DNA of 64,000 bases from an uncultured Pseudomonadota bacterium (GTDB lineage Bacteria > Myxococcota_A > UBA796 > JAFGLY01). Below are positions 1 to 64,000 of this stretch, one piece after another. The notes below the pieces were generated by a model, which was given only the letters and a program-made list of their open reading frames with translations, made no database searches and was not told the origin of the DNA. The position numbers and the translations under genes are program-made. Positions within the stretch are counted from its first letter, which is position 1. The number at the start of each line of letters is the position of its first letter. The stretch is taken from assembly GCA_937912125.1 (NCBI GenBank), contig CALDOK010000075.1, positions 1-64,000 of the forward strand, read 5' to 3'.

Positions 1-47
1 GCCCACCATCAAGCCCCTTCGACCTCGGTCGGAGGGGCTTTTTGGTT
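1..47 (+). repeat. Cassette-boundary hairpin element, copy R1 (left part cut by window edge)
   Basis: Only the hairpin half is inside the window. Stem arms are 11-22 (AAGCCCCTTCGA) and 29-40 (TCGGAGGGGCTT), giving 12 pairs with one T-G wobble, followed by TTTGGTT. The same sequence recurs at R2 to R6 in the same orientation. It lies 31 bp beyond the 3' end of the minus-strand nucleotidyltransferase gene, so its T-tract faces the wrong way to terminate that gene. Confidence 0.85.
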
Positions 48-77
48 CCGCGGGCGGGCGTGGGTCGCGGTGCCCAC

Positions 78-653
78 TCAAGTCGCGGCCGCGGCGGCCA
101 GCGCCTCGTCCAGCAACACCGTGAGCCCCTCATCGGCGGCAGCCTCACGCAGGTACATCAGGTCCAGATCGTTGGCGCGCACACGAAGGACGCCCAGCAC
201 ATCTCGCCACTGCCGCTCGGACACTCCGCCACCCTTCCGGAACCAGGCGAGCTTCTGCAATACGATGTCCTCTGCGCTGGCGAGAGGTAGACGCACACCC
301 TGCTCGATCTCGAAGTACTGCCTCCGGCTCATCTCTCCGCGCGAGAGCGGGTCCGCCTTCGCTACGAACACATCGACCTTGGTCATGGTGTCGAGGTGGA
401 TGAGGTTGCAGGACGCGCGCCTCTTCACGGCGCCCATCACCGCCTGGGCGTCGACGTAGAAGCGGTCCTGCAGAGCTGCAGTGAACGCTGCGACATGCAC
501 GCCCAGGAGGTCTGCGACGAGATCCACATCCTGCGTGCTGCGCGGGATTCCGTGCAAGGACGAGGCCACCGAGCCACCCACCAACCAGGGCACACCGAGA
601 TCATCGAGCACCTCGCCCACTAGGAGCGCGACGGCGAGGGGTTCGGCCAGCAC
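78..653 (-). CDS. Minimal nucleotidyltransferase-fold protein (toxin/antitoxin type)
   Basis: 191 aa. The nucleotidyltransferase signature is visible: GGSVASS (residues 26-32), then the metal-binding pair D42-x-D44 in TQDVDLV and a likely third acid, D94, in TKVDVFV. A conserved segment AEDIVLQKLAWFRKGG follows near 128-143. Proteins with this layout are usually annotated as nucleotidyltransferase or AbiEii-like and occur in two-gene toxin-antitoxin modules. The start is GTG at 653, 4 bp after the stop of the upstream 87-aa gene and without its own Shine-Dalgarno, so it is probably translationally coupled. A truncated copy of its first codons survives inside the duplicated block at 4940-5394. 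The transferred nucleotide and target are unknown; AMP transfer to protein or RNA is only an inference from the fold. Confidence 0.75.
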   Translation of the reverse strand: MLAEPLAVALLVGEVLDDLGVPWLVGGSVASSLHGIPRSTQDVDLVADLLGVHVAAFTAALQDRFYVDAQAVMGAVKRRASCNLIHLDTMTKVDVFVAKADPLSRGEMSRRQYFEIEQGVRLPLASAEDIVLQKLAWFRKGGGVSERQWRDVLGVLRVRANDLDLMYLREAAADEGLTVLLDEALAAAAAT

Positions 654-657
654 GGGT

Positions 658-921
658 CTAGTATCCTTCGACAGCCGGGTCCCAGCCGAACGCAGACCGC
701 ATCAGGTCAGCCGGCAGCCACAGCGAAGCCAGCCTCAGCTTCTGCTCCCGCTCGTCGGCATCAGGATGCTGGGCTCGAATCCGAGCGAGCGCCATCTGCT
801 GCACTCCCTGGGTCAACGCGACGACTCGTGCGAGCTTCTGCGCCGGGGACATACGCCGGTACCCCTCGACCATCAGTCGCAGCACCTCGGGAGCGGTGTC
901 ATCGCATTCGGTGAGTTTCAT
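658..921 (-). CDS. Small helical protein, partner of the nucleotidyltransferase (copy 1)
   Basis: 87 aa, predicted mostly helical, with no signal peptide or membrane segment. Segments such as LRLMVEGYRRMSPAQKL and the C-terminal FGWDP look conserved. It lies directly upstream of the nucleotidyltransferase gene with a 4-bp gap, the normal arrangement of a small partner or antitoxin with its NTase. The biochemical role is unknown. A second copy at 4975-5238 differs at five residues (D7E, Q38R, L62P, P70S, S76T) and has no NTase partner. ATG start; I see no strong Shine-Dalgarno. Confidence 0.7.
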   Translation of the reverse strand: MKLTECDDTAPEVLRLMVEGYRRMSPAQKLARVVALTQGVQQMALARIRAQHPDADEREQKLRLASLWLPADLMRSAFGWDPAVEGY

Positions 922-1000
922 GGTTCCAGTCTACATCGGGAAGAAACACCCCGCCAAGCGAGCCAGGACTGGCCCTCGGGACATGTCCCCTTGGTGCAGC

Positions 1001-1077
1001 CAGAAAGTTCGAACGTCATCCAATATCCCCCACCATCAAGCCCCTTCGATCTTGGTCGGAGGGGCTTTATGGTTTTG
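1001..1077 (+). repeat. Cassette-boundary hairpin element, copy R2
   Basis: Full-length copy: CAGAAAGTTCGAACGTCATC, then CAATATCCCCCACCATC, then the hairpin (arms 1038-1049 and 1056-1067, loop TCTTGG), then TATGGTTTTG. It lies between the promoter side of the minus-strand NTase pair and the plus-strand peptidase gene. It is also the right end of the 455-bp duplication (623-1077 matching 4940-5394). Confidence 0.85.
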
Positions 1078-1157
1078 CGGACCTGGCTCCCACACCTGCA
1101 CGCGGTCTCACTGCTGGATGCCCAGCGCGTTCAATCCAGGTTCGCCCACCTTCGGAG

Positions 1158-1181
1158 CCCCCTCGGGTCACCCCGAGGGGG
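1158..1181. terminator. Strong GC hairpin
   Basis: CCCCCTCGGG and its near-perfect complement CCCGAGGGGG are separated by about 3 to 4 bases. It is followed by TCTCTTCG, only weakly T-rich. It could be a terminator remnant or simply a stable stem. It is not related in sequence to the R elements. Confidence 0.4.
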
Positions 1182-1241
1182 TCTCTTCGTAGGCCCGCGC
1201 TTCCATGGGATGCTCCGCCCCGTCGCGCGTGTCCCCTCCGC

Positions 1242-2168
1242 ATGTTCCTCCTGCCAGGAAAGAGCTTCTCGGGGCGGCCTCCTCCCCTTTCCTCGGAGGA
1301 CCGTTCCTGCGCAGACAGGCTCGGAGCCGATCTCGAGGTCTTGGTCCGCAACTTCGGCCCCCGACACCTGGGAGGACGCGAGCAGGCCCTGTCAGAGGCG
1401 GCGGAATGGCTCGAGCGGAGGCTGGAGGAGGCTGGCCTCGCCCCCCACCGAGAGCGCTTCCAGGCGGGAACCACCAAGGTCTTCAATGTGCTGGCCGAGC
1501 CCCCCGGGGCGAGCCCCGAAGCTCCGGTACTCATCGTCGGGGCGCACTATGACACCGTTCCGGGAAGCCCCGGCGCCAACGACAACGGCTCGGGCGTGGT
1601 GACGGTCCTCGAGCTGGCCCGACGCTTCGCCCGGCGCCCCACGCAGCGTCGGTTGCGTTTCGCCCTGTTCGTGAACGAGGAGGCCCCCTGGTTCATGTCC
1701 CCGTCCATGGGCTCACTGGTGCATGCGCAAGGCTGCCGGAAGCGCGGTGAGCGGGTGTCGGGCATGCTCTGCCTCGAGAGCGTCGGCGTCTACATCGACC
1801 TGCCAGGAAGCCAGCGCTACCCCCCTCCCCTCGAGCAGCTCTACCCGGACCGAGGCGACTTCGTGGCCTTCGTGGGAAACCTGGCCTCGCGCAGGCTCTT
1901 GTGGGGGAGCATTGGCGCCTTCAGGGCCCGCGCCTGCCTGCCCTCCGAGGGGCTGCTGGCCCCGGAGTGGGCCCTGCGCGACATCGGGCGCAGCGACCAC
2001 AAGGCCTTCTGGGGCTGCGGCTACCCGGCGGTGATGCTCACCGACACCGCGAACTTCAGGGACGCCTGGTACCACACGCCCCTCGACCGGCCAGGAAACC
2101 TGGACCTGGAGAGTATGGCGAGGCTGATCGATGGGCTCGAGGCGGTCATCCTCGACCGGATTGGCTGA
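1242..2168 (+). CDS. M28-family zinc metallopeptidase
   Basis: 308 aa. M28 aminopeptidase signatures are present: GAHYDTVPGSPGANDNGSG (residues about 105-123) provides the first zinc His and the bridging Asp. NEEAPWF (about 148) holds the Glu-Glu pair, LESVG follows, and the C-terminal WYHTPLDRP supplies the last zinc His. The first 40 residues are Pro-rich and not recognisable; no signal peptide is evident, so it may be cytoplasmic. The ATG at 1242 has no clear Shine-Dalgarno. It is convergent with the AbiEii-like gene, with 26 bp between the stops. A peptidase is an odd member of an island otherwise dominated by toxin-antitoxin genes. Substrate unknown. Confidence 0.8.
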   Translation: MFLLPGKSFSGRPPPLSSEDRSCADRLGADLEVLVRNFGPRHLGGREQALSEAAEWLERRLEEAGLAPHRERFQAGTTKVFNVLAEPPGASPEAPVLIVGAHYDTVPGSPGANDNGSGVVTVLELARRFARRPTQRRLRFALFVNEEAPWFMSPSMGSLVHAQGCRKRGERVSGMLCLESVGVYIDLPGSQRYPPPLEQLYPDRGDFVAFVGNLASRRLLWGSIGAFRARACLPSEGLLAPEWALRDIGRSDHKAFWGCGYPAVMLTDTANFRDAWYHTPLDRPGNLDLESMARLIDGLEAVILDRIG

Positions 2169-2194
2169 TCTCGTTCCAATCGGAACCGAACCCG

Positions 2195-2857
2195 CTACCA
2201 GGCCGGCCTGGAGAGCAGCGCCATGCGCTCGACCAGAGCGTCGCGGAACGCCGCCAGCTCCGAGCCGCCGTCCTCGGACATACCACTCGCCCGGACGAGC
2301 GCGGCGACAGGGAGTTCACGTAGGACCCATGCGAGGGTCGCGGGCGAGAAGCCGCCGTCCTTGACCGCGGCATCCGCGAGGGCGCGCTCGAGATCGCCCC
2401 CAAGCTCGAGCAAGGCCTTGGTGTCCACCAGATCCCGCAACTCGCTCCTGGACAGCAGAGCGTTGAGCTTGTTGACCAGGATCTCGTGTGGGGTGTCGAC
2501 CAGGAAGGACGCTTCGGAGCCTCCCCTCCGCTCTGGAGGCTCGATGGGGGGGACAGGGTCGGCGACCAGGTCCACCAGGACCACCTCCGCCCCAGCGGAA
2601 GCCCGCAGCGTGCAGAAGGTCGGCGTCCGTCGAAGGATCGAGACCTCGATCCCGGCATCCTCGAGCGCAACCTGGATGGGCTCGAGCGCGGGGAGCCGCG
2701 CCAGGCCATGCCAGAACAGATCCAGGTCCCGGGTCTCGCGATGCCCCAGGTGAAAGCCGACGAGCGCCGCCCCGCCGGTCAGGGTCCACGGCGGCTGCTG
2801 GTCGGCGAGGATGGTGAGGATGCGACCCTGCAGTGATGAAAGCCGGCTATCGCTCAT
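2195..2857 (-). CDS. AbiEii-type nucleotidyltransferase
   Basis: 220 aa from the ATG at 2857. The NTase core is GGAALVGFHLGHRETRDLDLF, with GG at 28-29, D44 and D46; a third acid is likely D96 in LVDLVADP. The AbiEii-family tail is visible as HEILVNKLNALLSRSELRDLVD (about 124-145). The chosen start overlaps the end of the upstream 100-aa gene by 11 bp; the open frame continues further upstream, but that part is the shadow of the neighbour. AbiEii toxins transfer nucleotides and are neutralised by a cognate partner; here the upstream gene is not an AbiEi-type winged-helix protein, so this is a different class of pair. Target unknown. Confidence 0.75.
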   Translation of the reverse strand: MSDSRLSSLQGRILTILADQQPPWTLTGGAALVGFHLGHRETRDLDLFWHGLARLPALEPIQVALEDAGIEVSILRRTPTFCTLRASAGAEVVLVDLVADPVPPIEPPERRGGSEASFLVDTPHEILVNKLNALLSRSELRDLVDTKALLELGGDLERALADAAVKDGGFSPATLAWVLRELPVAALVRASGMSEDGGSELAAFRDALVERMALLSRPAW

Positions 2858-3149
2858 CGTGCGCCTTCCAGGTCTCGAGCAGCCACCGCCAGAACTCACG
2901 GGTCCTGCCCAAGTGGGGCTCCAGCCGCGCCCAGCACCTCCGGATCTCGCCTTCGGTGGTGTAGAGGAAGACATCGTCCGGCTTGGCCTGGCGCATGAGC
3001 TTGCCCAGCAAGACACCTCGCAGTTCATCCTCGGCGCCCGAGAGGAGCCCTCGAAACTGCTCGTCTGTCATGTCGGAGTCCCAGAGGAAGTAGGGTCTTC
3101 CCTGGGGATCCAGGAGGCGTTCGGCTGGCGTGGGGCACATCATCCCCAC
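2847..3149 (-). CDS. Small partner protein of the AbiEii-type NTase
   Basis: 100 aa, rich in Trp, Arg and acidic residues. The N-terminal DPQGRPYFLWDSDMT and the C-terminal RTREFWRWLLETW are its most distinctive segments. It overlaps the downstream NTase gene by 11 bp, which indicates coupled translation and a two-gene module. The first possible start is GTG at 3149; ATG codons at 3143 and 3140 are equally plausible. No known domain is recognised. A role as the neutralising partner of the NTase is inferred from gene order only. Confidence 0.65.
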   Translation of the reverse strand: MGMMCPTPAERLLDPQGRPYFLWDSDMTDEQFRGLLSGAEDELRGVLLGKLMRQAKPDDVFLYTTEGEIRRCWARLEPHLGRTREFWRWLLETWKAHDER

Positions 3150-3208
3150 GATCGTACCATGAGCCGGGCGAGGACGCCGTCATCGGAGGCATCGGAGCAC
3201 AACGCCCA

Positions 3209-3280
3209 GGTTCGAACGTCGTCCAATATCCCCCACCATCAAGCCCCTTCGTTCTCGGTCGGAGGGGCTTTTTGGTTGTG
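3209..3280 (+). repeat. Cassette-boundary hairpin element, copy R3
   Basis: GGTTCGAACGTCGTCCAATA, then TCCCCCACCATC, then the hairpin AAGCCCCTTCG/CGGAGGGGCTT with loop TTCTCGGT, then TTTGGTTGTG. It lies upstream of both neighbouring modules (5' of the minus-strand NTase pair, 5' of the plus-strand hip operon), so it cannot be a terminator for either. Confidence 0.85.
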
Positions 3281-3370
3281 GATCTTCGAGAAGGAGAAGG
3301 AGAACGCGGTCCCACTCCAGGATGGCTCGTGCAGAGGCCACGAGACCCTACGCCCCACGCCATGGAGCGC

Positions 3371-3399
3371 TTGCCCCTCCCCTGATTACCGTCTATATT
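3371..3399 (+). promoter_or_regulatory. Putative promoter of the hipBA-type operon
   Basis: TTGCCC at 3371-3376, a 17-bp spacer, then TATATT at 3394-3399, within an unusually AT-rich stretch (about 3380-3455) for this genome. The element lies 39 to 67 bp before the likely start of the XRE gene. HipB-type proteins usually repress their own operon, so an operator overlapping this region would be expected; GTTACC occurs twice (about 3406 and 3440) but not as a clean palindrome. Confidence 0.45.
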
Positions 3400-3437
3400 T
3401 TGTTCGTTACCATCATAATGCGAGCTTTTCTGTTCAA

Positions 3438-3734
3438 ATGTTACCGCTTACGCTCATGTCCGCCCCGCAGGTGGCCCAACAGGTCGCGGCCCGGGTGCGG
3501 GCGAGCCGGCTCCACCGTGTCTGGACCCAGCAGGAACTGGCCGACCGATCGGGGATGAGCCTGTCGAGCCTGCGACGCTTCGAGCGCACCGGCGAGATCG
3601 CCTTCCTGTCGCTGGTGCGCATAGCCATCGCCCTTGATGCGGTGGAAGGCCTCGGCGAGCTGTTTCCCGACCGCCCGGGGAGCCTCGACGAGCTGTTGGC
3701 TCCCCCAAAGCGCCAGCGAGGACGACGCTCATGA
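3438..3734 (+). CDS. XRE-type helix-turn-helix antitoxin (HipB-like)
   Basis: 98 aa from the ATG at 3438 (a second ATG at 3456 is possible; neither has a good Shine-Dalgarno). The XRE helix-turn-helix covers roughly residues 18-72, with TQQELADRSGMSLSSLRRFE as the two-helix core and ALDAVEGLGELF after it. The last residues are basic (PPKRQRGRRS). The stop overlaps the start of the HipA-like gene (ATGA), the classical order for antitoxin then toxin. Expected role: DNA-binding autorepressor and neutraliser of the HipA-family kinase. Confidence 0.8.
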   Translation: MLPLTLMSAPQVAQQVAARVRASRLHRVWTQQELADRSGMSLSSLRRFERTGEIAFLSLVRIAIALDAVEGLGELFPDRPGSLDELLAPPKRQRGRRS

Positions 3735-4978
3735 GGCTGAACGCGAACCAGGCGCTAGAGGTGCGGCTGCGGTGGGCTGTGGGAGACGAGCTACGGGTGG
3801 GGCGCCTGGCCTGGCGGGACCGGCGCGCGTGGCTGGAGCTCGACGAGGCGTTCCTGGCGGCAGGGCCGCCCCTCTCCCCGTTCCATCTTCCGGTCAGGCC
3901 GGGGCTCATCCCCGCCCCCCTCGAACCCTTCGAGGGTCTGTTCGGCGTCTTCGACGACAGCCTCCCCGACGGCTGGGGCCGCCTGCTACAGGACCGCCGC
4001 GCGACCGCCTCCGGCCTCTCCCCTGCGACCCTGACCCCCCTCGATCGGCTGGCGTGGGTCGGTGACACCGGGATCGGGGCGCTCGCCTACCGACCCGAGC
4101 TGATGGGGACCGGCGAGCAAGACCACGCGCTGGACCTCGACCGGCTCGCCCAGGAGAGCAGCGAAGTGCTCGCAGGAGCAGCCGACGAAGTGCTCGCGGA
4201 GCTGCAGAGGCTCGGCGGCTCTCCCCAAGGCGCTCGACCCAAGGTCCTCGTGTCCCTCCGCCCCAGCGACGGCCATGTCGTCTCGACACCTACGGAAGAG
4301 GGCCACACCCCGGTCCTCGTCAAGTTTCTGGCCCCCCACGACGCCCTGGACGCTGGCCCAGTGGAGTACACCTACCACCGCCTGGCGCGAGATTCCGGGC
4401 TGCAGGTGCCCGACGCTTGGCTGCTAGCCAGCCGCTCCAGCGGCGGCTGGTTCGCGGTGGCGCGCTTCGACCTCCAGCCAGAACATCGCTGGCATGTCCA
4501 TACGCTCTGCGGACTGCTGCACGCGGACCACCGGCTCCCTTCGCTGGACTACGTCGGCGCCCTCACCGCGGTCCACCGGCTCACTGGCGACCAGCAGCAG
4601 CTCGAGCAGATGTTCCGACGAATGGTGTTCAACGTCCTTGCCCACAACCGCGACGACCACACCAAGCAGGTCAGCCTGCGCATGGACCGCGGTGGTGAGT
4701 GGACCCTCGCACCCGCCTACGACCTCACGTTCGCTGAAGGTCCCGGGGGAGAACACAGCATGGCGATCGCTGGTGCTGGGCGGCCAGGGCGAGAGGACAT
4801 GCTGAACGTGGGCCGGCAGGCAGGGGTTACCTCTGGTACCGCCAATGCCATCATCGATGATGTGGCGGAGGTCATCAGCTCCAGGTGGTCACGCTACGCG
4901 GCGGAGGCTGGGGTCAGCGAGCGGATGATGCGAGAGATTGGAGCGCGGCTGCGAGGGGTTCGGCCAGCACGGGTCTAG
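3731..4978 (+). CDS. HipA-family serine/threonine kinase toxin
   Basis: 415 aa. The HipA N-terminal subdomain is recognisable (GLFGVFDDSLPDGWGRLLQD), as is WVGDTGIGALAY. The kinase active-site segment lies at 306-332: HNRDDHTKQ (D308, D309) and LAPAYDL (D331). In E. coli HipA and most relatives the residue after the Lys is Asn; here it is Gln (Q313). It overlaps the XRE gene by 4 bp. The last dozen codons (from 4940) run into the 455-bp duplicated block, and the stop TAG at 4976-4978 is the same triplet found next to the first copy at 658-660, so the original C-terminus may have been replaced on insertion. HipA toxins phosphorylate glutamyl-tRNA synthetase or other targets; the target here is unknown. 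Confidence 0.85.
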   Translation: MRLNANQALEVRLRWAVGDELRVGRLAWRDRRAWLELDEAFLAAGPPLSPFHLPVRPGLIPAPLEPFEGLFGVFDDSLPDGWGRLLQDRRATASGLSPATLTPLDRLAWVGDTGIGALAYRPELMGTGEQDHALDLDRLAQESSEVLAGAADEVLAELQRLGGSPQGARPKVLVSLRPSDGHVVSTPTEEGHTPVLVKFLAPHDALDAGPVEYTYHRLARDSGLQVPDAWLLASRSSGGWFAVARFDLQPEHRWHVHTLCGLLHADHRLPSLDYVGALTAVHRLTGDQQQLEQMFRRMVFNVLAHNRDDHTKQVSLRMDRGGEWTLAPAYDLTFAEGPGGEHSMAIAGAGRPGREDMLNVGRQAGVTSGTANAIIDDVAEVISSRWSRYAAEAGVSERMMREIGARLRGVRPARV

Positions 4979-5238
4979 TATCCTTCAACAGCCGGATCCC
5001 AGCCGAACGCAGTCCGCATCAGGTCAGCCGACAGCCACAGCGAAGCCAGCCTCGGCTTCTGCTCCCGCTCATCGGCATCGGGATGCTGGGCTCGAATCCG
5101 AGCGAGTGCCATCTGCTGCACTCCCCGGGTCAACGCGACGACTCGCGCGAGCTTCTGCGCCGGGGACATACGCCGATACCCCTCGACCATCAGCCGCAGC
5201 ACCTCGGGAGCGGTGTCCTCGCATTCGGTGAGCTTCAT
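4975..5238 (-). CDS. Orphan duplicate of the small NTase-partner protein (copy 2)
   Basis: 87 aa, 82 of 87 residues identical to the product of 658-921. The NTase gene that should follow is missing: only about ten codons of its start remain before the sequence runs into hipA. The frame is intact and the substitutions are few, which suggests recent duplication or continued selection. An orphan antitoxin can protect against a toxin encoded elsewhere, but that role is an inference. It overlaps the 3' end of the convergent hipA-like gene by 4 bp. Confidence 0.65.
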   Translation of the reverse strand: MKLTECEDTAPEVLRLMVEGYRRMSPAQKLARVVALTRGVQQMALARIRAQHPDADEREQKPRLASLWLSADLMRTAFGWDPAVEGY

Positions 5239-5317
5239 GGTTCCATGTCTACTTCGGAAGGAAACACGCCGCCAAGCGAGTCCGGACCAGGCCTCGGGAC
5301 AGGTCCCCTGGGTTCAC

Positions 5318-5394
5318 CCAAAAAGTCCGAGTGTTGTCCAATATCCCTCACCTCGAGTCCCTTCGATCTCGGTCGGAAGAGCTTTTTGGTTTTG
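5318..5394 (+). repeat. Cassette-boundary hairpin element, copy R4 (diverged)
   Basis: CCAAAAAGTCCGAGTGTTGT, then CCAATATCCCTCACCTC, then GAGTCCCTTCGATCTCGGTC, then GGAAGAGCTTTTTGGTTTTG. It has more substitutions than the other copies; the stem keeps most pairs (AGTCCCTTCGA against TCGGAAGAGCT is weaker). It is the right end of duplicated block B. Confidence 0.8.
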
Positions 5395-5479
5395 AAGGGG
5401 ACGAGGAAGGTCCGAGCAGCCGGACCGAGGCGGTCAGCACGTCGAAGGCCTCGTTCATCGAAGCTCGACGCTTCCCCTG

Positions 5480-5923
5480 TCACTCCACAACGGTGACGAG
5501 CAGCAAGCCCGCGATGCAGGCGCCCTCAGCCTCATCGACGGTCACCTTCACCTCGTAGTCCCCGCTCGTGGCGGGGACCCATTCCAGGCCCTCCGCTACG
5601 GGGTAGCTCATCGACTTGGACTCCGACCAGGAGTCGTCCGTCGCCCGCGCCAGGATCGTGGCGCTCTTGCAGCCGGGGTTGGCCAGGAAGACAAGGACGC
5701 CGTAGTTCCCGCCCTGGGTGAGGGAGTGCAGAGCCCTCATGGACTCTCCCACGGCGAGCGTGGACACGCCCTCGGACAGGATCGTCCCGCCCTCCTCGAT
5801 CATGCGCTCCCTGATGGGCTTCAGGAATTCTTCTCGGACGGACGCTTCGGTGGAATCGGCGCTGGCCGAGCCGCAGAACAGGGTGGAGCCGATCAGAAGG
5901 ACGGAAGCGGTCAGATGGTGCAT
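5480..5923 (-). CDS. Small exported protein of unknown function
   Basis: 147 aa. The N-terminus [20 protein letters not shown] is a typical signal peptide, with probable cleavage after ASA at about residue 22; TLFC is a poor lipobox. The mature part is acidic, with two separated Cys (C in NPGCKS and C in EGACIAG) that could form a disulfide. No family is recognised. The start ATG lies just after the macro-domain remnant on the same strand. The 3' side faces R4. Confidence 0.6.
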
Positions 5924-6060
5924 GGTTCACCTGTTTTGGCTGTTTCTCGAACGATAGCACAGCGGTGCTCGGTTTCGGAGAGGCGGATCGCCCCGCCCCA
6001 TTCCAACAGCACTGGGTTGGCCGCGTTGACGATGGCGTCGACCTCCAGCCGGGCGATGTC
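5911..6060 (-). pseudogene. Macro-domain protein remnant
   Basis: Reading leftward from 6060 the frame gives [19 protein letters not shown], the unmistakable start of a macro domain (ADP-ribose-binding fold), then [18 protein letters not shown]. An intact macro domain would have the GGGVDGAIHRAAG-type loop, then about 100 more residues. Here the loop is shortened and the frame ends at a stop at 5911. The open frame extends upstream to 6186 but that part is antisense to the transketolase remnant and has no recognisable sequence. I interpret this as a decayed 5' fragment. Confidence 0.7.
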
Positions 6061-6075
6061 CGCGTTTTGCTCCCC

Positions 6076-6262
6076 GGTGGCGTGCGGTCCTACTGCGGCA
6101 CCTTCATGGTCTTCCACGACTACATGCGACCCGCGGTGCGCCTGGCGGCCTTCGAGAGGCTGCCGGTGATCTAGTTCAACACTCACGACTCAATCTTCGT
6201 GGGCAGGGACGGCCCCACGGCCATCTGCCTCACCCGCCAGGGCCTGCCGGTGATGGACCGGG
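6076..6262 (+). pseudogene. Transketolase gene remnant
   Basis: In one plus-strand frame the translation contains [20 protein letters not shown] then [12 protein letters not shown], a stop (TAG, 6172-6174), then FNTHDSIFVGRDGPT and AICLTRQGLPVMDRG. These match successive conserved segments of transketolase (the pyrimidine-binding domain around the FxDYxRPAxRLAAL, THDSIxxGEDGPTHQP and LTRQxLPxLDR motifs), in the right order. About 50 residues are missing between DGPT and AICLTRQ, and a nonsense codon interrupts it. No start or remaining parts of the gene are present. This is a gene fossil inside the cassette between R4 and R5. Confidence 0.75.
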
Positions 6263-6549
6263 GGTTGAGCATGGCGCGAACCACCGACGACGCCTTCCAA
6301 GGCCGACGGTGCCCAGCCGACTCAGCGTTGAGGACGTGGTCCCCAGCGTGACTGTCAAGTGCAGAGGCAAAAGGACAACGAGCCCACCTACACCCAAGGC
6401 ATCCACCGCCCCCCTCCCCCCAGAAAGTTCGAACGTCGTCCAATATCCCCCACCATCGAGCCCCTTCGATCTCGGTCGGAGGGGCTTTTTGGTTGGGGGA
6501 CACGCACCGCCGACACGCACGTTTCTTCACTCTGAGTTAAGGTTTGCGC
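6263..6549. other. Non-coding stretch with R5 leader
   Basis: After the transketolase remnant no coding signal continues. It contains a pyrimidine-rich run before R5 (CCCCCCTCCCCCCAG near 6408-6422), R5 itself, and the 55-bp leader of the abiEi-like gene. AAGG at 6539-6542 is the likely Shine-Dalgarno of that gene. Confidence 0.5.
6421..6494 (+). repeat. Cassette-boundary hairpin element, copy R5 (closest to consensus)
   Basis: CAGAAAGTTCGAACGTCGTC, then CAATATCCCCCACCATCG, then the hairpin AGCCCCTTCGA/TCGGAGGGGCT with loop TCTCGG, then TTTTGGTT. It sits upstream of the plus-strand AbiEi/AbiEii pair and downstream, in the same direction, of the decayed transketolase gene. Confidence 0.88.
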
Positions 6550-7119
6550 ATGAACCTCAACGCACCATCCTGGGATCACCTCTACGAGCAAGCCGCCTCC
6601 CAGGCCGGGTACTTCACCACAACCCAGGCAGCCGAGGCGGGTTTCTCGTCGCCGCTGCTCCACAAGTACCTGGCCAGGGGCAAGGTCGCTCGGATGCGTC
6701 GCGGCGTGTACCGGCTGGTGCACTTCCCCGCCAGCGAGGACGAGGACCTGGTTGTCCTCTGGCTGTGGAGCGAGCGGCAAGGCATTTTCAGTCACGAGAC
6801 TGCCCTGGTGCGCCACGAACTGTCCAATCTGCTCCCCCACGAGGTGGAGATGACGGTGCCTCGAGCCTGGAGCCGTCGGCGCCTACGCGTACCTGTGGGA
6901 CTTCGGCTGCACTATTCGGATCTGGTCCCCAGCGACCACGCATGGCATGGCCCTGTACCCATCACAAACCCCGCCCGCGCCGTCAACGAATGCGCAGCGG
7001 CGGGGGTCTCCCCGGAATTCATCGAGCAGGCTATCCGACAAGGGCTCGACCGGGGGATCTTCACGGAGCGGGACATCGCCCACGCGCAAAAGGTAGTCGA
7101 CGCCCAGGTGAATTCGTGA
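6550..7119 (+). CDS. AbiEi-family antitoxin (type IV TA)
   Basis: 189 aa. The N-terminal winged helix-turn-helix covers roughly residues 12-55, with GYFTTTQAAEAGFSS then LLHKYLARGKVARMRRGVYR, the usual AbiEi-type signature. The rest resembles the C-terminal domain of AbiEi-like antitoxins (NPARAVNECAAAGVSPEFIE). The ATG at 6550 is preceded by AAGG at 6539-6542; a TTG six bases upstream is less likely. Its TGA overlaps the GTG start of the abiEii-like gene. AbiEi proteins repress their own operon through the winged helix and counter the NTase toxin without stable binding. It also acts in abortive phage defence in known cases. Confidence 0.85.
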   Translation: MNLNAPSWDHLYEQAASQAGYFTTTQAAEAGFSSPLLHKYLARGKVARMRRGVYRLVHFPASEDEDLVVLWLWSERQGIFSHETALVRHELSNLLPHEVEMTVPRAWSRRRLRVPVGLRLHYSDLVPSDHAWHGPVPITNPARAVNECAAAGVSPEFIEQAIRQGLDRGIFTERDIAHAQKVVDAQVNS

Positions 7120-8051
7120 GCCGCTACGCAACCCCCGCGGCCTTCAAGGAGGCCCTCGAGGCGAGACTACGCAGCGAAGCCCAGCGAACGGCCAGAGACC
7201 AGAACCGACTGCGGTTGCGCCTGGTCATGGACCGCTTCGCGGGCCGAGTCGCCCTGGAGTACGGTGAGGCGATGGTCGTGAAAGGTGGGGTCGTCCTGGA
7301 ACTCCGCCTCGCCGAGGCACGCGCCACCAAGGACCTCGACCTGCACCTCCGCGGTCAGCCTGGCGAGGCCCTCTCTCGGCTCCAGCGTGCTGGCAGATCG
7401 GACCTCGGCGACCACCTGTTGTTCGAGGTCCAACCCGACCCCCGCCACCCGACCATCGACGCCGAAGGGATGCGCTACGAGGGGCTCCGCTTTCGGGTCC
7501 AGGCCAGGCTGGCCGGCAAGCGCTACGCAGGTCCTTTCGGGCTCGACGCGGCCTTCGCCGAGCCGATGGTCGGTGTCCCCGACCTCATCGCCTGCTCGGA
7601 CTTCCTGCATTTCGCCGGCATTTCAGCACCCACGCTGAGGATCTACCCAATCGAGACCCACCTGGCCGAGAAACTCCACGCCCTGACGATCCCCCGCGCC
7701 AGGCCGAACTCCCGGGTGAAGGACCTCCCCGACATCGCCCTGCTCGCTCGCGTGGGGACCATCGAGGCGAGCGTGCTCCGTAGAGCGATCTCCCAGACCT
7801 TCGCGCACCGCGGCGTGATCCCGGTGCCAGCTGCGCTCCCGGCTCCACCGAGCGGCTGGGCCACGCCCTACCAGCGGCTGGCAGTCCGCGACCACCTGCC
7901 CTGGGCCGTTCTCGACGCGGTCATCGAGGCTGCCCGGGCATTCATCGATCCAGTGCTGGCTGGTGGACAGGGTCTGTGGAGCCCAGACCGCTGGGTGTGG
8001 ATGCCTGAGGAGCACCAAGAGCAAGGTCGGGACGACAGCAAAGACGACTGA
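7116..8051 (+). CDS. AbiEii-family nucleotidyltransferase toxin (type IV TA)
   Basis: 311 aa from the GTG at 7116, overlapping the abiEi stop (GTGA). NTase motifs: KGGVVLELRL at 56-65 and TKDLDLHL at 71-78 (D73, D75). The GLDAAFAEPMVG segment near 140 and ETHLAEKLHALTIPR near 190 are typical of AbiEii/COG2253 proteins, the Lys being a conserved active-site residue. The C-terminal 60 residues are less conserved and end in an acidic tail. Together with the upstream gene it forms a standard AbiE module. R6 starts 42 bp after the stop, with its T-tract correctly placed to terminate this operon. Confidence 0.85.
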   Translation: MSRYATPAAFKEALEARLRSEAQRTARDQNRLRLRLVMDRFAGRVALEYGEAMVVKGGVVLELRLAEARATKDLDLHLRGQPGEALSRLQRAGRSDLGDHLLFEVQPDPRHPTIDAEGMRYEGLRFRVQARLAGKRYAGPFGLDAAFAEPMVGVPDLIACSDFLHFAGISAPTLRIYPIETHLAEKLHALTIPRARPNSRVKDLPDIALLARVGTIEASVLRRAISQTFAHRGVIPVPAALPAPPSGWATPYQRLAVRDHLPWAVLDAVIEAARAFIDPVLAGGQGLWSPDRWVWMPEEHQEQGRDDSKDD

Positions 8052-8092
8052 TCTCGACGGGTTCAGCGACCGCCCACCCCTCCCCCACCCCC

Positions 8093-8166
8093 CAATAAGT
8101 TCGAACATCGTCCAACATCCCCCACCATCAAGCCCCTTCGATTCGCTTCGGAGGGGCTTTTTGGTT
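8093..8166 (+). repeat. Cassette-boundary hairpin element, copy R6
   Basis: CAATAAGTTCGAACATCGTC, then CAACATCCCCCACCATC, then the hairpin AAGCCCCTTCGATTCGCTTC, then GGAGGGGCTTTTTGGTT. The loop differs from the other copies (ATTCGCT). The preceding CCCACCCCTCCCCCACCCCC run resembles that before R5 and R7. It lies 42 bp after the abiEii-like stop. Confidence 0.85.
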
Positions 8167-8585
8167 GTGGGCTTCCTCTGTGAAGCCGCGCAGGTGGCGC
8201 AATGACTTTCGCTGCTCAACCTTCGGCTTGCTGCCGCCCATTACTGGTTTCGTACGAAGCAGATCGAGCAAGATCGGCTGCGCGTGGGGCATCCGCCGAG
8301 ACTTCAGGGAATCCAGCACCAGGACGTACCAGCCCTCATCACCGCACCGAGATCACGACTCTGCTCTCCGCAGTTCGCCTGACGGGAGCCCGCTCGAACC
8401 GGCAAACCCGCCGTACAGGAGCGGTCCCGCGTGTACAGGCAGCGTGCCTGTTGGGCCGCGAGACCGTCAAGATGCCTGCAGAAGCGGGAGCGAACCTCCT
8501 CAACGCCTTCTCTCCCTACCACCGCACGCTGAGTGTCCATGTATTTTGGCGGGCGCGCCTCCTTTTTTCATGGTTGCGTTCTCCC
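8167..8585. other. 419-bp stretch without a supported gene
   Basis: The frame of the downstream ATPase stays open through here, but the translation has no recognisable sequence and a composition unlike a real protein, so the ATG at 8586 is preferred. A 63-codon minus-strand frame (8128-8319) runs into R6 and is not convincing. I see no promoter or RNA gene. Confidence 0.4.
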
Positions 8586-9737
8586 ATGATCCCTCGACAA
8601 CGCCACACCAACACACTGCTGGACCTGCTTCGGCAATTCCCAGTGGCCGCAATCCTCGGGCCGCGACAGGTCGGAAAGACAACGCTTGCCCGTCAGGTGG
8701 CTGAAGCCTGGGATGGGCCCTTCCACAACTTCGACCTCGAAGATCCCGACGATCTCGCCCGCCTCGACGAGCCGAAGCTCGCCCTCGGCTCGCTGCGTGG
8801 CTTGGTCGTCCTCGACGAAGTGCAACGCCGACCCGGCCTCTTTCGGATCTTGAGGGTGCTCGCCGATCGGCCAGGCACACCCGCGCGCTTCCTTGTACTC
8901 GGGAGTGCCTCGCCGGAACTCCTCAGGCAGTCCTCGGAGACCCTGGCCGGACGGATCGTCTTTCACAGTCTCCCTGGCTTCGCCCTCGACGAAGTCGGCC
9001 ACCCGACACTCGACCAGCTATGGCTACGAGGCGGCTTCCCCCGCTCATTCCTCGCGGCCTCGGGTGCGGACAGCCTGCGATGGCGACGAGCGTTCATCCG
9101 CACTTTCCTCGAGCGCGACCTGCCGCAGCTCGGAAGTCGGGTACCAGGCACCACCCTGCACCGCTTCTGGACGATGCTCGCCCACTACCACGGTGATGTG
9201 CTCAACCTAGCGGAACTGGGGCGCGCATTCGCCGTCTCGAACCACACCGTCAGGAGCTACCTCGACCTGCTCACCGCCACCTTCGTGGTCCGCCAGCTTC
9301 CTCCATGGCACGAGAACCTGCGCAAGCGTCAGGTGTAACGCCCCAAAGTCTACCTCACCGACACCGGACTGTTGCACGCCCTGCTGGACCTCGAGGACCC
9401 CGTTGCGCTGGAGCGCCATCCAAAAGTGGGCGCGAGCTGGGAAGGCTTCGCGCTGTCTGAGGTGGTGCGATGCCTCGGCGCCCACGAAGGCGAGTGCTGG
9501 TTCTGGGGAACCCACCAGGGCGCGGAACTGGACCTGCTGGTCACGAGTGGGAACCGGCGGCTCGGCTTCGAGTTCAGGCGCACCACCGCGCCTCGGCGTA
9601 CAAAAAGCATGGCGATCGCACTGGCGGACCTGAGCCTCGACGAGTTCGTGCTGGTGCATGCAGGGGAGCACGCCTTCCCGATGGGCGAGAGAATCCGGGC
9701 GGTGCCCCTGGCCATGCTAGAGCAAGAAGTGGGATAG
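8586..9737 (+). pseudogene. AAA ATPase with DUF4143, interrupted by one in-frame stop
   Basis: Intended product about 383 aa. Walker A GPRQVGKTT (25-33), Walker B VVLDEVQ (74-80), and sensor-like VLGSASPELL place it in the AAA_14/DUF4143 family (COG1373-type). The second half shows the DUF4143 signature YLTDTGLLHALL and the C-terminal nuclease-like GAELDLLV. The frame is intact from 8586 to 9737 except for TAA at 9336-9338 (codon 251), between RKRQV and RPKVYLTD, where relatives usually have Lys or Arg. A single A-to-T change from AAA would create it. There is no frameshift, so the inactivation is recent, or readthrough, programmed recoding or a sequencing error applies. These ATPases are often found in accessory islands; the function is poorly defined. 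Confidence 0.8.
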
Positions 9738-9920
9738 CGGGCGCGCTCGAAGGCCAAGCGCCCATCAGCGTTGATCGGCAGCCGCAACGTACTGGGCGCG
9801 AAGTAGCCACAGCCACAGACATCACTCGGCAACTCGGGCCGGCCTGGTGTTGACGATTCCAGGCGTTCAAAGACTCTGGAGCGCGGCAACCTCGCCATCC
9901 CCCCACCCCTCCCCCACCAC

Positions 9921-9957
9921 CCAGAAAGGTCGAACGTCATCCAACATCCCCCACCAA
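9921..9957 (+). repeat. Cassette-boundary element, degenerate copy R7 (hairpin lost)
   Basis: CCAGAAAGGTCGAACGTCAT, then CCAACATCCCCCACCAA matches the left half of the element, but the right half is replaced by CGGCCCCCGGGAGCCGCACA. The upstream CCCCCCACCCCTCCCCCACC run matches that before R6. It marks the end of the array: no further copy is seen to the right, and core-type genes begin at 10034. Confidence 0.75.
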
Positions 9958-10033
9958 CGGCCCCCGGGAGCCGCACAGCCTCAAGGGTTCTCTGTCTTGG
10001 AGGGGACGAGGATGGCCCGCGGGATCTGCGGCC

Positions 10034-10912
10034 CTACAGCGAAGCCACGATCCTCTCGCTCTCCACCCACAGGCGGTCGGCGAGTGCCTCGTCCAGAGCC
10101 TGCTTGCTGGGCTCCTTGACCTGGCAGCTGTCGAAGTAGAGGCCGGTCTTGTCGGCCACGTCCGGGTGCACGGCCAGGTAGACCGACGTAGCGGCGCCCT
10201 GGCCCACCGTCTTGAGCTTGTCGCGGCCGATGTTGTCGAGCAGACCGTCGTAGTCGTCCAGGTGCCGGCCGAGCTTGGTCTGGATGACACCCGGATGCAG
10301 CGCGTTGGCGGTCCTGCTGCCGCCGAGTGTCCTGGCCAGCTTCTTGGCCACCAACAGGTTGGCGAGCTTGGACTGCCCGTAGGTCCGCCACGGCTGGTAG
10401 TCGCGCTGGCCGCTGAGGTTGTCGAAGTCGATGCCGACCTCGGGCGCCATGAAGTGCGCGCCACTCGAGACCATCACCACCCGGCCGTCGTCGCTGAGCA
10501 GGTCGACCAGCCCGGTGACCAGGATGAAGTGTCCGATGTGGTTGGTGAGGAACTGCAGGTCGAGGCCGAGGGTGGTGCGCGGCTCGGGCAGGGTCATGAT
10601 CCCGGCGTTGGCGATGATGCCGGCCAGAGGCTTGCCCAGCCCGCGGACCGTCTGGACGGCGGCTCGCACAGAGGCGGGATCCGACAGCTCACACGCGACG
10701 GCGGACCCGGTGACGCCGTGGGCATCGAGGGCAGCCTGGGCCTTGTCGGTGGTACGGGCCAGCCCGATGATCTCCGCGCCCCGGAGCCCGAGCACCCGCA
10801 GGGTCTCCTCTCCGAGCCCCGAGCTGCAGCCGGTCAGGACGTAGACCTTGCCGCTCAGTTCGATGCCCTCGCTCACTTGTTCCGCCGTGCTGGAAAATCC
10901 GAACTCAGCCAT
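10034..10912 (-). CDS. Short-chain dehydrogenase/reductase
   Basis: 292 aa from the ATG at 10912, which has AGGAG 10 bp upstream. Classical SDR motifs are present: cofactor loop TGCSSGLG (27-34), NAG at 102-104, catalytic Ser149/150 in VVMVSSGAHF, and YGQSK with Y178 and K182. The overall layout resembles retinol-dehydrogenase/WWOX-type SDRs, which use NADP(H) and act on lipophilic alcohols or ketones. It is divergent from the PlsC-type gene, with about 130 bp between. Substrate unknown. Confidence 0.85.
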   Translation of the reverse strand: MAEFGFSSTAEQVSEGIELSGKVYVLTGCSSGLGEETLRVLGLRGAEIIGLARTTDKAQAALDAHGVTGSAVACELSDPASVRAAVQTVRGLGKPLAGIIANAGIMTLPEPRTTLGLDLQFLTNHIGHFILVTGLVDLLSDDGRVVMVSSGAHFMAPEVGIDFDNLSGQRDYQPWRTYGQSKLANLLVAKKLARTLGGSRTANALHPGVIQTKLGRHLDDYDGLLDNIGRDKLKTVGQGAATSVYLAVHPDVADKTGLYFDSCQVKEPSKQALDEALADRLWVESERIVASL

Positions 10913-11042
10913 CTGCTGCTCCTGTGGCGCTGTGGGTGTCACCCGAGGATCGTTAATCACGCTGTCGCGGGGGACCACCCGCCCACGGCGGCATGATACG
11001 CCTCCTGGCCCTCCGCAGCCCTCGCAGTCTTCCAGGAGCCCC

Positions 11043-12245
11043 ATGAACTGGACCCGCCTCATTCGACAGCTCTTCTGGGGATTCGGCTGGCTGCTCCTGT
11101 CGTTCACCATCACCCCCTTCAGCCGGCTGCGCACCCGCGGCCGGGGGAACATCCCTCGCAAGGGCCCGGTGCTCATCCTGGCCAACCACACCACCCTGTT
11201 CGATCCGGTGCTGGTGTACTGGAGCGCCCTTCGTCGGGTGCACGGGGTGGGCTCGGACCACTTCTTCAAGGTCCCCATCCTGGGCCCGCTGATGACCTGG
11301 TTCAGCGTGATCCCATTCTCCAAGGGAGACAAAGACCGGGCCGCCATGGCCGAGATCGCCAAGCGCAGCAAGGAAGGCGCTGCGATCCTGATCTTCCCCG
11401 AAGGCAACCGCTCCTGGACGGGGTGGTTCCAGCCCATCAAGGACAGCAACGGCCGGCTGGCCAAGCGGCTGGGCTGCCCGGTGGTGTGCTGTCGCTTCGA
11501 CACGGGCCACCTGCACTGGCCCCGCTGGGCCCGCTACCCTCGCCTGCTCCCGGTGCACATCGAGTACCTCCCCCCCCGCAGCTACACCCAGGACATGAGC
11601 GACGCCGAGGTCACGGCGGACATCGTCCAGCAGATCACCATCGATCCCCTGGCGGTGCCCGTGCCCCGCTGGTCCTGGGGCTGGCGCCTGGCCTGGGGGC
11701 TCGAGGATCTGCTCTGGGCCTGCCCCCAGTGCTTCTCCCCCGCGGGGCTCGAGCTGGTGAAGGGTGACGGGGACAGCATCACCTGCCCTGCCTGTGAGGC
11801 CCGCTGGAAGGTGGATCTGGCCTGCCGCATGAACGCGGTCTCGGGGCCGGCGACGGACATGTCGGTGGACGCGGCGTGGAAGGGCGTGCTCGACCACTTC
11901 GGCGAGCTGCCGGTGGCCGACGAAGCGCGCTTCGCCGAGGAAGGCCTGGCGCTGTCCTGCGAGACCGCGGAGGTGGCTCGTGTGGAGCGCAGCACCAAGG
12001 AGCCGCCCCCCCTGGGGCAGGGCCGGCTGCTCCTGTACGGAGATCGCCTCGTCTTCGACTGCCCAGAGGCGCCCATCGAGATCCCGCTGGCATCCATCAG
12101 GTCGGCCATCATGCAGCTGGGGGACAAGCTCCAACTGCGGCTCGAAGGGACCACCTACCAGCTCACCCCCATGGGCCAGCGCAAGCAGATGTGGCTGTAC
12201 TTCCTGCGGGCCCACATCACTCGAGCGAGGAAGGCTGAGGCCTGA
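11043..12245 (+). CDS. PlsC-type acyltransferase fused to a zinc ribbon and a PH/GRAM-like domain
   Basis: 400 aa, ATG with AGGAG 5 bp upstream. The acyltransferase domain (about 20-210) has H49-x4-D54 in NHTTLFDP and the acyl-acceptor motif FPEGNRS (118-124), as in 1-acyl-glycerol-3-phosphate acyltransferases. It is followed by a four-Cys zinc ribbon (CPQC near 227, CPAC near 247) and a C-terminal beta-rich segment (GRLLLYGDRLVFD, IPLASIRSAIMQL, LQLRLEGTTYQL) ending in an amphipathic helix, which looks like a PH/GRAM-type fold. Standard PlsC proteins stop after the first domain. It probably acylates a membrane lipid at the inner membrane. The next gene starts 12 bp downstream, suggesting an operon. 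Confidence 0.8.
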   Translation: MNWTRLIRQLFWGFGWLLLSFTITPFSRLRTRGRGNIPRKGPVLILANHTTLFDPVLVYWSALRRVHGVGSDHFFKVPILGPLMTWFSVIPFSKGDKDRAAMAEIAKRSKEGAAILIFPEGNRSWTGWFQPIKDSNGRLAKRLGCPVVCCRFDTGHLHWPRWARYPRLLPVHIEYLPPRSYTQDMSDAEVTADIVQQITIDPLAVPVPRWSWGWRLAWGLEDLLWACPQCFSPAGLELVKGDGDSITCPACEARWKVDLACRMNAVSGPATDMSVDAAWKGVLDHFGELPVADEARFAEEGLALSCETAEVARVERSTKEPPPLGQGRLLLYGDRLVFDCPEAPIEIPLASIRSAIMQLGDKLQLRLEGTTYQLTPMGQRKQMWLYFLRAHITRARKAEA

Positions 12246-12257
12246 GGAGAGCACACC

Positions 12258-12935
12258 GTGCCACGACCATGGAAGATCCTGGAGAGCGTCGAGACCGACG
12301 AGGGGCTGCTGGAGCTGCGCCGGCGCGGCGACTCCGACTACGCCATCCTCATCGCCGGTCGCATGCTGATGCACGGCAACCTGCACCGCTCCGAGGACGC
12401 CGTCGCCGAGCAGGGCTGTGCACCCATCGCCCACCGAGCCGCGCCCCGGGTGCTCATCGGTGGCCTGGGGCTCGGCTTCACCCTGCGCGCTGTCCTGGAC
12501 GCCCTGCCGGCCACGGCCGAGGTGGTGGTGGCCGAGCTCAACCCGGTGGTGGTCGAGTGGTGCCGCGCGCACCTCGCCTCCCTCACCGACGACGCCATCA
12601 ACGACCCGCGGGTCGTGGTGGTGGTGGGCGATGTGATGGTCGAGGTCCGCAGGGCCGCCGCGGGGCCTGAGCGCGAGCGCTTCGATGCCGTAGTGCTCGA
12701 CCTGTACCTGGGACCCGATGATGCGGTCCACGGGCCCATGGATCCAATCTACGGCACCCCCGCGCTGGCGATCCTGAACGCCGCCCTGACCCCGGGAGGT
12801 GCGCTGGCGGTGTGGGGAGAGGACCCGAACCGCCGCTACCTCGCGCGCATGAAGCAGGCCGGCTTCCGGTCCACCCTGACCCACACGAAGCCGCCGGGGC
12901 CACGCCACGCCGTGTACCTCGGCCTGAAGGCCTGA
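12258..12935 (+). CDS. Spermidine-synthase-like Rossmann-fold protein
   Basis: 225 aa, GTG start with GAGGAGA 8 bp upstream. It has the class I methyltransferase/aminopropyltransferase fold: nucleotide-binding VLIGGLGLGFTLRA (65-78), acidic residue in VAELNPVVVEW (about 93), and DAVVLDLYLGP (about 143). Spermidine synthases are usually 280 to 300 aa with an N-terminal beta domain, which is short here. The family also includes non-polyamine enzymes, so the aminopropyl reaction is not assured. It is co-oriented with, and 12 bp from, the acyltransferase gene. Confidence 0.7.
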   Translation: MPRPWKILESVETDEGLLELRRRGDSDYAILIAGRMLMHGNLHRSEDAVAEQGCAPIAHRAAPRVLIGGLGLGFTLRAVLDALPATAEVVVAELNPVVVEWCRAHLASLTDDAINDPRVVVVVGDVMVEVRRAAAGPERERFDAVVLDLYLGPDDAVHGPMDPIYGTPALAILNAALTPGGALAVWGEDPNRRYLARMKQAGFRSTLTHTKPPGPRHAVYLGLKA

Positions 12936-13046
12936 GACGCCGAACAAGGTCACGGGCTGGATGGTCCGCTCGCCGCCCCCCCTCGCGGTGATGAGTCACG
13001 CCGCCAGCGAACACGCGAGCGACAGCCGGAGCGTCACCGCGATGAG

Positions 13047-13961
13047 TCAGTGCCCCGCGAAGGCGGCGAAGAGAAACACGCCGCCGAAGATGACCACGGC
13101 CGCGACCGCGAAGAAGCCCAGGATGCCCAGGCCCGCCCACAGCGCGAGGTAGGGGTTCCGGTCGCGCTGCCGCAGAGCGATCTGCTCACCCGACGACAGT
13201 TCGCCTGTCACCGTGGGCGCGGGCAGCGCCTCGGCCGCCTGCGCCACGACACACAGATCGTCCATCCAACGACGAGCCTGACCCGGCGTGATGTCGATGC
13301 CGAAGATTCGTCGGTTTCCGGTGAGGAGCAGGCTGATGGCCTGCGGCCGGAACACTAGCTGCTGCCGCGTGAAGATGCCGCTGTTCAGCGCCGTCAGCCG
13401 TCGCACGGCCGCCGCCGTCGCGGTGTCGGCGAGCAGCCCCCGGCTCCAGGTCTCATCCAGCGCGAACACGCTCAGGCCGGCCAGCCCAGGCTCCGAGAGC
13501 GTCAGAGGCCGCTGGCCGGCGAGCTCCGCGAAGAAGCTGGTGTCGGCCTGGCGCTGGGTGATCCCCAGGCGGGTGCACAGTGGGGTGGCGATCTCCAGCT
13601 CGAGCGCCGGCCCGCGCCACAGGCGCAGATCGGCCTGCCTTCCGGACACCACACCCCGGTACCGGCGAAAGTGGGTCATGTAGGCACCGCCCTCGAGGCC
13701 CAGGGGCACGAAGAGGGCGTCCAGCTTCCGCGCCCGCCACCAGATCACACCCACCTGAAGCACCATCAGCAAGGCCACCGGCGCGGCCCACATCAACGCC
13801 ACCAGCAGCAGCACCCAGGGGCTGAACTCGAACGCGACCACCAGCCAGATGGTGGTCAGCACCCAGATGAGACCGAGCGGACCTCCGATGGCCACAGCCA
13901 CCAGCCGAATCACGAGAGCCCGTACCAGGCCCGTCCCGACGTCTCGCGCGATGGTCGTCAT
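13047..13961 (-). CDS. Integral membrane protein of unknown function
   Basis: 304 aa from the ATG at 13961, which has GAGG nine bases upstream (a GTG at 13976 overlaps that site and is less likely). Two transmembrane segments lie near the N-terminus (about 20-45 and 50-75), a soluble central region of about 180 residues follows (including SFFAELAGQRPLTLSEPGL), and a C-terminal hydrophobic segment ends the protein (ALWAGLGILGFFAVAAVVIF). No family is recognised. The soluble part has the look of a sensor or substrate-binding domain but no motif supports this. Confidence 0.6.
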   Translation of the reverse strand: MTTIARDVGTGLVRALVIRLVAVAIGGPLGLIWVLTTIWLVVAFEFSPWVLLLVALMWAAPVALLMVLQVGVIWWRARKLDALFVPLGLEGGAYMTHFRRYRGVVSGRQADLRLWRGPALELEIATPLCTRLGITQRQADTSFFAELAGQRPLTLSEPGLAGLSVFALDETWSRGLLADTATAAAVRRLTALNSGIFTRQQLVFRPQAISLLLTGNRRIFGIDITPGQARRWMDDLCVVAQAAEALPAPTVTGELSSGEQIALRQRDRNPYLALWAGLGILGFFAVAAVVIFGGVFLFAAFAGH

Positions 13962-14100
13962 GTTCGAAGTCCTCACCTCTCACGTGCAGAGGCAAGCTCG
14001 GCACGACGTGTTCGACCTACGGATTAGCGCCAGGCCCAACGACGAGCCAGCGGGGTCCGCTCACGCGCAGTGGGCACCGGGGGCGGCCTGCGTAGGGCGC

Positions 14101-15243
14101 CTACCCGGCGACCCCATGGGGGTAGCCTGTGGCGCGATCCTGGAAGCTCAAGATCTTCGGGTTCTGCACCACGCCCTCACGGATCTCGATGGCCCGGCGG
14201 ATGGTCTCGTTCGAGTCCCAGGCCGCGGGGCCGCCCATGACGACCTCCAGGAAGGGCAGCACCACCCGGCTCAGCTCCCACGAGGCGCTCTGCCACAGGT
14301 AGGACGGGGTGTGGTCCACCGCGTAGTAGGTCAGCGGGCCGACCTGGAAGGTGGGGTCGTCGAAGGAGGTGGGGCGCGCGAAGGCGAAGCCCATGCCGTC
14401 ATCGCAGCTCACGTCGATGATCAGGGCGCCCGGCTTCATGGCGCGGTGCTGACCCCGCTCCAGGAACATCATCGGGTTGTCCGTGTCCTGCAGGATGCCG
14501 TTGACGATCACGTCAGCCTCGGCCAAGGCTTCGGCCAGGGGGCGCCTGCTGCCGTCCTCCTCGATGACCACCGCCGCCGCGTCGCCCTCACCCTGCTCCA
14601 TCTGGCCGTACCGGCAGCCGACGATCTTGTCGTGCACTGTCCACGGAGGCCGCTGGGTGTAGACCGTGATGTTGTAGCCACGCCCGAGTAGCGCCGAGAT
14701 GGCCCCGCGACTCACAGAGCCATGGCTCAACACACAGGCTCGGCTCTCGGCTCCGTACAGCCCGTCCATGCCCACCTCACCCAGGGCATGGATGACCCCG
14801 CAGTAGCCAGCCATCTCGTTGTTCCGGTCGAAGACGTGCAGCCCCTGAGCGCCGTCGCGCCAGGCGAACATGGCCTCCCAGGCGACCAGGGTCAGGCGCC
14901 GGTCAATGGCGATCTGGGTCATGTCCAGGTTCTGGACGCAGTGGGGCCAGCCCCACAGGACGCCGCCTCGGCGCATCTGACGCAGGTCGTCCGGGACGGG
15001 CTTGGGCAGCAGCACCACGTCGCACTGGGACAGCAGCTCCTCACGGCTCCCGCAGGGACCGAAGCCGGCCCCCAGCTGGTCGTCGGCGACCCCGAAGAGT
15101 GAGCCGTAGCCCACTTCGAAGCGCAGCTTCTGGCGCAGCTGATCCGGTACACGGTCCAGCAGCTTGGGGTGGAGCGCGAGGCGCTGTTCGTTCTCTTTTC
15201 GCGACTGATGCAGGACTCCGAGGGAGAGCATGCGTGACCTCAT
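14101..15243 (-). CDS. N5-(carboxyethyl)ornithine synthase / alanine-dehydrogenase-type reductase
   Basis: 380 aa. Segments match the CEOS branch of the alanine dehydrogenase/LKR superfamily: SRKENEQRLALHP (14-26), GWPHCVQNLDMTQIAI (98-113), AWEAMF (121-126), RNNEMAGYCGVIHAL (140-154), a dinucleotide-binding SHGSVSRGA (173-181), and MKPGALIIDVSCDDGMGF then YYAVDHTPSYL. CEOS makes N5-(carboxyethyl)ornithine from pyruvate, ornithine and NADPH. Its start overlaps the stop of the saccharopine-dehydrogenase-like gene by 4 bp, so the two are co-translated. In eukaryotic lysine catabolism a related reductase and saccharopine dehydrogenase are fused (AASS); a lysine or ornithine imino-acid pathway is therefore likely here. 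Exact substrates are not determinable. Confidence 0.78.
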   Translation of the reverse strand: MRSRMLSLGVLHQSRKENEQRLALHPKLLDRVPDQLRQKLRFEVGYGSLFGVADDQLGAGFGPCGSREELLSQCDVVLLPKPVPDDLRQMRRGGVLWGWPHCVQNLDMTQIAIDRRLTLVAWEAMFAWRDGAQGLHVFDRNNEMAGYCGVIHALGEVGMDGLYGAESRACVLSHGSVSRGAISALLGRGYNITVYTQRPPWTVHDKIVGCRYGQMEQGEGDAAAVVIEEDGSRRPLAEALAEADVIVNGILQDTDNPMMFLERGQHRAMKPGALIIDVSCDDGMGFAFARPTSFDDPTFQVGPLTYYAVDHTPSYLWQSASWELSRVVLPFLEVVMGGPAAWDSNETIRRAIEIREGVVQNPKILSFQDRATGYPHGVAG

Positions 15244-16586
15244 GTGCTGAGGGGTTCGCGCCGCTCCACGAAGTGCAGGCCTGCAGCTTCGGTCTCGGCG
15301 AGGATGGGTTCGTAGATGGCGGGATGTGTCGGGATCAGGCTCCCGGTGAGGGAGAGCTCGCCGCGCAGCTTCAGCTTCACGGCGATGGCAACGGGCAACC
15401 CCACCGTGCGGGACATGGCCGTCGGCCCGCCGAGCGTTCCTTCGAGGGCGAAGGTGGAGGTGATGCGCTCGCCTGGCCGGTCGGCGTAGGTGACCTCGAG
15501 CTCATGCACCAGCAGCACGAGGTCCCGCACGTCCGAGCTCAGCGGCAGCTTCTGCTGGAGCAGGTGGACCATCATGGCGCAGGAGGTGTCGCCCTGGCAG
15601 CCGATGGGCTCGTCCGAGAACAGGCCCAGCCAGCGCAGGTTCTCCATGATTCGACCGGTAGGGCTGATCTGCAGGAAGTGGGCGGTGCGCTGCTCGATGG
15701 GCCCGCCACGCATGTCGCGGGGCAGGAACATCTCGACGACCTCGGCATACGAGCGGACCGCCAGACCGGGGATGCGCAAGGTCTCGTTGGGGAGCCCCAG
15801 GCGCACGATCTGAGTCCAGGTCTCACTCCAGCCCGGGTAGCGCAGCGTGCCGCGGATCATGGTCTTGACATGCTCGAGGCCGAAGGACTGCATGTAGGAC
15901 AGCGCGTCGCGGTTCGCGTAGGCCTCGAGCCGCCCGATGCCCTCCACGTCACAGGGCCAGGTATGCTGAAAGACGTGGTGGAAGGGAACGATCTTGATGT
16001 CGCCGTCGTCCAGGTACTGCGCGCCCGCCTCGCCCGCCATGACCACATTGCGCGGGTCCCAGGTGACCACGTAGCGCAGGGGGTTGTGGGGCTGGTTCGG
16101 AGCGGGGATGCCGCTGCCATAGGACCGGAAGGCGACGATGCGACCTCCGTCAGCCTGGACGCGACGGATCAGCGCCATGGCCGACATGTGGTCCAGCCCA
16201 GGGTCCAGGCCTAGCTCGCTCAACAACAGGATTCCCCTGCGCTTGGCGTCCAGGTCCAGATCGCGGGTGGTCTGGTCCCGGTAGGAGACCGACAACATGT
16301 CTCGGCCATGGGCGACACAGTCCCAAGAGACCAGGTTGTGGAAGGCCGCGGGCAGCATGTTGACGACGATGGTGCTGCGCTCGATCTCGGCCGAGCGCAG
16401 CCCCGCATCGTTGATGTCCAGCTGCATCGCAGCGCCCCGGGGGTGCTCGCCGACACATGCGCGGGCTGTCTCGAGGTCGCGGTCGCCCACGGTCACGAAG
16501 AGGTCTTCGGCGACGGCGTCTTCGAGCAGGCTCGAGATGAGGTAGGCGGAGCTCTGCCCAGCCCCCAGGACAAGGATGTTCTTCAT
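15240..16586 (-). CDS. Saccharopine dehydrogenase-family protein
   Basis: 448 aa. The Rossmann start is MKNILVLGAGQSSAYLISSL (G8, G10, S13). The conserved middle LSELGLDPGLDHMSAMALI and the C-terminal catalytic-domain segments match saccharopine dehydrogenase of the glutamate-forming (LYS9/AASS C-terminal) type. It precedes and overlaps the CEOS/LKR-type gene by 4 bp. The pair reproduces, as two proteins, the domain content of the bifunctional lysine-degrading enzyme, which converts lysine plus 2-oxoglutarate to saccharopine and then to aminoadipate semialdehyde. The order of reaction and substrates here are inferred. Confidence 0.82.
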   Translation of the reverse strand: MKNILVLGAGQSSAYLISSLLEDAVAEDLFVTVGDRDLETARACVGEHPRGAAMQLDINDAGLRSAEIERSTIVVNMLPAAFHNLVSWDCVAHGRDMLSVSYRDQTTRDLDLDAKRRGILLLSELGLDPGLDHMSAMALIRRVQADGGRIVAFRSYGSGIPAPNQPHNPLRYVVTWDPRNVVMAGEAGAQYLDDGDIKIVPFHHVFQHTWPCDVEGIGRLEAYANRDALSYMQSFGLEHVKTMIRGTLRYPGWSETWTQIVRLGLPNETLRIPGLAVRSYAEVVEMFLPRDMRGGPIEQRTAHFLQISPTGRIMENLRWLGLFSDEPIGCQGDTSCAMMVHLLQQKLPLSSDVRDLVLLVHELEVTYADRPGERITSTFALEGTLGGPTAMSRTVGLPVAIAVKLKLRGELSLTGSLIPTHPAIYEPILAETEAAGLHFVERREPLST

Positions 16587-16705
16587 CGGGCACCTCGTCA
16601 GAGTGCACGGAGCACCCGTCGCCGAATGGCGACGAGCCGCTCACATGGTTTGGGTTCACCGTCCGCGAAGACCCACCGCGAAGGGCGGGTGGACCAGGCC
16701 CTGCG

Positions 16706-16831
16706 TCAGGACTTCTTGGTGGAGGGGAGCGGCGGCGCTTGCTTCTTGTCGCGCTTGGCCTGAGACTTGGCCTTCTTGCTCTTGCCCTGTTTCTTGTTCT
16801 TGTCCTTGCTACGGGGAGACTTGTCGCCCAT
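16706..16831 (-). CDS. Very small Lys-rich conserved protein
   Basis: 41 aa, start ATG at 16831. The sequence begins MGDKSPRSKDKNKKQGKSKK and is almost entirely Lys, Ser, Gln and Ala, with a short Pro stretch near the end (PPLPSTKKS). Proteins starting MGDKSP(R/K)SK are widespread small hypothetical proteins in proteobacteria. The extreme basic charge suggests nucleic-acid binding, but there is no fold or motif to support a specific role. The open frame continues upstream of 16831 without recognisable sequence. Confidence 0.65.
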   Translation of the reverse strand: MGDKSPRSKDKNKKQGKSKKAKSQAKRDKKQAPPLPSTKKS

Positions 16832-16992
16832 CAGACACACTCGTGGCTCACGCGGCACTTTGGCCACCGAGACGCACGCGAGCACCGACCTGGTGGAGGG
16901 CTCCCCGATGATCGGCGTACCCCCTACATGATAAGCCAGGAGTGGGCTCGCGTCCAGGCATGGACCACATCGGAGCATGATACGCTGTCGCT

Positions 16993-17304
16993 TTGAACCC
17001 CCTTCTGCTCGTCCTGCTGTTTGACTGCGGGGTCGCTGTGAACAAGCGCCTGGTGGAGGCTCAGCAGGACGGCTCCACCACCGGGCCCGTCGCAGGCACG
17101 AGCTGCACGATCCCCTCCATGGCCTCGTGCGGGCTGGAGGTAGGGCTCGAGGTCCGGCCCGCCTCGCACGACAGCACCGCGAGCTACGACACGTCCCACA
17201 TCCCATACCTCCTCTCGGCGAGCTCCTGTGACCAGATGGTCAGCGTGGAGATCCAGCTCCAGGCGGGCGTGGACCCGACGGTGGCACACCCGCCCTCCTT
17301 GTGA
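16993..17304 (+). CDS. Small possibly exported protein upstream of a GT-C-like gene
   Basis: 103 aa if started at the TTG at 16993; no ATG or convincing Shine-Dalgarno is seen, so the start is uncertain. The N-terminus (MNPLLLVLLFDCGVAVNKRL) is short and hydrophobic, possibly a weak signal. Four further Cys follow, including TSCTIPSMASCG and SASSCDQM. Its TGA overlaps the GTG start of the next gene (GTGA at 17301-17304), which argues that this frame is really translated. No family recognised. Confidence 0.45.
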   Translation: MNPLLLVLLFDCGVAVNKRLVEAQQDGSTTGPVAGTSCTIPSMASCGLEVGLEVRPASHDSTASYDTSHIPYLLSASSCDQMVSVEIQLQAGVDPTVAHPPSL

Positions 17305-19049
17305 GCGCCGTGACGGTGGTGGATACTGCGGCCGTGCGCCTCGGCTCCCGCCCCCTGCTGCTCGCCCTCGCGCTGGCCGCGGTCTTCGGCCTGCTCGAGC
17401 TGCCCTTCGCCAGCTTCATGGCGGACGACCTGATCCAGCTCTCGGTCCTCGAGGGGGTCTCGCCGGACCGCTGGACCGGCCCGCTGGAGCTCTACACCAT
17501 CTCCGACGGCGAACCCGTCCATGTGCAGGCCATGAAGGATGCCGGCGCCTTCCCGTGGTTCTTCGACCCGGGCTTCGAGATGGCCTTCTTCCGACCCCTG
17601 AGCTCGGGGCTGCTCGCCTTGGATCACACGCTCTTCGGGCTGCAGCCCCTGGGCTACCGCGTACACGGGACGCTGTGGTTCCTGCTGCTGATGCTCGGGC
17701 TGGGGCTGCTGCTGCGCACGGCCGTTCCGGGTCCAGTGGGACGCCTGGCGCTGATCCTGTTCGCCATCTCCGGCATCCATGGAATCCTCTGCTGGACCGC
17801 CACTCGCCACATCGTCATCGCCGGGGCTCTGGGTGTGCTCGCGCTGGCAGCCCATGTCCACGGGCGACAGGGGGGCTGGAGGCCAGGCCGGGCGCTGGCT
17901 GTGGTCGGGCTCGCGCTGGCCCTGACAGCGGGTGAAGCGGCCGTCGCCGTGATGGCCTACCTGTTCGCCTACGAGGCGATCAGCGCTCCCGGGAGCCGGC
18001 GAGAGCGGCTGCTCGCGGCCCTGCCCACAGCGGTGCTGCTCCTCGCCTACCTGGGGCTGTACGCAGCCCTCGGCTACGGCTCCTCGACCGCGAGCGGCTA
18101 CCTGGATCCGCTCCGTGACCCCCTGGGCTTCCTGGTGGAGCTGCCCCCACGCCTGACCTTCCTGCTGGGCGCGATGGTCACCGGGGGCAACGCGGACATC
18201 TGGGTGCTCCGCCCCGACCTGCACTGGGCCATGGTGATCTTCGGCGCCTGCTCACTGGCCGTGGGCGGTGGGCTGCTCTGGGCGAGCTGGAAGGGCTCCC
18301 CCCCGGACCAGCGCCACGGGGCGCGCTGGCTGTTCCTGGGCGCGGCGGCCTCGGCCCTGCCCTTTACCGGCTCGCCCATGGGCTCCCGCTGTCTGGTGGT
18401 TCCCCTGATGGGTGGGTCCGTAGCGATCGCCTGGGTGCTGCATCGCTGGTGGACCGTTGGACGCCGCCGGTCCGGGGTTGCACCGCGCGCGAACAGCGGG
18501 GCCTGCTGGGTGCTGGCCGTGATCCACCTGGCCGTGGCGCCCCTGCAGCGCCTGGCGGCTCCGCCGCTGTTCCAGGCGATGATGTCCACCAGCCTGGCCA
18601 CAGCCATGGACGAGGCGGAGCTGGGAACGATGGGCCTCCAGGATCAGACCGTGGTGGTGCTCAACGCGCCGAGCCTGGTGGTCGGCTTCCACGCCTGGTT
18701 CTATCGGGCGCTCGAGGGCCTGCCGTTGCCCAGGGACTGGCGCACCCTGTCATGGGCGCCGGGCACCCACCGCTTCCACCGCACGGCGGCCGACACCCTC
18801 GAGCTGGAGCTGGAGGGCGCCGGGATGTCCGCCCCGAACCTGAACGTGGGGGACATCATCGAGATCCGTGGGCTTCGGGCGGCGGTGCTGGAGCGAGGCA
18901 GGATCGGCCCCTCGAGGGTCGAGTTCCAGTTCGACCTCGCGCTGGAGGATCCCGCCATCCACCTGCTGGCGTGGAGGGAGGGTCGGCTGCAGCGACAGGC
19001 GGCGCCCCCCATCGGCGAGACCATCACCCTGGACCGGCTCGCCCCCTGA
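17301..19049 (+). CDS. Large polytopic membrane protein, GT-C glycosyltransferase-like
   Basis: 582 aa, GTG start coupled to the upstream 103-aa gene. About ten hydrophobic segments fill residues 15-430. An acidic pair in the first extracytoplasmic loop (FMADDLIQL) is typical of GT-C/ArnT-type enzymes that use polyprenyl-phosphate sugars. A C-terminal soluble beta-rich domain of about 150 residues ends the protein. No specific family assignment is possible. It resembles in layout the proteins at 21944, 38214, 42974 and 52511, so the genome has a family of such proteins. Confidence 0.6.
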   Translation: MSAVTVVDTAAVRLGSRPLLLALALAAVFGLLELPFASFMADDLIQLSVLEGVSPDRWTGPLELYTISDGEPVHVQAMKDAGAFPWFFDPGFEMAFFRPLSSGLLALDHTLFGLQPLGYRVHGTLWFLLLMLGLGLLLRTAVPGPVGRLALILFAISGIHGILCWTATRHIVIAGALGVLALAAHVHGRQGGWRPGRALAVVGLALALTAGEAAVAVMAYLFAYEAISAPGSRRERLLAALPTAVLLLAYLGLYAALGYGSSTASGYLDPLRDPLGFLVELPPRLTFLLGAMVTGGNADIWVLRPDLHWAMVIFGACSLAVGGGLLWASWKGSPPDQRHGARWLFLGAAASALPFTGSPMGSRCLVVPLMGGSVAIAWVLHRWWTVGRRRSGVAPRANSGACWVLAVIHLAVAPLQRLAAPPLFQAMMSTSLATAMDEAELGTMGLQDQTVVVLNAPSLVVGFHAWFYRALEGLPLPRDWRTLSWAPGTHRFHRTAADTLELELEGAGMSAPNLNVGDIIEIRGLRAAVLERGRIGPSRVEFQFDLALEDPAIHLLAWREGRLQRQAAPPIGETITLDRLAP

Positions 19050-19262
19050 CGGGCTCCTGCCGGCGGTGCTGGGACCCAGCCACCACCGACGGTCGCTTCT
19101 CCTTCTCCAGCGCGCTCGAGACCGCACAGCCAGTGCGAAATCCCCCTCTCCCCTCACATTCCGCAGACCTGGCCGGCTGGACTGCCGAGGTGGAATCCGC
19201 GAACTGGGTCACACGGGAACCAAAAACGGACTATACGCCCGGGATTGACCCCCGGAGTCCTC

Positions 19263-19466
19263 ATGGCAAAGTCACGCCCCAGCGTGCAGAAGCGCATCAA
19301 CGAAGCCCGTAAGATGGAAAAGGCCCAGGAAAAGGCGGAGCGCAAGGCCGCCCGTAAGGCCGGCCGCGAAGATGGCGACGATGTCGAGGCCGGCATCGAT
19401 CCCGACCTCGCCGGCATCCGGCCTGGCCCACAGCAGATCGAGGACGATCCCTTGAGCAGGGACTAG
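19263..19466 (+). CDS. Small basic conserved protein
   Basis: 67 aa from the ATG at 19263. The first half (MAKSRPSVQKRINEARKMEK and a further KAQEKAERKAARKAGRE) is a charged, probably helical segment; the second half is acidic. Short proteins with an M(A/G)KSR.SVQKR start are common hypothetical genes in delta- and gamma-proteobacteria. Function unknown; possible nucleic-acid or ribosome binding is speculation. Confidence 0.65.
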   Translation: MAKSRPSVQKRINEARKMEKAQEKAERKAARKAGREDGDDVEAGIDPDLAGIRPGPQQIEDDPLSRD

Positions 19467-19497
19467 TCCTCGCAGCCCCGGACCACTCCCGCCGGGA

Positions 19498-20745
<1,248 letters not shown>

Positions 20746-20946
20746 GTTGATTTCCGTTCTAGGGGGCGTGGCCGCCGGCACAGCGTATTTTCGTGGGGCC
20801 AGGGCCGCGCGGCAGCCAAGTTGGCGCCACGCGCGCCCACAGTAGCGCATTGGAGCGCACTGTGAATCCCAAACACAGAAAATCTCCAAGTTCGGTAGCC
20901 CCAAGGTCCGGCTCACCATAGGCGCGGCGGGCCACTGGAGGCTCCT

Positions 20947-21402
20947 ATGCACAACAACGAAGCCCTGCGCCGCATCGCCGCCGCGCTCCCCCTGGACGAG
21001 CAGGACCTGGCGCGCGTGATCGACCTCGCGGGGCTCTCTCAGCGCCTCCCCGAGCCGGCCGGGCTGCTGCTGGACCCGGATGACGAAGGCCACATTCCCT
21101 GCGACGACGCCACGCTGGTGGCTCTGCTGGACGCCCTGATCGTCCTGCGGCGGGGAGCCTCCAAGGGTGCACCGCCACCGGCCGCCAAGGCGAACAACAA
21201 CCTGGTGCTCAAGAAGCTGCGCATCGCCCTGGACCTTCGCGACCAGGACATGCTGGCCCTGTTCGAGGTCGCGGGGGTACACCTGCGCCGAAGCCAGCTC
21301 GGCGCGCTGTTCCGCGCCGAGGGCAATAAGCACTTCACAGCCTGCACCGACGGCCAGCTGCTGTGCTTCCTCACGGCCCTGGGTCGGCGCCAGAGCGCCT
21401 GA
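20947..21402 (+). CDS. DUF1456 family protein (YehS-like)
   Basis: 151 aa, ATG with GGAGG 6 bp upstream. It consists of two similar halves of about 65 residues: [20 protein letters not shown] and [20 protein letters not shown], each followed by a helical segment and a C-terminal [13 protein letters not shown] / [13 protein letters not shown]. This duplicated layout defines DUF1456 (E. coli YehS). Cytoplasmic; function unknown. An 80-bp intergenic region separates it from the divergent helicase gene. Confidence 0.85.
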
Positions 21403-21594
21403 TTCGCCGGAAGATCAGGAGCTCCAGCTCGACCCTCTCCAGCTGAGATCGTGTCCGCCGTCTTGGGCCCATGGGCCTGCCCTCGGCGCGCTCCTAGCAG
21501 ACGCCGATCCCGTCACCATGGTCGGTGACGAGCGTGACGTCTGCCGGAGGTGCGACCGCTGAGCCGCAGTAGACATGGGCTTTCCCGAGGGCCG

Positions 21595-21834
21595 CTAGGC
21601 CAGCCCGCACGTGCCCCCCGCGGCACAGGGCGGCGTGTCGCGGGGTGTGTCGCCTTCCATGCAGCTGCTGCAACCAGGCGCCTGGTAGCGGCCGCGGAAG
21701 TCTGCGGGGACGCTCAGGGCGCGGACCACCGGCGCCTCGCAGCACTCGGAGCGGTCCGGGTCGGGCTCGTTGAACCCCTGGAGGTGCTCGAAGTCCTGGC
21801 CGCAGGCGGTGCAGCGGTAGTCGTACAGGGGCAT
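21595..21834 (-). CDS. FmdB-type zinc-ribbon protein
   Basis: 79 aa, start ATG with GGAG 7 bp upstream. It begins MPLYDYRCTACGQDFEHLQ, the FmdB/CxxC-CxxC-SSSS signature. The second Cys pair is replaced by CCEAPV, and a Cys-rich C-terminus (CSSCMEGD, PPCAAGGTCG) adds more possible ligands. This family has been called a formamidase regulator, but most members are of unknown function. Cytoplasmic and probably zinc-binding. Confidence 0.85.
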   Translation of the reverse strand: MPLYDYRCTACGQDFEHLQGFNEPDPDRSECCEAPVVRALSVPADFRGRYQAPGCSSCMEGDTPRDTPPCAAGGTCGLA

Positions 21835-21943
21835 CGGAACTCCATGGGGGTCGCGGGTGAGCCCATCCTAGCCACCCCTCGGGCCCAGGGAAAGTGGAAG
21901 CTCACGGTCGCCGGGGATAGTCCGCTTCCCCGGAGCACTCGCG

Positions 21944-23581
21944 ATGCCGACAACCAGCGCGAACAGCGCGCCCGCCTCGGCGCCCGCCACGCCCACGGAG
22001 CTTCCGGGGCGCTGGCGCAGGCTCGCGCGCTGGGCCCCCTGGCCTGTCCTCGCCCTGGGGCTGGGCTGGCAGGCCTGGCTGGGGCTCCGCTGGATCCGGC
22101 TGGACCAGAGCGTCTGCGAGGGGGTCTTCCCCTACGGTGTCTGGCCCCTGGCCCAGATGCTCGACCGCATCGAGCTCGGCCAGATGCCCGAGTACCTGCG
22201 CACCACGCTGCCCCCCGACCTCTTCTCGTTCACCGCGCTGGCCGGGCGCGCGGCCTTCGGTGCGGACCCCGACAGCCTGCTGATCACCATGCTGCTGCTG
22301 CTGCTGCTCACCCAGCTGCTGCTCTTCGACCTCGGGCGGCTGCTGGCCAGCCCCTGGGCCGGCGTCCTGGCCGCCCTGCTCCTGCCCCTCGCTCCGGACA
22401 GCGGGGCCTTGGCCCGCCGCTGGGCCGCCCAGCTCCCTCACATGCTGCTGCTGGTGGCCTGCGCCTCGTGCGTGGTCCGATCCCGGAGCTTCACCCGCTG
22501 GCTGCCCAGCCTCGGCTTCGTGCTGCTGACGATGCTGGGCATGGCCTACAGCGTCTGGCTCACCGACGACCTGCTCTTCCTAGGCGCGGCGGGCAGCTTG
22601 GCGCTGGGTGCAGGCATGCGGGGGATGGTCCTCGGCGAGGGGCCCCTCTCTGGCGTGCCCCTGGACCGCCGTCGGGTGCTTGTGGGAGGGCTGATCACCG
22701 CGGCGTTGCTCGCGCTGGGCGGCTGGGTCCTGATCGTACACCGGCTGGAGCTCAGCTACTACGTCAGCGAGACCAGCGCTGACCAGTACCGCCAGGCCAT
22801 CCCCCCGTGGCGGCCCCAGGCCCTGACCGCCTACCTGCGCCTGCTCTGGCGCGACAACCAGGGGCCCTGGCTCTCCTTGGCTGGGGTGGTGGGCACCGCC
22901 CTGTACATCCGCCGGGGCAAGGCCCGGACAGAGCTGCTGGCGTGGCTGCTCATTCCCCTGCTGGCCCTGAGCCTGATCGCAAAGAAGAACTCATACTATC
23001 TCGCGGTGATCTACCCGGTGCTGCCCTTGGTCACGGCCCTGGGCCTGGCCAGCCTGCGACGTCGCTGGCTGAGCTTGGGCAGCATGGCGGTGGTGCTGGC
23101 TGGCGCATGGTGGTCCTGGCAGCAGGCCTCCTTCACCCCCACGCTGGGCGCGCCTCCCCGCCTGGGGGACTACGACGCGGCCTTCCAGTCGGTGAACCCG
23201 CCGGTGCTCGGGTACCGACAGGATGCCCCCTTCGCCCGGGAACTACGCCTGGTCACCTCCCAGCGTGGGGCCATCCTGGCCGTGGATGATGCCCTGCTGT
23301 GCATCATGCCGCAGCATGAGATCGCCGAGCTCGAGCTGGCCCTCGAGCCCCTCCTGCCAGGCACGCGCACGCGCAACCACCCGGTGATGGCCCCCTGCGA
23401 CTGGCTGCTCATCCGCCTGACCACCCCGCCGGGAGCCCCCATGCCCGAACAGCTCCACAGCGCGGCCGAGCTGCCCCACGCCGTGCAGGACATGCTGCAG
23501 CGCCGGCCCTTCGCCCTGGTCAACCAGGACACCAGCCACAGCCCGGTGCTCTACCTGCTGCGTCAGGATCGGGAACAGTAG
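21944..23581 (+). CDS. Polytopic membrane protein, GT-C glycosyltransferase-like
   Basis: 545 aa. About ten to twelve transmembrane segments span residues 30-400, including a strongly hydrophobic LLITMLLLLLLTQLLLFDLG. YSVWLTDDLLFLG carries an acidic pair close to a membrane edge. The C-terminal 140 residues are soluble. The layout matches mannosyltransferase/ArnT-like (DUF2029 or PMT_2-type) proteins but no diagnostic motif allows a family call. It is monocistronic between FmdB (minus) and the HDOD gene. Confidence 0.6.
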   Translation: MPTTSANSAPASAPATPTELPGRWRRLARWAPWPVLALGLGWQAWLGLRWIRLDQSVCEGVFPYGVWPLAQMLDRIELGQMPEYLRTTLPPDLFSFTALAGRAAFGADPDSLLITMLLLLLLTQLLLFDLGRLLASPWAGVLAALLLPLAPDSGALARRWAAQLPHMLLLVACASCVVRSRSFTRWLPSLGFVLLTMLGMAYSVWLTDDLLFLGAAGSLALGAGMRGMVLGEGPLSGVPLDRRRVLVGGLITAALLALGGWVLIVHRLELSYYVSETSADQYRQAIPPWRPQALTAYLRLLWRDNQGPWLSLAGVVGTALYIRRGKARTELLAWLLIPLLALSLIAKKNSYYLAVIYPVLPLVTALGLASLRRRWLSLGSMAVVLAGAWWSWQQASFTPTLGAPPRLGDYDAAFQSVNPPVLGYRQDAPFARELRLVTSQRGAILAVDDALLCIMPQHEIAELELALEPLLPGTRTRNHPVMAPCDWLLIRLTTPPGAPMPEQLHSAAELPHAVQDMLQRRPFALVNQDTSHSPVLYLLRQDREQ

Positions 23582-23614
23582 GGACCCCATCACCTGCTAT
23601 GCTTCCCTGGCAAG

Positions 23615-23628
23615 CCTCCCGCGGGAGG
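23615..23628. terminator. Short perfect palindrome
   Basis: CCTCCCGCGGGAGG, a 14-bp perfect inverted repeat 34 bp after the stop of the GT-C-like gene. There is no T-run after it. It could be a weak terminator or a regulator site in the leader of the HDOD gene. Confidence 0.3.
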
Positions 23629-23741
23629 ATGTCTCCAAGCCACATCTTTTTCCCATGTGCTGAAGCCGGGAACCGCTCGATCCGATGTGATGTTCGCGCG
23701 GTCGCCTATGCGCTCCACCCAATCTCCTCAGAGCCGTCTTC

Positions 23742-24713
23742 GTGACAGACCAAGCACACCATCCCCTGGGTTCGGCTTTCGAGACAGACATCTACGTGGT
23801 GGACCCCGAGGACATCAGCCGCATCGGCGAGTCACGTGTGGGCGCAGGCCGCTGTGAGAGCGCTGTCGAGGCGCTCAACCGGGAGCTGCGGGTGCAGGTT
23901 GTCCAGGTGGTGTGGGCAGGAGGCTTCGAGCCTCCCCGCTTGCCCGACATCGCGCTGGAGATCATGGCGGCTGCCGACGACGTGAACACCAGCGCAGACT
24001 CCCTGGCCAAGCTCATCCACCGCGACCAGTTCTTGGCTGTGCGGGTGCTGCGCGTGGCCAACTCCGCCACCTACCGGCCCGCCGACCGGCGCATCTACAG
24101 CCTCGCACAGGCCATCACACGCCTGGGCTTGGTGGGCACCCGCAATGTGGTGGTGGCCGCGGCCATGGCGCAGGCTGTCTACCGAGGGCCTCGTGCCAAG
24201 CTCCTCGAGTCCTACTGGCGCGCCTCGGTGGGATCCGCGGTCGGCTTCCAGCTGGTGGAACAGGTCGCCAAGAAGAACGCCGACGCCGCCTTCCTGGCGG
24301 GGTTGCTCCACAACGTCGGCAAGCCCGTGTTGGTGTGGATCCTGGACGACCTGATCCAGCGCAAGTACCGCGGCCAGGTGAGCTTCGACGCCGTCGCGCC
24401 CGAGCTGGTCCACCTGCTCCACGCCCGCATCGGCGCCATCATCGCCGGCACCTGGAACGCTCCTCAGGGCATGATCGACCTCATCGCCCACCACCACGAC
24501 CGCCTGCCCCCTGCCAAGCAGCGCTCGGCGGTGCGCAAGCTGCGCCTGGCCAACCTGCTGTGGGAGATCTGGGATCAGGACCCCACCGTGGCCGTCCTTG
24601 ATCCCTCCCTGGCTGAGCACTCGGCCTTCGCCCGCTGCGGCCTGGGCGAGCCCGAGGCGCGCCGGGTCCTCGAGCTCTATCCGGCACGCATCGCCGCCAT
24701 GCTCGCCACCTGA
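23742..24713 (+). CDS. HDOD-domain signalling protein
   Basis: 323 aa, GTG start. A variable N-terminus of about 65 residues is followed by an HDOD domain (about 70-285): LPDIALEIMAAADDVNTSAD, then VLRVANSATYRPADRRIYSL, FLAGLLHNVGKPVLVW (HN in place of HD) and IIAGTWNAP then LIAHHHDR. HDOD domains are non-catalytic relatives of HD phosphohydrolases and act in signalling, cell-cycle and motility regulation. The lack of the strict HD pair agrees with HDOD rather than HD-GYP. The DTW gene follows 11 bp later, so the two are likely co-transcribed. Confidence 0.85.
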   Translation: MTDQAHHPLGSAFETDIYVVDPEDISRIGESRVGAGRCESAVEALNRELRVQVVQVVWAGGFEPPRLPDIALEIMAAADDVNTSADSLAKLIHRDQFLAVRVLRVANSATYRPADRRIYSLAQAITRLGLVGTRNVVVAAAMAQAVYRGPRAKLLESYWRASVGSAVGFQLVEQVAKKNADAAFLAGLLHNVGKPVLVWILDDLIQRKYRGQVSFDAVAPELVHLLHARIGAIIAGTWNAPQGMIDLIAHHHDRLPPAKQRSAVRKLRLANLLWEIWDQDPTVAVLDPSLAEHSAFARCGLGEPEARRVLELYPARIAAMLAT

Positions 24714-24724
24714 GGGAGCTGGCA

Positions 24725-25336
24725 GTGGCTCGTCCTCCACCGCCCGTGGCGGGCAGCGGCCACTGCCCGCGCTGCTTCCTGCCCCAGCACCTGTGCCTCT
24801 GCCCCGAGCTTCCGCGCTTGACCAGCGGCTGCCGGGTGGTGGTGGTGCGGCACTGGAACGAGTCGTGGCGAACCACGAACACAGGCCGGCTGGTGGCCCT
24901 GGCCCTCGAAGGGGCCGAGCTCATCGACCACGGGCAGAAGCACTACCGCCTGGAGGCGGCGGACCTGCCCGCGGGCCCCGGCACCTGCCTGCTCTACCCA
25001 GCCCAGGGGGACGACGCCCCGGTGTGGACCGGGGGACGACCCTCGGTCCTGGTGGTGCCCGACGGGACCTGGTCCCAGGCCCGGCGCATGGTGCGCCGCC
25101 TGCCAGGACTGGCCCAGCTCCCCCGCCTGGACCTGCAGGTGGACGCGGTGCCCCTTCCAGCCCGTCGCATTCGCCGCAGCCCCACCGTGAGCGCCCGCTC
25201 GACCATCGAGGCCGTGGCGGGAGCCCTGGCCCTCTGGGAGCCGCCCGAGACCGCACAGGCCCTGCTGGACCTCTACGATCTGCTGGCTCGGCGCATGGAC
25301 CAAGCGCGCTACGGCATCCAGGACCGGGAGCCTTAG
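24725..25336 (+). CDS. DTW-domain protein (tRNA acp3U aminocarboxypropyltransferase family)
   Basis: 203 aa. It starts with a zinc-knuckle-like CPRCFLPQHLCLCPE (16-30) and has the DTW signature as DGTWSQARRM (about 114-123). The family includes TapT (YfiP), which puts the acp group on U47 of some tRNAs. RSPTVSARSTIEAVAGAL near 155-175 is also conserved in the family. It follows the HDOD gene closely. Its TAG stop overlaps the TAA stop of the convergent ribA-like gene by 3 bp within TTAG, so the two genes share their ends. Confidence 0.82.
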   Translation: MARPPPPVAGSGHCPRCFLPQHLCLCPELPRLTSGCRVVVVRHWNESWRTTNTGRLVALALEGAELIDHGQKHYRLEAADLPAGPGTCLLYPAQGDDAPVWTGGRPSVLVVPDGTWSQARRMVRRLPGLAQLPRLDLQVDAVPLPARRIRRSPTVSARSTIEAVAGALALWEPPETAQALLDLYDLLARRMDQARYGIQDREP

Positions 25337-26130
25337 AGATCCTCGGGCAGCATGTGTCCCTTGCTGCGCTTGGCGCGCATGTAGCGCAGGTTGTGATCGC
25401 AGACGCCCGGCGTGAACGGAACCATCTCGGCCACGGGCTGGCCGTTGCCCTCGAGGTGTTCGCGCTTGAGCGGGTTGTTGGACAGCAAGCGCACGGGCTT
25501 GCCCCCCAGCAAGTGGCGCAGCACCACCGCCGCGTCGGTAAAGTCGCGGGAGTCCTCGGGCAGCCCCAGGGAGAGGTTGGCCTGGTAGGTGTCCTGGCCA
25601 TCGTCCTGCAGCAGGTAGGTGATGGCCTTGGCCCACAGGCCGATGCCGCGCCCCTCGTGGCCGGACATATAGACCACGGCACCGCCGCCCTCGTCCACGA
25701 TGCGCTGGAAGGCGTCCTCGAGCTGGGGACCGCACTCACAGCGCCGGCTGCCGAAGACGTCGCCGGTCATGCAGCAGGAGTGCACCCGCACCAAGGGGCG
25801 CTCGGCCTCGAGGAAGCGCGGACAGGCGATGACTGAGTTGACGGACATGTTGGCCTGGACCAGCTCACGGAAGCACTCTTCGGCGCCGCCCGTGGCCTGG
25901 CCGGCCACCTCGAGCACCCGCTCCAGCTGGAGCCGCCGCACGAAGGCGTACCACTGAAACACCACCTCCTCGCCGCCGACCATGCGGGGCATGGGGATGG
26001 GCCCCAGCAGGGAGATGGCCGTGCCGGAGCCATTGGACGAGTCCACCAGGCCGCCCTGCCTGTCCAGGTTGACCAGCCGATGGTCCTGCTCGAGCCTGCG
26101 ACGGATGGCCGGATCGATGTACGCGAACAT
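25333..26130 (-). CDS. GTP cyclohydrolase II family protein (RibA-like)
   Basis: 265 aa. The core of GCH II is clear: HSCCMTGDVFGSRRCECGPQ with zinc ligands Cys in MTG-adjacent CC, RC and EC, the catalytic SGHEGRGIGL (E. coli has HRQEGRNIGL), TYQANLSLG and LLSNNPLKREHL. It opens GTP to the first riboflavin/pterin intermediate. The N-terminal 110 residues are an extension not found in E. coli RibA (196 aa), and the active-site Gln-to-His change and the extra C-terminal AKRSKGHML suggest a divergent subfamily. A riboflavin role is likely but a pterin or deazaflavin branch is possible. Confidence 0.78.
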   Translation of the reverse strand: MFAYIDPAIRRRLEQDHRLVNLDRQGGLVDSSNGSGTAISLLGPIPMPRMVGGEEVVFQWYAFVRRLQLERVLEVAGQATGGAEECFRELVQANMSVNSVIACPRFLEAERPLVRVHSCCMTGDVFGSRRCECGPQLEDAFQRIVDEGGGAVVYMSGHEGRGIGLWAKAITYLLQDDGQDTYQANLSLGLPEDSRDFTDAAVVLRHLLGGKPVRLLSNNPLKREHLEGNGQPVAEMVPFTPGVCDHNLRYMRAKRSKGHMLPEDL

Positions 26131-26241
26131 GCACCCTCCACAGCACGAGCGCGGGGTTCGTGCGCTCGCCGTTATAGCAACCTGGACACAGCGCTCCCAA
26201 CGGGAAGAGTCGCGGTGGCGATCTGTAGGGTGGCTCGCATC

Positions 26242-27366
26242 TTAGGCGAAGCGCAGCGCCAGCCCGTCTGCCACCAGGAAACCCAGCCGCGTGGGAAACA
26301 CCCGCTCGCCCCTGCGCACCAGCAGGCCGTCGTCCAGCGCCGCACGCAGGTGTACGGGGGGACCGCGCAGATCGGCCACGGGTACGCCGCCGACCTGCCG
26401 GAAGCCGAGGGTGAGCCGCTCGAGGCGCAGGGCCTCGGCGTCCAGGGTCTCCTCGACCTCGATGGGGGCTTCGTCCCGGGCCAGGCGATCGGCCCACTGG
26501 CGGATGGAGCCGTCGTTCCACCAGCGGAAGAAGCCGTCGAAGCTGTGGGCCGCGGGGCCCAGGCCCAGGTAAGGCACGTGGGCCCAGTACTTCATGTTGT
26601 GCCGAGCCCTGAGCGCGGCTGTGCGCGCGAAGCTCGACACCTCGTAGTGGTCCCAGCCCGCAGCCTCCAGCTGCTCGGCGCCCACCAGGAAGAGGTCCCG
26701 GCGCTGGTCGTCGTCGGGCAGGACAACCCGCCCCTGGTCCACCGCGGTGGCCAAGGGGGTGCCAGGCTCCACGGTGAGCTCGTAGCAGCTGAGGTGGGTG
26801 GGCCCGAGGCGCAGGGCGGCCTCGATCTGCCGCCGCCAGTGGCCGGGGCTCTGCCCTGGCAGGGCGTAGATGAGGTCCAGGGAGATGTCCTCGAAGCCCG
26901 CCTCCCGCGCCCGGTGCAGCGCCTGCTCGACGGCGCTGGCGTCGTGGCGCCGCCCCATGAAGCGCAGCGCTCGATCGTCCAGGGACTGGCCGCCGATGGA
27001 GACGCGGTCGAAGCCCAGCACGCGGGCCCCCCAGAGCAGCTCCCGGCTACAGTCGTCGGGGTTGACCTCGAGGGTCCAAGAGGCGCCAGGGACGATGCCG
27101 AGGGGCTCTAGACCGCGAACCAGGCGCACCAGGCGCTCCACCCCGAGGATCGAGGGGGTGCCACCCCCCAGGTACACCGTGTCGAAGCCATCCCAGGTGC
27201 GGGCGCGCAGCTCCACCTCGCGAGCCATGCCCTCGAGCCACAGGTCACGCAGATCCAGGCGAGTGCTGGAAGAGAAGGCGCAGTAGCTGCAGCGCGAGAC
27301 GCAGAACGGGACGTGGATGTACAGACCGGGGGGCGTCTTGGGCCGTTCTAAGTCCTGGGTCAGCAT
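26242..27366 (-). CDS. hemW: HemW-like radical SAM heme chaperone
   Basis: 374 aa. The N-terminal radical SAM cluster motif is CVSRCSYCAF (C-x3-C-x2-C), preceded by PPGLYIHVPF, the HemW signature start. GGGTPS and the EVNPDD segment follow, and the HemW C-terminal domain is present. It lacks the extra features of coproporphyrinogen dehydrogenase HemN; HemW proteins bind and transfer heme. It is adjacent to, and in the same direction as, lepA (36-bp gap), a common bacterial arrangement. Confidence 0.88.
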   Translation of the reverse strand: MLTQDLERPKTPPGLYIHVPFCVSRCSYCAFSSSTRLDLRDLWLEGMAREVELRARTWDGFDTVYLGGGTPSILGVERLVRLVRGLEPLGIVPGASWTLEVNPDDCSRELLWGARVLGFDRVSIGGQSLDDRALRFMGRRHDASAVEQALHRAREAGFEDISLDLIYALPGQSPGHWRRQIEAALRLGPTHLSCYELTVEPGTPLATAVDQGRVVLPDDDQRRDLFLVGAEQLEAAGWDHYEVSSFARTAALRARHNMKYWAHVPYLGLGPAAHSFDGFFRWWNDGSIRQWADRLARDEAPIEVEETLDAEALRLERLTLGFRQVGGVPVADLRGPPVHLRAALDDGLLVRRGERVFPTRLGFLVADGLALRFA

Positions 27367-27402
27367 GGCGCCGCGATGGGAGGACGGTGGGACGGGAGCG
27401 TT

Positions 27403-29199
27403 CTAGTCGTCGCTGGTCTTGAGCACCGCGACGAAGGCCCGCTGGGGGATCTCCACGTTGCCTACCATCTTCATGCGCTTCTTGCCCTTGGCCTGCTTCT
27501 CCAAGAGCTTGCGCTTGCGAGAGATGTCACCGCCGTAGCACTTGGCTGTGACGTCCTTGCCCAGGGCCCCGATGGTGGTCCGGGCGATGATCTTGCCGCC
27601 GATGGCGCCCTGGATGGCCACCTTGAACTGCTGCCGCGGCAGCTCTTCCTTGAGGCGCTCACAGATGTTCACAGCGCGCTGGCGGGCGCGGTCCCGGTGC
27701 ACGATGAGGGACAGGGCGTCGACCTTCTCGGCGTTGACCAGGATGTCGACCTTGACCACGTCGGCCTTGCGGTGCTCCATGAACTCGTAGTCGAAGGAGC
27801 CGTAGCCCTGAGTGACGGTCTTGAGGCGATCATAGAAGTCGTAGATCACCTCGGCCAGGGGCAGCTCGACCTTGAACTCGATGCGCCCCGGCACGGGGTA
27901 GGTGTAGCGGGTGTTCTCGCCGCGGCGATCCATGCAGAGCTTGGTGACCGAGCCCATGTAGCGCTCGGGGAACATGATGCTGGCCTTGATGAAGGGCTCG
28001 AGCACATGGTCGATGGTGGACGGATCGGGGAAGTAGTGGGGGTTGTCCAGGTGCAGCTCTTTGCCGTTGGACATGGCGATGATGTACCGCACGCTGGGGG
28101 CGGTCATCACCAGGCTCTGGTCGAACTCGCGCTCGAGCCGCTCCTGGAAGATCTCGAGGTGCAGCAGACCAAGGAAGCCGCAGCGGAAGCCCAGGCCCAG
28201 GGCCACGGAGCTGTCCTTCTCGTAGACCAGGGCCGCGTCGTTGAGCTTGTACTTCTCGAGGGCGTAGACCAGATCCTCGAACTCGTCATTGGAGACCGGG
28301 TAGACCGAGGAGAACACCACCGGCAGGGCATCCACGAAGCCCGGCACCGCCTCGGCAGCCTGCCAGTTCTCGTGAGTGATGGTGTCGCCCACCCGGACCT
28401 CGGACACGGTCTTGATCCCGGAGATGACGTAGCCCACGTCGCCCGCCTCGAGCCGCTCGCAGGCGGTGCGCAGGGGCAGGAAGCGGCCCACCTCTTCGAC
28501 CTTGTGCACGAAGCCGCCCTGCATGAAGCGGATCTCGTCGCCCTTCTGCAGGCCGCCGTCGAACACCCGCACCGCGATGATGACCCCGCGGTAGGCGTCG
28601 TAGTGGGCGTCGAAGATCAGGGCCTTGAGGCGCTCGGACACATCGCCGCTGGGAGGCGGGATGCGCGTGACGATGGCCTCGAGGATCTCGGGCACGCCCT
28701 GGCCGGTCTTGGCGGAGCAGCACACGGCCTCGTCGCCGTCCAGGCCCAGCTCGGTGTCGATCTGCAGCTTGCAGCCGTCGACGTCAGCGGCCATCAGATC
28801 GATCTTGTTGACCACGGGGACGATCTCGAGCTCGTGCTCCATGGCCAGGTAGAGGTTGGCCAGGGTCTGGGCCTCGACGCCCTGAGCGGCGTCCACCAGC
28901 AGCAGCACACCCTCGCAGGACGCCAGGGCCCGGCTGACCTCGTAGCTGAAGTCCACATGCCCCGGGGTGTCGATGAGGTTGAGCTCGTAGGTCACGCCGT
29001 CAGCGGCCGTGTACGGCAGGGTCACCGTGTTGCTCTTGATGGTGATGCCCCGCTCACGCTCGATGTCCATGGTGTCGAGCATCTGGTTCTGGAACTTGCG
29101 CTCGTCGACCAGCCCACCCCCCTGGATGAGCCGATCGGCCAAGGTGGACTTCCCATGGTCGATGTGGGCGATGATGCTGAAGTTGCGCTTGTGCTTCAT
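27403..29199 (-). CDS. lepA: Elongation factor 4 (LepA)
   Basis: 598 aa from the ATG at 29199. G1 motif AHIDHGKST (11-19), [13 protein letters not shown], and the LepA-specific C-terminal region with [20 protein letters not shown]. Length and order fit EF-4 exactly. It back-translocates or remodels stalled ribosomes on the membrane side. The open frame runs further upstream (to 31428) but that part is antisense to other genes. It is likely in one transcript with hemW downstream. Confidence 0.96.
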
Positions 29200-29285
29200 G
29201 GGTGCGGGCTCATCCCACGCGGGGTCTTGGACGATTCGGTCCGCGGGGCGCGCCCAGTATCCTGCCCACCGACCGTGGCCAATCC

Positions 29286-29987
29286 CTAGGGTGCCTGGGT
29301 CCACCCCTGCATGGCGCAGCCTACGAAGCTCTCGCCGTCCAAGATGACGCTGGCCCGGAAGGGGAAGGCCGCTCCCGACATGCCGTCGTGGCAGCGCTCG
29401 GGGCTGAGCTGGACCTCGAGGCTGTGGCCATCCTGCTCGCCGCGCCAGGCCGGTCCAGACTGCCCCGGCGTGCGCGCAGGCGTGGCGGCGATCTCGACCG
29501 GAGCCTCGAGGGCCATGGCCTCGAAGCGCAGCTGGCCCTCCCCGACCGTGAGGCTCCAGAAGGGCTCGTTGCCGCTGGCCTTGTAGAGGTAGCTGGCGTC
29601 GAGATCGCACAGGGAGGCGCTCCCCGGCGGCATCGCCACCTGCAGGCTCTCGATGGAGGCCAGGCCGACGCCGTTGGGGAGCAAGCGCGTGGCCCCGATC
29701 ATCTCGATGGCGACCGGAGGGGCCCCCGAGGCCGCGCCCAGCCGATCCATGGTCTCGAGCAGCTCGTCCACCGCCGAGCCGACGATGGTCATGGGCACTT
29801 CGCCGCCGCAGCGGGTGAAGGACGGGGCCTCGCCTTCGAGGGTCACCAGACCGCGCACCCGGTCCACCGGCGCAGCGGGGGGAGGAGGAGGAGGAGGCGA
29901 GGACGGAACCGCGCTGGGCGTGGGCTGCTCGCTGGGACACGAGCAGGCTGCGAGGACGGCGGCGAGGGAGAGGAGGAGGATGCGCAT
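29286..29987 (-). CDS. Lipoprotein with a COG3650-like domain
   Basis: 233 aa from the ATG at 29987. Signal peptide [20 protein letters not shown] has a lipobox LAAC, so C15 should be acylated. A Pro-rich linker with a run of nine prolines follows at about 31-40. The C-terminal half carries [15 protein letters not shown] and CHDGMSG then [11 protein letters not shown], the signature of the COG3650-type domain seen in many proteobacterial lipoproteins. Location: outer or inner membrane periplasmic face. Function unknown. Confidence 0.75.
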
Positions 29988-30102
29988 GGGGACTCCAGGG
30001 AGGTCGAAGCGGGACCATAGCAGGGCGAGGGCGCCGGCGCAGGGGGTGGCCCGCACCCACCCTGAGGGCTAGGCCATAGGCGCCCTTGCCGCGGGAGAGT
30101 CC

Positions 30103-30921
30103 ATGCATTCCCAGTGCCCCCTCGAGCTCCGCCGCCACGGCCGCAGCGGCCCCTCGGTGGTCGTGCTGCATGGAGGGCCTGGGGCGCCAGGGGCCGCCGC
30201 TGGGCTCGCGCGCGGACTGGGCGCCCGCTTCCGCGTGCTCGAGCCCTTCCAGCGACGGGCTGACGACCGCCCCCTCAGCGTCGCGCGCCATGTAGCCGAC
30301 CTGCTGGCCGTGCTGGACGCCGATCTGCCCGGACAGCGCCCCGCCATCGTGGGCCACTCCTGGGGGGCCATGCTCGCGCTGGCCTTCGTCGCCGCGCACC
30401 CCGGGCGTGCGGGCGCCCTGGCGCTGGTGGGCTGCGGGACCTTCGATCTGCAAGCCCGCGCCGAGCTGAACCGCCGCATCCAGGCGCGCATCACCCCCGC
30501 CACCCGAGCTGGCCTGGACGCCCTGGCCAACGCCAGCGCCGACGCCGACCAGGCCCTGGCAAGCATGGGCGCCCTGATCCAGCCCCTGTACAGCCACGAT
30601 CTGCTGCCGAACACGGAACCAGCCCTCGGGCCGTGCGACGCCCGCGGTCACCGGGAAGCCTGGGACGACATGATCCGCCTGCAGACTCAGGGTGATTACC
30701 CGGCCGCTTTCGGGGCCTACGAGGGGCCCGTGCTGATGCTGCACGGCGATCGAGATCCCCACCCCGGGGCCATGATCCGCGCTTCGCTGTTGCCCTGGCT
30801 GCCCCAGCTCGCGTACCGGGAGCTGGCCTGCTGTGGTCACTACCCCTGGCGAGAGCGACAGGCGCAAGCCGGGTTCTTCCGGGAGCTCGAGGGCTGGCTC
30901 TGCGAGCACGTGCCGGGCTGA
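30103..30921 (+). CDS. Alpha/beta hydrolase, proline-iminopeptidase-like
   Basis: 272 aa, ATG with GGGAGAG 5 bp upstream. Alpha/beta-hydrolase features: VVLHGGPGAPG oxyanion loop (about 19-29), nucleophile elbow GHSWGA (about 85-90), acid in LHGDRDPHPG (about 215) and the catalytic His in CCGHYPW (about 246). HGGPG is typical of the proline iminopeptidase/epoxide-hydrolase branch. No signal peptide. Convergent with the CPBP membrane gene. Substrate unknown. Confidence 0.82.
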   Translation: MHSQCPLELRRHGRSGPSVVVLHGGPGAPGAAAGLARGLGARFRVLEPFQRRADDRPLSVARHVADLLAVLDADLPGQRPAIVGHSWGAMLALAFVAAHPGRAGALALVGCGTFDLQARAELNRRIQARITPATRAGLDALANASADADQALASMGALIQPLYSHDLLPNTEPALGPCDARGHREAWDDMIRLQTQGDYPAAFGAYEGPVLMLHGDRDPHPGAMIRASLLPWLPQLAYRELACCGHYPWRERQAQAGFFRELEGWLCEHVPG

Positions 30922-30929
30922 CCGCGCCC

Positions 30930-31769
30930 CTACATCATGGTGTAGCCCGCCACCTGCACACTCAGGTTGAGCACCGCATGCAGGATCACCCCCGGCCACA
31001 GGCTCCGGCCTCGCCAACAGAACCAGGACAGCAGGCTGCCTATGACGAAGCTGCCGATCATCTCGCTCTCCGGCTTGCCCCGGTGCATCAAGAAGAACGG
31101 CAGGCCCCCGAACAAGATCGCCGGCAGGGGCCCCCAGCAGCGGGCCAGCCCGAACAGCAGGCTGCCCCGCCAGAAGCTCTCCCACCCGACCATGTAGAGC
31201 CCCAGGATGGCGCAGAACAGGAGCAGCCCACCCAGGCCTTCCTTGGCCATGGGATCGCTGGGGTAGTAGCCGCGCATGGCAGGATCGGCCCAGAACCACA
31301 GGGCCACCATCCCGAAGCAGCCCAGCACCCCCAGGCCTGTACGGGGCAGCCACCAGCGCCAGTCCCCCAGGCCCGCGCCCCAGCGGCGCAGGTCCACGCG
31401 GCCGTGCAACGCGCCCAGCACCAGACACCCCACGCAGAGCGTCACGGCCAACACCAACAGATCGGGCCGCCCCTTGAGCCAGGCCTTACCCCCCGGGACC
31501 CAGGCCACGGCCACCAAGGGCGCCACCGCGCCGAGCAGTGCAAGCACAGCCCAAGACCGGGAGCGCAGCCGCCCCCAGCCGTCCAACGCCAGGCCCGTGG
31601 CCATGGGCAGACAGCCGAAGCAGAGCACCGTCCAGCTGGCCCAGACCATCGGAGGGCTGCGCATGCCACGCTGGCCGTTGAAGAGCATGGCCAGCATGGC
31701 CACGGTGACCAAGACGATGGGAAAGGCCCGCTGGCCCGACCTGTCCTGGGGGAAAGGCTCAGCCGACAT
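30930..31769 (-). CDS. CPBP-family membrane protein (Abi/CAAX protease-like)
   Basis: 279 aa from the ATG at 31769. Seven to eight transmembrane segments. The CPBP motifs are visible: WESFWRGSLLFGL (EExxxR-like E and R) near residue 195, PFFLMHRGKP (FxxxH) near 225 and HAVLN near 266. These are the residues of intramembrane glutamic proteases such as Rce1. Its start overlaps the end of the upstream membrane gene by 11 bp, so they are co-translated. Confidence 0.78.
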   Translation of the reverse strand: MSAEPFPQDRSGQRAFPIVLVTVAMLAMLFNGQRGMRSPPMVWASWTVLCFGCLPMATGLALDGWGRLRSRSWAVLALLGAVAPLVAVAWVPGGKAWLKGRPDLLVLAVTLCVGCLVLGALHGRVDLRRWGAGLGDWRWWLPRTGLGVLGCFGMVALWFWADPAMRGYYPSDPMAKEGLGGLLLFCAILGLYMVGWESFWRGSLLFGLARCWGPLPAILFGGLPFFLMHRGKPESEMIGSFVIGSLLSWFCWRGRSLWPGVILHAVLNLSVQVAGYTMM

Positions 31770-32877
31770 CAGCGGCCTCCCGGCGGCGGCGCTGCTGGTG
31801 GGTGCGCAGCACAGCGTAGAGCTGGCACAGCGCCAGCGTGAGCAGCAGGTAGCCGTTGCTCTGCCAGGGCGCGTCGAAGGCCTGCATGCGGCCGACGAGC
31901 ACCACGGGCAGGGCCACCAGGCCCAGGTGCAGCACGTAGACCCCCAAGGCAAAGCGGCCCATGGCCAAGGCCCAGGTGGAGATCGGGTCGAGCAGCTTGC
32001 GGGCGGGGACCAGCAGCAGGTACAGCCCCACCACCACGGCAGCCACCAGCGGGATCATGCGCGGCTTGGGGTTGAAGAACGAGACCCGCAGCTTGCGCAG
32101 GGGCTCCCCCTGGATCATGTCCCAGGCATTCTGCAGGCCGTGGCCGCCACCCTGGAAGATCAGCCGGTGGCTGGTGCGGGCCCAGTCCGAGTCCAGGGCC
32201 GCCTGGAGGGACCCCGCAGAGACGAGCACCGACACCGCGGCCACGACCGCCGCCACCACCACAGCGATCGCCCCCCGCAGCCCGAAGCGCCGCCAGGCCA
32301 ACAAGGCCGTGAGCCCGAAGCCAGCGTGGATGGCCGTGGGCAGCAGCGGCCCGTTGCCCGCGTTGAGGCCCAGCACCCACAGCTCCCGGTGATCCATGGC
32401 CATGGCCACGGACCACAGCCCCGCGGTGAGCACCGCCGACCAGGCCAGGGCCCCGCGGCTGGGCACGATGGGGGCGAAGAGGACGATGGCCCCCGCGATG
32501 ATGAACAGGATGCCTGTGCTCAGCAGGAAGTGGGGCCAGCAGGGGCCGCGCTCCAGCAGGAAGAAGACCACGCTGATGGCGAACAGCTCGGCCGCCCGAC
32601 GCAGCTGAGCCCGGAGCCAGGGCCAGCGCGCCACGCCACGGGCCTGCGCGGACTCCCAGGACAAGGCCAGGCTGACCCCCACCAGGCACAGGAACAGGGC
32701 CTGGCACAGAGGCTCCAGCATCAGGCTGGGCTCGGCCCACCAGGATCGCGCCGCGGGCGCAGTGAGCCGCGCGGTGTGCGAGCAGACCATCAGCACCACG
32801 GCCAGCAGGCGTAGGGCGTCGAAGACGGGGTCGCGGCGGGGTCGGTGGACGGAGCACCTCGAGATCTGCGATGGCAT
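31759..32877 (-). CDS. Multipass membrane protein, DUF1624/acyltransferase-3-like
   Basis: 372 aa. About ten transmembrane helices. The N-terminal FDALRLLAVVLMVCSHTARL resembles the start of DUF1624/heparan-glucosaminide N-acetyltransferase-type and OpgC-type proteins, where the His is catalytic. Further conserved-looking segments are MGRFALGVYVLHLGLVALPV. It probably acylates a surface sugar or lipid. It overlaps the CPBP gene by 11 bp. Confidence 0.6.
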   Translation of the reverse strand: MPSQISRCSVHRPRRDPVFDALRLLAVVLMVCSHTARLTAPAARSWWAEPSLMLEPLCQALFLCLVGVSLALSWESAQARGVARWPWLRAQLRRAAELFAISVVFFLLERGPCWPHFLLSTGILFIIAGAIVLFAPIVPSRGALAWSAVLTAGLWSVAMAMDHRELWVLGLNAGNGPLLPTAIHAGFGLTALLAWRRFGLRGAIAVVVAAVVAAVSVLVSAGSLQAALDSDWARTSHRLIFQGGGHGLQNAWDMIQGEPLRKLRVSFFNPKPRMIPLVAAVVVGLYLLLVPARKLLDPISTWALAMGRFALGVYVLHLGLVALPVVLVGRMQAFDAPWQSNGYLLLTLALCQLYAVLRTHQQRRRREAADVG

Positions 32878-33012
32878 CAGGAACGCAGCATATCGCCCGC
32901 GGGGCCATGGTGACCCCTCGGTGACCCCCCCGTGGCGTCCAGAGCCAGCAGGGTCGAGTTACGCAGCGGCACGTTCCAAGACCTCACCATTATTTCCATG
33001 CAAGGAGCCCTC

Positions 33013-35016
33013 ATGGCCGGCAGAGCATCGATGCGCGAGAAGCTTCGTTACAAGACCGACACCTTCCTGTCGAAGGGCAGCGGCGCGCTGTTCATCGCCC
33101 TGACCGTCGCGTTCTTCATCTCCCTGGTCGTCATCAGCGTGCTGCGCTGGGTGTTCCTGGGCTTCGACGTCGTGCTCGAGTTCGCCATGGGTGACGGCGT
33201 CACCTTCATGGACGTGGTCAAGGACTTCTTCTACGGCATCTGGCTCACCTGGCTGCAGCTGACCGACCCGGGCAACATGGCCCAGGACAACGAGTCGGGT
33301 ACGCAGCTGTACAAGATCAGCGCCGTCATCGCGGGCATGACCGGTGTGGTCATCTTCTCAGCGTTGATCGCCTTCCTGACCACCGCGCTGGACCAGGCCA
33401 TCGACACCCTCAAGAAGGGCCACTCGAAGGTCCTGGAGGAAGGCCACACCCTGATCATCGGCTGGGGCCCCCGGGTGGCGGAGATCCTCAACGAGCTGGT
33501 CGAGGCCAACGAGTCCGAGAAGGACCCGGTCGCCGTGGTGCTGTCCGAGGAAGAGAAGATCGAGATGGACGAGTTCTTGCGGAACGTGTGGACCGACCGC
33601 CGCAACCTGCGCCTGGTCACCCGCTCCGGCTCCACCTCCTCCTTGCGCGCCCTGGGCAAGGTCGCCGCCGAGAAGGCCGACAGCGCCATCGTGCTGGCCA
33701 CCTGCGGCGCCGGCGCGTCCAAGGCCGATCAGCTCACCAGCGACGCCAAGGTCATCAAGACCGTGCTGGCCCTGGTGGCCCACGTGGGCGAAGACGCCGA
33801 CATCAACATCGTGGCCGAGGTCTTCGACCCCCGGAACCGCGCCGTGGTCAAGGACATCGCCCCCGACCGCATCTCCGTGATCGACGCCGAGGAGATCCTG
33901 GCCAAGATCATGATCCAGACCTCCCGCACCAGCGGCCTGAGCGTGGTCTACGCCGAGCTGCTGTCGTTCTGGGGCTGCGAGCTGTACTTCTACAACAACA
34001 AGGCCTGGGACGGGAAGACCTTCGGCGAGCTGCAGTTCCACTTCCCGGACGGCGTGCCCATGGGCGTCCGCCAGGCTGGCGAGACCCTCGAGATGCGCAC
34101 GGATCCCAGCTATGTCATGAAGGCCGACGACGAGATCCTCATCGTGGCCGAAGACGACTCCACCATCGACTACCGGCCCCAGCCCGTGGCCAAGCCCACG
34201 GACCTCGAGATTCGCGACGCCCGCATCGAGCCCACCAAGGAGCGCATGCTGCTGCTGGGCTGGTCCGAGAAGGCCCCCATCCTGATCAGCGAGTACAGCG
34301 AGTACGTGCTCGAGGGCTCCGAAGCCCACGTGATGATCAAGTCCCCCGGCCCCGGCGTCCAGGCCGCGCTGGACGAGCTGAACGAAGAGCTCGACAACGC
34401 TGGCTGCACCCACATCGACAAGGATCCCCTGGACGTCGATGACCTGGCGAGCATCGATCCCTTCTCCTACAACGTCATCATCATCCTGCCCCAGAAGCCC
34501 GACGAGGAGCCCACCCCCGAGCGCGTGGACTCCGAGACCATCATCGTGCTGCTGCACCTGCGCAAGCTGCAGCGGGAGGCCCAGGAGGCCGGCAGGAAGG
34601 TCGAGTCCAAGATCATCACCGAGGTGCTCGATTCTTCGAACCAGGAGCTCATCACCCGAGCCGGCGTCAACGACTTCATCATCTCGAACCGCATGGTCTC
34701 GATGATCTTCGCCCAGCTGGCCAACGAGCCCGACATCATCCATGTCTACGACGACCTGTTCCAGGAAGACGGCTCCGAGATCTACGTCAAGCCCGCCTGG
34801 CTGTACTTCGAGAAGCTGCCCATGACCTGCAAGTTCGCCGACCTGATGGCCTGCGTCCGCAAGCGGGACACCGAGATCTGCATCGGCGTGAAGCACAAGG
34901 CCTTCGAGAACGACCAGGACAAGAACTTCGGCATCACGCTCATCCCCAACAAGAACGACGAGATCACCCTGGGCTGGCAGGACGGCCTGGTGGTCCTGGC
35001 CGAAGACGACATGTAG
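33013..35016 (+). CDS. Castor/Pollux-type ion channel with RCK domains
   Basis: 667 aa from the ATG at 33013, with AAGGAG 5 bp upstream. Two hydrophobic segments flank a pore-like region (KDFFYGIWLTWLQLTDPGNM, about 70-95), followed by a long regulatory part with Rossmann-like RCK/TrkA-N elements: HTLIIGWGPRVAEILNEL (about 146) and MLLLGWSEKAPILI (about 411). This two-RCK architecture matches CASTOR/POLLUX/DMI1-type channels known from plants and found in bacteria. Expected location: inner membrane; likely a cation channel gated by ligand binding at the RCK ring. Two hairpins follow the stop. Confidence 0.8.
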   Translation: MAGRASMREKLRYKTDTFLSKGSGALFIALTVAFFISLVVISVLRWVFLGFDVVLEFAMGDGVTFMDVVKDFFYGIWLTWLQLTDPGNMAQDNESGTQLYKISAVIAGMTGVVIFSALIAFLTTALDQAIDTLKKGHSKVLEEGHTLIIGWGPRVAEILNELVEANESEKDPVAVVLSEEEKIEMDEFLRNVWTDRRNLRLVTRSGSTSSLRALGKVAAEKADSAIVLATCGAGASKADQLTSDAKVIKTVLALVAHVGEDADINIVAEVFDPRNRAVVKDIAPDRISVIDAEEILAKIMIQTSRTSGLSVVYAELLSFWGCELYFYNNKAWDGKTFGELQFHFPDGVPMGVRQAGETLEMRTDPSYVMKADDEILIVAEDDSTIDYRPQPVAKPTDLEIRDARIEPTKERMLLLGWSEKAPILISEYSEYVLEGSEAHVMIKSPGPGVQAALDELNEELDNAGCTHIDKDPLDVDDLASIDPFSYNVIIILPQKPDEEPTPERVDSETIIVLLHLRKLQREAQEAGRKVESKIITEVLDSSNQELITRAGVNDFIISNRMVSMIFAQLANEPDIIHVYDDLFQEDGSEIYVKPAWLYFEKLPMTCKFADLMACVRKRDTEICIGVKHKAFENDQDKNFGITLIPNKNDEITLGWQDGLVVLAEDDM

Positions 35017-35037
35017 GGGCGGGTTTTATACCCGCCC
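35017..35037 (+). terminator. Perfect 8-bp hairpin after the ion-channel gene
   Basis: GGGCGGGT, loop TTTAT, ACCCGCCC. It overlaps the last stop codon region directly after TAG and is followed by GCACAGC, so it lacks a T-tail. It may stabilise the 3' end or act together with the next hairpin. Confidence 0.5.
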
Positions 35038-35064
35038 GCACAGCGGGAGCTGAACATTCGAGTC

Positions 35065-35091
35065 GAGGGCCCTCCGGGGCCCTCTTCCTTT
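35065..35091 (+). terminator. Rho-independent-type terminator
   Basis: GAGGGCCC, loop TCCG, GGGCCCTC, then TTCCTTTC. A perfect 8-bp GC stem with a pyrimidine-rich tail, 49 bp after the channel stop. The convergent MORN gene ends at 35135, so it may serve both sides partly. Confidence 0.6.
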
Positions 35092-35134
35092 CAGACCAGC
35101 CCTCGTCCTCGCTCTGCGGGGGGCACCCACACCC

Positions 35135-36874
35135 CTACTCCAGCAAGCTGCACTGGGAGGCTGCCGCCCCGAAGCCACCCTGGAACCGGTAGATCCCAGC
35201 CAGGGCGTCCTGCTGCCGCCGCGCCACCGCGTCGAAGACCTCCTCGGAGTAGCCGCTCAGTGCCAGCTCCCGGGGCGCTCGCACCGCGTCGCCGAGCTTG
35301 TACAGCTCACCGTCCAGATCATCGAACAGAGCGAGCAGGGGGTCACAGCCCGAGGGACCACCGGCGAGAATGGAACGCACGGTGTCGATCTGAGCGTCGA
35401 TCTTCTCGACCTTCTCCAGGCCGCCCTCGGTGATGGAGTGAGCCCACTGCGCCTCTTCGCGGAACGCGGTGCTGTCCGTGACCGCCAGGGAGATGATGCG
35501 GAGCTGGTCCTCATAGATGCTGATCACGACGGTGAAGAGCGCGTCCATGGCGGTGAACTGCTCGTAGAGGCGCTCACGGGGACCGAGCGCGGCCGAGGAG
35601 GAAGCGTAGGAGGCCTCGCGGCTCTCCCGCTCCTGCTCCCTCAGCATCTCCTCGACCAGCGCCGTGCTGTACGCCACATACTCAGCGTCGGCGATGGCCT
35701 GGGCCTCGGCGCGGGCCCTGTCGCGCTCGGCCTGTATCTCCTGCCAGCCACCGATGGCCTCGAGAACCTCCTCGCCGTCGCGGTACCAGCCGTCGCTGGG
35801 CTCCCCGCCCACGAAGCGCCCGTCGAACACGCAGCCGTTGCTCCAGGTGAAGATCCCCTCTCCGTCCACACAGTCACCCGTGCGGCAGTACGGTGGCTGC
35901 ATGTAGTGACCGAGCAGGTGCTGGTCATCGAAGGGGTGGGCCGATCCCCATGGACCGCGGATCAGGTACCAGCGCTCCGCACCGGCCCGACCTTCGCGGT
36001 CGCCCTGCCGCGGCGAGACCTCGACGCCGTACCCCCCACCCAGCCAGGTGTTCCCACCCCCCTCCAGGCGCTCGAGCCCCGCCAGGGCCCGCTCCTCCCA
36101 GCCCTCCCGCCAGTCGAGCTGGACCTCGGTGATGGCGGTGTCCACGGCGAAGCGCAGACCGTGCCCGTAGACCTCTCCCCTCTCCACATCGAGCTCGAAG
36201 CCGTAGTGGGTGGTGAGGATCTCCCAGTCCAGGAAGTTCAGATCATCGAGGGTGAAGAGCAGGTGCAGGTAGGCGGGGTCGTCGAAGGCCAGCCGCACAG
36301 CGTCCCAGCGGTCGTGCTCGAGGGAAGGTGGGGGGTAGGGATAGCTCGCGCAGTACGCCGCAATCTCCGAGGTGGGGTCGCCGACCTGGATCTCGAGCCT
36401 CTCGAGCCGTGTGCCGGTCTCGGGGTCCCAGCTGGCCCAGAACTCGGCGGCGCGTTCTGGGACTTCGCCTTCCACCATGTACTCGGGATAGAAGCTGCCG
36501 AAGCGCTTGGGCTGCCTGCCAAAGGCCCTCCTGGTGGCCTTGCGGGTAGGTGCGATGCGCAAGGCGGTGAGGAACTCGGACAGGACCGGCTGGGCCAGCT
36601 CGAGGTCGTGGATCTCGATCCGTAGGTCCCACACCCAGCTGTCAGCGGTGAACTCCACGGTCATCCCCGGCGGATGGAACGGGTACCCGTTCATGGAGGG
36701 GTCGGGGTCGTACTCGTGCTCATAGAACTGGAACAGGCTGTAGGTGGGGTAGTCCAGCTCCTCCTTGTCCAGGTGGCAGAGCAGGGCCGGTGAGAGCGGC
36801 GGGACCTGGGCCTGCTGGGCCGCGGCGGGCGGACTCGGGAGCAGGCCGACGAGCAACAACGGCGCGAGAAGCAA
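35135..36874 (-). CDS. Exported protein with a MORN repeat
   Basis: 579 aa, best start TTG at 36874 with GGAGG 5 bp upstream. Signal peptide MLLAPLLLVGLLPSPPAAAQ, cleavage after AAA. The central region has a single MORN-like repeat (GEGIFTWSNGCVFDGRF), a motif that in other proteins binds lipids. A helical, Arg/Glu-rich segment follows (ERDRARAEAQAIADAEY), then a helix-rich C-terminus ending CSLLE. No enzyme domain is recognised. Periplasmic or surface structural role possible. Confidence 0.6.
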   Translation of the reverse strand: MLLAPLLLVGLLPSPPAAAQQAQVPPLSPALLCHLDKEELDYPTYSLFQFYEHEYDPDPSMNGYPFHPPGMTVEFTADSWVWDLRIEIHDLELAQPVLSEFLTALRIAPTRKATRRAFGRQPKRFGSFYPEYMVEGEVPERAAEFWASWDPETGTRLERLEIQVGDPTSEIAAYCASYPYPPPSLEHDRWDAVRLAFDDPAYLHLLFTLDDLNFLDWEILTTHYGFELDVERGEVYGHGLRFAVDTAITEVQLDWREGWEERALAGLERLEGGGNTWLGGGYGVEVSPRQGDREGRAGAERWYLIRGPWGSAHPFDDQHLLGHYMQPPYCRTGDCVDGEGIFTWSNGCVFDGRFVGGEPSDGWYRDGEEVLEAIGGWQEIQAERDRARAEAQAIADAEYVAYSTALVEEMLREQERESREASYASSSAALGPRERLYEQFTAMDALFTVVISIYEDQLRIISLAVTDSTAFREEAQWAHSITEGGLEKVEKIDAQIDTVRSILAGGPSGCDPLLALFDDLDGELYKLGDAVRAPRELALSGYSEEVFDAVARRQQDALAGIYRFQGGFGAAASQCSLLE

Positions 36875-36933
36875 GGGAACCTCCGAGCGATGGCCACAGG
36901 CTATCACCACTCGGTGCCGCGCCGACCGCAGAC

Positions 36934-38175
36934 TCAGATCTCGTTGGCGTTCTCGAGCAGGCAGTGCAGCAGCACGTTCGCCCCCGCCTCGCAGTCCTCC
37001 CACCGGGTCTCTTCGACCTCCACATGGGAGCGCCCGCCGATGCTGGGCACGAAGATCATGGCACTGGGCATCACCTGGTTCATGTAGCTGGCGTCGTGGC
37101 CTGCGCCGCTGACCCACTTCATGGTGGGGTAGCCCAGCTTCACGCCGGTGGCGTAGACCCGCTCGAACAGATCCTGGTCGAAGGGAGCCTTGACCACCTT
37201 CCAGGTCTCCTCGATGCGGATGGGGGTGCCGTGGCGCTGGGCGATCTCGAGCATCTGGGGGCGCAGCTTGTCGAACGCGGCCAGGGCATGGTCGTCGTCC
37301 CAGGAGCGGATGTCGATGGTGAAGTGCACGCCGTCGGGGATGATGTTCCGGGAGTTGGGGTAGTTGTGGATCTCGCCCACGGTGGCCACCATGTTGCCGC
37401 CCATGGCGGCGGGGAGCTGGTCGACCTTGATGATCATCTCCGCCGCGGCCACCAGCGCGTCGTTGCGGCCCTCCATGGGGGTGGGGCCGACCTGGTTGGC
37501 GGTGCCCTCGAGGTGGATGTCGTACCAGTGCAGGCAGAGCACGCCCTTGGGGGCGCCGATGATCATGCCCTTGGCCTCGAGCATGGGGCCCTGCTCGATG
37601 TGCAGCTCGTAGTAGGCGTGCACGGGGAAGGCTTCGCAGGGCGCCGAGCCCTTGTAGCCGATGCGCTCGAGCTCATCGCCCTGCTTCTTTCCGTGGATGT
37701 CGGTGCGGTCGTAGGCCCACTGCAGGTCGAGCTTGCCGGCCCACACGCCGCTGGCGACCATGGCCGGGGCGAAGCGGGAGCCCTCTTCGTTGGTCCAGTC
37801 CACCAGCACCACCGAGCGCTTGGGGCGCACGCCGTTCTCGTGCAGGGTGCGCAGCACCTCGAGGGGGCCCATCACCCCCAGGATGCCGTCGAAGCGGCCA
37901 CCCTTGGGCTGAGAGTCCACATGGGAGCCGGACATCACCGGCGGCAGGGAGGGGTCGGTGCCCGCGTAGCGGCCGAAGATGTTGCCCATGGTGTCGATGG
38001 TGACCTCGCAGTCGATCTCCCGCAGCCACGACACCAGCAGGTCCCGGGCGCGCTTGTCCTCGTCGGAGCAGGCGAGCCGCTGGACGCCGCCAGCGGGGGT
38101 GGCGCCGATCTTGGCCATCTCTTCGAGGGTGTGCTGCAGGCGGGCGCCGTTGATGCGAAGGCTGTCGAGGTCCAT
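36934..38175 (-). CDS. Zn-dependent amidohydrolase (M20: carbamoyl-amino-acid hydrolase/allantoate type)
   Basis: 413 aa from the ATG at 38175, with GGAGAA 6 bp upstream. M20/M28-type metal ligands: SGSHVDSQPKGGRFDG (His and Asp, about 85-100), NEEGSRF (about 129), and the C-terminal SGAGHDASYM. The layout matches N-carbamoyl-L-amino-acid hydrolase, beta-ureidopropionase or allantoate amidohydrolase, which hydrolyse carbamoyl groups of amino acids or purine breakdown products. Substrate cannot be fixed from sequence. It is divergent from the gene at 38214. Confidence 0.82.
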   Translation of the reverse strand: MDLDSLRINGARLQHTLEEMAKIGATPAGGVQRLACSDEDKRARDLLVSWLREIDCEVTIDTMGNIFGRYAGTDPSLPPVMSGSHVDSQPKGGRFDGILGVMGPLEVLRTLHENGVRPKRSVVLVDWTNEEGSRFAPAMVASGVWAGKLDLQWAYDRTDIHGKKQGDELERIGYKGSAPCEAFPVHAYYELHIEQGPMLEAKGMIIGAPKGVLCLHWYDIHLEGTANQVGPTPMEGRNDALVAAAEMIIKVDQLPAAMGGNMVATVGEIHNYPNSRNIIPDGVHFTIDIRSWDDDHALAAFDKLRPQMLEIAQRHGTPIRIEETWKVVKAPFDQDLFERVYATGVKLGYPTMKWVSGAGHDASYMNQVMPSAMIFVPSIGGRSHVEVEETRWEDCEAGANVLLHCLLENANEI

Positions 38176-38213
38176 GAGCGGTTCTCCTGTGCTGGGAAGG
38201 CGGGGAGGATAGC

Positions 38214-40037
38214 ATGGACACACCACCACACCGGAGTCCACAGCGCGTGAACCCCCTGGACACAGGCAGCGTAGGCCCCCTGGACTGGCTCATGGCCAGC
38301 CTGGCGCTTGTGCTCACGGCCACCCTGGTCGCCCGGCTCTGGGGCCACTGGCGCCCGCCCAGCAAAGAACCAGCCCAGCGGGCTCTGCTGCTGGACAGCG
38401 CCTGCGCCGTGGCGCTGGCCGGCTACGGCCTGTGGTGGAGCTACCACCTGTTCGGGCAGGCCAACCCGGCATGGATCCCCACCGCGCAGGACTTCGCCGA
38501 GTACTCCGGCACCCTGGGCAAGGTGCTCGCGCCCGATAGCATCGACATCTACTGGAACCGCAGCCTGCTGTACCCCTGGCTGGCCACCCTGCTGGTCCAC
38601 GGCCTGGGCCTGACGCCCTACGACGCCGCCATCCACCTCTCCATCGCCTCGTCGGGCCTGCTGGCTGCGGCCGTCTGGGCCGTGGTGCGCCAGATCGCGC
38701 CCCGGCCCATCGCCCTGGGCAGCGGCCTGCTGGTGCTGCACCTGCCTGCCGCCATGGAGCGGCTGGGCCACGTGAGCGACTACGCCACCAGCCACCTGCT
38801 CTCGCTGCTGTGCCTGGCGGCGGGGCTGCTCGCCCTGCGGCGCCCCAAGGTCTGGGCCTTCCTGCTGGCAGGCTGCGCGCTGACCCTGGTGCTCGCCTGC
38901 ACCCCCAAAGGTCTGGCGGTGGCCCTGGTGCTGCTGCCCCTGCTGGCCCTGGGCGTACCCTGGCGCAGACCGAATGAAGCCGCCTTGGCAGCGGCCGCGG
39001 TGATGGGCCCCATCGCCATGGGCTGGTGGCTCTACGGAAGCTCTGGCATCGAGCACAGCTCTCTGGAGTGGGGGGTCATCGGCCTGAAGCAGACCTGGGC
39101 GGCCACCCAGGGCATCCGGCTGGACAACGGTCACTGGGGCCTGCCCCTGTCCGTGGGGGACCCAGGCACCTGGCGCTTCGGCGGCGACGGCGCGCTGGAT
39201 GGCCTGTACAGCACCATCACCGTGATGATCCGCAGCCCAATCGACTACCCCTCCCTGGCCGCGCGGGTCGCCGACAGCCCGGCGCTGCTGTGCGAAGCCC
39301 TGAGCCTCAGGTCCCCGCTGCCCCTGGCCCTGGCCGCGCTGGGCTGCCTGGCCCCCTTGGTCACCACGGCCGACCGCGCCCGTGGGCTGGCGGCGGCGGT
39401 GCTGCTGCTGGCCTTCCTGGGCACCCAGGCGCTGGGCGCCCACGGTGTGCCCCTGCGCAGCTACTACGTGATCCACCTGCTGGTCCTCGCCCCCGGCCTG
39501 GCGCTGGCCGCAGCCTGGCTGGTGGGCCGCTCGCTGCTGGCTGGCCCGGCGTCCACAGCGCCCCTGTGGGCCCTGCCGGCGCTGGCCCTGTGTCTGCTCC
39601 ACAGCCCCGCCGGCATCGGCCACAGCCATGCTCAACAGATGGTGCTGGCCCACCAGTTCGGCTTCCTGGGCAACCCCAGCGCCACCACCACCGCCACGCG
39701 TCTGCGCGACGAGCTGCGCGCGGGCGACGTGGTGCTGGACGCCACGACCCACCGCCAGGGCCTGGACGCCTTCTACGGCCTGGCACCGGTACAGGCCGCG
39801 GCCCAGCCTCGGGGCACAACGGCCGTCACCGGGTCGGGGATCGAGGCCGAGCGCCGCTTCGTGGTGCTGGACTGCGCCTTCGGCCACCGCTTCCCGCCCC
39901 AGGCCCTGATGCTGGCCCAGACCTTGAACCGCGCGCCCCGCTTCCACCCCTGGGCCAGCTGCATCTACCTGGACGACCACCCGGATCAACCCGTCGACAT
40001 CCAGCCAGGCCCTGTGCCGGATGCGGCGATGCCGTGA
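38214..40037 (+). CDS. Polytopic membrane protein, GT-C glycosyltransferase-like
   Basis: 607 aa if started at 38214; GTG at 38247 is also possible because only 38 bp separate it from the divergent amidohydrolase start. Eleven or so hydrophobic segments. The first large loop contains QDFAEYSGTLGKVLAPDSID, with the acidic residues expected near the membrane in GT-C enzymes. A long soluble C-terminus follows. Its TGA overlaps the GTG of the next gene. Likely acts on polyprenyl-linked sugars. Confidence 0.6.
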   Translation: MDTPPHRSPQRVNPLDTGSVGPLDWLMASLALVLTATLVARLWGHWRPPSKEPAQRALLLDSACAVALAGYGLWWSYHLFGQANPAWIPTAQDFAEYSGTLGKVLAPDSIDIYWNRSLLYPWLATLLVHGLGLTPYDAAIHLSIASSGLLAAAVWAVVRQIAPRPIALGSGLLVLHLPAAMERLGHVSDYATSHLLSLLCLAAGLLALRRPKVWAFLLAGCALTLVLACTPKGLAVALVLLPLLALGVPWRRPNEAALAAAAVMGPIAMGWWLYGSSGIEHSSLEWGVIGLKQTWAATQGIRLDNGHWGLPLSVGDPGTWRFGGDGALDGLYSTITVMIRSPIDYPSLAARVADSPALLCEALSLRSPLPLALAALGCLAPLVTTADRARGLAAAVLLLAFLGTQALGAHGVPLRSYYVIHLLVLAPGLALAAAWLVGRSLLAGPASTAPLWALPALALCLLHSPAGIGHSHAQQMVLAHQFGFLGNPSATTTATRLRDELRAGDVVLDATTHRQGLDAFYGLAPVQAAAQPRGTTAVTGSGIEAERRFVVLDCAFGHRFPPQALMLAQTLNRAPRFHPWASCIYLDDHPDQPVDIQPGPVPDAAMP

Positions 40038-41071
40038 GGTCTGGACGCTGGGTGGCGGCCTGCCTGGTCCTGGTCGGCAGCGCGCTGCTGGCCGCGGGCG
40101 GCGTAGAGCTCGTGGCCAGGGCGCGCCAGCTGGATCGCATGCAGCTCGAGCGGGTGGCGGTCGATGGGGGCGAGCCCTTCGGCGGCAGCAGCGAGCAGGC
40201 CATCGCCCCGGCCTGGCGCGAGCGCGCGGCGCCGCTGATCGAGGGCTACCTGCCCGCCGACTTTCGCCTGGACGAGGACGGCTTCGACAGCCGCCACGGC
40301 CGCTGCGACTTCCAACACCCCGGCCCCACCCTGCTCGCCCTGGGGGACAGCACCACGATCATGAGCTCCGACCCGGACGCGGCGGGGCCGCCCATGGGCG
40401 CCGGCGACCCGGCCTGGACCTGGCCAGCCCTGCTCGCGGCGCAGCTGCCCCCGGACACCCAGGTCTGCACCGTCGCCGAGCTCGGCTTCCATCCCCAGGA
40501 CCACGCGCGCTTTCTGGAGCTGCTGGGGCCCGCCCTGGACCCGGCCCTGGTGGTGGTCCTGCTCTGCAGCAACGACCTCGAGGCCCAGGCCCCCCGGGTG
40601 CGCCAGGACGACGCGGGGGGCAGCATCTACTATGTCTCCTCCGGCACCCAGGCGGCCCACCGGGCCCTGCCGCTGCGCCCCCTCTTCGCGCGCTCCGAGG
40701 CCTTCCGCTTCCTGCACTGGCGGGCCGCCCTGCGCTGGCCCGAGGCCGCGCTGGATCTGCCATCTCCCCGCTTCCCCGCCACCCCCGCCGCCGACAGCCT
40801 GCGCCGCCTGGACGAGCTCTCCCGCAGCCTGGCCCTGTTCTACCTGCCGGAGCTCCGCGACGAGCTGCCGGCCAGCGGGCGGGCGTTGGAGGACCTCGAT
40901 GTGGCGGTGCAGGTTCTGGACCTCCCCTCTCCCCGCCCGGCCCTGCGCTACAACCCTCAGGACCCGGTACACATGAACCGCCGCGGTCACCGCGCCGTGG
41001 CCGAGCTCATGCTCCCGGCGGTGCGGAGGGCGCTGGGGCTCGCAGCGCCCGCAGCCCCCGACGCACCGTGA
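40034..41071 (+). CDS. SGNH/GDSL-like hydrolase or acyl-group esterase, membrane anchored
   Basis: 345 aa, GTG start overlapping the previous stop (GTGA). One N-terminal transmembrane segment (VAACLVLVGSALLAAGGVEL). The soluble part has SGNH features: LALGDSTTIM (block I, GDS), LLCSNDLEA (block III N), and HMNRRGHRAVAELML (block V His). Such proteins often remove or transfer acyl groups on exopolysaccharides. It overlaps the end of the convergent radical SAM gene by 65 bp. Confidence 0.65.
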   Translation: MRSGRWVAACLVLVGSALLAAGGVELVARARQLDRMQLERVAVDGGEPFGGSSEQAIAPAWRERAAPLIEGYLPADFRLDEDGFDSRHGRCDFQHPGPTLLALGDSTTIMSSDPDAAGPPMGAGDPAWTWPALLAAQLPPDTQVCTVAELGFHPQDHARFLELLGPALDPALVVVLLCSNDLEAQAPRVRQDDAGGSIYYVSSGTQAAHRALPLRPLFARSEAFRFLHWRAALRWPEAALDLPSPRFPATPAADSLRRLDELSRSLALFYLPELRDELPASGRALEDLDVAVQVLDLPSPRPALRYNPQDPVHMNRRGHRAVAELMLPAVRRALGLAAPAAPDAP

Positions 41072-42134
41072 GCAGCGCCGCCCTGCCCGGCGAACCCACC
41101 AGGGTGGGGTAGGCCTCGCAGGGGGTGAAGCACCCGCCACACTCCAGCGCGACCGCCCCGCGCCGCGCCGCGAGGGCCTCGGCCTCGGCCCACACAGCCC
41201 GCAGGTCGAACCCGCGCTCCCGCAGGTCTGCGATGGGCCGATCCCAGACGTGACAGGGGTAGAGCCACCCTTCGGCCGAGACGAAGCAGGCCGAGTGCAG
41301 GGCCTGGCAGGCCATCCCCAGGGGCTCGCCCCCCAGCCAGGCGCGCAGGTTGACCAGGAAGCCCAGCTCCATCAGGTCCACCGGGGAGCGGGGGGGCCAG
41401 CGCCGGCGGAGGTGCTGGGCCACCAGGCGGAGATCCGCGGCGCGGTCGGCGATCGTGCCGGAGCCAGCGGCCGCGCTGGGTGCGTTGCCGAAGAACATGG
41501 CCGAGACCTGGGTCAGGTTCCAGTGCCACAGGTGATCTTCGAAGCCGGGCAGCTCCCGACGCAGGGCCTGGCCCAGCTCTTCGAGGGCCCCGCGGTTGTC
41601 CGGGCCCACGGTGGTGCCCACGAAGACATCCACGCCCGTGAGATCCTGCAGCGCCGTCCAGGTGCGCACCGCCGCATCCCAGGAGCCTGGACGGCCTCGG
41701 AGCCGATCGTGCAGGGCGGGAGGGCCGTCGAAGCTCACGGTGACCAGCAGCTCCACGTCCGGGCGACGCGCCCGCACCAACCGCGCCCCCGCGGCGGCCT
41801 GCTCGGGGAACCAGCCGTTGGTGGGAAAGTGCAACACCGCCAGGCTGGGCGTGTTGTCGAGCACGGCCTCGAGGCAGGCGAGCCAGTCGGATCTAAGGCA
41901 GGGCTCACCTCCGGTCAGGTCGAGCCACGCCAGCCGGGGCATGGCCGCGAACAGGCCGCCGAGCTCGGCTGGGCTCAGCTCCTGGCCGGGCTCCATGGAC
42001 CAACTGGAGCACTGAGTGCAGCGGCAGGTGCAGCGGCGGGTCAGGGCCACCACAGCCCGCCGGGGCGTGCCCGGCCTGCGCAGCCACACCGGCCCGAAGG
42101 CCCGCAGCAGGCGCGCGATGGAGCGGGGCCGCAA
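41007..42134 (-). CDS. Radical SAM protein with SPASM-like C-terminus
   Basis: 375 aa, TTG start at 42134 (no ATG available; the preceding gene stops 6 bp upstream). Cluster motif CTCRCTQC (C-x3-C-x2-C, about 35-42), then LDLTGGEPCLRSDWL (GGEP). The C-terminal Cys-rich portion (CHVWDR, CGGCFTPCEA) resembles a SPASM/Twitch auxiliary-cluster region, as in peptide-modifying or sugar-modifying enzymes. No precursor peptide is visible next to it. It overlaps the SGNH gene by 65 bp and is co-oriented with the GT2 gene. Confidence 0.75.
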   Translation of the reverse strand: MRPRSIARLLRAFGPVWLRRPGTPRRAVVALTRRCTCRCTQCSSWSMEPGQELSPAELGGLFAAMPRLAWLDLTGGEPCLRSDWLACLEAVLDNTPSLAVLHFPTNGWFPEQAAAGARLVRARRPDVELLVTVSFDGPPALHDRLRGRPGSWDAAVRTWTALQDLTGVDVFVGTTVGPDNRGALEELGQALRRELPGFEDHLWHWNLTQVSAMFFGNAPSAAAGSGTIADRAADLRLVAQHLRRRWPPRSPVDLMELGFLVNLRAWLGGEPLGMACQALHSACFVSAEGWLYPCHVWDRPIADLRERGFDLRAVWAEAEALAARRGAVALECGGCFTPCEAYPTLVGSPGRAALLTVRRGLRALRAPAPSAPPGA

Positions 42135-42140
42135 GGGGGC

Positions 42141-42887
42141 CTAGCGCTCGAGCAGCCGGCCCACCACCATGCGTCGCATGATGCGCAGGCCATCCCGAGC
42201 GGTCTCGAAGCCCGAGGCACCACCACCGCGAGGCGCGCGGGTGACCGGCACTTCGACCACGCGCCCGCCCCGCTGGACCACGTGCAGGCACAGCTCGGTC
42301 TCGATCTCGTAGCGCATGGCGCGCAGCAGGGTGGGGTCGAGCGCCGCGCGACGGACGAGCCGGAAGCCGGCCTGGGTGTCGGTGATGCGCGTGCCGTAGA
42401 GCAGGTTGAAGACGCGGGTGATGGCCTTGTTCCCGATCAGGTGGCTGCGGGTGATGGACCCGTCGTACAGGGTGCCGATGAAGCGCGAGCCGATGACCAT
42501 GGCCACGTCGGGGGTCATGGCGCCCAGCAGGCGGGGGAACTCGGCGGGATCATCCTGGCCGTCGGCGTCGATGAAGGCCAGGATCTCTCCCGTGGCTTCG
42601 GCGATGCCCGCCCGCAGGGCCTCGCCCTTGCCGCGGTTGGGCTCGAGGCGCAGCACGCGCCCCCCCACGGACTGCGCCACCTGAGCGGTGCCATCGGTGG
42701 AGCCGTCGTCCACCACCAGCACCTCGCCCAGCCCCGGCAGCGCCAGGCGCGCGGCCTGGATGACCGCGGCGATGGTGGGGGCCTCGTCATGGGCTGGGAT
42801 GACCAGGGAGACCCGCGGCGCCAGCGCAGCGGCGGCGTGGCGCTCGCGGTCGGTGATAGGACTCGCAGCTGTGGTCTGGACCGCCAT
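42141..42887 (-). CDS. GT2 glycosyltransferase, dolichol-phosphate-mannose-synthase type
   Basis: 248 aa from the ATG at 42887, with GGAGG 8 bp upstream. GT-A fold signature SLVIPAHDEAPTIAAVI (about 26-42), the acidic pair VVDDGSTDGT, FIDADGQDDPAEFPRL (about 106-121) and RRGGRVVEVPVTR-type end. Enzymes of this type move mannose or glucose from a nucleotide sugar onto polyprenyl phosphate, feeding the GT-C enzymes nearby. An 86-bp gap separates it from the divergent GT-C-like gene. Confidence 0.8.
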   Translation of the reverse strand: MAVQTTAASPITDRERHAAAALAPRVSLVIPAHDEAPTIAAVIQAARLALPGLGEVLVVDDGSTDGTAQVAQSVGGRVLRLEPNRGKGEALRAGIAEATGEILAFIDADGQDDPAEFPRLLGAMTPDVAMVIGSRFIGTLYDGSITRSHLIGNKAITRVFNLLYGTRITDTQAGFRLVRRAALDPTLLRAMRYEIETELCLHVVQRGGRVVEVPVTRAPRGGGASGFETARDGLRIMRRMVVGRLLER

Positions 42888-42973
42888 GGGAGCAGCCTCC
42901 GGTGGGCAGGGCCAATAACCGCAATCCGCCGTGATATGAAGCTGCGGTACCCACGTCCGACCCGAGCCAACCC

Positions 42974-44545
42974 ATGAGCGCCGCGGCATCCCCTCCCCTC
43001 ACCCGTAGGCAGCGTCGGATCGTCCTGGCGCTCGGCGTCGTCGTCTTCCTGGTCTCCGGGCTGCGCTTCGACGGCCCCAGCCGTGGCTACTGGGACACCT
43101 ACATCACAGTGCCCGCCATGTTCATGACCGGCCAGCCGGTGGATCTGGTCCGCATCGATGGCTCCCCGCGCTTCGACTACACCCTGGCGGGCGTGGTGCC
43201 CGACGACACCTTCGACCCCACCCCGGGCAGCTTCGGCATCGCGTCGAAGGATCAGCGGGTGGGCACGGGCATCCTCTTCGCGGCGCCCTTCGCCCTGTTC
43301 GGTCAGGCAGCCTTCCGCTGGGGCTACGCCGCCACCTGGGCCCTGCTCTTCGGCTTCGGCTTCCTGGGGCTGCGGCGGCTGGGCGTCCCCGCGGCCAAGC
43401 GCGCGCCGTCGCCGGGCATGGACTTCACCGTGCCCCTGCTGGGCGCGCTGTTCCTGGTCTTCAACCCCTTCTCCCTCTACCTCGACCGGCTCAACGGCAA
43501 CCTCTTCGGGCTGGCCTTCCTGGTCTTTCTGTGGGTGCTGCTGTCCGAGGATCGCCCCTCGTGGTGGCTCTGCGGCCTGGTCTACGGCATCATCGGCGGC
43601 ATCCGCAACGAGGCCATCATCCTGGGCCCCATGATGCTGGCCTTCATGGCCCTGGGCAAGCCCGGCTGGTCCCGGTACCTGGGCCGCCTGGGCACCTTCA
43701 CGGCCGCGGCCTTCGTGGCCATCCTGCCGGTGCTGCTCTGGAACCAGTTCGCCTACGGCCAGATGATCATCCACCCCAGCCAGGTGGCCCACCTCGAGGG
43801 CTTCCGCCCCACCTTCCCCCACACCTGGTTCGGGTTGTCCGAGCCCTTCGAGTTCAACGGGCTGCTCAACTGGCCGTTCCACACCCAGATCATCCGCACC
43901 CCCCACTTCGCCTACCCCACCTGGCTGCACTGGCCCCTGGTCACCATCAAGAGCATGGGCCTGCTGCTCACCCCCGTGGCCGCCGTGGGATCGGTGGTGC
44001 TGCTGCGGCGGCAGCGCTTCCTGGGCGCGCTGCTGTGGTTCTGGTACCTCATCGTGGCGGTGCTGTTCGTCTTCCAGGAGAACTGGGAAGAGCTCAAGCA
44101 GACCTTCATGGCGCTGCACCTGTTCCCTCTGGCAGCCTTCGTCACCATGGGCCTGGCCTGGATGGCGCAGGGCCTGGGCTCGTGGAAGCGCTGGGCGGGC
44201 ATCGCGGCGGCGGCGGTGCTGCTGGGCGTGACGCTGCTGGGCGTGCGCCAGTGGACGGTACCCGTGGACGAGCGCTGGTACGTGCGCTTCCCCCACGCCG
44301 GCTCCAACGACGCCGGCCTGGACGAGCTCCCCGTCCACCTGCGCAAGGACTGGCACTTCTTCTACACCCACGAGACCGACCGTGAGATCCTGGCCGAGCG
44401 GCGCCACATGACTCAGCCCTGGCCCTGGCCCAGCCTCTACCGACCGCTGCACCTGCCCAGCGCCGAGGATCTCGCCAGGATCCCGCGGGAGCCTACCACC
44501 CGCGAGCTCCGCACCCTGGCCATCTGGAGCTACATCTATGAGTAG
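42974..44545 (+). CDS. Polytopic membrane protein, GT-C glycosyltransferase-like
   Basis: 523 aa. About eleven hydrophobic segments. An acidic residue pair lies in RGYWDTYITVPAMFM near 40. NPFSLYLDRLNGNLFGL and GGIRNEAIILGPMM are typical of PMT/ArnT-like multipass enzymes. The C-terminal 60 residues are soluble. Its stop overlaps the start of the metallo-beta-lactamase-fold gene (8 bp), so the two are probably translated together. It likely uses the product of the neighbouring GT2. Confidence 0.62.
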   Translation: MSAAASPPLTRRQRRIVLALGVVVFLVSGLRFDGPSRGYWDTYITVPAMFMTGQPVDLVRIDGSPRFDYTLAGVVPDDTFDPTPGSFGIASKDQRVGTGILFAAPFALFGQAAFRWGYAATWALLFGFGFLGLRRLGVPAAKRAPSPGMDFTVPLLGALFLVFNPFSLYLDRLNGNLFGLAFLVFLWVLLSEDRPSWWLCGLVYGIIGGIRNEAIILGPMMLAFMALGKPGWSRYLGRLGTFTAAAFVAILPVLLWNQFAYGQMIIHPSQVAHLEGFRPTFPHTWFGLSEPFEFNGLLNWPFHTQIIRTPHFAYPTWLHWPLVTIKSMGLLLTPVAAVGSVVLLRRQRFLGALLWFWYLIVAVLFVFQENWEELKQTFMALHLFPLAAFVTMGLAWMAQGLGSWKRWAGIAAAAVLLGVTLLGVRQWTVPVDERWYVRFPHAGSNDAGLDELPVHLRKDWHFFYTHETDREILAERRHMTQPWPWPSLYRPLHLPSAEDLARIPREPTTRELRTLAIWSYIYE

Positions 44546-45296
44546 CGCAGGGGCCGAGCTGCGGGTCACCATGATCCGCTGCTCCACCCTGCTGCTGTCC
44601 TGGGGGGGTCAGCACTGGCTGACCGACCCCTGGTTCGCCATGCACCTGCGCGGGCTGCCCTGCTTCCGCCGGCCCGGGATGCGCCCCGAGGCCCTCCCCC
44701 CCCTGGACGCGGTCTGGGTCAGCCACCTGCACCCGGATCACTACGACCCGCGGGCCATGAAGCGCTGCTGCCGCCCGCCCCTGCGCTGGATCTTCCCCCC
44801 CGGGACAGCGCGCAGCCTGGGCCGCCTGCCACCGGGCGGCCAAGAGCTCGAGCCCTGGGGGAGCGTCCAGCTGGGGCAGGTGCAGCTGTGGGCCGTGCCG
44901 GGTCCCCACACCTTGCCTGGGCCCGAGGAGATCAACTTCGTGGCCCACCTGCCCGGCTGGGGCCGCCTGTTCTTCGGCGGCGACGCCAAGCTCGACCGCA
45001 GCGTGCTGGCCCGTGTGCGCGCCGAGCACGGGCCCATGCGCCTGGCGATGCTGCCGGTGGGGGGCACCCGGATCTTCGGCAGGCGCACGGTCATGTGCCC
45101 GCCCCACGCGGCAGAGGCCGCCGAGATCCTCTGCGCCCAGCACGTGGTCCCCATCCACGAAGGCGGCATCTGGATGTCGGTTCCCCCTGCGTCCCTGCAC
45201 AGCGGCCGGGCCAGCCACCTGCTGGACATCATGGCCCGCCAGGGTCAAGCCGAGCGCGTCCTGCTGCTGCGCCCAGGGCAGAGCGCCACCATCTGA
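44538..45296 (+). CDS. Metallo-beta-lactamase-fold hydrolase
   Basis: 252 aa. MBL signature HLHPDHYDP (about 63-71; HxHxDH), later GPHTLPG, FGGDAKLDR (Asp) and VVPIHEGG (His). The MBL family here resembles UlaG/RNase-Z-type hydrolases. It overlaps the GT-C-like gene by 8 bp. A role in processing a lipid-linked sugar is an inference from position. Confidence 0.75.
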   Translation: MSSAGAELRVTMIRCSTLLLSWGGQHWLTDPWFAMHLRGLPCFRRPGMRPEALPPLDAVWVSHLHPDHYDPRAMKRCCRPPLRWIFPPGTARSLGRLPPGGQELEPWGSVQLGQVQLWAVPGPHTLPGPEEINFVAHLPGWGRLFFGGDAKLDRSVLARVRAEHGPMRLAMLPVGGTRIFGRRTVMCPPHAAEAAEILCAQHVVPIHEGGIWMSVPPASLHSGRASHLLDIMARQGQAERVLLLRPGQSATI

Positions 45297-45305
45297 GCCA
45301 GGGGA

Positions 45306-46706
45306 CTAGATGTTGCGCAGCACCTTCATGGACGCCTGGGCGACCGCCTTGGAGCTGGGCCGTGCCCGCGTGGCCAGGAACAAGGCCAGCTTGGCCAGCT
45401 TGCCGGGCCGCAGGTAGAAGCTCTTGACGATGTCCCGCCGCATGGCCTCGATCTCGGCCGCGGAGAGGTGGTCGTTGCGGATGATGGACTTGCGCAGGAA
45501 GACATAGTCGTCCCAGTCGTCGGAGAGGAAGCGGCCTTCGGCCATGCAGTCGTTCCACAGCCCCGTCCCCGGCAGCGGAGTGGCGAAGGACAGCTGCAGG
45601 GTGTGGGGATCGAGCGCCAGGATCTTGGCCTTGGTGGCGGCGATCTTGTCGGCGTCGTCGCTCGGGAAGCCCACGATGGAGTAGCCCATGGCGATGATGC
45701 CGTGGCGCTTGAGGCGCTCGATGGCCGCGCCGATCTGATCCTCGGTGACGCCCTTCTGCACGGCGCTCAGGCGGGCGTTGTCGGCGCTCTCGATGCCCAG
45801 CCCGATCTGCAGGCAGCCCGCCCGGCGCATCAAGGCCACCAGATCGTCGCTGAGCATGTCGACCCGAGTGTTGCAGACCCAGCGCACCCCCTTCAGGGCG
45901 CGCCGGCGCAGCATGAGCTCGCAGACCTGCTCGACGAACTCGCGGCGCCCCGTGAAGGTGTGATCCAGGATGGCGAAGTAGTCGGAGCCGTGGCCCCAGA
46001 CGCAGTCCTCCATCTCGTTGACCACCGCCAGCGGGCTGCGAGTGCGCATCCGCTGGCCCACCATCAGGTGGCTGTCGCAGAAGCGGCAGCGCCCCGGGCA
46101 GCCCCGGGTGGTGCGCAGCGCGGTGACCCGCCTGGACCAGGGCGCCGAGTACAGGCTGTTGTCCAGCAGATCCCGGGCGGGGACCGGCAGGGAGTCGAGG
46201 TCCTGGCACAGGATGCGATCGGGGGTGGCCACCAGGGCGTCCCCCTGACGGATGTGCAGGCCTTGGACCTCGCGCAGATCGGCATCGCGCACCATGGCAC
46301 TCACCAGCTCGAGCACGGTCCACTCGGGCTCGCCCCGCACGATGGCCTCGAGGCCGTGCAGCTCGGCCAGGGTGCGCTCTGGCAGGGCCGATCCGTGGGG
46401 GCCGCAGAGCACCAGCCGCGGTCCGCCCGAGACGGCCAGCCGCTCGGCGAGGCGGCGCACCGAGTTGATGGCGAAGGTGGCGGCCCAGAAGATCACCACG
46501 TCGGGGGCGATAGTGCGGATGACACCCAGCTGGTGGTCCTCGTCCAGGCCCATGGCGTTGGCGTCGAGCAGCGCCACCTCGACCTCGGGCAGCTCCCTGC
46601 GCACCAAGGCCGCGCAGGTGGCCAGCTCGAGGGGGGGCACCACCGAGATCAGCGAGGTGTACTCGACCCGCTGCTGGTAGTGGGTGTTCGTGAAGAGGAC
46701 GCGCAT
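45306..46706 (-). CDS. B12-binding radical SAM protein
   Basis: 466 aa from the ATG at 46706. N-terminal cobalamin-binding-like region (about 1-150) with PPLELATCAALVRRELPEVE then VVIFWAATFAINSVRRLAER; the radical SAM motif TTRGCPGRCRFCDSH (C-x3-C-x2-C, near 205-213) and the later LGIESADNARLSAVQKGVT. This layout is typical of B12-dependent radical SAM methylases and related enzymes used in lipid and natural-product pathways. The upstream carbamoyltransferase gene stops 4 bp before its start. Confidence 0.78.
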   Translation of the reverse strand: MRVLFTNTHYQQRVEYTSLISVVPPLELATCAALVRRELPEVEVALLDANAMGLDEDHQLGVIRTIAPDVVIFWAATFAINSVRRLAERLAVSGGPRLVLCGPHGSALPERTLAELHGLEAIVRGEPEWTVLELVSAMVRDADLREVQGLHIRQGDALVATPDRILCQDLDSLPVPARDLLDNSLYSAPWSRRVTALRTTRGCPGRCRFCDSHLMVGQRMRTRSPLAVVNEMEDCVWGHGSDYFAILDHTFTGRREFVEQVCELMLRRRALKGVRWVCNTRVDMLSDDLVALMRRAGCLQIGLGIESADNARLSAVQKGVTEDQIGAAIERLKRHGIIAMGYSIVGFPSDDADKIAATKAKILALDPHTLQLSFATPLPGTGLWNDCMAEGRFLSDDWDDYVFLRKSIIRNDHLSAAEIEAMRRDIVKSFYLRPGKLAKLALFLATRARPSSKAVAQASMKVLRNI

Positions 46707-46710
46707 GGGT

Positions 46711-48387
46711 TCAGCCGCCCCGCTGCAGGAGGAAGGGACCCAGGGCCAGGCAGTCGACCTCCTTGCGCTGGAAGATGTCCAGGGCATCGGCGGCGGTGCA
46801 GGCGATGGGCTCGCCGTGGATGTTGTACGAGGTGTTGAGGATGGTGGGAGTGCCCGTGGCCTCGTGGTAGTGCCGGATGATCCTGTAGTAGCCGGGGTCG
46901 TGCTCGGGATGGACCACCTGGGGCCGCGCCGTGCCGTCGATGTGCACCACCGCGGGCGAGGCCTTCTGCATGGCGGGGGTGGTGTCCAGACAGATGGTCA
47001 TGTAGCGAGCGGTGTGGGCCACGCCCGGGCCGTAGTCGCTGTAGCAGGCGGCCGCATGGTCGACCATGGTGGCCGGCGCGAAGGGCATGAACTCGGAGCG
47101 GTCCAGCCTGCGATTGAGCCAGTGGTTGACCGTCGGGTCCGCTGTGTGGAACAGGATGGAGCGGTGCCCCAGGGCGCGGGGGCCGTACTCCATGCGGCCG
47201 GTCACCCGGGCCACCACCTTCTTCTGGATCAGCAACTGGGCCACCCGGGCGTCGATGTCGTCGCAGCGCTCGTGGGGCACACGCTGGCGCTCGAGCAGCT
47301 GGCCGATGGACTCCTCGGTGATCTCGGTGCCCAGGTAGGCGTGTGGCAGGGCGTGGGGCGCCGCACCGTGATGCTCGGCCACCCAGGCCAGGCCAGCGCC
47401 CACGGCGATGCCCTGGTCGGTCATCCCGGGGTGGACCCAAAGGCCGTCGATGGCGGGCTGCTTCCACAGCAGCTGGTTGACCCGCACATTGGCGAAGACG
47501 CCTCCGGCCAGCACGATGTGGCGGTCGCCGGTCTCGCGCAGGGCCCGCAGCACATAGGCCAGCAGCAGATCCTCGAGGCGCTTCTGGGCTGCCGCGCTGA
47601 CGTCCTCGCGGGAGAACGCCGCCAGCTTGGCGAACAGGCCCCGCTTCTTGGACTTGGGCCAGTGCCAGGCCAGCTGGAAGTCGGTGTCGTCCCGACGCAG
47701 CCGGAAGAGCTTCTCCATCACCGGGTAGGCCCGGCTGGGGTCGCCATGGGCGGCCAGGCCCGTGACCTTGCCCGCGTCCAGGATGCGGAAGCCAAGGTAC
47801 TGGGAGATCTCGCCGTAGAACTCGCCGGGGGAGTCCACCGCGCTGGAGCCCCACAGCGGCTCGCAGCGGCCCCCACGGCAGCGGAACACCCGCGCGGAGA
47901 AGCCGTCGCCCATGTTGTCCACGGTGATGGCGGTGCACTCAGGGAACCCGGAGCTGAGGTAGGCCGAGTAGGCGTGGGCGGTGTGGTGGTCCACCAGAGG
48001 CACGGAGCGGCCAAAGCGGCGGGCCAGCAGCTTGGAGGACAGCGCCTCGAGGCTCTGAGCCAAGGGGCCGGGGGTGTGGAAGCGGTCCTGCACGCTCAGC
48101 CAGGCCTTGTGCTGTGGCCCGAACATGTCGTGCTCGCCTTCGATGGCGCGCCCGGTGACCCGCGGCAGGAAGTGGAAGCGGTTGCCCGCCACCACAGCGT
48201 CGACCTGGTCGAGGGTGACGCCCGCCAGGCGCAGCACCTCCTGCACCGCCAGGCGTGGGTAGCCCGCCTGGAACTTGGTGCGGGTGAGCCGCTCTTCGGC
48301 CACAGCGGCCAGGATGCGGTTGCCGCGCAGCAGGGCCGCGTTGGCGTTGGTGTCTTCGTGGATGGCCAGAATGAGGGGGGAGGTCAA
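46711..48387 (-). CDS. O-carbamoyltransferase, NodU/CmcH family (copy 1)
   Basis: 558 aa; start TTG at 48387 (GAGG 7 bp upstream). Family features: AIHEDTNANAALL near 8, VAEERLTRTKFQAGYP, VDHHTAHAYSAYLSSGF (about 140-157), the nucleotide-binding GGVFANVRVNQL, GRMEYGPRALGHRSILF (about 405-421), FMPFAPATMV and LNTSYNIHGEPI. NodU/CmcH/TobZ enzymes make carbamoyl-AMP from carbamoyl phosphate and ATP and transfer the carbamoyl group to a sugar or other hydroxyl. All catalytic segments look intact. It is co-oriented with the small membrane protein 8 bp upstream and the B12-radical SAM gene downstream. Confidence 0.85.
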   Translation of the reverse strand: MTSPLILAIHEDTNANAALLRGNRILAAVAEERLTRTKFQAGYPRLAVQEVLRLAGVTLDQVDAVVAGNRFHFLPRVTGRAIEGEHDMFGPQHKAWLSVQDRFHTPGPLAQSLEALSSKLLARRFGRSVPLVDHHTAHAYSAYLSSGFPECTAITVDNMGDGFSARVFRCRGGRCEPLWGSSAVDSPGEFYGEISQYLGFRILDAGKVTGLAAHGDPSRAYPVMEKLFRLRRDDTDFQLAWHWPKSKKRGLFAKLAAFSREDVSAAAQKRLEDLLLAYVLRALRETGDRHIVLAGGVFANVRVNQLLWKQPAIDGLWVHPGMTDQGIAVGAGLAWVAEHHGAAPHALPHAYLGTEITEESIGQLLERQRVPHERCDDIDARVAQLLIQKKVVARVTGRMEYGPRALGHRSILFHTADPTVNHWLNRRLDRSEFMPFAPATMVDHAAACYSDYGPGVAHTARYMTICLDTTPAMQKASPAVVHIDGTARPQVVHPEHDPGYYRIIRHYHEATGTPTILNTSYNIHGEPIACTAADALDIFQRKEVDCLALGPFLLQRGG

Positions 48388-48395
48388 GACGCGCC

Positions 48396-48689
48396 TCAGC
48401 TTGCGCGAGGGGCAGGAGCAGCGCGCCGCTGAAGCCACCAGCCCACCGCACCCAGCAGGTTGATCCCGGTGGCCACCGCGATCACCAGGCCCGGCCGTAC
48501 GCTGACGCCGAGCAACCAGGCGGCGGAGAAGCTGGCGATGGGCACCACCAGCACCCCCAGGGTGAAGCCGGCGCCCAAGCGCATGGCCAGGGACCAGGCG
48601 CGACCCGCGGCCATGCCGATCAGCACGCCGGGGAGCACGAAGGCATAGGCGAGGGCCAGGGCCTGGAGCAGGAGAGTGAGCAGCAACAC
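48396..48689 (-). CDS. Small integral membrane protein
   Basis: 97 aa, with three hydrophobic segments (about 2-28, 34-60, 66-86) and a short basic tail (RRAAPAPRAS). The TGA is 8 bp before the TTG start of the carbamoyltransferase gene, so it is likely the first gene of that minus-strand transcript. No family recognised. It may anchor or transport the lipid-linked intermediate, but that is speculation. Confidence 0.6.
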   Translation of the reverse strand: MLLLTLLLQALALAYAFVLPGVLIGMAAGRAWSLAMRLGAGFTLGVLVVPIASFSAAWLLGVSVRPGLVIAVATGINLLGAVGWWLQRRAAPAPRAS

Positions 48690-48798
48690 CGGGAGGCCTC
48701 ACTGGATGCAGACAAGCCTCAGTACCACGCTGTCCGCGAGCAGACATGGCCCGGAGATCGCTGGTTGCCCAGCAGGTGGCAGGAGTTACCTGCGGCAC

Positions 48799-49830
48799 AT
48801 GAGCCTCGAGCACACCAAGGCCAGCGCGCAGCAGCGGTCCACACCCTCGGGCCGCAGGCGGAACCCCTCCCCGAGCCTCAGCGCCGAGCGGCTCGGGCGC
48901 TGGCTGGCGCAGCCCGCGCTGCACTGCGACGACGGCCAGATCCTGTCCTGGCTCAACCCCGCCCATCCCGGCTACCCCTACCCCGAGGCCAGCGCCCTGT
49001 GGCTCTCCTGGGCCGCCTGGCGCCACGAGCAGCGGCTGCCCGCCCCACCGCGCCAAGCCGCACGCCGCGCCGCGGCCTGGCTCCATGCCCAGCTCTCCGG
49101 CCCCGGAGCCATCGGACGCCAGGGCCGCAGCTACGCCTTCGACACGGGCCTGGCCGTCCACGCCCTGGTGCGGGCGGCCCGCACACCTGGGCTCATCGGC
49201 TTGGACAGGTCCGATCTCCCCAGCCTGTCGGCGGGCCTGGACGCCTTCCTCGACGCCGACCAGCCCGCTCTACCCGGCGCCCGCGGGGCCGCCCGCTGGT
49301 CCGAGCGCTGGGGCGGCCACATGGTGCGCGCGGCGGCGCTGGTGTTGCAGGCCGGGCTCTGGCTCGACCACCCGCCGACCCAGCAGCGCGCCCGTCGGAT
49401 GCTCGCCCGGGCCGTGCGCATCCAGCCCGATCAGCCCTGCTATCTACACGCCCTGGCCTACCAGGCCGAGGGCGATCTGCTGCTCACCAGCCTGGGCGTC
49501 GCAGGTCTCCACCAGCACGTCCCCCACGCGGCCCAGCGGCTGGCGCAGCTGCAGCGCCCCGACGGGCTGCTGCCCGGCTGGTCGGACCGCCCCGACAGCG
49601 CCCGCTGTGACACCACCGCCCAGGCTGTGCGCCTGTGGGCCGCCACCGACCCGGAGCGCTTCGCCGACGCCATCGCCGCAGCCCTGGCCGCCCTGGCCCG
49701 CTGCCAGCAGCCCGAGGGGGGCCTGCCCTACGAGCCCGGGGGCCTGGACATGAACACCTGGGCCGGCCTGTTCGCGGACCAGGCGGCGCGCTGGGCCACC
49801 CACGGCGCCGATCCCGCAAGCCTGCTCTGA
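48799..49830 (+). CDS. Alpha/alpha-toroid protein next to carbamoyltransferase genes
   Basis: 343 aa from the ATG at 48799, with AGGAG 13 bp upstream. The sequence is a series of paired helices with recurrent aromatic and small-residue motifs (SYAFDTGLAVHALVRAA, RCDTTAQAVRLWAAT, LPYEPGGLDMNTWAGLF), as in six-hairpin barrels of the terpene cyclase, glycosidase or lanthionine cyclase type. No DxDD or DxDTTA catalytic signature is clear, so the class is unknown. It is followed 2 bp later by the second carbamoyltransferase gene. Confidence 0.6.
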   Translation: MSLEHTKASAQQRSTPSGRRRNPSPSLSAERLGRWLAQPALHCDDGQILSWLNPAHPGYPYPEASALWLSWAAWRHEQRLPAPPRQAARRAAAWLHAQLSGPGAIGRQGRSYAFDTGLAVHALVRAARTPGLIGLDRSDLPSLSAGLDAFLDADQPALPGARGAARWSERWGGHMVRAAALVLQAGLWLDHPPTQQRARRMLARAVRIQPDQPCYLHALAYQAEGDLLLTSLGVAGLHQHVPHAAQRLAQLQRPDGLLPGWSDRPDSARCDTTAQAVRLWAATDPERFADAIAAALAALARCQQPEGGLPYEPGGLDMNTWAGLFADQAARWATHGADPASLL

Positions 49831-49832
49831 CC

Positions 49833-51503
49833 ATGGCCCACGCTGTCCTCGGCCTCTGGGATGGACACGGCGCGGGCGTGGCCCTGGTGGCCGAGGGCCG
49901 CCTGATCTTCGCCCTGAGCGAGGAGCGCCCCAGCCGTCGCAAGCGCCACTCCGGCTTCCCGCGCCTCAGCCTGGCCCTGGCCCTCGAGCATGCCGCCAGC
50001 CTAGGCCACGAGATCCGGGGCGTGGCCGTGGCGGGAGCCCGGGGCCGCAGTCCCCTGCGCCTGCTCGAGCCTCTCTACGCGGGCAGCAGCCCCCAGCGTG
50101 AGCCCCTTGGAGTCACCAGCCGAGCGGCCATGGCCTGGGAGAACCGCGTGCCTGGCATGCCGCTGCTCGGGCGGCTGGAGCCCTGGCCCTCCCGCCTGCT
50201 GATCCAGCGACGCCTGGCCCGGCTCCTGCCCCAGGCGGCCCCCTTCACCGCCGTGGATCACCACGACGCCCACGCCTACGGCGCCCTGCTCGGTCCTGGG
50301 CGCGAGGGCTCCCTGGTGCTCACCGCCGACGCCTACGGCGAGGGCCTGGCCGCCACCCTTCGCGCGGGCGACGCGCCGGCGGCGCTGCTGGCCCACCAGC
50401 ACCCGGATCTGGGCCTGGCCCTGCTCTACGGCGCCGTCACCGTGGCCTTGGGCTTCGCAGAGGGCGACGAGGGCAAGGTCATGGGCCTGGCGGCCACCGG
50501 CGATCCCGAGCCTGGCCTGCCCCGCTTCCGCGCCCTGTTCCACGCTGACCGCGCCGTGCCCCGCCTGGTGCGGCCCCTCACCCGGCGACGGATAGCCCGG
50601 CTGGTGAAGGGCCTGGCCCGGCAGGACGCGGCGGCGGCGCTGCAGGCCTGCGTCGAGGAGCGAGCGGTCACCTGGGTCCGGGCCCTGCTGGCGGAGCACC
50701 CCGCCCCCCGCCTGCACCTGGCCGGCGGCCTGTTCGCCAACGTGCGCCTCAACCAGCTGCTGGCGGAGATCCCCGGGCTCGGGGGTCTGTTCGTCTTCCC
50801 CGCCATGGGCGACGAAGGCTTGGCGGCCGGCGCGGCTCACGCCCTGTGGCACCAGCGCTTCGGCGCCCTGGCGGCCCCGCTGCAGGGGGGATCCCTGGGG
50901 GTGGTGCGGGGCGCCGCCACCCTGGAGGCCGCCGCCAAGGCGAGCGGCCTGCCCTGCCGCCGGGTCGATCCCGTCCAGGCCGCCGTCACCCACCTGCAGG
51001 CCGGGCGGGTGCTGTGCCGCTACGGCGGCAGGGACGAGTACGGCCCCCGGGCCCTGGGGGACAGCTCCATCCTCTTCCGGGCCGACCGCCCCGCGCTGTC
51101 CCAGCGGGTGAACCGAGCCCTGAGCCGCGATCCCATCATGGCCTTCGCGCCCATCATGCCCGCCGAGGCCGCCGCCGAGTCCATCCGTTCACCCCTCCCC
51201 GGCCCGGACCTGCGCTGGATGACCATCACCGCCCAGGCCACACCCGCCCTGGTCGAGCGCTGCCCGGTGGCGGTCCACGTGGACGGCACCGCCCGCCCCC
51301 AGCTCGTCTCTCGCACAGCGGACCCCGAGCTGCATGCCCTGCTGACCGGGTGGTGGCAGGCCAGCGGCCAGCCCGCCCTGATCAACACGAGCTTCAACCT
51401 CCATGGCGAGCCCATCGTCCACAGCCCGTCCGACGCCCTGCGCAGCTTCACCGCATCGGGGCTCGACGTGCTGCTGATGGGCGAGTGGGAGCTGCGGCGC
51501 TGA
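49833..51503 (+). CDS. O-carbamoyltransferase, NodU/CmcH family (copy 2, divergent)
   Basis: 556 aa. Family motifs remain: LSEERPSRRKRHSGFP, VDHHDAHAYGALLGPG, LAGGLFANVRLNQL, GRDEYGPRALGDSSILF, IMAFAPIM and INTSFNLHGEPIVHS. Two changes stand out against copy 1: the strongly conserved ALGxRSIL has become ALGDSSIL, and SEFMPFAP has become DPIMAFAP. They may alter the nucleotide or acceptor site. The gene starts 2 bp after the alpha/alpha-toroid gene, and the two are probably co-translated. Confidence 0.82.
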   Translation: MAHAVLGLWDGHGAGVALVAEGRLIFALSEERPSRRKRHSGFPRLSLALALEHAASLGHEIRGVAVAGARGRSPLRLLEPLYAGSSPQREPLGVTSRAAMAWENRVPGMPLLGRLEPWPSRLLIQRRLARLLPQAAPFTAVDHHDAHAYGALLGPGREGSLVLTADAYGEGLAATLRAGDAPAALLAHQHPDLGLALLYGAVTVALGFAEGDEGKVMGLAATGDPEPGLPRFRALFHADRAVPRLVRPLTRRRIARLVKGLARQDAAAALQACVEERAVTWVRALLAEHPAPRLHLAGGLFANVRLNQLLAEIPGLGGLFVFPAMGDEGLAAGAAHALWHQRFGALAAPLQGGSLGVVRGAATLEAAAKASGLPCRRVDPVQAAVTHLQAGRVLCRYGGRDEYGPRALGDSSILFRADRPALSQRVNRALSRDPIMAFAPIMPAEAAAESIRSPLPGPDLRWMTITAQATPALVERCPVAVHVDGTARPQLVSRTADPELHALLTGWWQASGQPALINTSFNLHGEPIVHSPSDALRSFTASGLDVLLMGEWELRR

Positions 51504-51518
51504 ACGCAGGCGCCTGCC

Positions 51519-52511
51519 TCAGGCCTTCTTCCAGCGCAGCCCGATCATGCTCACGAGCCCACCCGCGGAGTTGGCGATGACCTGGGTGATGTGAGCCACC
51601 AGGGCGAAGCCGAAGGCGGCCTCGGGCGTGGCCACACCGGTGAGCAGCAGAGCCTGGGACGCGAACCAGTGGTAGTTGCCCGCGCCGGTGGGGGGCGCCG
51701 GGATGGTGAAGCCGATGCCGATCATGCCCATCACGAAGACCGTGTGCTCCAGACCTCCGTCCACGTGGACCATCCGCATGCACAGCAGCAAGGCCACGGC
51801 CAGCAGCGCGAAGCTGGCCGCTGTGTAGGCGCTGGCGGCCAGGAAGGCGCGGGGACGGGACATGGTGGCCAGACCAGCGGCGAAGTGGACCGCGGTCTCG
51901 TAGGCCTGAGGGGCGCGACCACCCAGGACGCGCTCGAGCAAGCCAACCAGCCGGCCCCGTCCTTCGCGCTGCCGATCGGCCTGCACCCAGCGGGCGGCGA
52001 TGACCCCTGTGGCCAGAGCCACCAGGCTGGCCGCCGACAGCAGCACGATGCCCGTGTGGGCAAAGGCGGGCAGCTCGAGCACCAGCGCCGAGGCCAGCAG
52101 GCAGAGCACCACGAAGAGCAGATCGAAGAGCTTGACCCCCAGCATGGTGGCCAGGGCGAAGCTGAAGCGGGCCTCGGGCACGTTGGCGGCCAGCAGGTAG
52201 GGGCGGCCCAGCTCACCCGCCCGGGCGGGCAAGAAGTTGTTCATCAGGAAGCCCACGAAGACCAGCCGCACGGACAGCAGCCGAGACACCTGGATCTCCT
52301 CGGACAGCAGCGCTCGCCAGCGCAAGCCCTTGAGGGCGTAGTGCAACACCAGCAACAGCAGCACCGGCGCCAGCAGCTCGGTTCGGCTGGCCTGGAGCAC
52401 CTGGGCCACCCCCTGCCAGTCCAGGCCCCGGACCACCAGCGCCAGGAACCCGGCGGCGATGGCCAGGCTCACGCCCAGCCGAACGAACTGGCGGCGGGAG
52501 GAGCCCGCCAT
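51519..52511 (-). CDS. Lysylphosphatidylglycerol synthase TM-region-like protein (UPF0104/AglD family)
   Basis: 330 aa, eight transmembrane helices. The family motif FLMNNFLPARAGELGRPYLL (about 88-107) is present, and PAPPTGAGNYHWF near 260. The family includes MprF flippase domains and AglD-type proteins that flip or transfer lipid-linked sugars. Its ATG overlaps the last base of the upstream GT-C-like gene. Likely role: translocation of a glycolipid. Confidence 0.8.
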   Translation of the reverse strand: MAGSSRRQFVRLGVSLAIAAGFLALVVRGLDWQGVAQVLQASRTELLAPVLLLLVLHYALKGLRWRALLSEEIQVSRLLSVRLVFVGFLMNNFLPARAGELGRPYLLAANVPEARFSFALATMLGVKLFDLLFVVLCLLASALVLELPAFAHTGIVLLSAASLVALATGVIAARWVQADRQREGRGRLVGLLERVLGGRAPQAYETAVHFAAGLATMSRPRAFLAASAYTAASFALLAVALLLCMRMVHVDGGLEHTVFVMGMIGIGFTIPAPPTGAGNYHWFASQALLLTGVATPEAAFGFALVAHITQVIANSAGGLVSMIGLRWKKA

Positions 52512-54685
52512 CAGAGGTAGCTCTCAGGCTCGCCGTACACGAAGCGCGTGTGGGGTACACCGTCGGCCAGCTCGATGAACCAGCCGTCGATGCGATGGGG
52601 GACGCCCTCGCTGGGGTTGACCAACCAGCTGCGCACCACCACCCGCATGTCCGCCGGGATGCGCAGGTGCACCACCGGCTCCGTGTCCATCCAGGGCAGC
52701 GCGGTCATGGACGTGGCCAGCCCTTGCTGCCGACGCTCGGGGAACAGCTCGTACTGCACCAGGTTGACCTTCTGGAAGCCCAGCTCGTCGCGCTCGAGGG
52801 TGACGAAGGCGTTGAGGTCCAGGTACAGCTCCCGGAGCACCCCGATGTCCGGCCGCTGGGCCAGCACCGTGACCGGCAGGGGCTGGGCCTGCCAGCTCAC
52901 CTGGACCTGCTTGTGGTGGATGTCGAAGACGCGCCCGGGCTCTGCGTAGTCCACCAGCCGACGCCCTGGCGCCTCCTGCACCACCACCGCCGCCGCGGGG
53001 TCGGTGACCAGGCGCTCGAGGTCCACGCTCAGGCTGATCCAGCCGGGGTCCTGATCACCGGGGCCCAGGGGGGCGGGGACCTGGAGATCTTCGGCGTCGA
53101 GCCAGCGTTCGATCCAGGGGCTCTCGCGCCCCGCCAGCATCGTTGTCTCCACCAGCTTGGCCTTCGCCCACTTGGCGCGCCAGCGCAGCTTGTCGGCCAT
53201 GGGGCCGTAGGACGGCAGGGCGCCAGACGGGGCGAAGACGGCGCGCATGCGGGCCAGGTAGGCGGGGGTCTCCCGCTGGTACACCGGCTTGCGCTCGAGG
53301 CTGCTGAGGTCGGGCTCGCTGTCGGATGCGCGAGCGCCCAGGTCCACACCGACCACCACCAGCAGGCAGGCCGCCAGCGCTGCGCTCCTGAGACCCCAGC
53401 CCGTGCGGACCATCAGCCCCCGCAGCCCGGCCGCGAAGAAGCAGAGCACTGGCCACAGGGACATGATGAAGATGCGCGTCTTGTCGTGCTCGATCCAGTC
53501 CCGCTGACCCGCCAACACGACCAGGGGCAGCAGCGCCATCAGCGCCAGCGCGACCCCCGTGACCGGCCGCTCCCGCAGCCAGCGCAGCGCCCCGTACAGG
53601 GCCAGCGCGGCCACCACCCAGCCCAGCTGGGACAGCAGGAAGACGAGGTAGTAGACCCCGTTGGCGTAGGGCAGCATGGGGGTGCGGAGCCCGGCGAGCA
53701 GGCCGGGCACGGCGGCGCTCTCGCCCATGCTGTGGAAGCCGTGGTGCTGCAGGTGGGGCAGCTCGAAGGCGAAGGCCAGCAGGACGCCGACCGCCAGCAA
53801 CACCCAGCGCCGCCAGGGCTGGCGCTGCTCGGCGTAGATCAGCGCGACCGAGGCGAGGAAGAGCAGCGGCAGGAAGCGCAGGCCCAGCCCGCCCAGCAGC
53901 CCCAGCAGCAGGCCGTGCAGCAAGGACCGCTCCCGGTGGACCACCAGGGTGTACAGCAGGGCGGGGGTCAGGGCGAGGACGTAGACGTTGCGGTCCAGGA
54001 CCTCGATCCACAGGGTGTAGGGGTTGAGCACCGCGAAGCAGGCCACCACCACCGCCACCAGCAGCGAGCCTGTCCAGCGCCGCAGCAGCAGGGTGCCGAA
54101 CAGGAACAGCAGCATGTGGAAACCGGCCTGGAGGGCCTTGAAGGTCCAGGGCCCCAGCACCGCCATCCAGCTGGCGGTGAACATGGAGTTCCCGGGGGTG
54201 CTGATGATCTCGTAGGCGCGGCGAACCATGCCGGGATCCCGCCCGACGTTCAGCTCCGGCACGAAGCTCAAGGTCTGCATGTAGAAGCACTTGGCCTTGT
54301 CGGTCTGCAGGTAGCTGCCGAGGGAGAGCCACAGCTCCGCGTCGTTGTGGTGCAGCCAGGTGAAGCCACCCAGCGCCAGGCCCAGGGCCAACACGCCCAG
54401 CTCCCACGGCTCGGGGCGCGGCGGCAGCACCCCGCGACCCAGCCGCCACGACGGCCACGCCAGCCCCAGCAGGAAGGCCCCTGAGACGGCCAGCAGCAGC
54501 CCAGCGGAGATGAAGGCAGGCAGCGCGAGGGCCAGCTGGTAGGCCACCAGGGGCACGGCCGCGAGGGTGAACAGCAGCCCGTAGGCCACGCGCTCGAGGA
54601 AGCCCGCCCGAGGGGCCAGGACGCTGGCGAGCAGCCACCCCACAAGGATCATCGGGAGCGCAAGCAAGGGGCGGTGCCGCTCCAT
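52511..54685 (-). CDS. Large polytopic membrane protein, GT-C glycosyltransferase-like
   Basis: 724 aa. About twelve hydrophobic segments up to residue 440, then a soluble C-terminal domain of about 270 residues with beta-rich character. TWLHHNDAELWLSLGSYLQT lies in the first big loop, with the expected acidic pair. The C-terminal domain ends in a beta-rich part (VVHLRIPADMRVVVRSWLVN). It is the largest of five GT-C-like proteins in the window. The UPF0104 gene follows directly, so they form an operon. Confidence 0.62.
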   Translation of the reverse strand: MERHRPLLALPMILVGWLLASVLAPRAGFLERVAYGLLFTLAAVPLVAYQLALALPAFISAGLLLAVSGAFLLGLAWPSWRLGRGVLPPRPEPWELGVLALGLALGGFTWLHHNDAELWLSLGSYLQTDKAKCFYMQTLSFVPELNVGRDPGMVRRAYEIISTPGNSMFTASWMAVLGPWTFKALQAGFHMLLFLFGTLLLRRWTGSLLVAVVVACFAVLNPYTLWIEVLDRNVYVLALTPALLYTLVVHRERSLLHGLLLGLLGGLGLRFLPLLFLASVALIYAEQRQPWRRWVLLAVGVLLAFAFELPHLQHHGFHSMGESAAVPGLLAGLRTPMLPYANGVYYLVFLLSQLGWVVAALALYGALRWLRERPVTGVALALMALLPLVVLAGQRDWIEHDKTRIFIMSLWPVLCFFAAGLRGLMVRTGWGLRSAALAACLLVVVGVDLGARASDSEPDLSSLERKPVYQRETPAYLARMRAVFAPSGALPSYGPMADKLRWRAKWAKAKLVETTMLAGRESPWIERWLDAEDLQVPAPLGPGDQDPGWISLSVDLERLVTDPAAAVVVQEAPGRRLVDYAEPGRVFDIHHKQVQVSWQAQPLPVTVLAQRPDIGVLRELYLDLNAFVTLERDELGFQKVNLVQYELFPERRQQGLATSMTALPWMDTEPVVHLRIPADMRVVVRSWLVNPSEGVPHRIDGWFIELADGVPHTRFVYGEPESYL

Positions 54686-54780
54686 GTCGCCAGAGGAGGA
54701 GTCAGGGTAGCAGGGGACAAGAATGTGTCAAGGCGCAGCAGGCCCCCGGCCCCTGGCCTCCCTTCGCCCCGTGGTTTCCC

Positions 54781-55989
54781 TCACGCTCCGTCGCTGCGCC
54801 ACTCCAGCAGGGCCCGCGCGCTGCAGCGCACCGATGGGTCCTCGTGGTCCAAGGCCTGGCCCAGGAGCGGCGCGGGCTCGGGCAGCACCCGCGCCGCCGC
54901 CTCGAGCAGCGCCAGCAGGCGGTCCACGGCAGGATCTCCACTCGCCACGCGCTTGCCCATGGCGAAGTAGCGCTGGGTCGAACCGCAAGGCTCCGCTCCG
55001 GCCCGCTCCTGCGCCAGGCTCCAAGCCGCCGTGTCGTGGGCCCAGCCTTGCCCGGGGCCCGCCGGGATCTCCGCAGAGCCGGGCGACGCTGGAGGCAGCT
55101 GTCCTGTGGCCAACGCACCTGCGAGGACCTGGTCCCAGGCCGTGAGATCCAGGGGTGCCTCGCGCAGCCCCCCCACCGTGTGCCAGGCCACGGCGGCGCG
55201 CAGGTGGGACTGGGCCCCAACGGGGAGCGACCGGGCGAGCAGGGGATCGAAGTCGCTGGGCCGCTGGAACGCGCAGCGCATAGCGCCAGCCCAGATCACA
55301 TCCGCCACCTGCTGGCGCTCGAAGGCGTCCCAGTGGGCGACGGCGACGTCCATGGCGGCGGCCTGCTCGCCCAGCTCCCGCCACCGGACCTCACCGGAGC
55401 TGTCCACGGGAGCGCAGGAGCCGCCCAGGAACTCGGCGTGGTGGTGCAGGCAGGGCCCCTTGAGGGCGCCGGCCTGCAGGCAGGACCGCAGGGCCTCGCT
55501 CCCCCGCGCAGCCGGGACATCGGCGCGGAGCCGATCGGAGAGCCGAAACCAGCACTCGTCCCGGGCCAGGGGCTGAGGCAGGCTCCCACAGCCAAGCCCC
55601 GCCTGATCTTCAGCCAGCGCCACGGCGCAGTCCACCACCGACTCGGCCTCGTCGCAGCCCGGAAGGTCGGCCGCTTCCTGGCCCGGCGCGACGGCCGACC
55701 CGCGCTCCAGGGCGGCACCCCGAAACAGGTGGGGACGCCCCAGGTAGCGGCCGCAGGCCTGAACCAGCTCCGCATCGGCGAAGGCTGCGCAGCTGCGCTC
55801 GAGCTGGTCCAGATCCCAGGCACCGCTGTACACCACCCACTCCAGGGCCCGCAGCCGAGCCACCCGATCGGGCAGAGCCTGGATGGCCTCGGGGGTCGTC
55901 GCCGGGGGCTGCACCGTCCCGCAGCCGGCCAGACACCACAGCGAACACCACAGCGAACACCACAGCAGACACAGCCTCGCACAACCCAT
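54781..55989 (-). CDS. Lipoprotein of unknown function
   Basis: 402 aa from the ATG at 55989. The signal peptide MGCARLCLLWCSLWCSLWCL ends in the lipobox LAGC, so the first Cys of the mature protein is acylated. Four residues (WCSL) repeat in tandem in the hydrophobic core, from a 12-bp DNA repeat. The mature part is helical with many Cys and Asp/Glu residues (CGRYLGRPHLFRG, CDEAESVVDCAVALAE). No domain is recognised. The open frame upstream of 55989 is antisense to the PMI-PMM gene. Confidence 0.7.
   Translation of the reverse strand: MGCARLCLLWCSLWCSLWCLAGCGTVQPPATTPEAIQALPDRVARLRALEWVVYSGAWDLDQLERSCAAFADAELVQACGRYLGRPHLFRGAALERGSAVAPGQEAADLPGCDEAESVVDCAVALAEDQAGLGCGSLPQPLARDECWFRLSDRLRADVPAARGSEALRSCLQAGALKGPCLHHHAEFLGGSCAPVDSSGEVRWRELGEQAAAMDVAVAHWDAFERQQVADVIWAGAMRCAFQRPSDFDPLLARSLPVGAQSHLRAAVAWHTVGGLREAPLDLTAWDQVLAGALATGQLPPASPGSAEIPAGPGQGWAHDTAAWSLAQERAGAEPCGSTQRYFAMGKRVASGDPAVDRLLALLEAAARVLPEPAPLLGQALDHEDPSVRCSARALLEWRSDGA
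55936..55971. repeat. 12-bp tandem repeat in a lipoprotein signal peptide
   Basis: CACAGCGAACAC occurs twice in perfect tandem and once more with two changes (CACAGCAGACAC). The 12-bp unit keeps the frame and encodes WCSL repeats in the signal peptide of the minus-strand lipoprotein. It could change length without frameshift. Confidence 0.7.
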
Positions 55990-56091
55990 CCGCGCACCTC
56001 TTCCTTCGACGGAGCATAGCAGCAGCGTGGCACCGCGCACGGGGGCCCGGATACCAGTCATGCGGTCCCTCACCCGCCGGCGCCCCCCCGA

Positions 56092-59058
<2,967 letters not shown>

Positions 59059-59106
59059 GCGGGGAGAGGATAGGATGGGGCCTTCACCTCCTGTTTGGAG
59101 GACGTC

Positions 59107-61419
59107 ATGCCCGTCTCGAGTCACCACTCCCCCCTCCTCCTGCTCCTGGCCCTGGGTCTGTCGGCCTGCCTGCCCGACCTGAAGGACGACACCGCGGCCT
59201 GCGCGGGCCCCGAGATCTGCAACGGCGAGGACGACGACTGCGACGGCTCCGTGGACGAGAACGCCACCGACGCCCCAGCCTGGTACCCCGACGGCGACGG
59301 CGACGGCTACGGTGACCCCACCACCTCTACCCTCAGCTGCGAGCAGCCCACCGGCTTCGTGTCCGAAGACAAGGCCACCGGCGCCAATGCCGACTGCGAC
59401 GACGGCGACGACGACATCTATCCAGGGGCCGCCGACACCTGGTACGACGGGGTCGACTCGGACTGCGCCGGGGACTCCGACTACGACCAGGACGGCGACG
59501 GCCACGACCACGACGCCTTCAGCGGCGACGACTGCGACGACGAGGACGCGGACAGCTACCCCGGCCAGAGCGAGGTCTGGTACGACGGCATCGACCAGGA
59601 CTGCGACGGCCTCTCCGACAACGACCAGGACGGCGATGGCCACGACGACTGGGAGCACGGGGGCGACGACTGCGACGATCTGGCGGACGACGTCTACCCG
59701 GGCGCCGACGAGCTCTGGTACGACGGCGTCGACCAGAACTGCGACGGCCTGTCCGACTACGATCAGGACTACGACGGCTACGACAGCGAGGCCTACAGCG
59801 GCACCGACTGCGACGACACCGAGGCGAGCACCAACCCGGGGGCCGTGGACACCTGGTACGACGGGATCGACTCCGACTGCGCGGGCGACTCGGACTACGA
59901 CCAGGACGGCGACGGCTACGACTACACGGGCACCACCGGCGGCGACTGCGATGACGAGCAGCCCGCGGCCTACCCCTACGCCCTCGAGTGGGCAGACGGC
60001 GTGGACAACGACTGCGACGGCATTACAGACGAATTCACCCTCGACGGCGCACCCGTAGTCCTGGAGGGCGAGACCGGCGGGGACTACGCCGGCTGCTCCG
60101 TGGCCGGCGTAGGCGACGTCAACAACGACGGCTTCGACGATCTGCTCATCGGCGCCTACGGCAACGATGACGGCGCCCACGACGGTGGCGCCGCCTACCT
60201 GGTCTACGGCCCCGCCAGCTCCATGGACCTGTCGGGAGCCGCGGCACAGTTCAGCGGCTGGCTACCCTCGAGCAGCGCAGGCTACGCCGTGGCCGGTGCA
60301 GGTGACGTCAACAGTGACGGCTACGCCGACCTGTTGGTGGGGGCTCCCTTGGAAGGTACCGAGGGCAGCTCCGATGCCTACTCCGGCGCGGCCTACGTGG
60401 TGTACGGTCCGGCCAGCGGTGACATGGACCTGGACAGCGCGGACGTGCAGCTCCGGGCCGTGAGCTACTTCGACGGCGCCGGCTGGTCTCTCGATGGGGG
60501 CGAGGACGTCACGGGGGACGGTGTGCCCGACCTGCTGCTCGGTGCCACCGACCTGTCCGAGGACGGGTCCACCTACCTGGGCGGCGCCCACCTGGTGGAC
60601 GGCACCACCACAGGCACCCTCTCCCTGACCTTCGCCACGGCCACCCTGCTAGGCGGCCAGGCCTCAGCCAACGCCGGTGCGGCGGTGACCACGGTCCCCG
60701 ACATGGACGGCGATGGGATCGGCGAGGTGTTGATCGGCGCCCCCATGTTCGACGAGACCGACAGCGACGACACCGAGTTCCCCAACATAGGGCGCGCCTA
60801 CCTGCTCCGGGGTCCCATCACCGGCAGCATCTACCTCGAGGACGATGCCGACATCAGCTTCCGCGGTGAGCAACAGGGCCACCGAGCGGGCGACTGCGTC
60901 ACGGGGCCCGGCGACATCACCGGCGACGGCTATGGCGACATCCTGATCGGAGCCAGCCAAGCGGGCAACGGGAGCCTCCAGGGGCCCGGACGGGTCTACC
61001 TGGTCCAGGGCCCCTTCCTCAAGGGCAACGGCTACCTGGGCTACTCCAGCACCGCCATCTTCCAGGGCCCCAGCGACGACAACAGCGCCGCACTCTGCTC
61101 CTCGGACGCCGCGGGTGACATGGACGGCGACGGCGCTCAGGACGTCATCCTGGGGGCGTACAGCTACGACAACCCCGGTGAAGACGCCGGCAGCGCCTGG
61201 TTGCACCTCGGCCCCTTCGGCGGCACCATCGACGCCTCCTCGGCCGCGGCGGTGTTCTGGGGTGCCGACGATGATGGCTACGCCGGGGTCTCCGTTGCTG
61301 GTGCCGGCGACACCAACGCCGACGGCTACCCGGACCTTCTCATCGGCGCTCCCTATGCCGACACCACCGGCATCTATGCCGGCGCCGCCTACCTGCTGCT
61401 GGGCAGCCCGCTGCCCTGA
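59107..61419 (+). CDS. Lipoprotein with calcium-type repeats and a seven-repeat FG-GAP propeller
   Basis: 770 aa from the ATG at 59107 with TTTGGAGG just upstream. Lipobox LSAC follows the signal peptide (PLLLLLALGLSACLPD). Residues about 33-310 contain about five tandem repeats of the form DCDD-x-YPGA-x-WYDGVD-x-DCDG-x-DYDQDGDG, which resemble MopE/thrombospondin-type calcium-binding repeats. Residues about 320-770 hold seven FG-GAP-type blades (GDVNNDGFDDLLIGAYGND, GDVNSDGYADLLVGAP, GDMDGDGAQDVILGA and others), predicting an integrin-alpha-like seven-bladed propeller. Such lipoproteins are surface-exposed in myxobacteria and relatives and could bind sugars or Ca2+. Ligand unknown. Confidence 0.85.
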   Translation: MPVSSHHSPLLLLLALGLSACLPDLKDDTAACAGPEICNGEDDDCDGSVDENATDAPAWYPDGDGDGYGDPTTSTLSCEQPTGFVSEDKATGANADCDDGDDDIYPGAADTWYDGVDSDCAGDSDYDQDGDGHDHDAFSGDDCDDEDADSYPGQSEVWYDGIDQDCDGLSDNDQDGDGHDDWEHGGDDCDDLADDVYPGADELWYDGVDQNCDGLSDYDQDYDGYDSEAYSGTDCDDTEASTNPGAVDTWYDGIDSDCAGDSDYDQDGDGYDYTGTTGGDCDDEQPAAYPYALEWADGVDNDCDGITDEFTLDGAPVVLEGETGGDYAGCSVAGVGDVNNDGFDDLLIGAYGNDDGAHDGGAAYLVYGPASSMDLSGAAAQFSGWLPSSSAGYAVAGAGDVNSDGYADLLVGAPLEGTEGSSDAYSGAAYVVYGPASGDMDLDSADVQLRAVSYFDGAGWSLDGGEDVTGDGVPDLLLGATDLSEDGSTYLGGAHLVDGTTTGTLSLTFATATLLGGQASANAGAAVTTVPDMDGDGIGEVLIGAPMFDETDSDDTEFPNIGRAYLLRGPITGSIYLEDDADISFRGEQQGHRAGDCVTGPGDITGDGYGDILIGASQAGNGSLQGPGRVYLVQGPFLKGNGYLGYSSTAIFQGPSDDNSAALCSSDAAGDMDGDGAQDVILGAYSYDNPGEDAGSAWLHLGPFGGTIDASSAAAVFWGADDDGYAGVSVAGAGDTNADGYPDLLIGAPYADTTGIYAGAAYLLLGSPLP

Positions 61420-61427
61420 CAGAGACC

Positions 61428-62306
61428 TTGCGAAGCCCCCCATTCCACCTCGTCTTCCTGGCGGTGGGCCTGGTGGCCGCCAGCCAGTCGGGCAACATCG
61501 TCCGCATCGGTGACGCATCGGGCGTGGCCATCGCGGCCTGGCGCCTGGTGCTGGCCACCGCGGTGCTCGCGCCCTTCGCCTGGCGCCAGCGCCACGAGCT
61601 GCGCACCCTAAGCAGGCGAGACGCGGCCCTGGTGGTGGTGGTGGGGCTGATCCTTGCGGCCCACTTCGTGGCCTTCATCTCGGGGGTGCAGCGCACCACC
61701 GTGGCCAACGCCATGCTGTTCTTCGCGATCAACCCCCTCTTCACGGCCTTGGCCGGCTGGTGGTTCTTCCGCGAGCGCGTCGGACCCAGGCTGCTGGTCT
61801 CCATCGGCCTGGGCCTGGCCGGGGTCGCGGTCATGGGCGGGGCCGACCTGGCCCTGAGCGGGGATCACCTCACGGGGGACGCCCTGGCCCTGCTGTCGGC
61901 CCTGCTGTTCAGCGTCTACTTCACCCTGGGCAAGCACCTGCGCCGCGGCCTGTCCAACACCGTCTACGTCACCGCCATCTACGGCGTCGCCGCCGTCCCC
62001 TGCCTGCTGGCCCTGCCCCTGCTGGGCCTGCCCCTGCTGGCCTATAGCCCGCGGAACTGGGCCTGCTTCGCCATGATGGCCGCCATCCCCACCCTGCTTG
62101 GGCACAGCGGCATGAACCACGCCCTGCGGCGCATCGACGCCTCCCGCGTCTCCACCGCCACCCTGGTGGAGCCGCTGCTTGGCGGCCTGGTGGCGTTCTG
62201 GATCTGGTCCGAGGAGATGAGCCTGGCCACGGCCGGCGGCTACGCCCTGATCGCCGCGTCCGTGCTGGTGCTGCTGTCGGACAGGAAGCGGGCCTCGGCA
62301 GGCTAG
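61428..62306 (+). CDS. EamA-type (DMT superfamily) transporter
   Basis: 292 aa, TTG start at 61428, 8 bp after the lipoprotein stop. Ten hydrophobic segments in two halves, each ending in an EamA-like Gly/Pro-rich motif: GVQRTTVANAMLFFAINPLF (first half) and RRIDASRVSTATLVEPLLGG (second half). EamA proteins export amino acids, nucleosides or drugs. Substrate unknown. It is convergent with the kinase gene, overlapping by 4 bp. Confidence 0.8.
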   Translation: MRSPPFHLVFLAVGLVAASQSGNIVRIGDASGVAIAAWRLVLATAVLAPFAWRQRHELRTLSRRDAALVVVVGLILAAHFVAFISGVQRTTVANAMLFFAINPLFTALAGWWFFRERVGPRLLVSIGLGLAGVAVMGGADLALSGDHLTGDALALLSALLFSVYFTLGKHLRRGLSNTVYVTAIYGVAAVPCLLALPLLGLPLLAYSPRNWACFAMMAAIPTLLGHSGMNHALRRIDASRVSTATLVEPLLGGLVAFWIWSEEMSLATAGGYALIAASVLVLLSDRKRASAG

Positions 62307-64000
62307 CGCAAGGCCGCGTACTTGGCAGCCTGGACCGAGGCAGTGCCCACATAGTGAGTGGCCGCGAAGACCTCGATGCTGGTGTAGGGGCGCTGGGCCA
62401 GGATGCTGGTGACCCCCAGGCTGTACAGCCCGGCGCCCTTGAGCTCCCGCTCGGTGGCGCCGTTGACCCACGCCAGCGTCAGCCGGGACTCCTCGGCGGT
62501 GAAGGCCACCTCGTCCACGGTGACCGTGCCCTGCTGAGCCGGCGGGGGAGCCGACGCATTGCCCGTAGAAGATCGGATCACGAGCCCCGCGGGCTCGTTC
62601 GCGGCAGCTGGGACAGGCTCGGGCTGCACCGGAGGCGGCGGGGCCGCCGCCAGGGCTTCCCCCCCGGATCCGGTGATGGCCAGACCCAGGCCAGGGGCAG
62701 GCTCGATGGGCGGGGGGGGCTCGATGGGCGGGGGGGGCTCGGGCTCGATCATGGCGACCGCGGGGGTATCGAGGGCCTCGCGGACCTGCTCCAGGGCCCG
62801 CTGCCGATCGGAGGCCCCGCTGCCGCCGTCCGGCGGAGGCGGCGCCACGATCTCCACGGCCACCGGCTCGGGAGACGAGGCCGGCTCAGGCTCGGAGGCG
62901 CCCTCGTCCACCGCGGGTGGGGCAGCCTGCGCGGGCTCACCATGGACCTGGCCAGGTGCGACCTCGGCGGGCTCTGGGCCCGCCTGCTCGGCGACCGCGG
63001 GGGCGTCCGGCAGCTGGGGGACCTTGGGAGGAGCCTGCGCGTCGGCCAGCAGGGACTCGACCTGGCTTCTCAGCTGGGACAACCCCTCGAAGCTCCCGCC
63101 CAGCGCCAACTGCAACCCCGCCCCCAGGCCGCCGCAGAGCACGACGGTTCCCAGCGCGAGCGCCGCGAAGGCGGGCAGCAGCAGCGAGCGCTTGCGCCCG
63201 GGGGCCGCAGGGTCGGACGTAGGTGCAGGCGTCGGTGCCGGCGTGGACGGCTCGTCCGGAGGCACCAGGGTCGCGCGGGCCGCCGCGAGCCCGCCGGGCT
63301 GGCGAGGAGGGAGGGGTGCCGGCCCGTCCAGGGCCTCGGTCTCGGTGTCCAGACGCCCAGGATCGGTCTCCTCGGTGTCGTAGCGCGGCTCCAGGTCGTC
63401 CTCGGGGGACACCGGGAGATCCTCCACCTTGAGGGCCACCGCGGCCACCCGGGAGGCACTGCGATCCGGAGGAGGCAGCACGTCGGGCCCCAGCACGAAG
63501 CGCGACACGGCGCGCAGGTCTTCGAGCAATTCACCCGCGTCGGGGTAACGACTCGCGGGCTCCTTCTGCATGCAACGCCGGCAGATGGCCTCGAGCCGCT
63601 GGGGCACCTCGGCGTCCGGAGCCCGCTCGGCCATGGACGGGTAGGGCTGGTGCACATGCATGTAGGCCAGGGCGGCCGGGTTGGTGGCGGCGTAGGGCAG
63701 CTTGCCGCACAAGGCTCGGTAGAGCATCACACCCACCGAGTAGACGTCCGAGCGTGCGTCGGTGGGCAGGCCCATGGCCTGCTCGGGGGCGATGTACTGG
63801 GGAGTCCCCAGGAAGGTGCCCACCTCGGTGACCGTGACCTCACTGTGGACCTCGCGCACCAGGCCGAAGTCCATCAGCTTGGGCCGCCACTCCTCGCCGT
63901 CGCCCCGCAGCAGGAACACATTGCTGGGCTTGACGTCCCGGTGCACGAGCCCCCGGGCGTGGGCGTGGCGCAGGCCCTGGGTGATGCCGTCGAAGATGCG
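62303..64000 (-). CDS. Eukaryote-type Ser/Thr protein kinase (N-terminus beyond the window)
   Basis: At least 565 aa; the frame is open to the window edge. Visible kinase motifs: catalytic loop VHRDVKPSN, DFGLV, activation segment end GTPQYIAPEQAMGLPTDARS, and DVYSVGVMLYRAL. A single transmembrane segment follows (LLLPAFAALALGTVVLCGGL), then a long Pro/Glu/Ala-rich extracytoplasmic or linker region with a tandem PPPPIEPPPPIEP from an 18-bp DNA repeat near 62700-62738, and a C-terminal beta-rich domain (TVTVDEVAFTAEESRLTLAW). The layout fits PASTA-less membrane Ser/Thr kinases common in myxobacteria. Signal sensed unknown. Confidence 0.88.
   Translation of the reverse strand, partial: RIFDGITQGLRHAHARGLVHRDVKPSNVFLLRGDGEEWRPKLMDFGLVREVHSEVTVTEVGTFLGTPQYIAPEQAMGLPTDARSDVYSVGVMLYRALCGKLPYAATNPAALAYMHVHQPYPSMAERAPDAEVPQRLEAICRRCMQKEPASRYPDAGELLEDLRAVSRFVLGPDVLPPPDRSASRVAAVALKVEDLPVSPEDDLEPRYDTEETDPGRLDTETEALDGPAPLPPRQPGGLAAARATLVPPDEPSTPAPTPAPTSDPAAPGRKRSLLLPAFAALALGTVVLCGGLGAGLQLALGGSFEGLSQLRSQVESLLADAQAPPKVPQLPDAPAVAEQAGPEPAEVAPGQVHGEPAQAAPPAVDEGASEPEPASSPEPVAVEIVAPPPPDGGSGASDRQRALEQVREALDTPAVAMIEPEPPPPIEPPPPIEPAPGLGLAITGSGGEALAAAPPPPVQPEPVPAAANEPAGLVIRSSTGNASAPPPAQQGTVTVDEVAFTAEESRLTLAWVNGATERELKGAGLYSLGVTSILAQRPYTSIEVFAATHYVGTASVQAAKYAALR

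Follow-up and report, generated by a model that had tools for sequence, protein, structure and literature searches.

In staphylococci, the SCC elements form tandem cassettes at the 3′ end of one gene, with large serine recombinases (CcrAB or CcrC). Serial elements at a small-RNA gene have been described in Dehalococcoides, whose ssrA islands, with the Ccr-like serine integrase DsiB, lie in tandem and are bounded by direct repeats of the 3′ end of the RNA gene; a six-gene integration module was found in 16 of 31 islands, and many islands without such a module were termed cis-mobilizable (PMC3146451). Excerpts of the descriptions of the additive islands of Ca. Methylopumilus (PMC10872708) and Ca. 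Actinomarinales (PMC7771536) report cassettes added serially at a tRNA gene, each leaving a partial copy of the tRNA, and exchange of cassettes between genera. CIMEs and their accretion in the ICESt1 family, as outlined in part where they are cited in PMC3146451, are att-flanked modules without an integrase that lie in tandem and could be moved by the integrase of a related element. Serial tRNA islands with repeated tRNA ends are known, and in the portions of this literature available here their small cassettes usually come without an identified recombinase.

The window, i.e., the whole stretch of 64,000 nucleotides analysed here, comes from a bacterium that is a relative of uncultured Myxococcota MAGs. 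The initial annotation had likened its first modules to a gene-cassette array, or to modules with a shared boundary, and had recognised no known family. The likeness has proved largely right, and a family can in fact be named: we infer that the array belongs with the tRNA/ssrA serial islands with Ccr-like serine integrases, as a variant whose cassettes would be mobilised in trans. As in tRNA-anchored serial islands, the array presumably starts at a tRNA 3′ end, its boundary copies have the orientation of the tRNA and, judged from relatives, whole units are present or absent.

Like the Dehalococcoides ssrA islands, these are tandem units bounded by direct repeats of the 3′ end of an RNA gene. 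Unlike those islands, which are larger and target ssrA, the arrays target tRNA-Val or tRNA-Leu, most cassettes measure about 1–4 kb and carry a terminator, the cargo is largely toxin–antitoxin genes, and an intact integrase was found in none of the complete cassettes examined here. With CIMEs they share att sites at both ends of modules that stand in tandem and carry no recombinase gene; ICESt1-family CIMEs derive from tyrosine-integrase ICEs and occupy another kind of site, whereas the many small cassettes here point to a serine-integrase family. SCC elements target rlmH, unlike the tRNA-targeting cassettes here, which contain no Ccr genes. Serial tRNA-site cassettes with tRNA-fragment repeats and intergeneric exchange are common to the additive flexible genomic islands; the excerpts of their descriptions (PMC10872708; PMC7771536) name no recombinase for the cassettes and include neither a conserved right end distinct from the tRNA, nor a terminator left end, nor an integrase tail encoded at the boundary, all of which occur here.

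Architecture of the array

The seven-copy repeat of the initial annotation is real, but only five copies (R2–R6) are complete; R1 consists of the hairpin half (1–47) and R7 of the core half, and an eighth, degenerate copy at 1129–1190 carries the same TCCAGGTTCGCCCACC as a core in the relative G055. With at most three mismatches, the core was found at 1007, 3210, 6427, 8099 and 9928, where shuffled sequences gave an expectation of zero, and a degenerate core lies at 5325. All copies are on the + strand, as had been noted; the use of both strands by the modules and the position of R3, 5′ of both its neighbours, were confirmed as well. The hairpin is present too, but the repeat is better read not as a free-standing element but as a fused attachment site, in which the right end of one cassette (GTTCGAAC...CCCACCA) would be joined to the left end of the next, a terminator.

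In R1 the place of the core half is taken by the 3′ end of a tRNA-Val gene, which lies on another contig, C454. There, ARAGORN predicted a tRNA-Val(CAC) (L019:10925–10999), and the contig end overlaps positions 1–55 of the window with 100% identity over 55 bp; the two contigs would join at this point, the array presumably starting at the 3′ end of the intact tRNA gene. In the 9.27-Mb genome this contig end is the sole other strong match, and the repeat is therefore confined to the array locus and not scattered at random between unrelated genes, a distribution that the initial annotation had named as contrary to its reading. TCCARTATCSCCCACC is common to the tRNA and the cores, all of which lie on one strand in the tRNA's orientation. 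The repeat was also sought in phages, plasmids and viral contigs, where none was found.

R1 is made up of tRNA and hairpin, R2–R6 of core and hairpin, and R7 of core and chromosomal flank; R1 and R7 can be read as complementary halves at opposite ends of the array, and the series as the predicted attL, tandem junctions and attR of integrated cassettes. The locus is probably composed of six small integrative cassettes in tandem, added serially at the 3′ end of one tRNA-Val(CAC) gene (Table 1).

Table 1. Predicted features of the array and its right flank, in window coordinates.
Feature	Position	Strand	Content
R1	1–46	+	attL-type junction: last bases of tRNA-Val(CAC) (GCCCACCA, 1–8) and left-end terminator of cassette 1
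Cassette 1	9–1035		AbiEii-like nucleotidyltransferase (78–653 −) and Rv0078B-like antitoxin (658–921 −), both weak Pfam matches under the gathering cut-off
R2	1007–1072	+	Tandem junction: core (1007–1035) and terminator hairpin
Cassette 2	1036–3238		M28 peptidase (1242–2168 +), AbiEii nucleotidyltransferase (2195–2857 −), small partner ORF (2847–3149 −)
Extra site	1129–1190	+	Degenerate attachment site (GTTCAATCCAGGTTCGCCCACC) and its terminator hairpin
R3	3210–3276	+	Tandem junction: core (3210–3238) and terminator
Cassette 3	3239–5352		Putative XRE-type regulator (from the initial annotation) and HipA (3731–4978 +)
Cassette 3, right part	4940–5394		Second copy of the cassette 1 right end (90% identity); orphan antitoxin-like ORF (4975–5238 −)
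R4	5325–5393	+	Tandem junction: degenerate core and terminator
Cassette 4	5353–6455		Small secreted protein (5480–5923 −) and gene remnants
R5	6427–6493	+	Tandem junction: core (6427–6455) and terminator
Cassette 5	6456–8127	+	AbiEi (6544–7119) and AbiEii (7116–8051)
R6	8099–8165	+	Tandem junction: core (8099–8127) and terminator
Cassette 6	8128–9956	+	AAA_14/DUF4143 ATPase (8586–9338), frame interrupted by TAA, remainder 9372–9737
R7	9928–9956	+	attR-type junction: core alone, then chromosomal flank
SDR gene	from 10034	−	In the flank beyond R7

Cassettes in related genomes

The genomes compared are drafts, one per species, from a class sample related by descent, and the presence or absence of units and the empty sites are read from these relatives. 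Kindred arrays in other genomes of the order stand behind tRNA-Val(CAC) or tRNA-Leu(CAA): same-strand core copies occur behind tRNA-Leu(CAA) at two loci (L044, L045) and behind tRNA-Val(CAC) at four (L056, L063, L066, L070), and in G055 and G057 no tRNA lies near the array on its contig. Cassette 5, the AbiE cassette of the window, has a core-bounded counterpart with 72.7% identity over 1,247 bp in G055, which belongs to a different family; G057 and G055 have in common a cassette that measures exactly 935 bp in both; and another cassette takes first place behind tRNA-Leu in G037 and behind tRNA-Val in both G049 and a third genome. The same cassettes recur across families and behind different tRNAs, the units varying as wholes between genomes, and the contrary outcome envisaged in the initial annotation, modules that never vary as units, was not what these genomes contain. 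In genus g25, the empty site is at the tRNA 3′ end: the distance from tRNA-Leu to the next gene is 21–23 bp in three species and 479–897 bp in four, and in G045 it is 16,578 bp, filled by core-bounded cassettes. The layout of the cassettes, their anchoring at the tRNA 3′ end, their unit-wise movement and the empty site in relatives can all be read from the DNA itself.

The cargo of the array seems to consist mostly of toxin–antitoxin genes. Its modules are in general self-contained, as had been stated, with two exceptions. Positions 623–1077 and 4940–5394 are 90% identical, and through this duplication the HipA module ends in a copied end of module 1, into which hipA runs; in cassette 6 a TAA near position 9336 splits the reading frame of the ATPase. 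These two lesions and the degenerate R4, together with the integrase remnants found at tRNA ends in relatives (L112, L116, L120, L124) and in the G040 array, would suit a history in which full-size tRNA-targeted islands with their own integrases were integrated serially and then mostly eroded, the modules being passive remnants. That history is unlikely, since the same short integrase-less cassettes, of equal or similar length and with both ends intact, are found in more than one genus and at more than one tRNA gene, which implies either movement after shrinking or independent identical deletions.

A candidate recombinase

In the preferred reading, that of cassettes that move, a site-specific recombinase uses the repeat as its attachment site, and this enzyme is most likely a large serine integrase. 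Proteins of about 530–590 aa with Resolvase and Recombinase domains lie antisense at the 3′ ends of tRNA-Val(CAC) and tRNA-Leu(CAA) of relatives (a zinc ribbon was detected in the L119 integrase). The family occurs in 24 of 71 genomes of the class, including that of the window, and most loci examined adjoin a tRNA or tmRNA 3′ end. Like SCC recombinases, these integrases match the CcrA/CcrB models, at 52–87 bits, but far under the equivalog cut-offs of 700–900 bits (best score 87 against 700), and they are not ccrA, ccrB or ccrC equivalogs. In related elements at tRNA-Val, -Leu, -Pro and others, the integrase gene overlaps attL, antisense to the RNA gene. The integrase frame continues into the tRNA (WWAILDLNQ and a stop). 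A parallel tail, WW[AG]x[LF]xx[VF]RT, emerges when the right ends of cassettes are read antisense, in nearly all of them; this frame has a third-position excess (p = 0.0005; 15 f4-family right ends compared), and in G040 an integrase remnant is fused directly to a tail-encoding core. The association of the integrases with the same sites, and the tail that they share with the cassettes, are apparent at the nucleotide level. The conserved right end was also considered as the end of a sense-strand protein (SSNLF and a stop); this was rejected, since the upstream frames are unrelated and the antisense tail accounts for the conservation.

The spacing of the sites is informative as well. The GTTCRA motif lies 24 nt from the tRNA end versus 29 nt from the cassette end; a distance of 29 nt separates GTTCGAAC from the end of CCC[AG]CCN in 32 of 37 cases, and in the tRNAs it is 24. 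Serine integrases read their zinc-domain motif with a 5-bp shift between attP and attB (PMC3783163), and the two spacings would match this known shift.

Arrays and integrase family co-occur (Fisher p = 0.016, in a test that ignores the relatedness of the class genomes), and 4 of the 12 array carriers had no full family member at E ≤ 1e-60. The statement that no integrase is in view holds: searches for serine integrases and for Phage_integrase gave no match in the window, whether in the array or beside it. The window's genome has a complete integrase copy with a tRNA-Pro-like antisense tail and a second truncated where its contig ends. For an intact tRNA-Val integrase element, the fetched sequence did not include a complete right end. 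In three genomes a pair of genes follows the first tRNA; the pair was considered as the recombinase and set aside, with no sign of such a function and no Pfam match.

The initial annotation had suggested looking for a tyrosine recombinase near the array; the search found none. Tyrosine recombinases are the usual users of tRNA sites, and the window's genome holds 20 Phage_integrase matches at E ≤ 0.001, but none is on the window's contig (C75), so the pairing of tyrosine recombinase and tRNA boundary that marks Tycheposons is not seen there. That such an enzyme moves the cassettes is improbable: none of 40 Phage_integrase loci fetched from nine genomes has a core within about 5 kb, no tyrosine integrase family beyond XerC/D-like proteins and IntI is common to the array carriers among those fetched, and a tyrosine enzyme would account neither for the shift of 5 nt nor for the tail that cassettes and serine integrase have in common.

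Still less probable is an array of the integron type (CALIN) on which an integron integrase acts in trans. Small, toxin–antitoxin-rich cassettes with boundary repeats in one orientation do resemble chromosomal integrons, and true IntI genes occur in four array-bearing genomes; however, IntI (TIGR02249) is absent from the window's genome and has no association with arrays (p = 0.48), for which reasons it was dropped as the array enzyme. The IntI loci fetched have no core within about 5 kb, the cassettes are inserted at tRNA ends, and inspection of sequence and folds revealed no RYYYAAC...GTTRRRY (R''/R') pair of attC boxes at the repeat ends.

Least credible of all is a dispersed terminator or MITE-like element whose boundaries are coincidental and whose modules are shuffled by homologous recombination: each full copy does have a strong terminator-like hairpin, and the 90% duplication attests some homologous shuffling, but the copies are confined to one tRNA-anchored locus, R1 and R7 are complementary halves, the hairpin sequence changes between genomes while core and tRNA anchoring persist, and the empty site in g25 and the unit-wise exchange contradict it.

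Proposed mechanism

Under the serine-integrase reading, a cassette would extend from a transcription terminator at its left to a right end of 29 nt (GTTCGAAC...CCCACCA) that imitates the 3′ end of the tRNA. The strands would be exchanged within the shared 7 bp CCCACCA, so that after insertion the terminator would lie directly behind the tRNA or the preceding cassette. Ccr-like large serine integrases would most likely insert and excise the cassettes in trans, from source elements that in relatives occupy these and other tRNA 3′ ends and in the window's genome a different site, and the cassettes would be integrase-less derivatives that retained the attachment site of the integrase elements. We infer that a serine integrase performs the recombination, acts in trans and is still active.

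More tentatively, the system may be a serine-integrase counterpart of the integron, with the attB/attP identity residing in one half-site (the motif 24 or 29 nt from the CCCACCA end) and the other half neutral; each insertion at the tRNA would therefore recreate attB, and every internal junction would be an attP. One enzyme could then both add cassettes beside the tRNA and remove them with no need of a directionality factor, in contrast to phage serine integrases.

Boundary anatomy, the spacing shift of 5 nt and the integrase tail encoded at the ends of cassettes speak for large serine integrases and turn an old tRNA-island pattern into a testable mechanism. They suggest that small, mostly toxin–antitoxin cassettes have come to be captured in integron-like fashion by a recombinase of unrelated chemistry, and the tRNA-targeted serine integrases, with their candidate natural attB/attP pairs, could serve as tools.

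Two smaller motifs were noted at the cassette ends. A palindromic one in the right half-site (GAAC/GGAC after CCCACCA) was dropped as probably part of the terminator stem. The other, GTTCAAG, is absent from the window's array and lies at +74 to +79 in most of the f4-family left ends that have a terminator.

Layout and tRNA anchor of the array

The 29-nt core that forms the right end of each cassette and closes with CCCACCA (GTTCGAACGTCGTCCAATATC) was matched five times in the window with at most three mismatches, where no match was expected by chance. Alignment, together with a search through all 9.27 Mb of the draft genome, placed the repeat at seven positions of the window, all on the plus strand (the initial annotation already had every copy pointing the same way), and once more at the end of another contig, C454; no further strong copies were found in the draft. 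Core and hairpin (a terminator, and the left end of the following cassette) are both present in R2–R6, R1 consisting of the hairpin only and R7 of the core only. The copies are the attL (tRNA and hairpin, R1), the tandem junctions (R2–R6) and the attR (core and chromosome, R7) of six cassettes of 1027, 2203, 2114, 1103, 1672 and 1829 bp.

C454 ends in a tRNA-Val(CAC) gene, the final bases of which, TCCAGTATCGCCCACCA, continue directly into the R1 hairpin, and judging by the overlap of these draft contigs, 55 bp long, the two very probably adjoin. The core itself is a tRNA 3′ end in modified form. With a terminator as the left end of every cassette, each insertion would place a terminator behind the tRNA, which would give all copies the same orientation whatever the strand of the cargo.

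Pfam matches in the cargo comprise three AbiEii-type nucleotidyltransferases (one weak), AbiEi, HipA, an M28 peptidase, an AAA_14/DUF4143 ATPase with a broken frame and a weakly matching Rv0078B antitoxin. Cassette 3 is a fusion, its final 450 bp duplicating the end of cassette 1, a nucleotidyltransferase module, and hipA ends inside the duplicate. A degenerate eighth attachment site may be an emptied mini-cassette or an old site.

Positions of features in the window and in a related locus
Feature	Position	Remarks
Overlap with C454	1-55	identical to the final 55 bases of C454
Duplicated segments	623-1077 and 4940-5394	90% identical
Degenerate eighth site, GTTCAATCCAGGTTCGCCCACC	1129-1190	own terminator hairpin; ~100 bp after R2
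In-frame TAA in ATPase	9330-9345	frame intact again beyond
Two-gene pair, first behind tRNA	L044:2837-4267	also in L066 and L056

Cassettes in related genomes

When the DNA of 71 genomes of the class was searched, the core also turned up in other families, clustered on the same strand. Among the GTDB species genomes, scanned by pattern, it was confined to MAGs bearing the titles Deltaproteobacteria, Myxococcota or proteobacteria, and to one titled Klebsiella pneumoniae. The latter (CAMAWH010000014.1 / CAMAWH010000002.1) groups with the Myxococcota-like order studied here (G037), and the record is probably mislabelled. Arrays or single cores are preceded by tRNA-Leu(CAA) in L044 and L045 and by tRNA-Val(CAC) in L056, L063, L066 and L070, and behind either tRNA they follow its orientation in all cases. 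CCCACCA and the core are kept across genomes while the terminators vary in sequence from genome to genome; conservation of the right end extends over about 110 bp in family f4.

The cassette array proposed initially was borne out by this layout and by cassettes that move as units. The AbiE cassette of the window has a core-bounded counterpart in another family (G055; 72.7% over 1,247 bp), which also shares a 935-bp cassette with G057, and one two-gene cassette is the first to follow tRNA-Leu in G037 and the first to follow tRNA-Val in G049 and a third genome. In genus g25, the distance from tRNA-Leu to the next gene is 21–23 bp in G039, G047 and G049 and 479–897 bp in G041, G044, G046 and G048; G045 has 16,578 bp there, mostly taken up by core-bounded cassettes. 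The 819-bp gap of G048 holds a VapBC-like pair, related pairs of which occur within arrays; arrays also carry, among others, PIN, MazE-like, ParE and addiction-module proteins. The tabulated two-gene pair (~117 and 128 aa, without Pfam match), which opens the cassette row after the tRNA in three genomes, is a candidate new toxin–antitoxin or defence pair.

Probable recombinase and attachment site

Tyrosine integrases and IntI were tested as the cassette enzyme and set aside. True integron integrases (TIGR02249) do occur in several class genomes (L089–L092, L097), and no obvious attC-like repeat family emerged when the five fetched IntI loci were searched for direct repeats. Where regions downstream of tRNA genes were read, large serine recombinases turned up in antisense direction behind tRNA-Val(CAC) in G057, G059 and G035 and behind tRNA-Leu(CAA) in G030, and as remnants elsewhere. 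Their domains are Resolvase, Recombinase and zinc ribbon in L119, and Resolvase and Recombinase in L140; by NCBIfam they stand distantly near the Ccr recombinases. The family is present in 24 of the 71 genomes, including that of the window, and most examined loci lie at a tRNA or tmRNA 3′ end. In L163–L192 it stands antisense at many different RNA genes across the class, namely tRNAs for Pro, Val, Leu, Gln, Asn, Asp, Glu and Arg, as well as ssrA (tmRNA). The integrase frame enters the tRNA gene and stops inside or slightly past the RNA gene.

A corresponding tail, WW[AG]x[LF]xx[VF]RT, can be read antisense from almost all cassette right ends; in the f4 set this frame is most variable at third codon positions (p=0.0005), and in G040 an integrase remnant is joined to a core via the tail. 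Tail and fusion together suggest that in a circular element the integrase frame would cross the attachment site and continue in the right end. The same oddity has been described for DsiB of the Dehalococcoides ssrA islands (PMC3146451).

From GTTCRA to the end of CCCACCA there are 24 nt in tRNAs and 29 nt in cassettes (32 of 37 pairs), and attB and attP differ by 5 bp in the position of the zinc-domain motif that serine integrases read (PMC3783163). With GTTCRA at the outer edge, the crossover would fall within CCCACCA, common to tRNA and cassettes. The right side of the site showed no conserved motif, which suggests that one half-site may carry its identity. Read more precisely than at first, the array consists of tRNA-anchored, integrase-less cassettes bearing an attachment site that most likely belongs to this serine-integrase family, and it is grouped with the tRNA/ssrA serial islands as a variant form.

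GTTCAAG was counted 17 times in 5.8 kb of left ends versus 4 times in 53.6 kb of cassette interiors. It lies at +74 to +79 after CCCACCA in the left ends of L044, L045, L056, L061, L129 and L131, and at +44/+124 in G037.

Follow-up and report, generated by a model that had tools for sequence, protein, structure and literature searches.

Pairs of a GT2 and a GT-C glycosyltransferase, such as ArnC/ArnT and those of mycobacteria, constitute polyprenyl-phosphate sugar pathways. O-Carbamoyltransferases of the NodU/CmcH type include NodU as well as TobZ, GdmN, and the novobiocin carbamoyltransferase, the last three of which are solved relatives of both carbamoyltransferases described here. In GdmN, His27 (His14 in TobZ) acts as the general base, the H27N variant is inactive, and this histidine was reported to be universally conserved in its subclade (PMC9633730). 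Arg423 (TobZ numbering, taken from a chain alignment) lies near the carbamoyl-phosphate/ADP pocket and is reported to vary with the substrate among TobZ relatives (PMC8670742). Two carbamoyltransferases (hereinafter referred to as CT1 and CT2) were found here in one gene cluster of a Pseudomonadota genome, one lacking the catalytic histidine and the other carrying a serine in place of Arg423.

The window, i.e., the whole stretch of 64,000 nucleotides analysed, is located on contig C75 of a draft MAG (9.27 Mb in 527 contigs, estimated contamination 5.2%). An earlier note on this DNA had described two divergent NodU/CmcH-type enzymes around a 97-aa protein and a toroid protein; the Pfam matches and coordinates agree with this description, and both enzymes are full-length. 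The bounds given there (46711-51503) were too narrow; the true cluster extends from 41007 to 51503 and contains nine genes, arranged as four blocks that alternate in strand, E-D (-), F-G (+), J-I-H (-), and K-L (+) (Table 1). The B12-radical SAM, UPF0104, and GT-C proteins had been named correctly, the GT-C proteins with weak E-values. H belongs to the cluster, whereas the link of the UPF0104 protein M and of the large GT-C-like N to it is loose at most. Membership of M is doubtful, its one match elsewhere being a weak one (25%) near one other cluster, and membership of N is possible, with homologues beside K/E/F/D in genome G066 (42%) and in G122 (29%).

Table 1. Genes of the cluster (D to L) and two adjoining genes (M and N), with positions counted from the first base of the window.
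Gene	Predicted product	Position	Strand	Basis
D	Radical SAM protein with SPASM-like C-terminus	41007..42134	-	Pfam Radical_SAM and SPASM matches, weak
E	GT2 glycosyltransferase, polyprenyl/dolichyl-phosphate sugar synthase type	42141..42989	-	PF00535, E 2e-29
F	GT-C-like integral membrane glycosyltransferase	42974..44545	+	Fold matches
G	MBL-fold hydrolase, overlapping the end of F	44538..45296	+	PF12706, E 1e-16
H	B12-binding radical SAM protein	45306..46706	-	Profile, BchE/HpnJ-related
I	Carbamoyltransferase CT1 (copy 1)	46711..48387	-	Carbam_trans_N and Carbam_trans_C
J	97-aa membrane protein	48396..48689	-	Homologues beside CT1 or H
K	(alpha/alpha)6-toroid protein	48799..49830	+	AlphaFold/Foldseek fold
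L	Carbamoyltransferase CT2 (copy 2)	49833..51503	+	Carbam_trans_N and Carbam_trans_C
M	UPF0104/LPG_synthase_TM flippase-like protein	51519..52511	-	PF03706, E 1e-35
N	724-aa polytopic membrane protein	52511..54685	-	GT-C-like by eye

CT1 (558 aa) and CT2 (556 aa) both exhibited the two-domain architecture with a Kae1-like N-domain and a YrdC-like C-domain. The Pfam matches to Carbam_trans_N and Carbam_trans_C had E-values of 1e-27 and 3e-54 for CT1 and 8e-20 and 4e-43 for CT2, and PF02543 and PF16861 were above cut-off for CT2. CT1 likely starts at the TTG at 48387, the open reading frame 46711-49161 then consisting of CT1 and an upstream non-coding extension; CT2 has an intact open frame from the ATG at 49833. 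In a maximum-likelihood tree of 55 carbamoyltransferases, eight CT1 sequences formed one clade (support 100/99) and 14 CT2 sequences another, both well supported and with the other genomic carbamoyltransferases outside, indicating that the two are old, separately conserved enzymes and not the result of a recent duplication.

Among the other members, the GT2 protein E had Dol-P-Man synthase (DPMS) and ArnC as its best PDB matches, as expected of a polyprenyl-phosphate sugar synthase with the GT2 fold, and was clustered in 15 genomes. F gave nothing above cut-off against Pfam; its AlphaFold model (pLDDT 83) had GT-C proteins or GT-C-containing complexes as all ten best Foldseek matches, with weak E-values of 0.004-0.14, and its family comprised 15 sequences with identities of 38-68%. 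G, whose best PDB match was NAPE-PLD (E 3e-8), directly followed F wherever both were seen. Homologues of D adjoined the toroid gene or CT2 in most clusters, and the D family was found in 18 neighbourhood genomes. H was most similar by sequence to AprD4 in the PDB (E 1e-26), and its homologues (identity just 34-38%) adjoined both CT1 and J in several genomes. The 97-aa protein J had no match in Pfam and NCBIfam; homologues with 30-59% identity were found adjoining CT1 or H in eight other genomes.

About ten genes stay associated with one another in distantly related bacteria of one phylum, which rules out a chance neighbourhood. The recurring clustered set consisted of the toroid, CT2, CT1, radical SAM/SPASM, GT2, GT-C, MBL hydrolase, B12-radical SAM, and 97-aa proteins. 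The earlier note had proposed a search of further genomes for this gene set, and the outcome was strongly positive: in the neighbourhoods of the toroid gene and of CT1 orthologues, at least 13 genomes, belonging to several families of the phylum, had at least four core genes in one cluster, the sample being 284 genomes of this phylum with a limited pattern scan beyond it. The toroid gene was detected in 23 of the 284 genomes by a profile search. Fifteen genomes had both the toroid and CT1, eight the toroid only, four CT1 only, and 257 neither (Fisher p=5e-16); the test ignores shared ancestry, and the carriers span at least seven families. Carrier MAGs included the 'Deltaproteobacteria' UBA6601 (G070) and RS363 (G067) and the 'Polyangia' Co_bin.371. 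The usual operon was K-(E)-L-D, F and G were always adjacent, and J adjoined CT1 or H. Unsupervised clustering of neighbouring open reading frames, whose list also holds strand-shadow frames, recovered the same families, the toroid being present in 24 genomes, the D family in 18, the E family in 15, the carbamoyltransferases in 13, and G in 12. Some genomes (G151, G249, and Co_bin.371) had only the toroid, D, and E genes, with no carbamoyltransferase gene nearby, so that carbamoylation is not required for the toroid step. A plasmid search gave no match, and the literature searched yielded no relevant paper on this combination of genes.

The toroid protein K (343 aa) probably starts at the ATG at 48799 and not at the GTG at 48676, which puts J and K about 110 bases apart. 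Its AlphaFold model (pLDDT 92.8) matched (alpha/alpha)6 toroids in Foldseek with TM-scores of about 0.5-0.6 and E-values of 1e-8 to 1e-5, the fold relatives including squalene-hopene cyclases, GH88/GH105 proteins, and sugar epimerases. Assignment as a squalene-hopene or other class II terpene cyclase was rejected, since no conserved DxDD column was present in 19 homologues and K is not of two-barrel size; SQHop_cyclase_C matched weakly in just two of the 19. K had no match to the GH88/GH105 or AGE epimerase models of Pfam, the similarity being one of fold alone, and no match in Pfam and NCBIfam as a whole. The family has its own conserved residues (FD, WS, Y/H, EG, DxxAQxxR, and W). It is a family with its own invariant residues (D115, Y215, H217, E224, D271, and R278), present in 23 of 284 genomes, that no Pfam or NCBIfam model recognises above cut-off. 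Against the genome contigs, a single toroid sequence as query gave no match, and a three-sequence alignment as query gave three loci.

A PP-loop ATPase gene with a SufS-like cysteine desulfurase gene after it was located beside CT1 or the toroid gene in three genomes (G149, G122, and G095), and a PP-loop gene occurred within the cluster in six others (G070, G067, G204, G169, G065, and G192), in some with a NifU-like gene. In the window genome, the PP-loop/SufS pair is on contig C239, unlinked to the cluster. The PP-loop family contains two invariant cysteines (C103 and C194) and has a relative in the PDB (9kq6). Identification as MnmA was not upheld, only the first 82 columns aligning with the MnmA of the host itself, and the invariant cysteines are therefore only suggestive. 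Judged from the gene families, the pair is a hint of sulfur insertion.

We consider the chances about even that the cluster 41007-51503 encodes an undescribed pathway for a carbamoylated, lipid-linked cell-envelope saccharide. In such a pathway, E would load a sugar onto polyprenyl phosphate, and K, as a toroid of sugar-active type, together with D and H would alter this sugar or the lipid that carries it. CT2 would form carbamoyl-AMP from carbamoyl phosphate and ATP and O-carbamoylate a hydroxyl group with His12 as the base. CT1 would transfer a carbamoyl group once more, from a rebuilt active site that has Ser/Thr where the base was and in which His10 or His72 may assume the function of the base; its acceptor may be an amine or a thiol. 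F would transfer the sugar to an acceptor outside the membrane, G would remove a phospho or acyl group, and the PP-loop/SufS pair, albeit unlinked in the window genome, may insert sulfur. Against this pathway, no sugar-nucleotide pathway was identified, the Foldseek E-values of F were weak, identity to the H proteins of other clusters was low, and some genomes have the toroid with D and E but no carbamoyltransferase nearby. The earlier note had suggested a carbamoylated glycolipid or surface-saccharide pathway; E and F fit this suggestion, with the product and the acceptor putative. The observation of the note is confirmed and its interpretation partly supported. A pathway of about ten genes that is conserved across families of one phylum and has no named product is a target for glycan and metabolite discovery.

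The main rival to the envelope saccharide is a natural product that is soluble and secreted, either resembling an aminoglycoside or being a thio-sugar, for which the membrane proteins would serve export or glycosylation. The best structural relatives of H (AprD4) and of the carbamoyltransferases (TobZ, GdmN, and the novobiocin enzyme) do come from antibiotic pathways, and the patchy spread across families resembles secondary metabolism. Nevertheless, few members are as constant as the GT2 of polyprenyl-phosphate sugar synthase type and the GT-C-like protein, and the common neighbours included no conspicuous gene for an NRPS, a PKS, resistance, or a dedicated transporter; we regard a soluble product as possible and on the unlikely side.

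The more unusual carbamoyltransferase is CT1. The catalytic histidine was absent in all 16 CT1 sequences with a readable N-terminus and was replaced by Ser/Thr, which sits in the motif H-E-D-[ST]-[NQ]-A-N. In the window, the position is occupied by Thr13 (48349-48351), with His10 and His72 conserved. CT1 sequences conserve the histidine three residues before the lost one as well as the motif N-x-x-H-F-[LV]-P-R, and the HxxxH metal site, R418, R423, and the other conserved C-domain residues that were checked, and NTSxN were invariant. This pattern of sequence conservation suggests that the active site has been rebuilt around conserved replacement histidines. With Thr13 instead of His, CT1 is best described as a homologue with the architecture of the family, and its role as an O-carbamoyltransferase is putative. 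The TsaD of the same genome likewise has no histidine in that loop. TsaD acts on an amine, and an amine or thiol acceptor is thus conceivable for CT1. On a tentative view that we hold with low confidence, CT1 represents a His-less class of NodU-type enzymes that carbamoylates an amine or thiol instead of a hydroxyl group, in a pathway to a new sulfur-containing, twice-carbamoylated envelope glycoconjugate that involves the toroid, both radical SAM proteins, an MnmA-like PP-loop protein with the cysteine desulfurase, the GT2, and the GT-C.

The loss of the base that GdmN requires could also mean that CT1 is no carbamoyltransferase any more and serves CT2 as a regulator or scaffold, either as a pseudo-enzyme or as a partner subunit. 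We consider this rather improbable, as the metal site, the C-domain residues checked, and NTSxN are invariant, the replacement histidines point to a rebuilt site, and CT1 was as conserved between genomes as CT2 or more so (49-69% vs. 39-55% identity). CT1 raises the enzymological question of how a NodU-type mechanism would proceed without the histidine whose mutation abolishes the activity of GdmN.

The histidine loss in CT1 is a stronger anomaly than the change in CT2; it had been missed earlier, whereas the altered ALGxRSIL motif of CT2 had been noticed and is real. In the window, the AGC codon at 51063-51065, one base from CGC, encodes serine at position 423, which is arginine in the other 55 of the 56 aligned carbamoyltransferases. 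Since CT2 orthologues keep the arginine, the R423S change is lineage-specific, unless the MAG consensus is in error there. Every CT2 has the catalytic histidine (His12 in the window), and in the window copy R418, HxDGTxR, NTSxN, and the other active-site positions checked were intact. The end branch of CT2 (0.57) was ordinary for its clade (0.37-0.60 in the sisters), giving no sign of decay. According to the earlier note, a dead and drifting copy 2 would have spoken against its proposal. Loss of catalysis and drift of CT2 following the R423S change would agree with the loss of a conserved residue near the carbamoyl-phosphate/ADP pocket (PMC8670742), unique among 56 sequences. This reading is very unlikely given the remaining active-site residues, the intact frame, the ordinary branch, and the reported variation of R423 with substrate among TobZ relatives, and CT2 as a decayed copy was rejected.

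Within the same order, one weak partial toroid match was found in 57 other genomes, and conservation was first doubted on this account. The doubt was overturned by class- and phylum-wide searches; in the class, a CT2 search recovered orthologues with 46-47% identity in G067 and G070, both of which hold CT1, E, F, G, K, L, and D in one cluster. Accordingly, although close relatives in the order lack the toroid, the reading that unrelated genes are neighbours by chance in one genome has a negligible probability and is refuted by the synteny in distant families.

Compared with known systems, both copies share the domains, the metal site, and, apart from R423 in the window CT2, the conserved C-domain residues of the NodU/CmcH O-carbamoyltransferases (TobZ, GdmN, novobiocin, and NodU). 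CT2 has the catalytic histidine as in the family, with the serine at R423 in the window copy, whereas the CT1 clade has Ser/Thr instead of the histidine; further, the known enzymes are encoded in antibiotic or Nod-factor clusters, whereas CT1 and CT2 sit in a membrane-glycan gene set. TsaD/Kae1 (t6A) and HypF have the ASKHA N-domain in common with CT1, and CT1 and the host TsaD are both His-less in the loop, but CT1 has Carbam_trans_C (YrdC-like) and groups with the NodU type and not with TsaD. K shares its fold with squalene-hopene cyclases, GH88/GH105 proteins, and 2-epimerases and differs in being a single short toroid with no DxDD. As in ArnC/ArnT and the mycobacterial pairs, an ArnC/DPMS-type GT2 lies near a GT-C-like transferase; to this, the cluster adds two carbamoyltransferases, two radical SAM proteins, the toroid, and an MBL hydrolase, and its relatives further add a PP-loop protein and a cysteine desulfurase.

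In some genomes the toroid protein gene was found together with the radical SAM gene with a SPASM-like C-terminus (D) and the GT2 glycosyltransferase gene (E), with no carbamoyltransferases nearby (loci L077, L088, and L093), which suggests that these three genes form an older core.

Within the genome carrying the window (G000), about eight NodU-type carbamoyltransferases were present in total, encoded on contigs C69, C75 (the contig of the window), C81, C336, C376, C393, and C506. At L052 and L130, two additional carbamoyltransferase genes of this genome had one or two genes for B12-binding radical SAM proteins as neighbors; the pairing of these two gene types is thus repeated within G000.

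Outside the conserved cluster, a putative domain fusion and, upstream of the cluster, a putative hydrolase-like protein were recognized by eye in the window. No counterpart of the latter was found near the other clusters.

Locations of the features described
Locus	Coordinates	Strand	Genome	Content
L077	8823-13302			Toroid, D, and E together
L088	8701-11698			Toroid, D, and E together
L093	8922-11588			Toroid, D, and E together
L052	7322-11789		G000, other contig	Carbamoyltransferase gene(s) adjoining B12-binding radical SAM gene(s)
L130	8471-11583		G000, other contig	As L052
L050	10419-17877		G001, same family	Three tandem carbamoyltransferases, then B12 radical SAM gene
Window	56092-59058	+	G000	Putative phosphomannose-isomerase-type and phosphoglucomutase/phosphomannomutase-type fusion
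Window	36934-38241	-	G000	Putative M20-type N-carbamoyl amino acid hydrolase-like protein

In G001, the first carbamoyltransferase of the L050 tandem was sister to CT1, one of the two carbamoyltransferases of the window's cluster, and carried Tyr at the position of the catalytic His (TobZ H14/GdmN H27).
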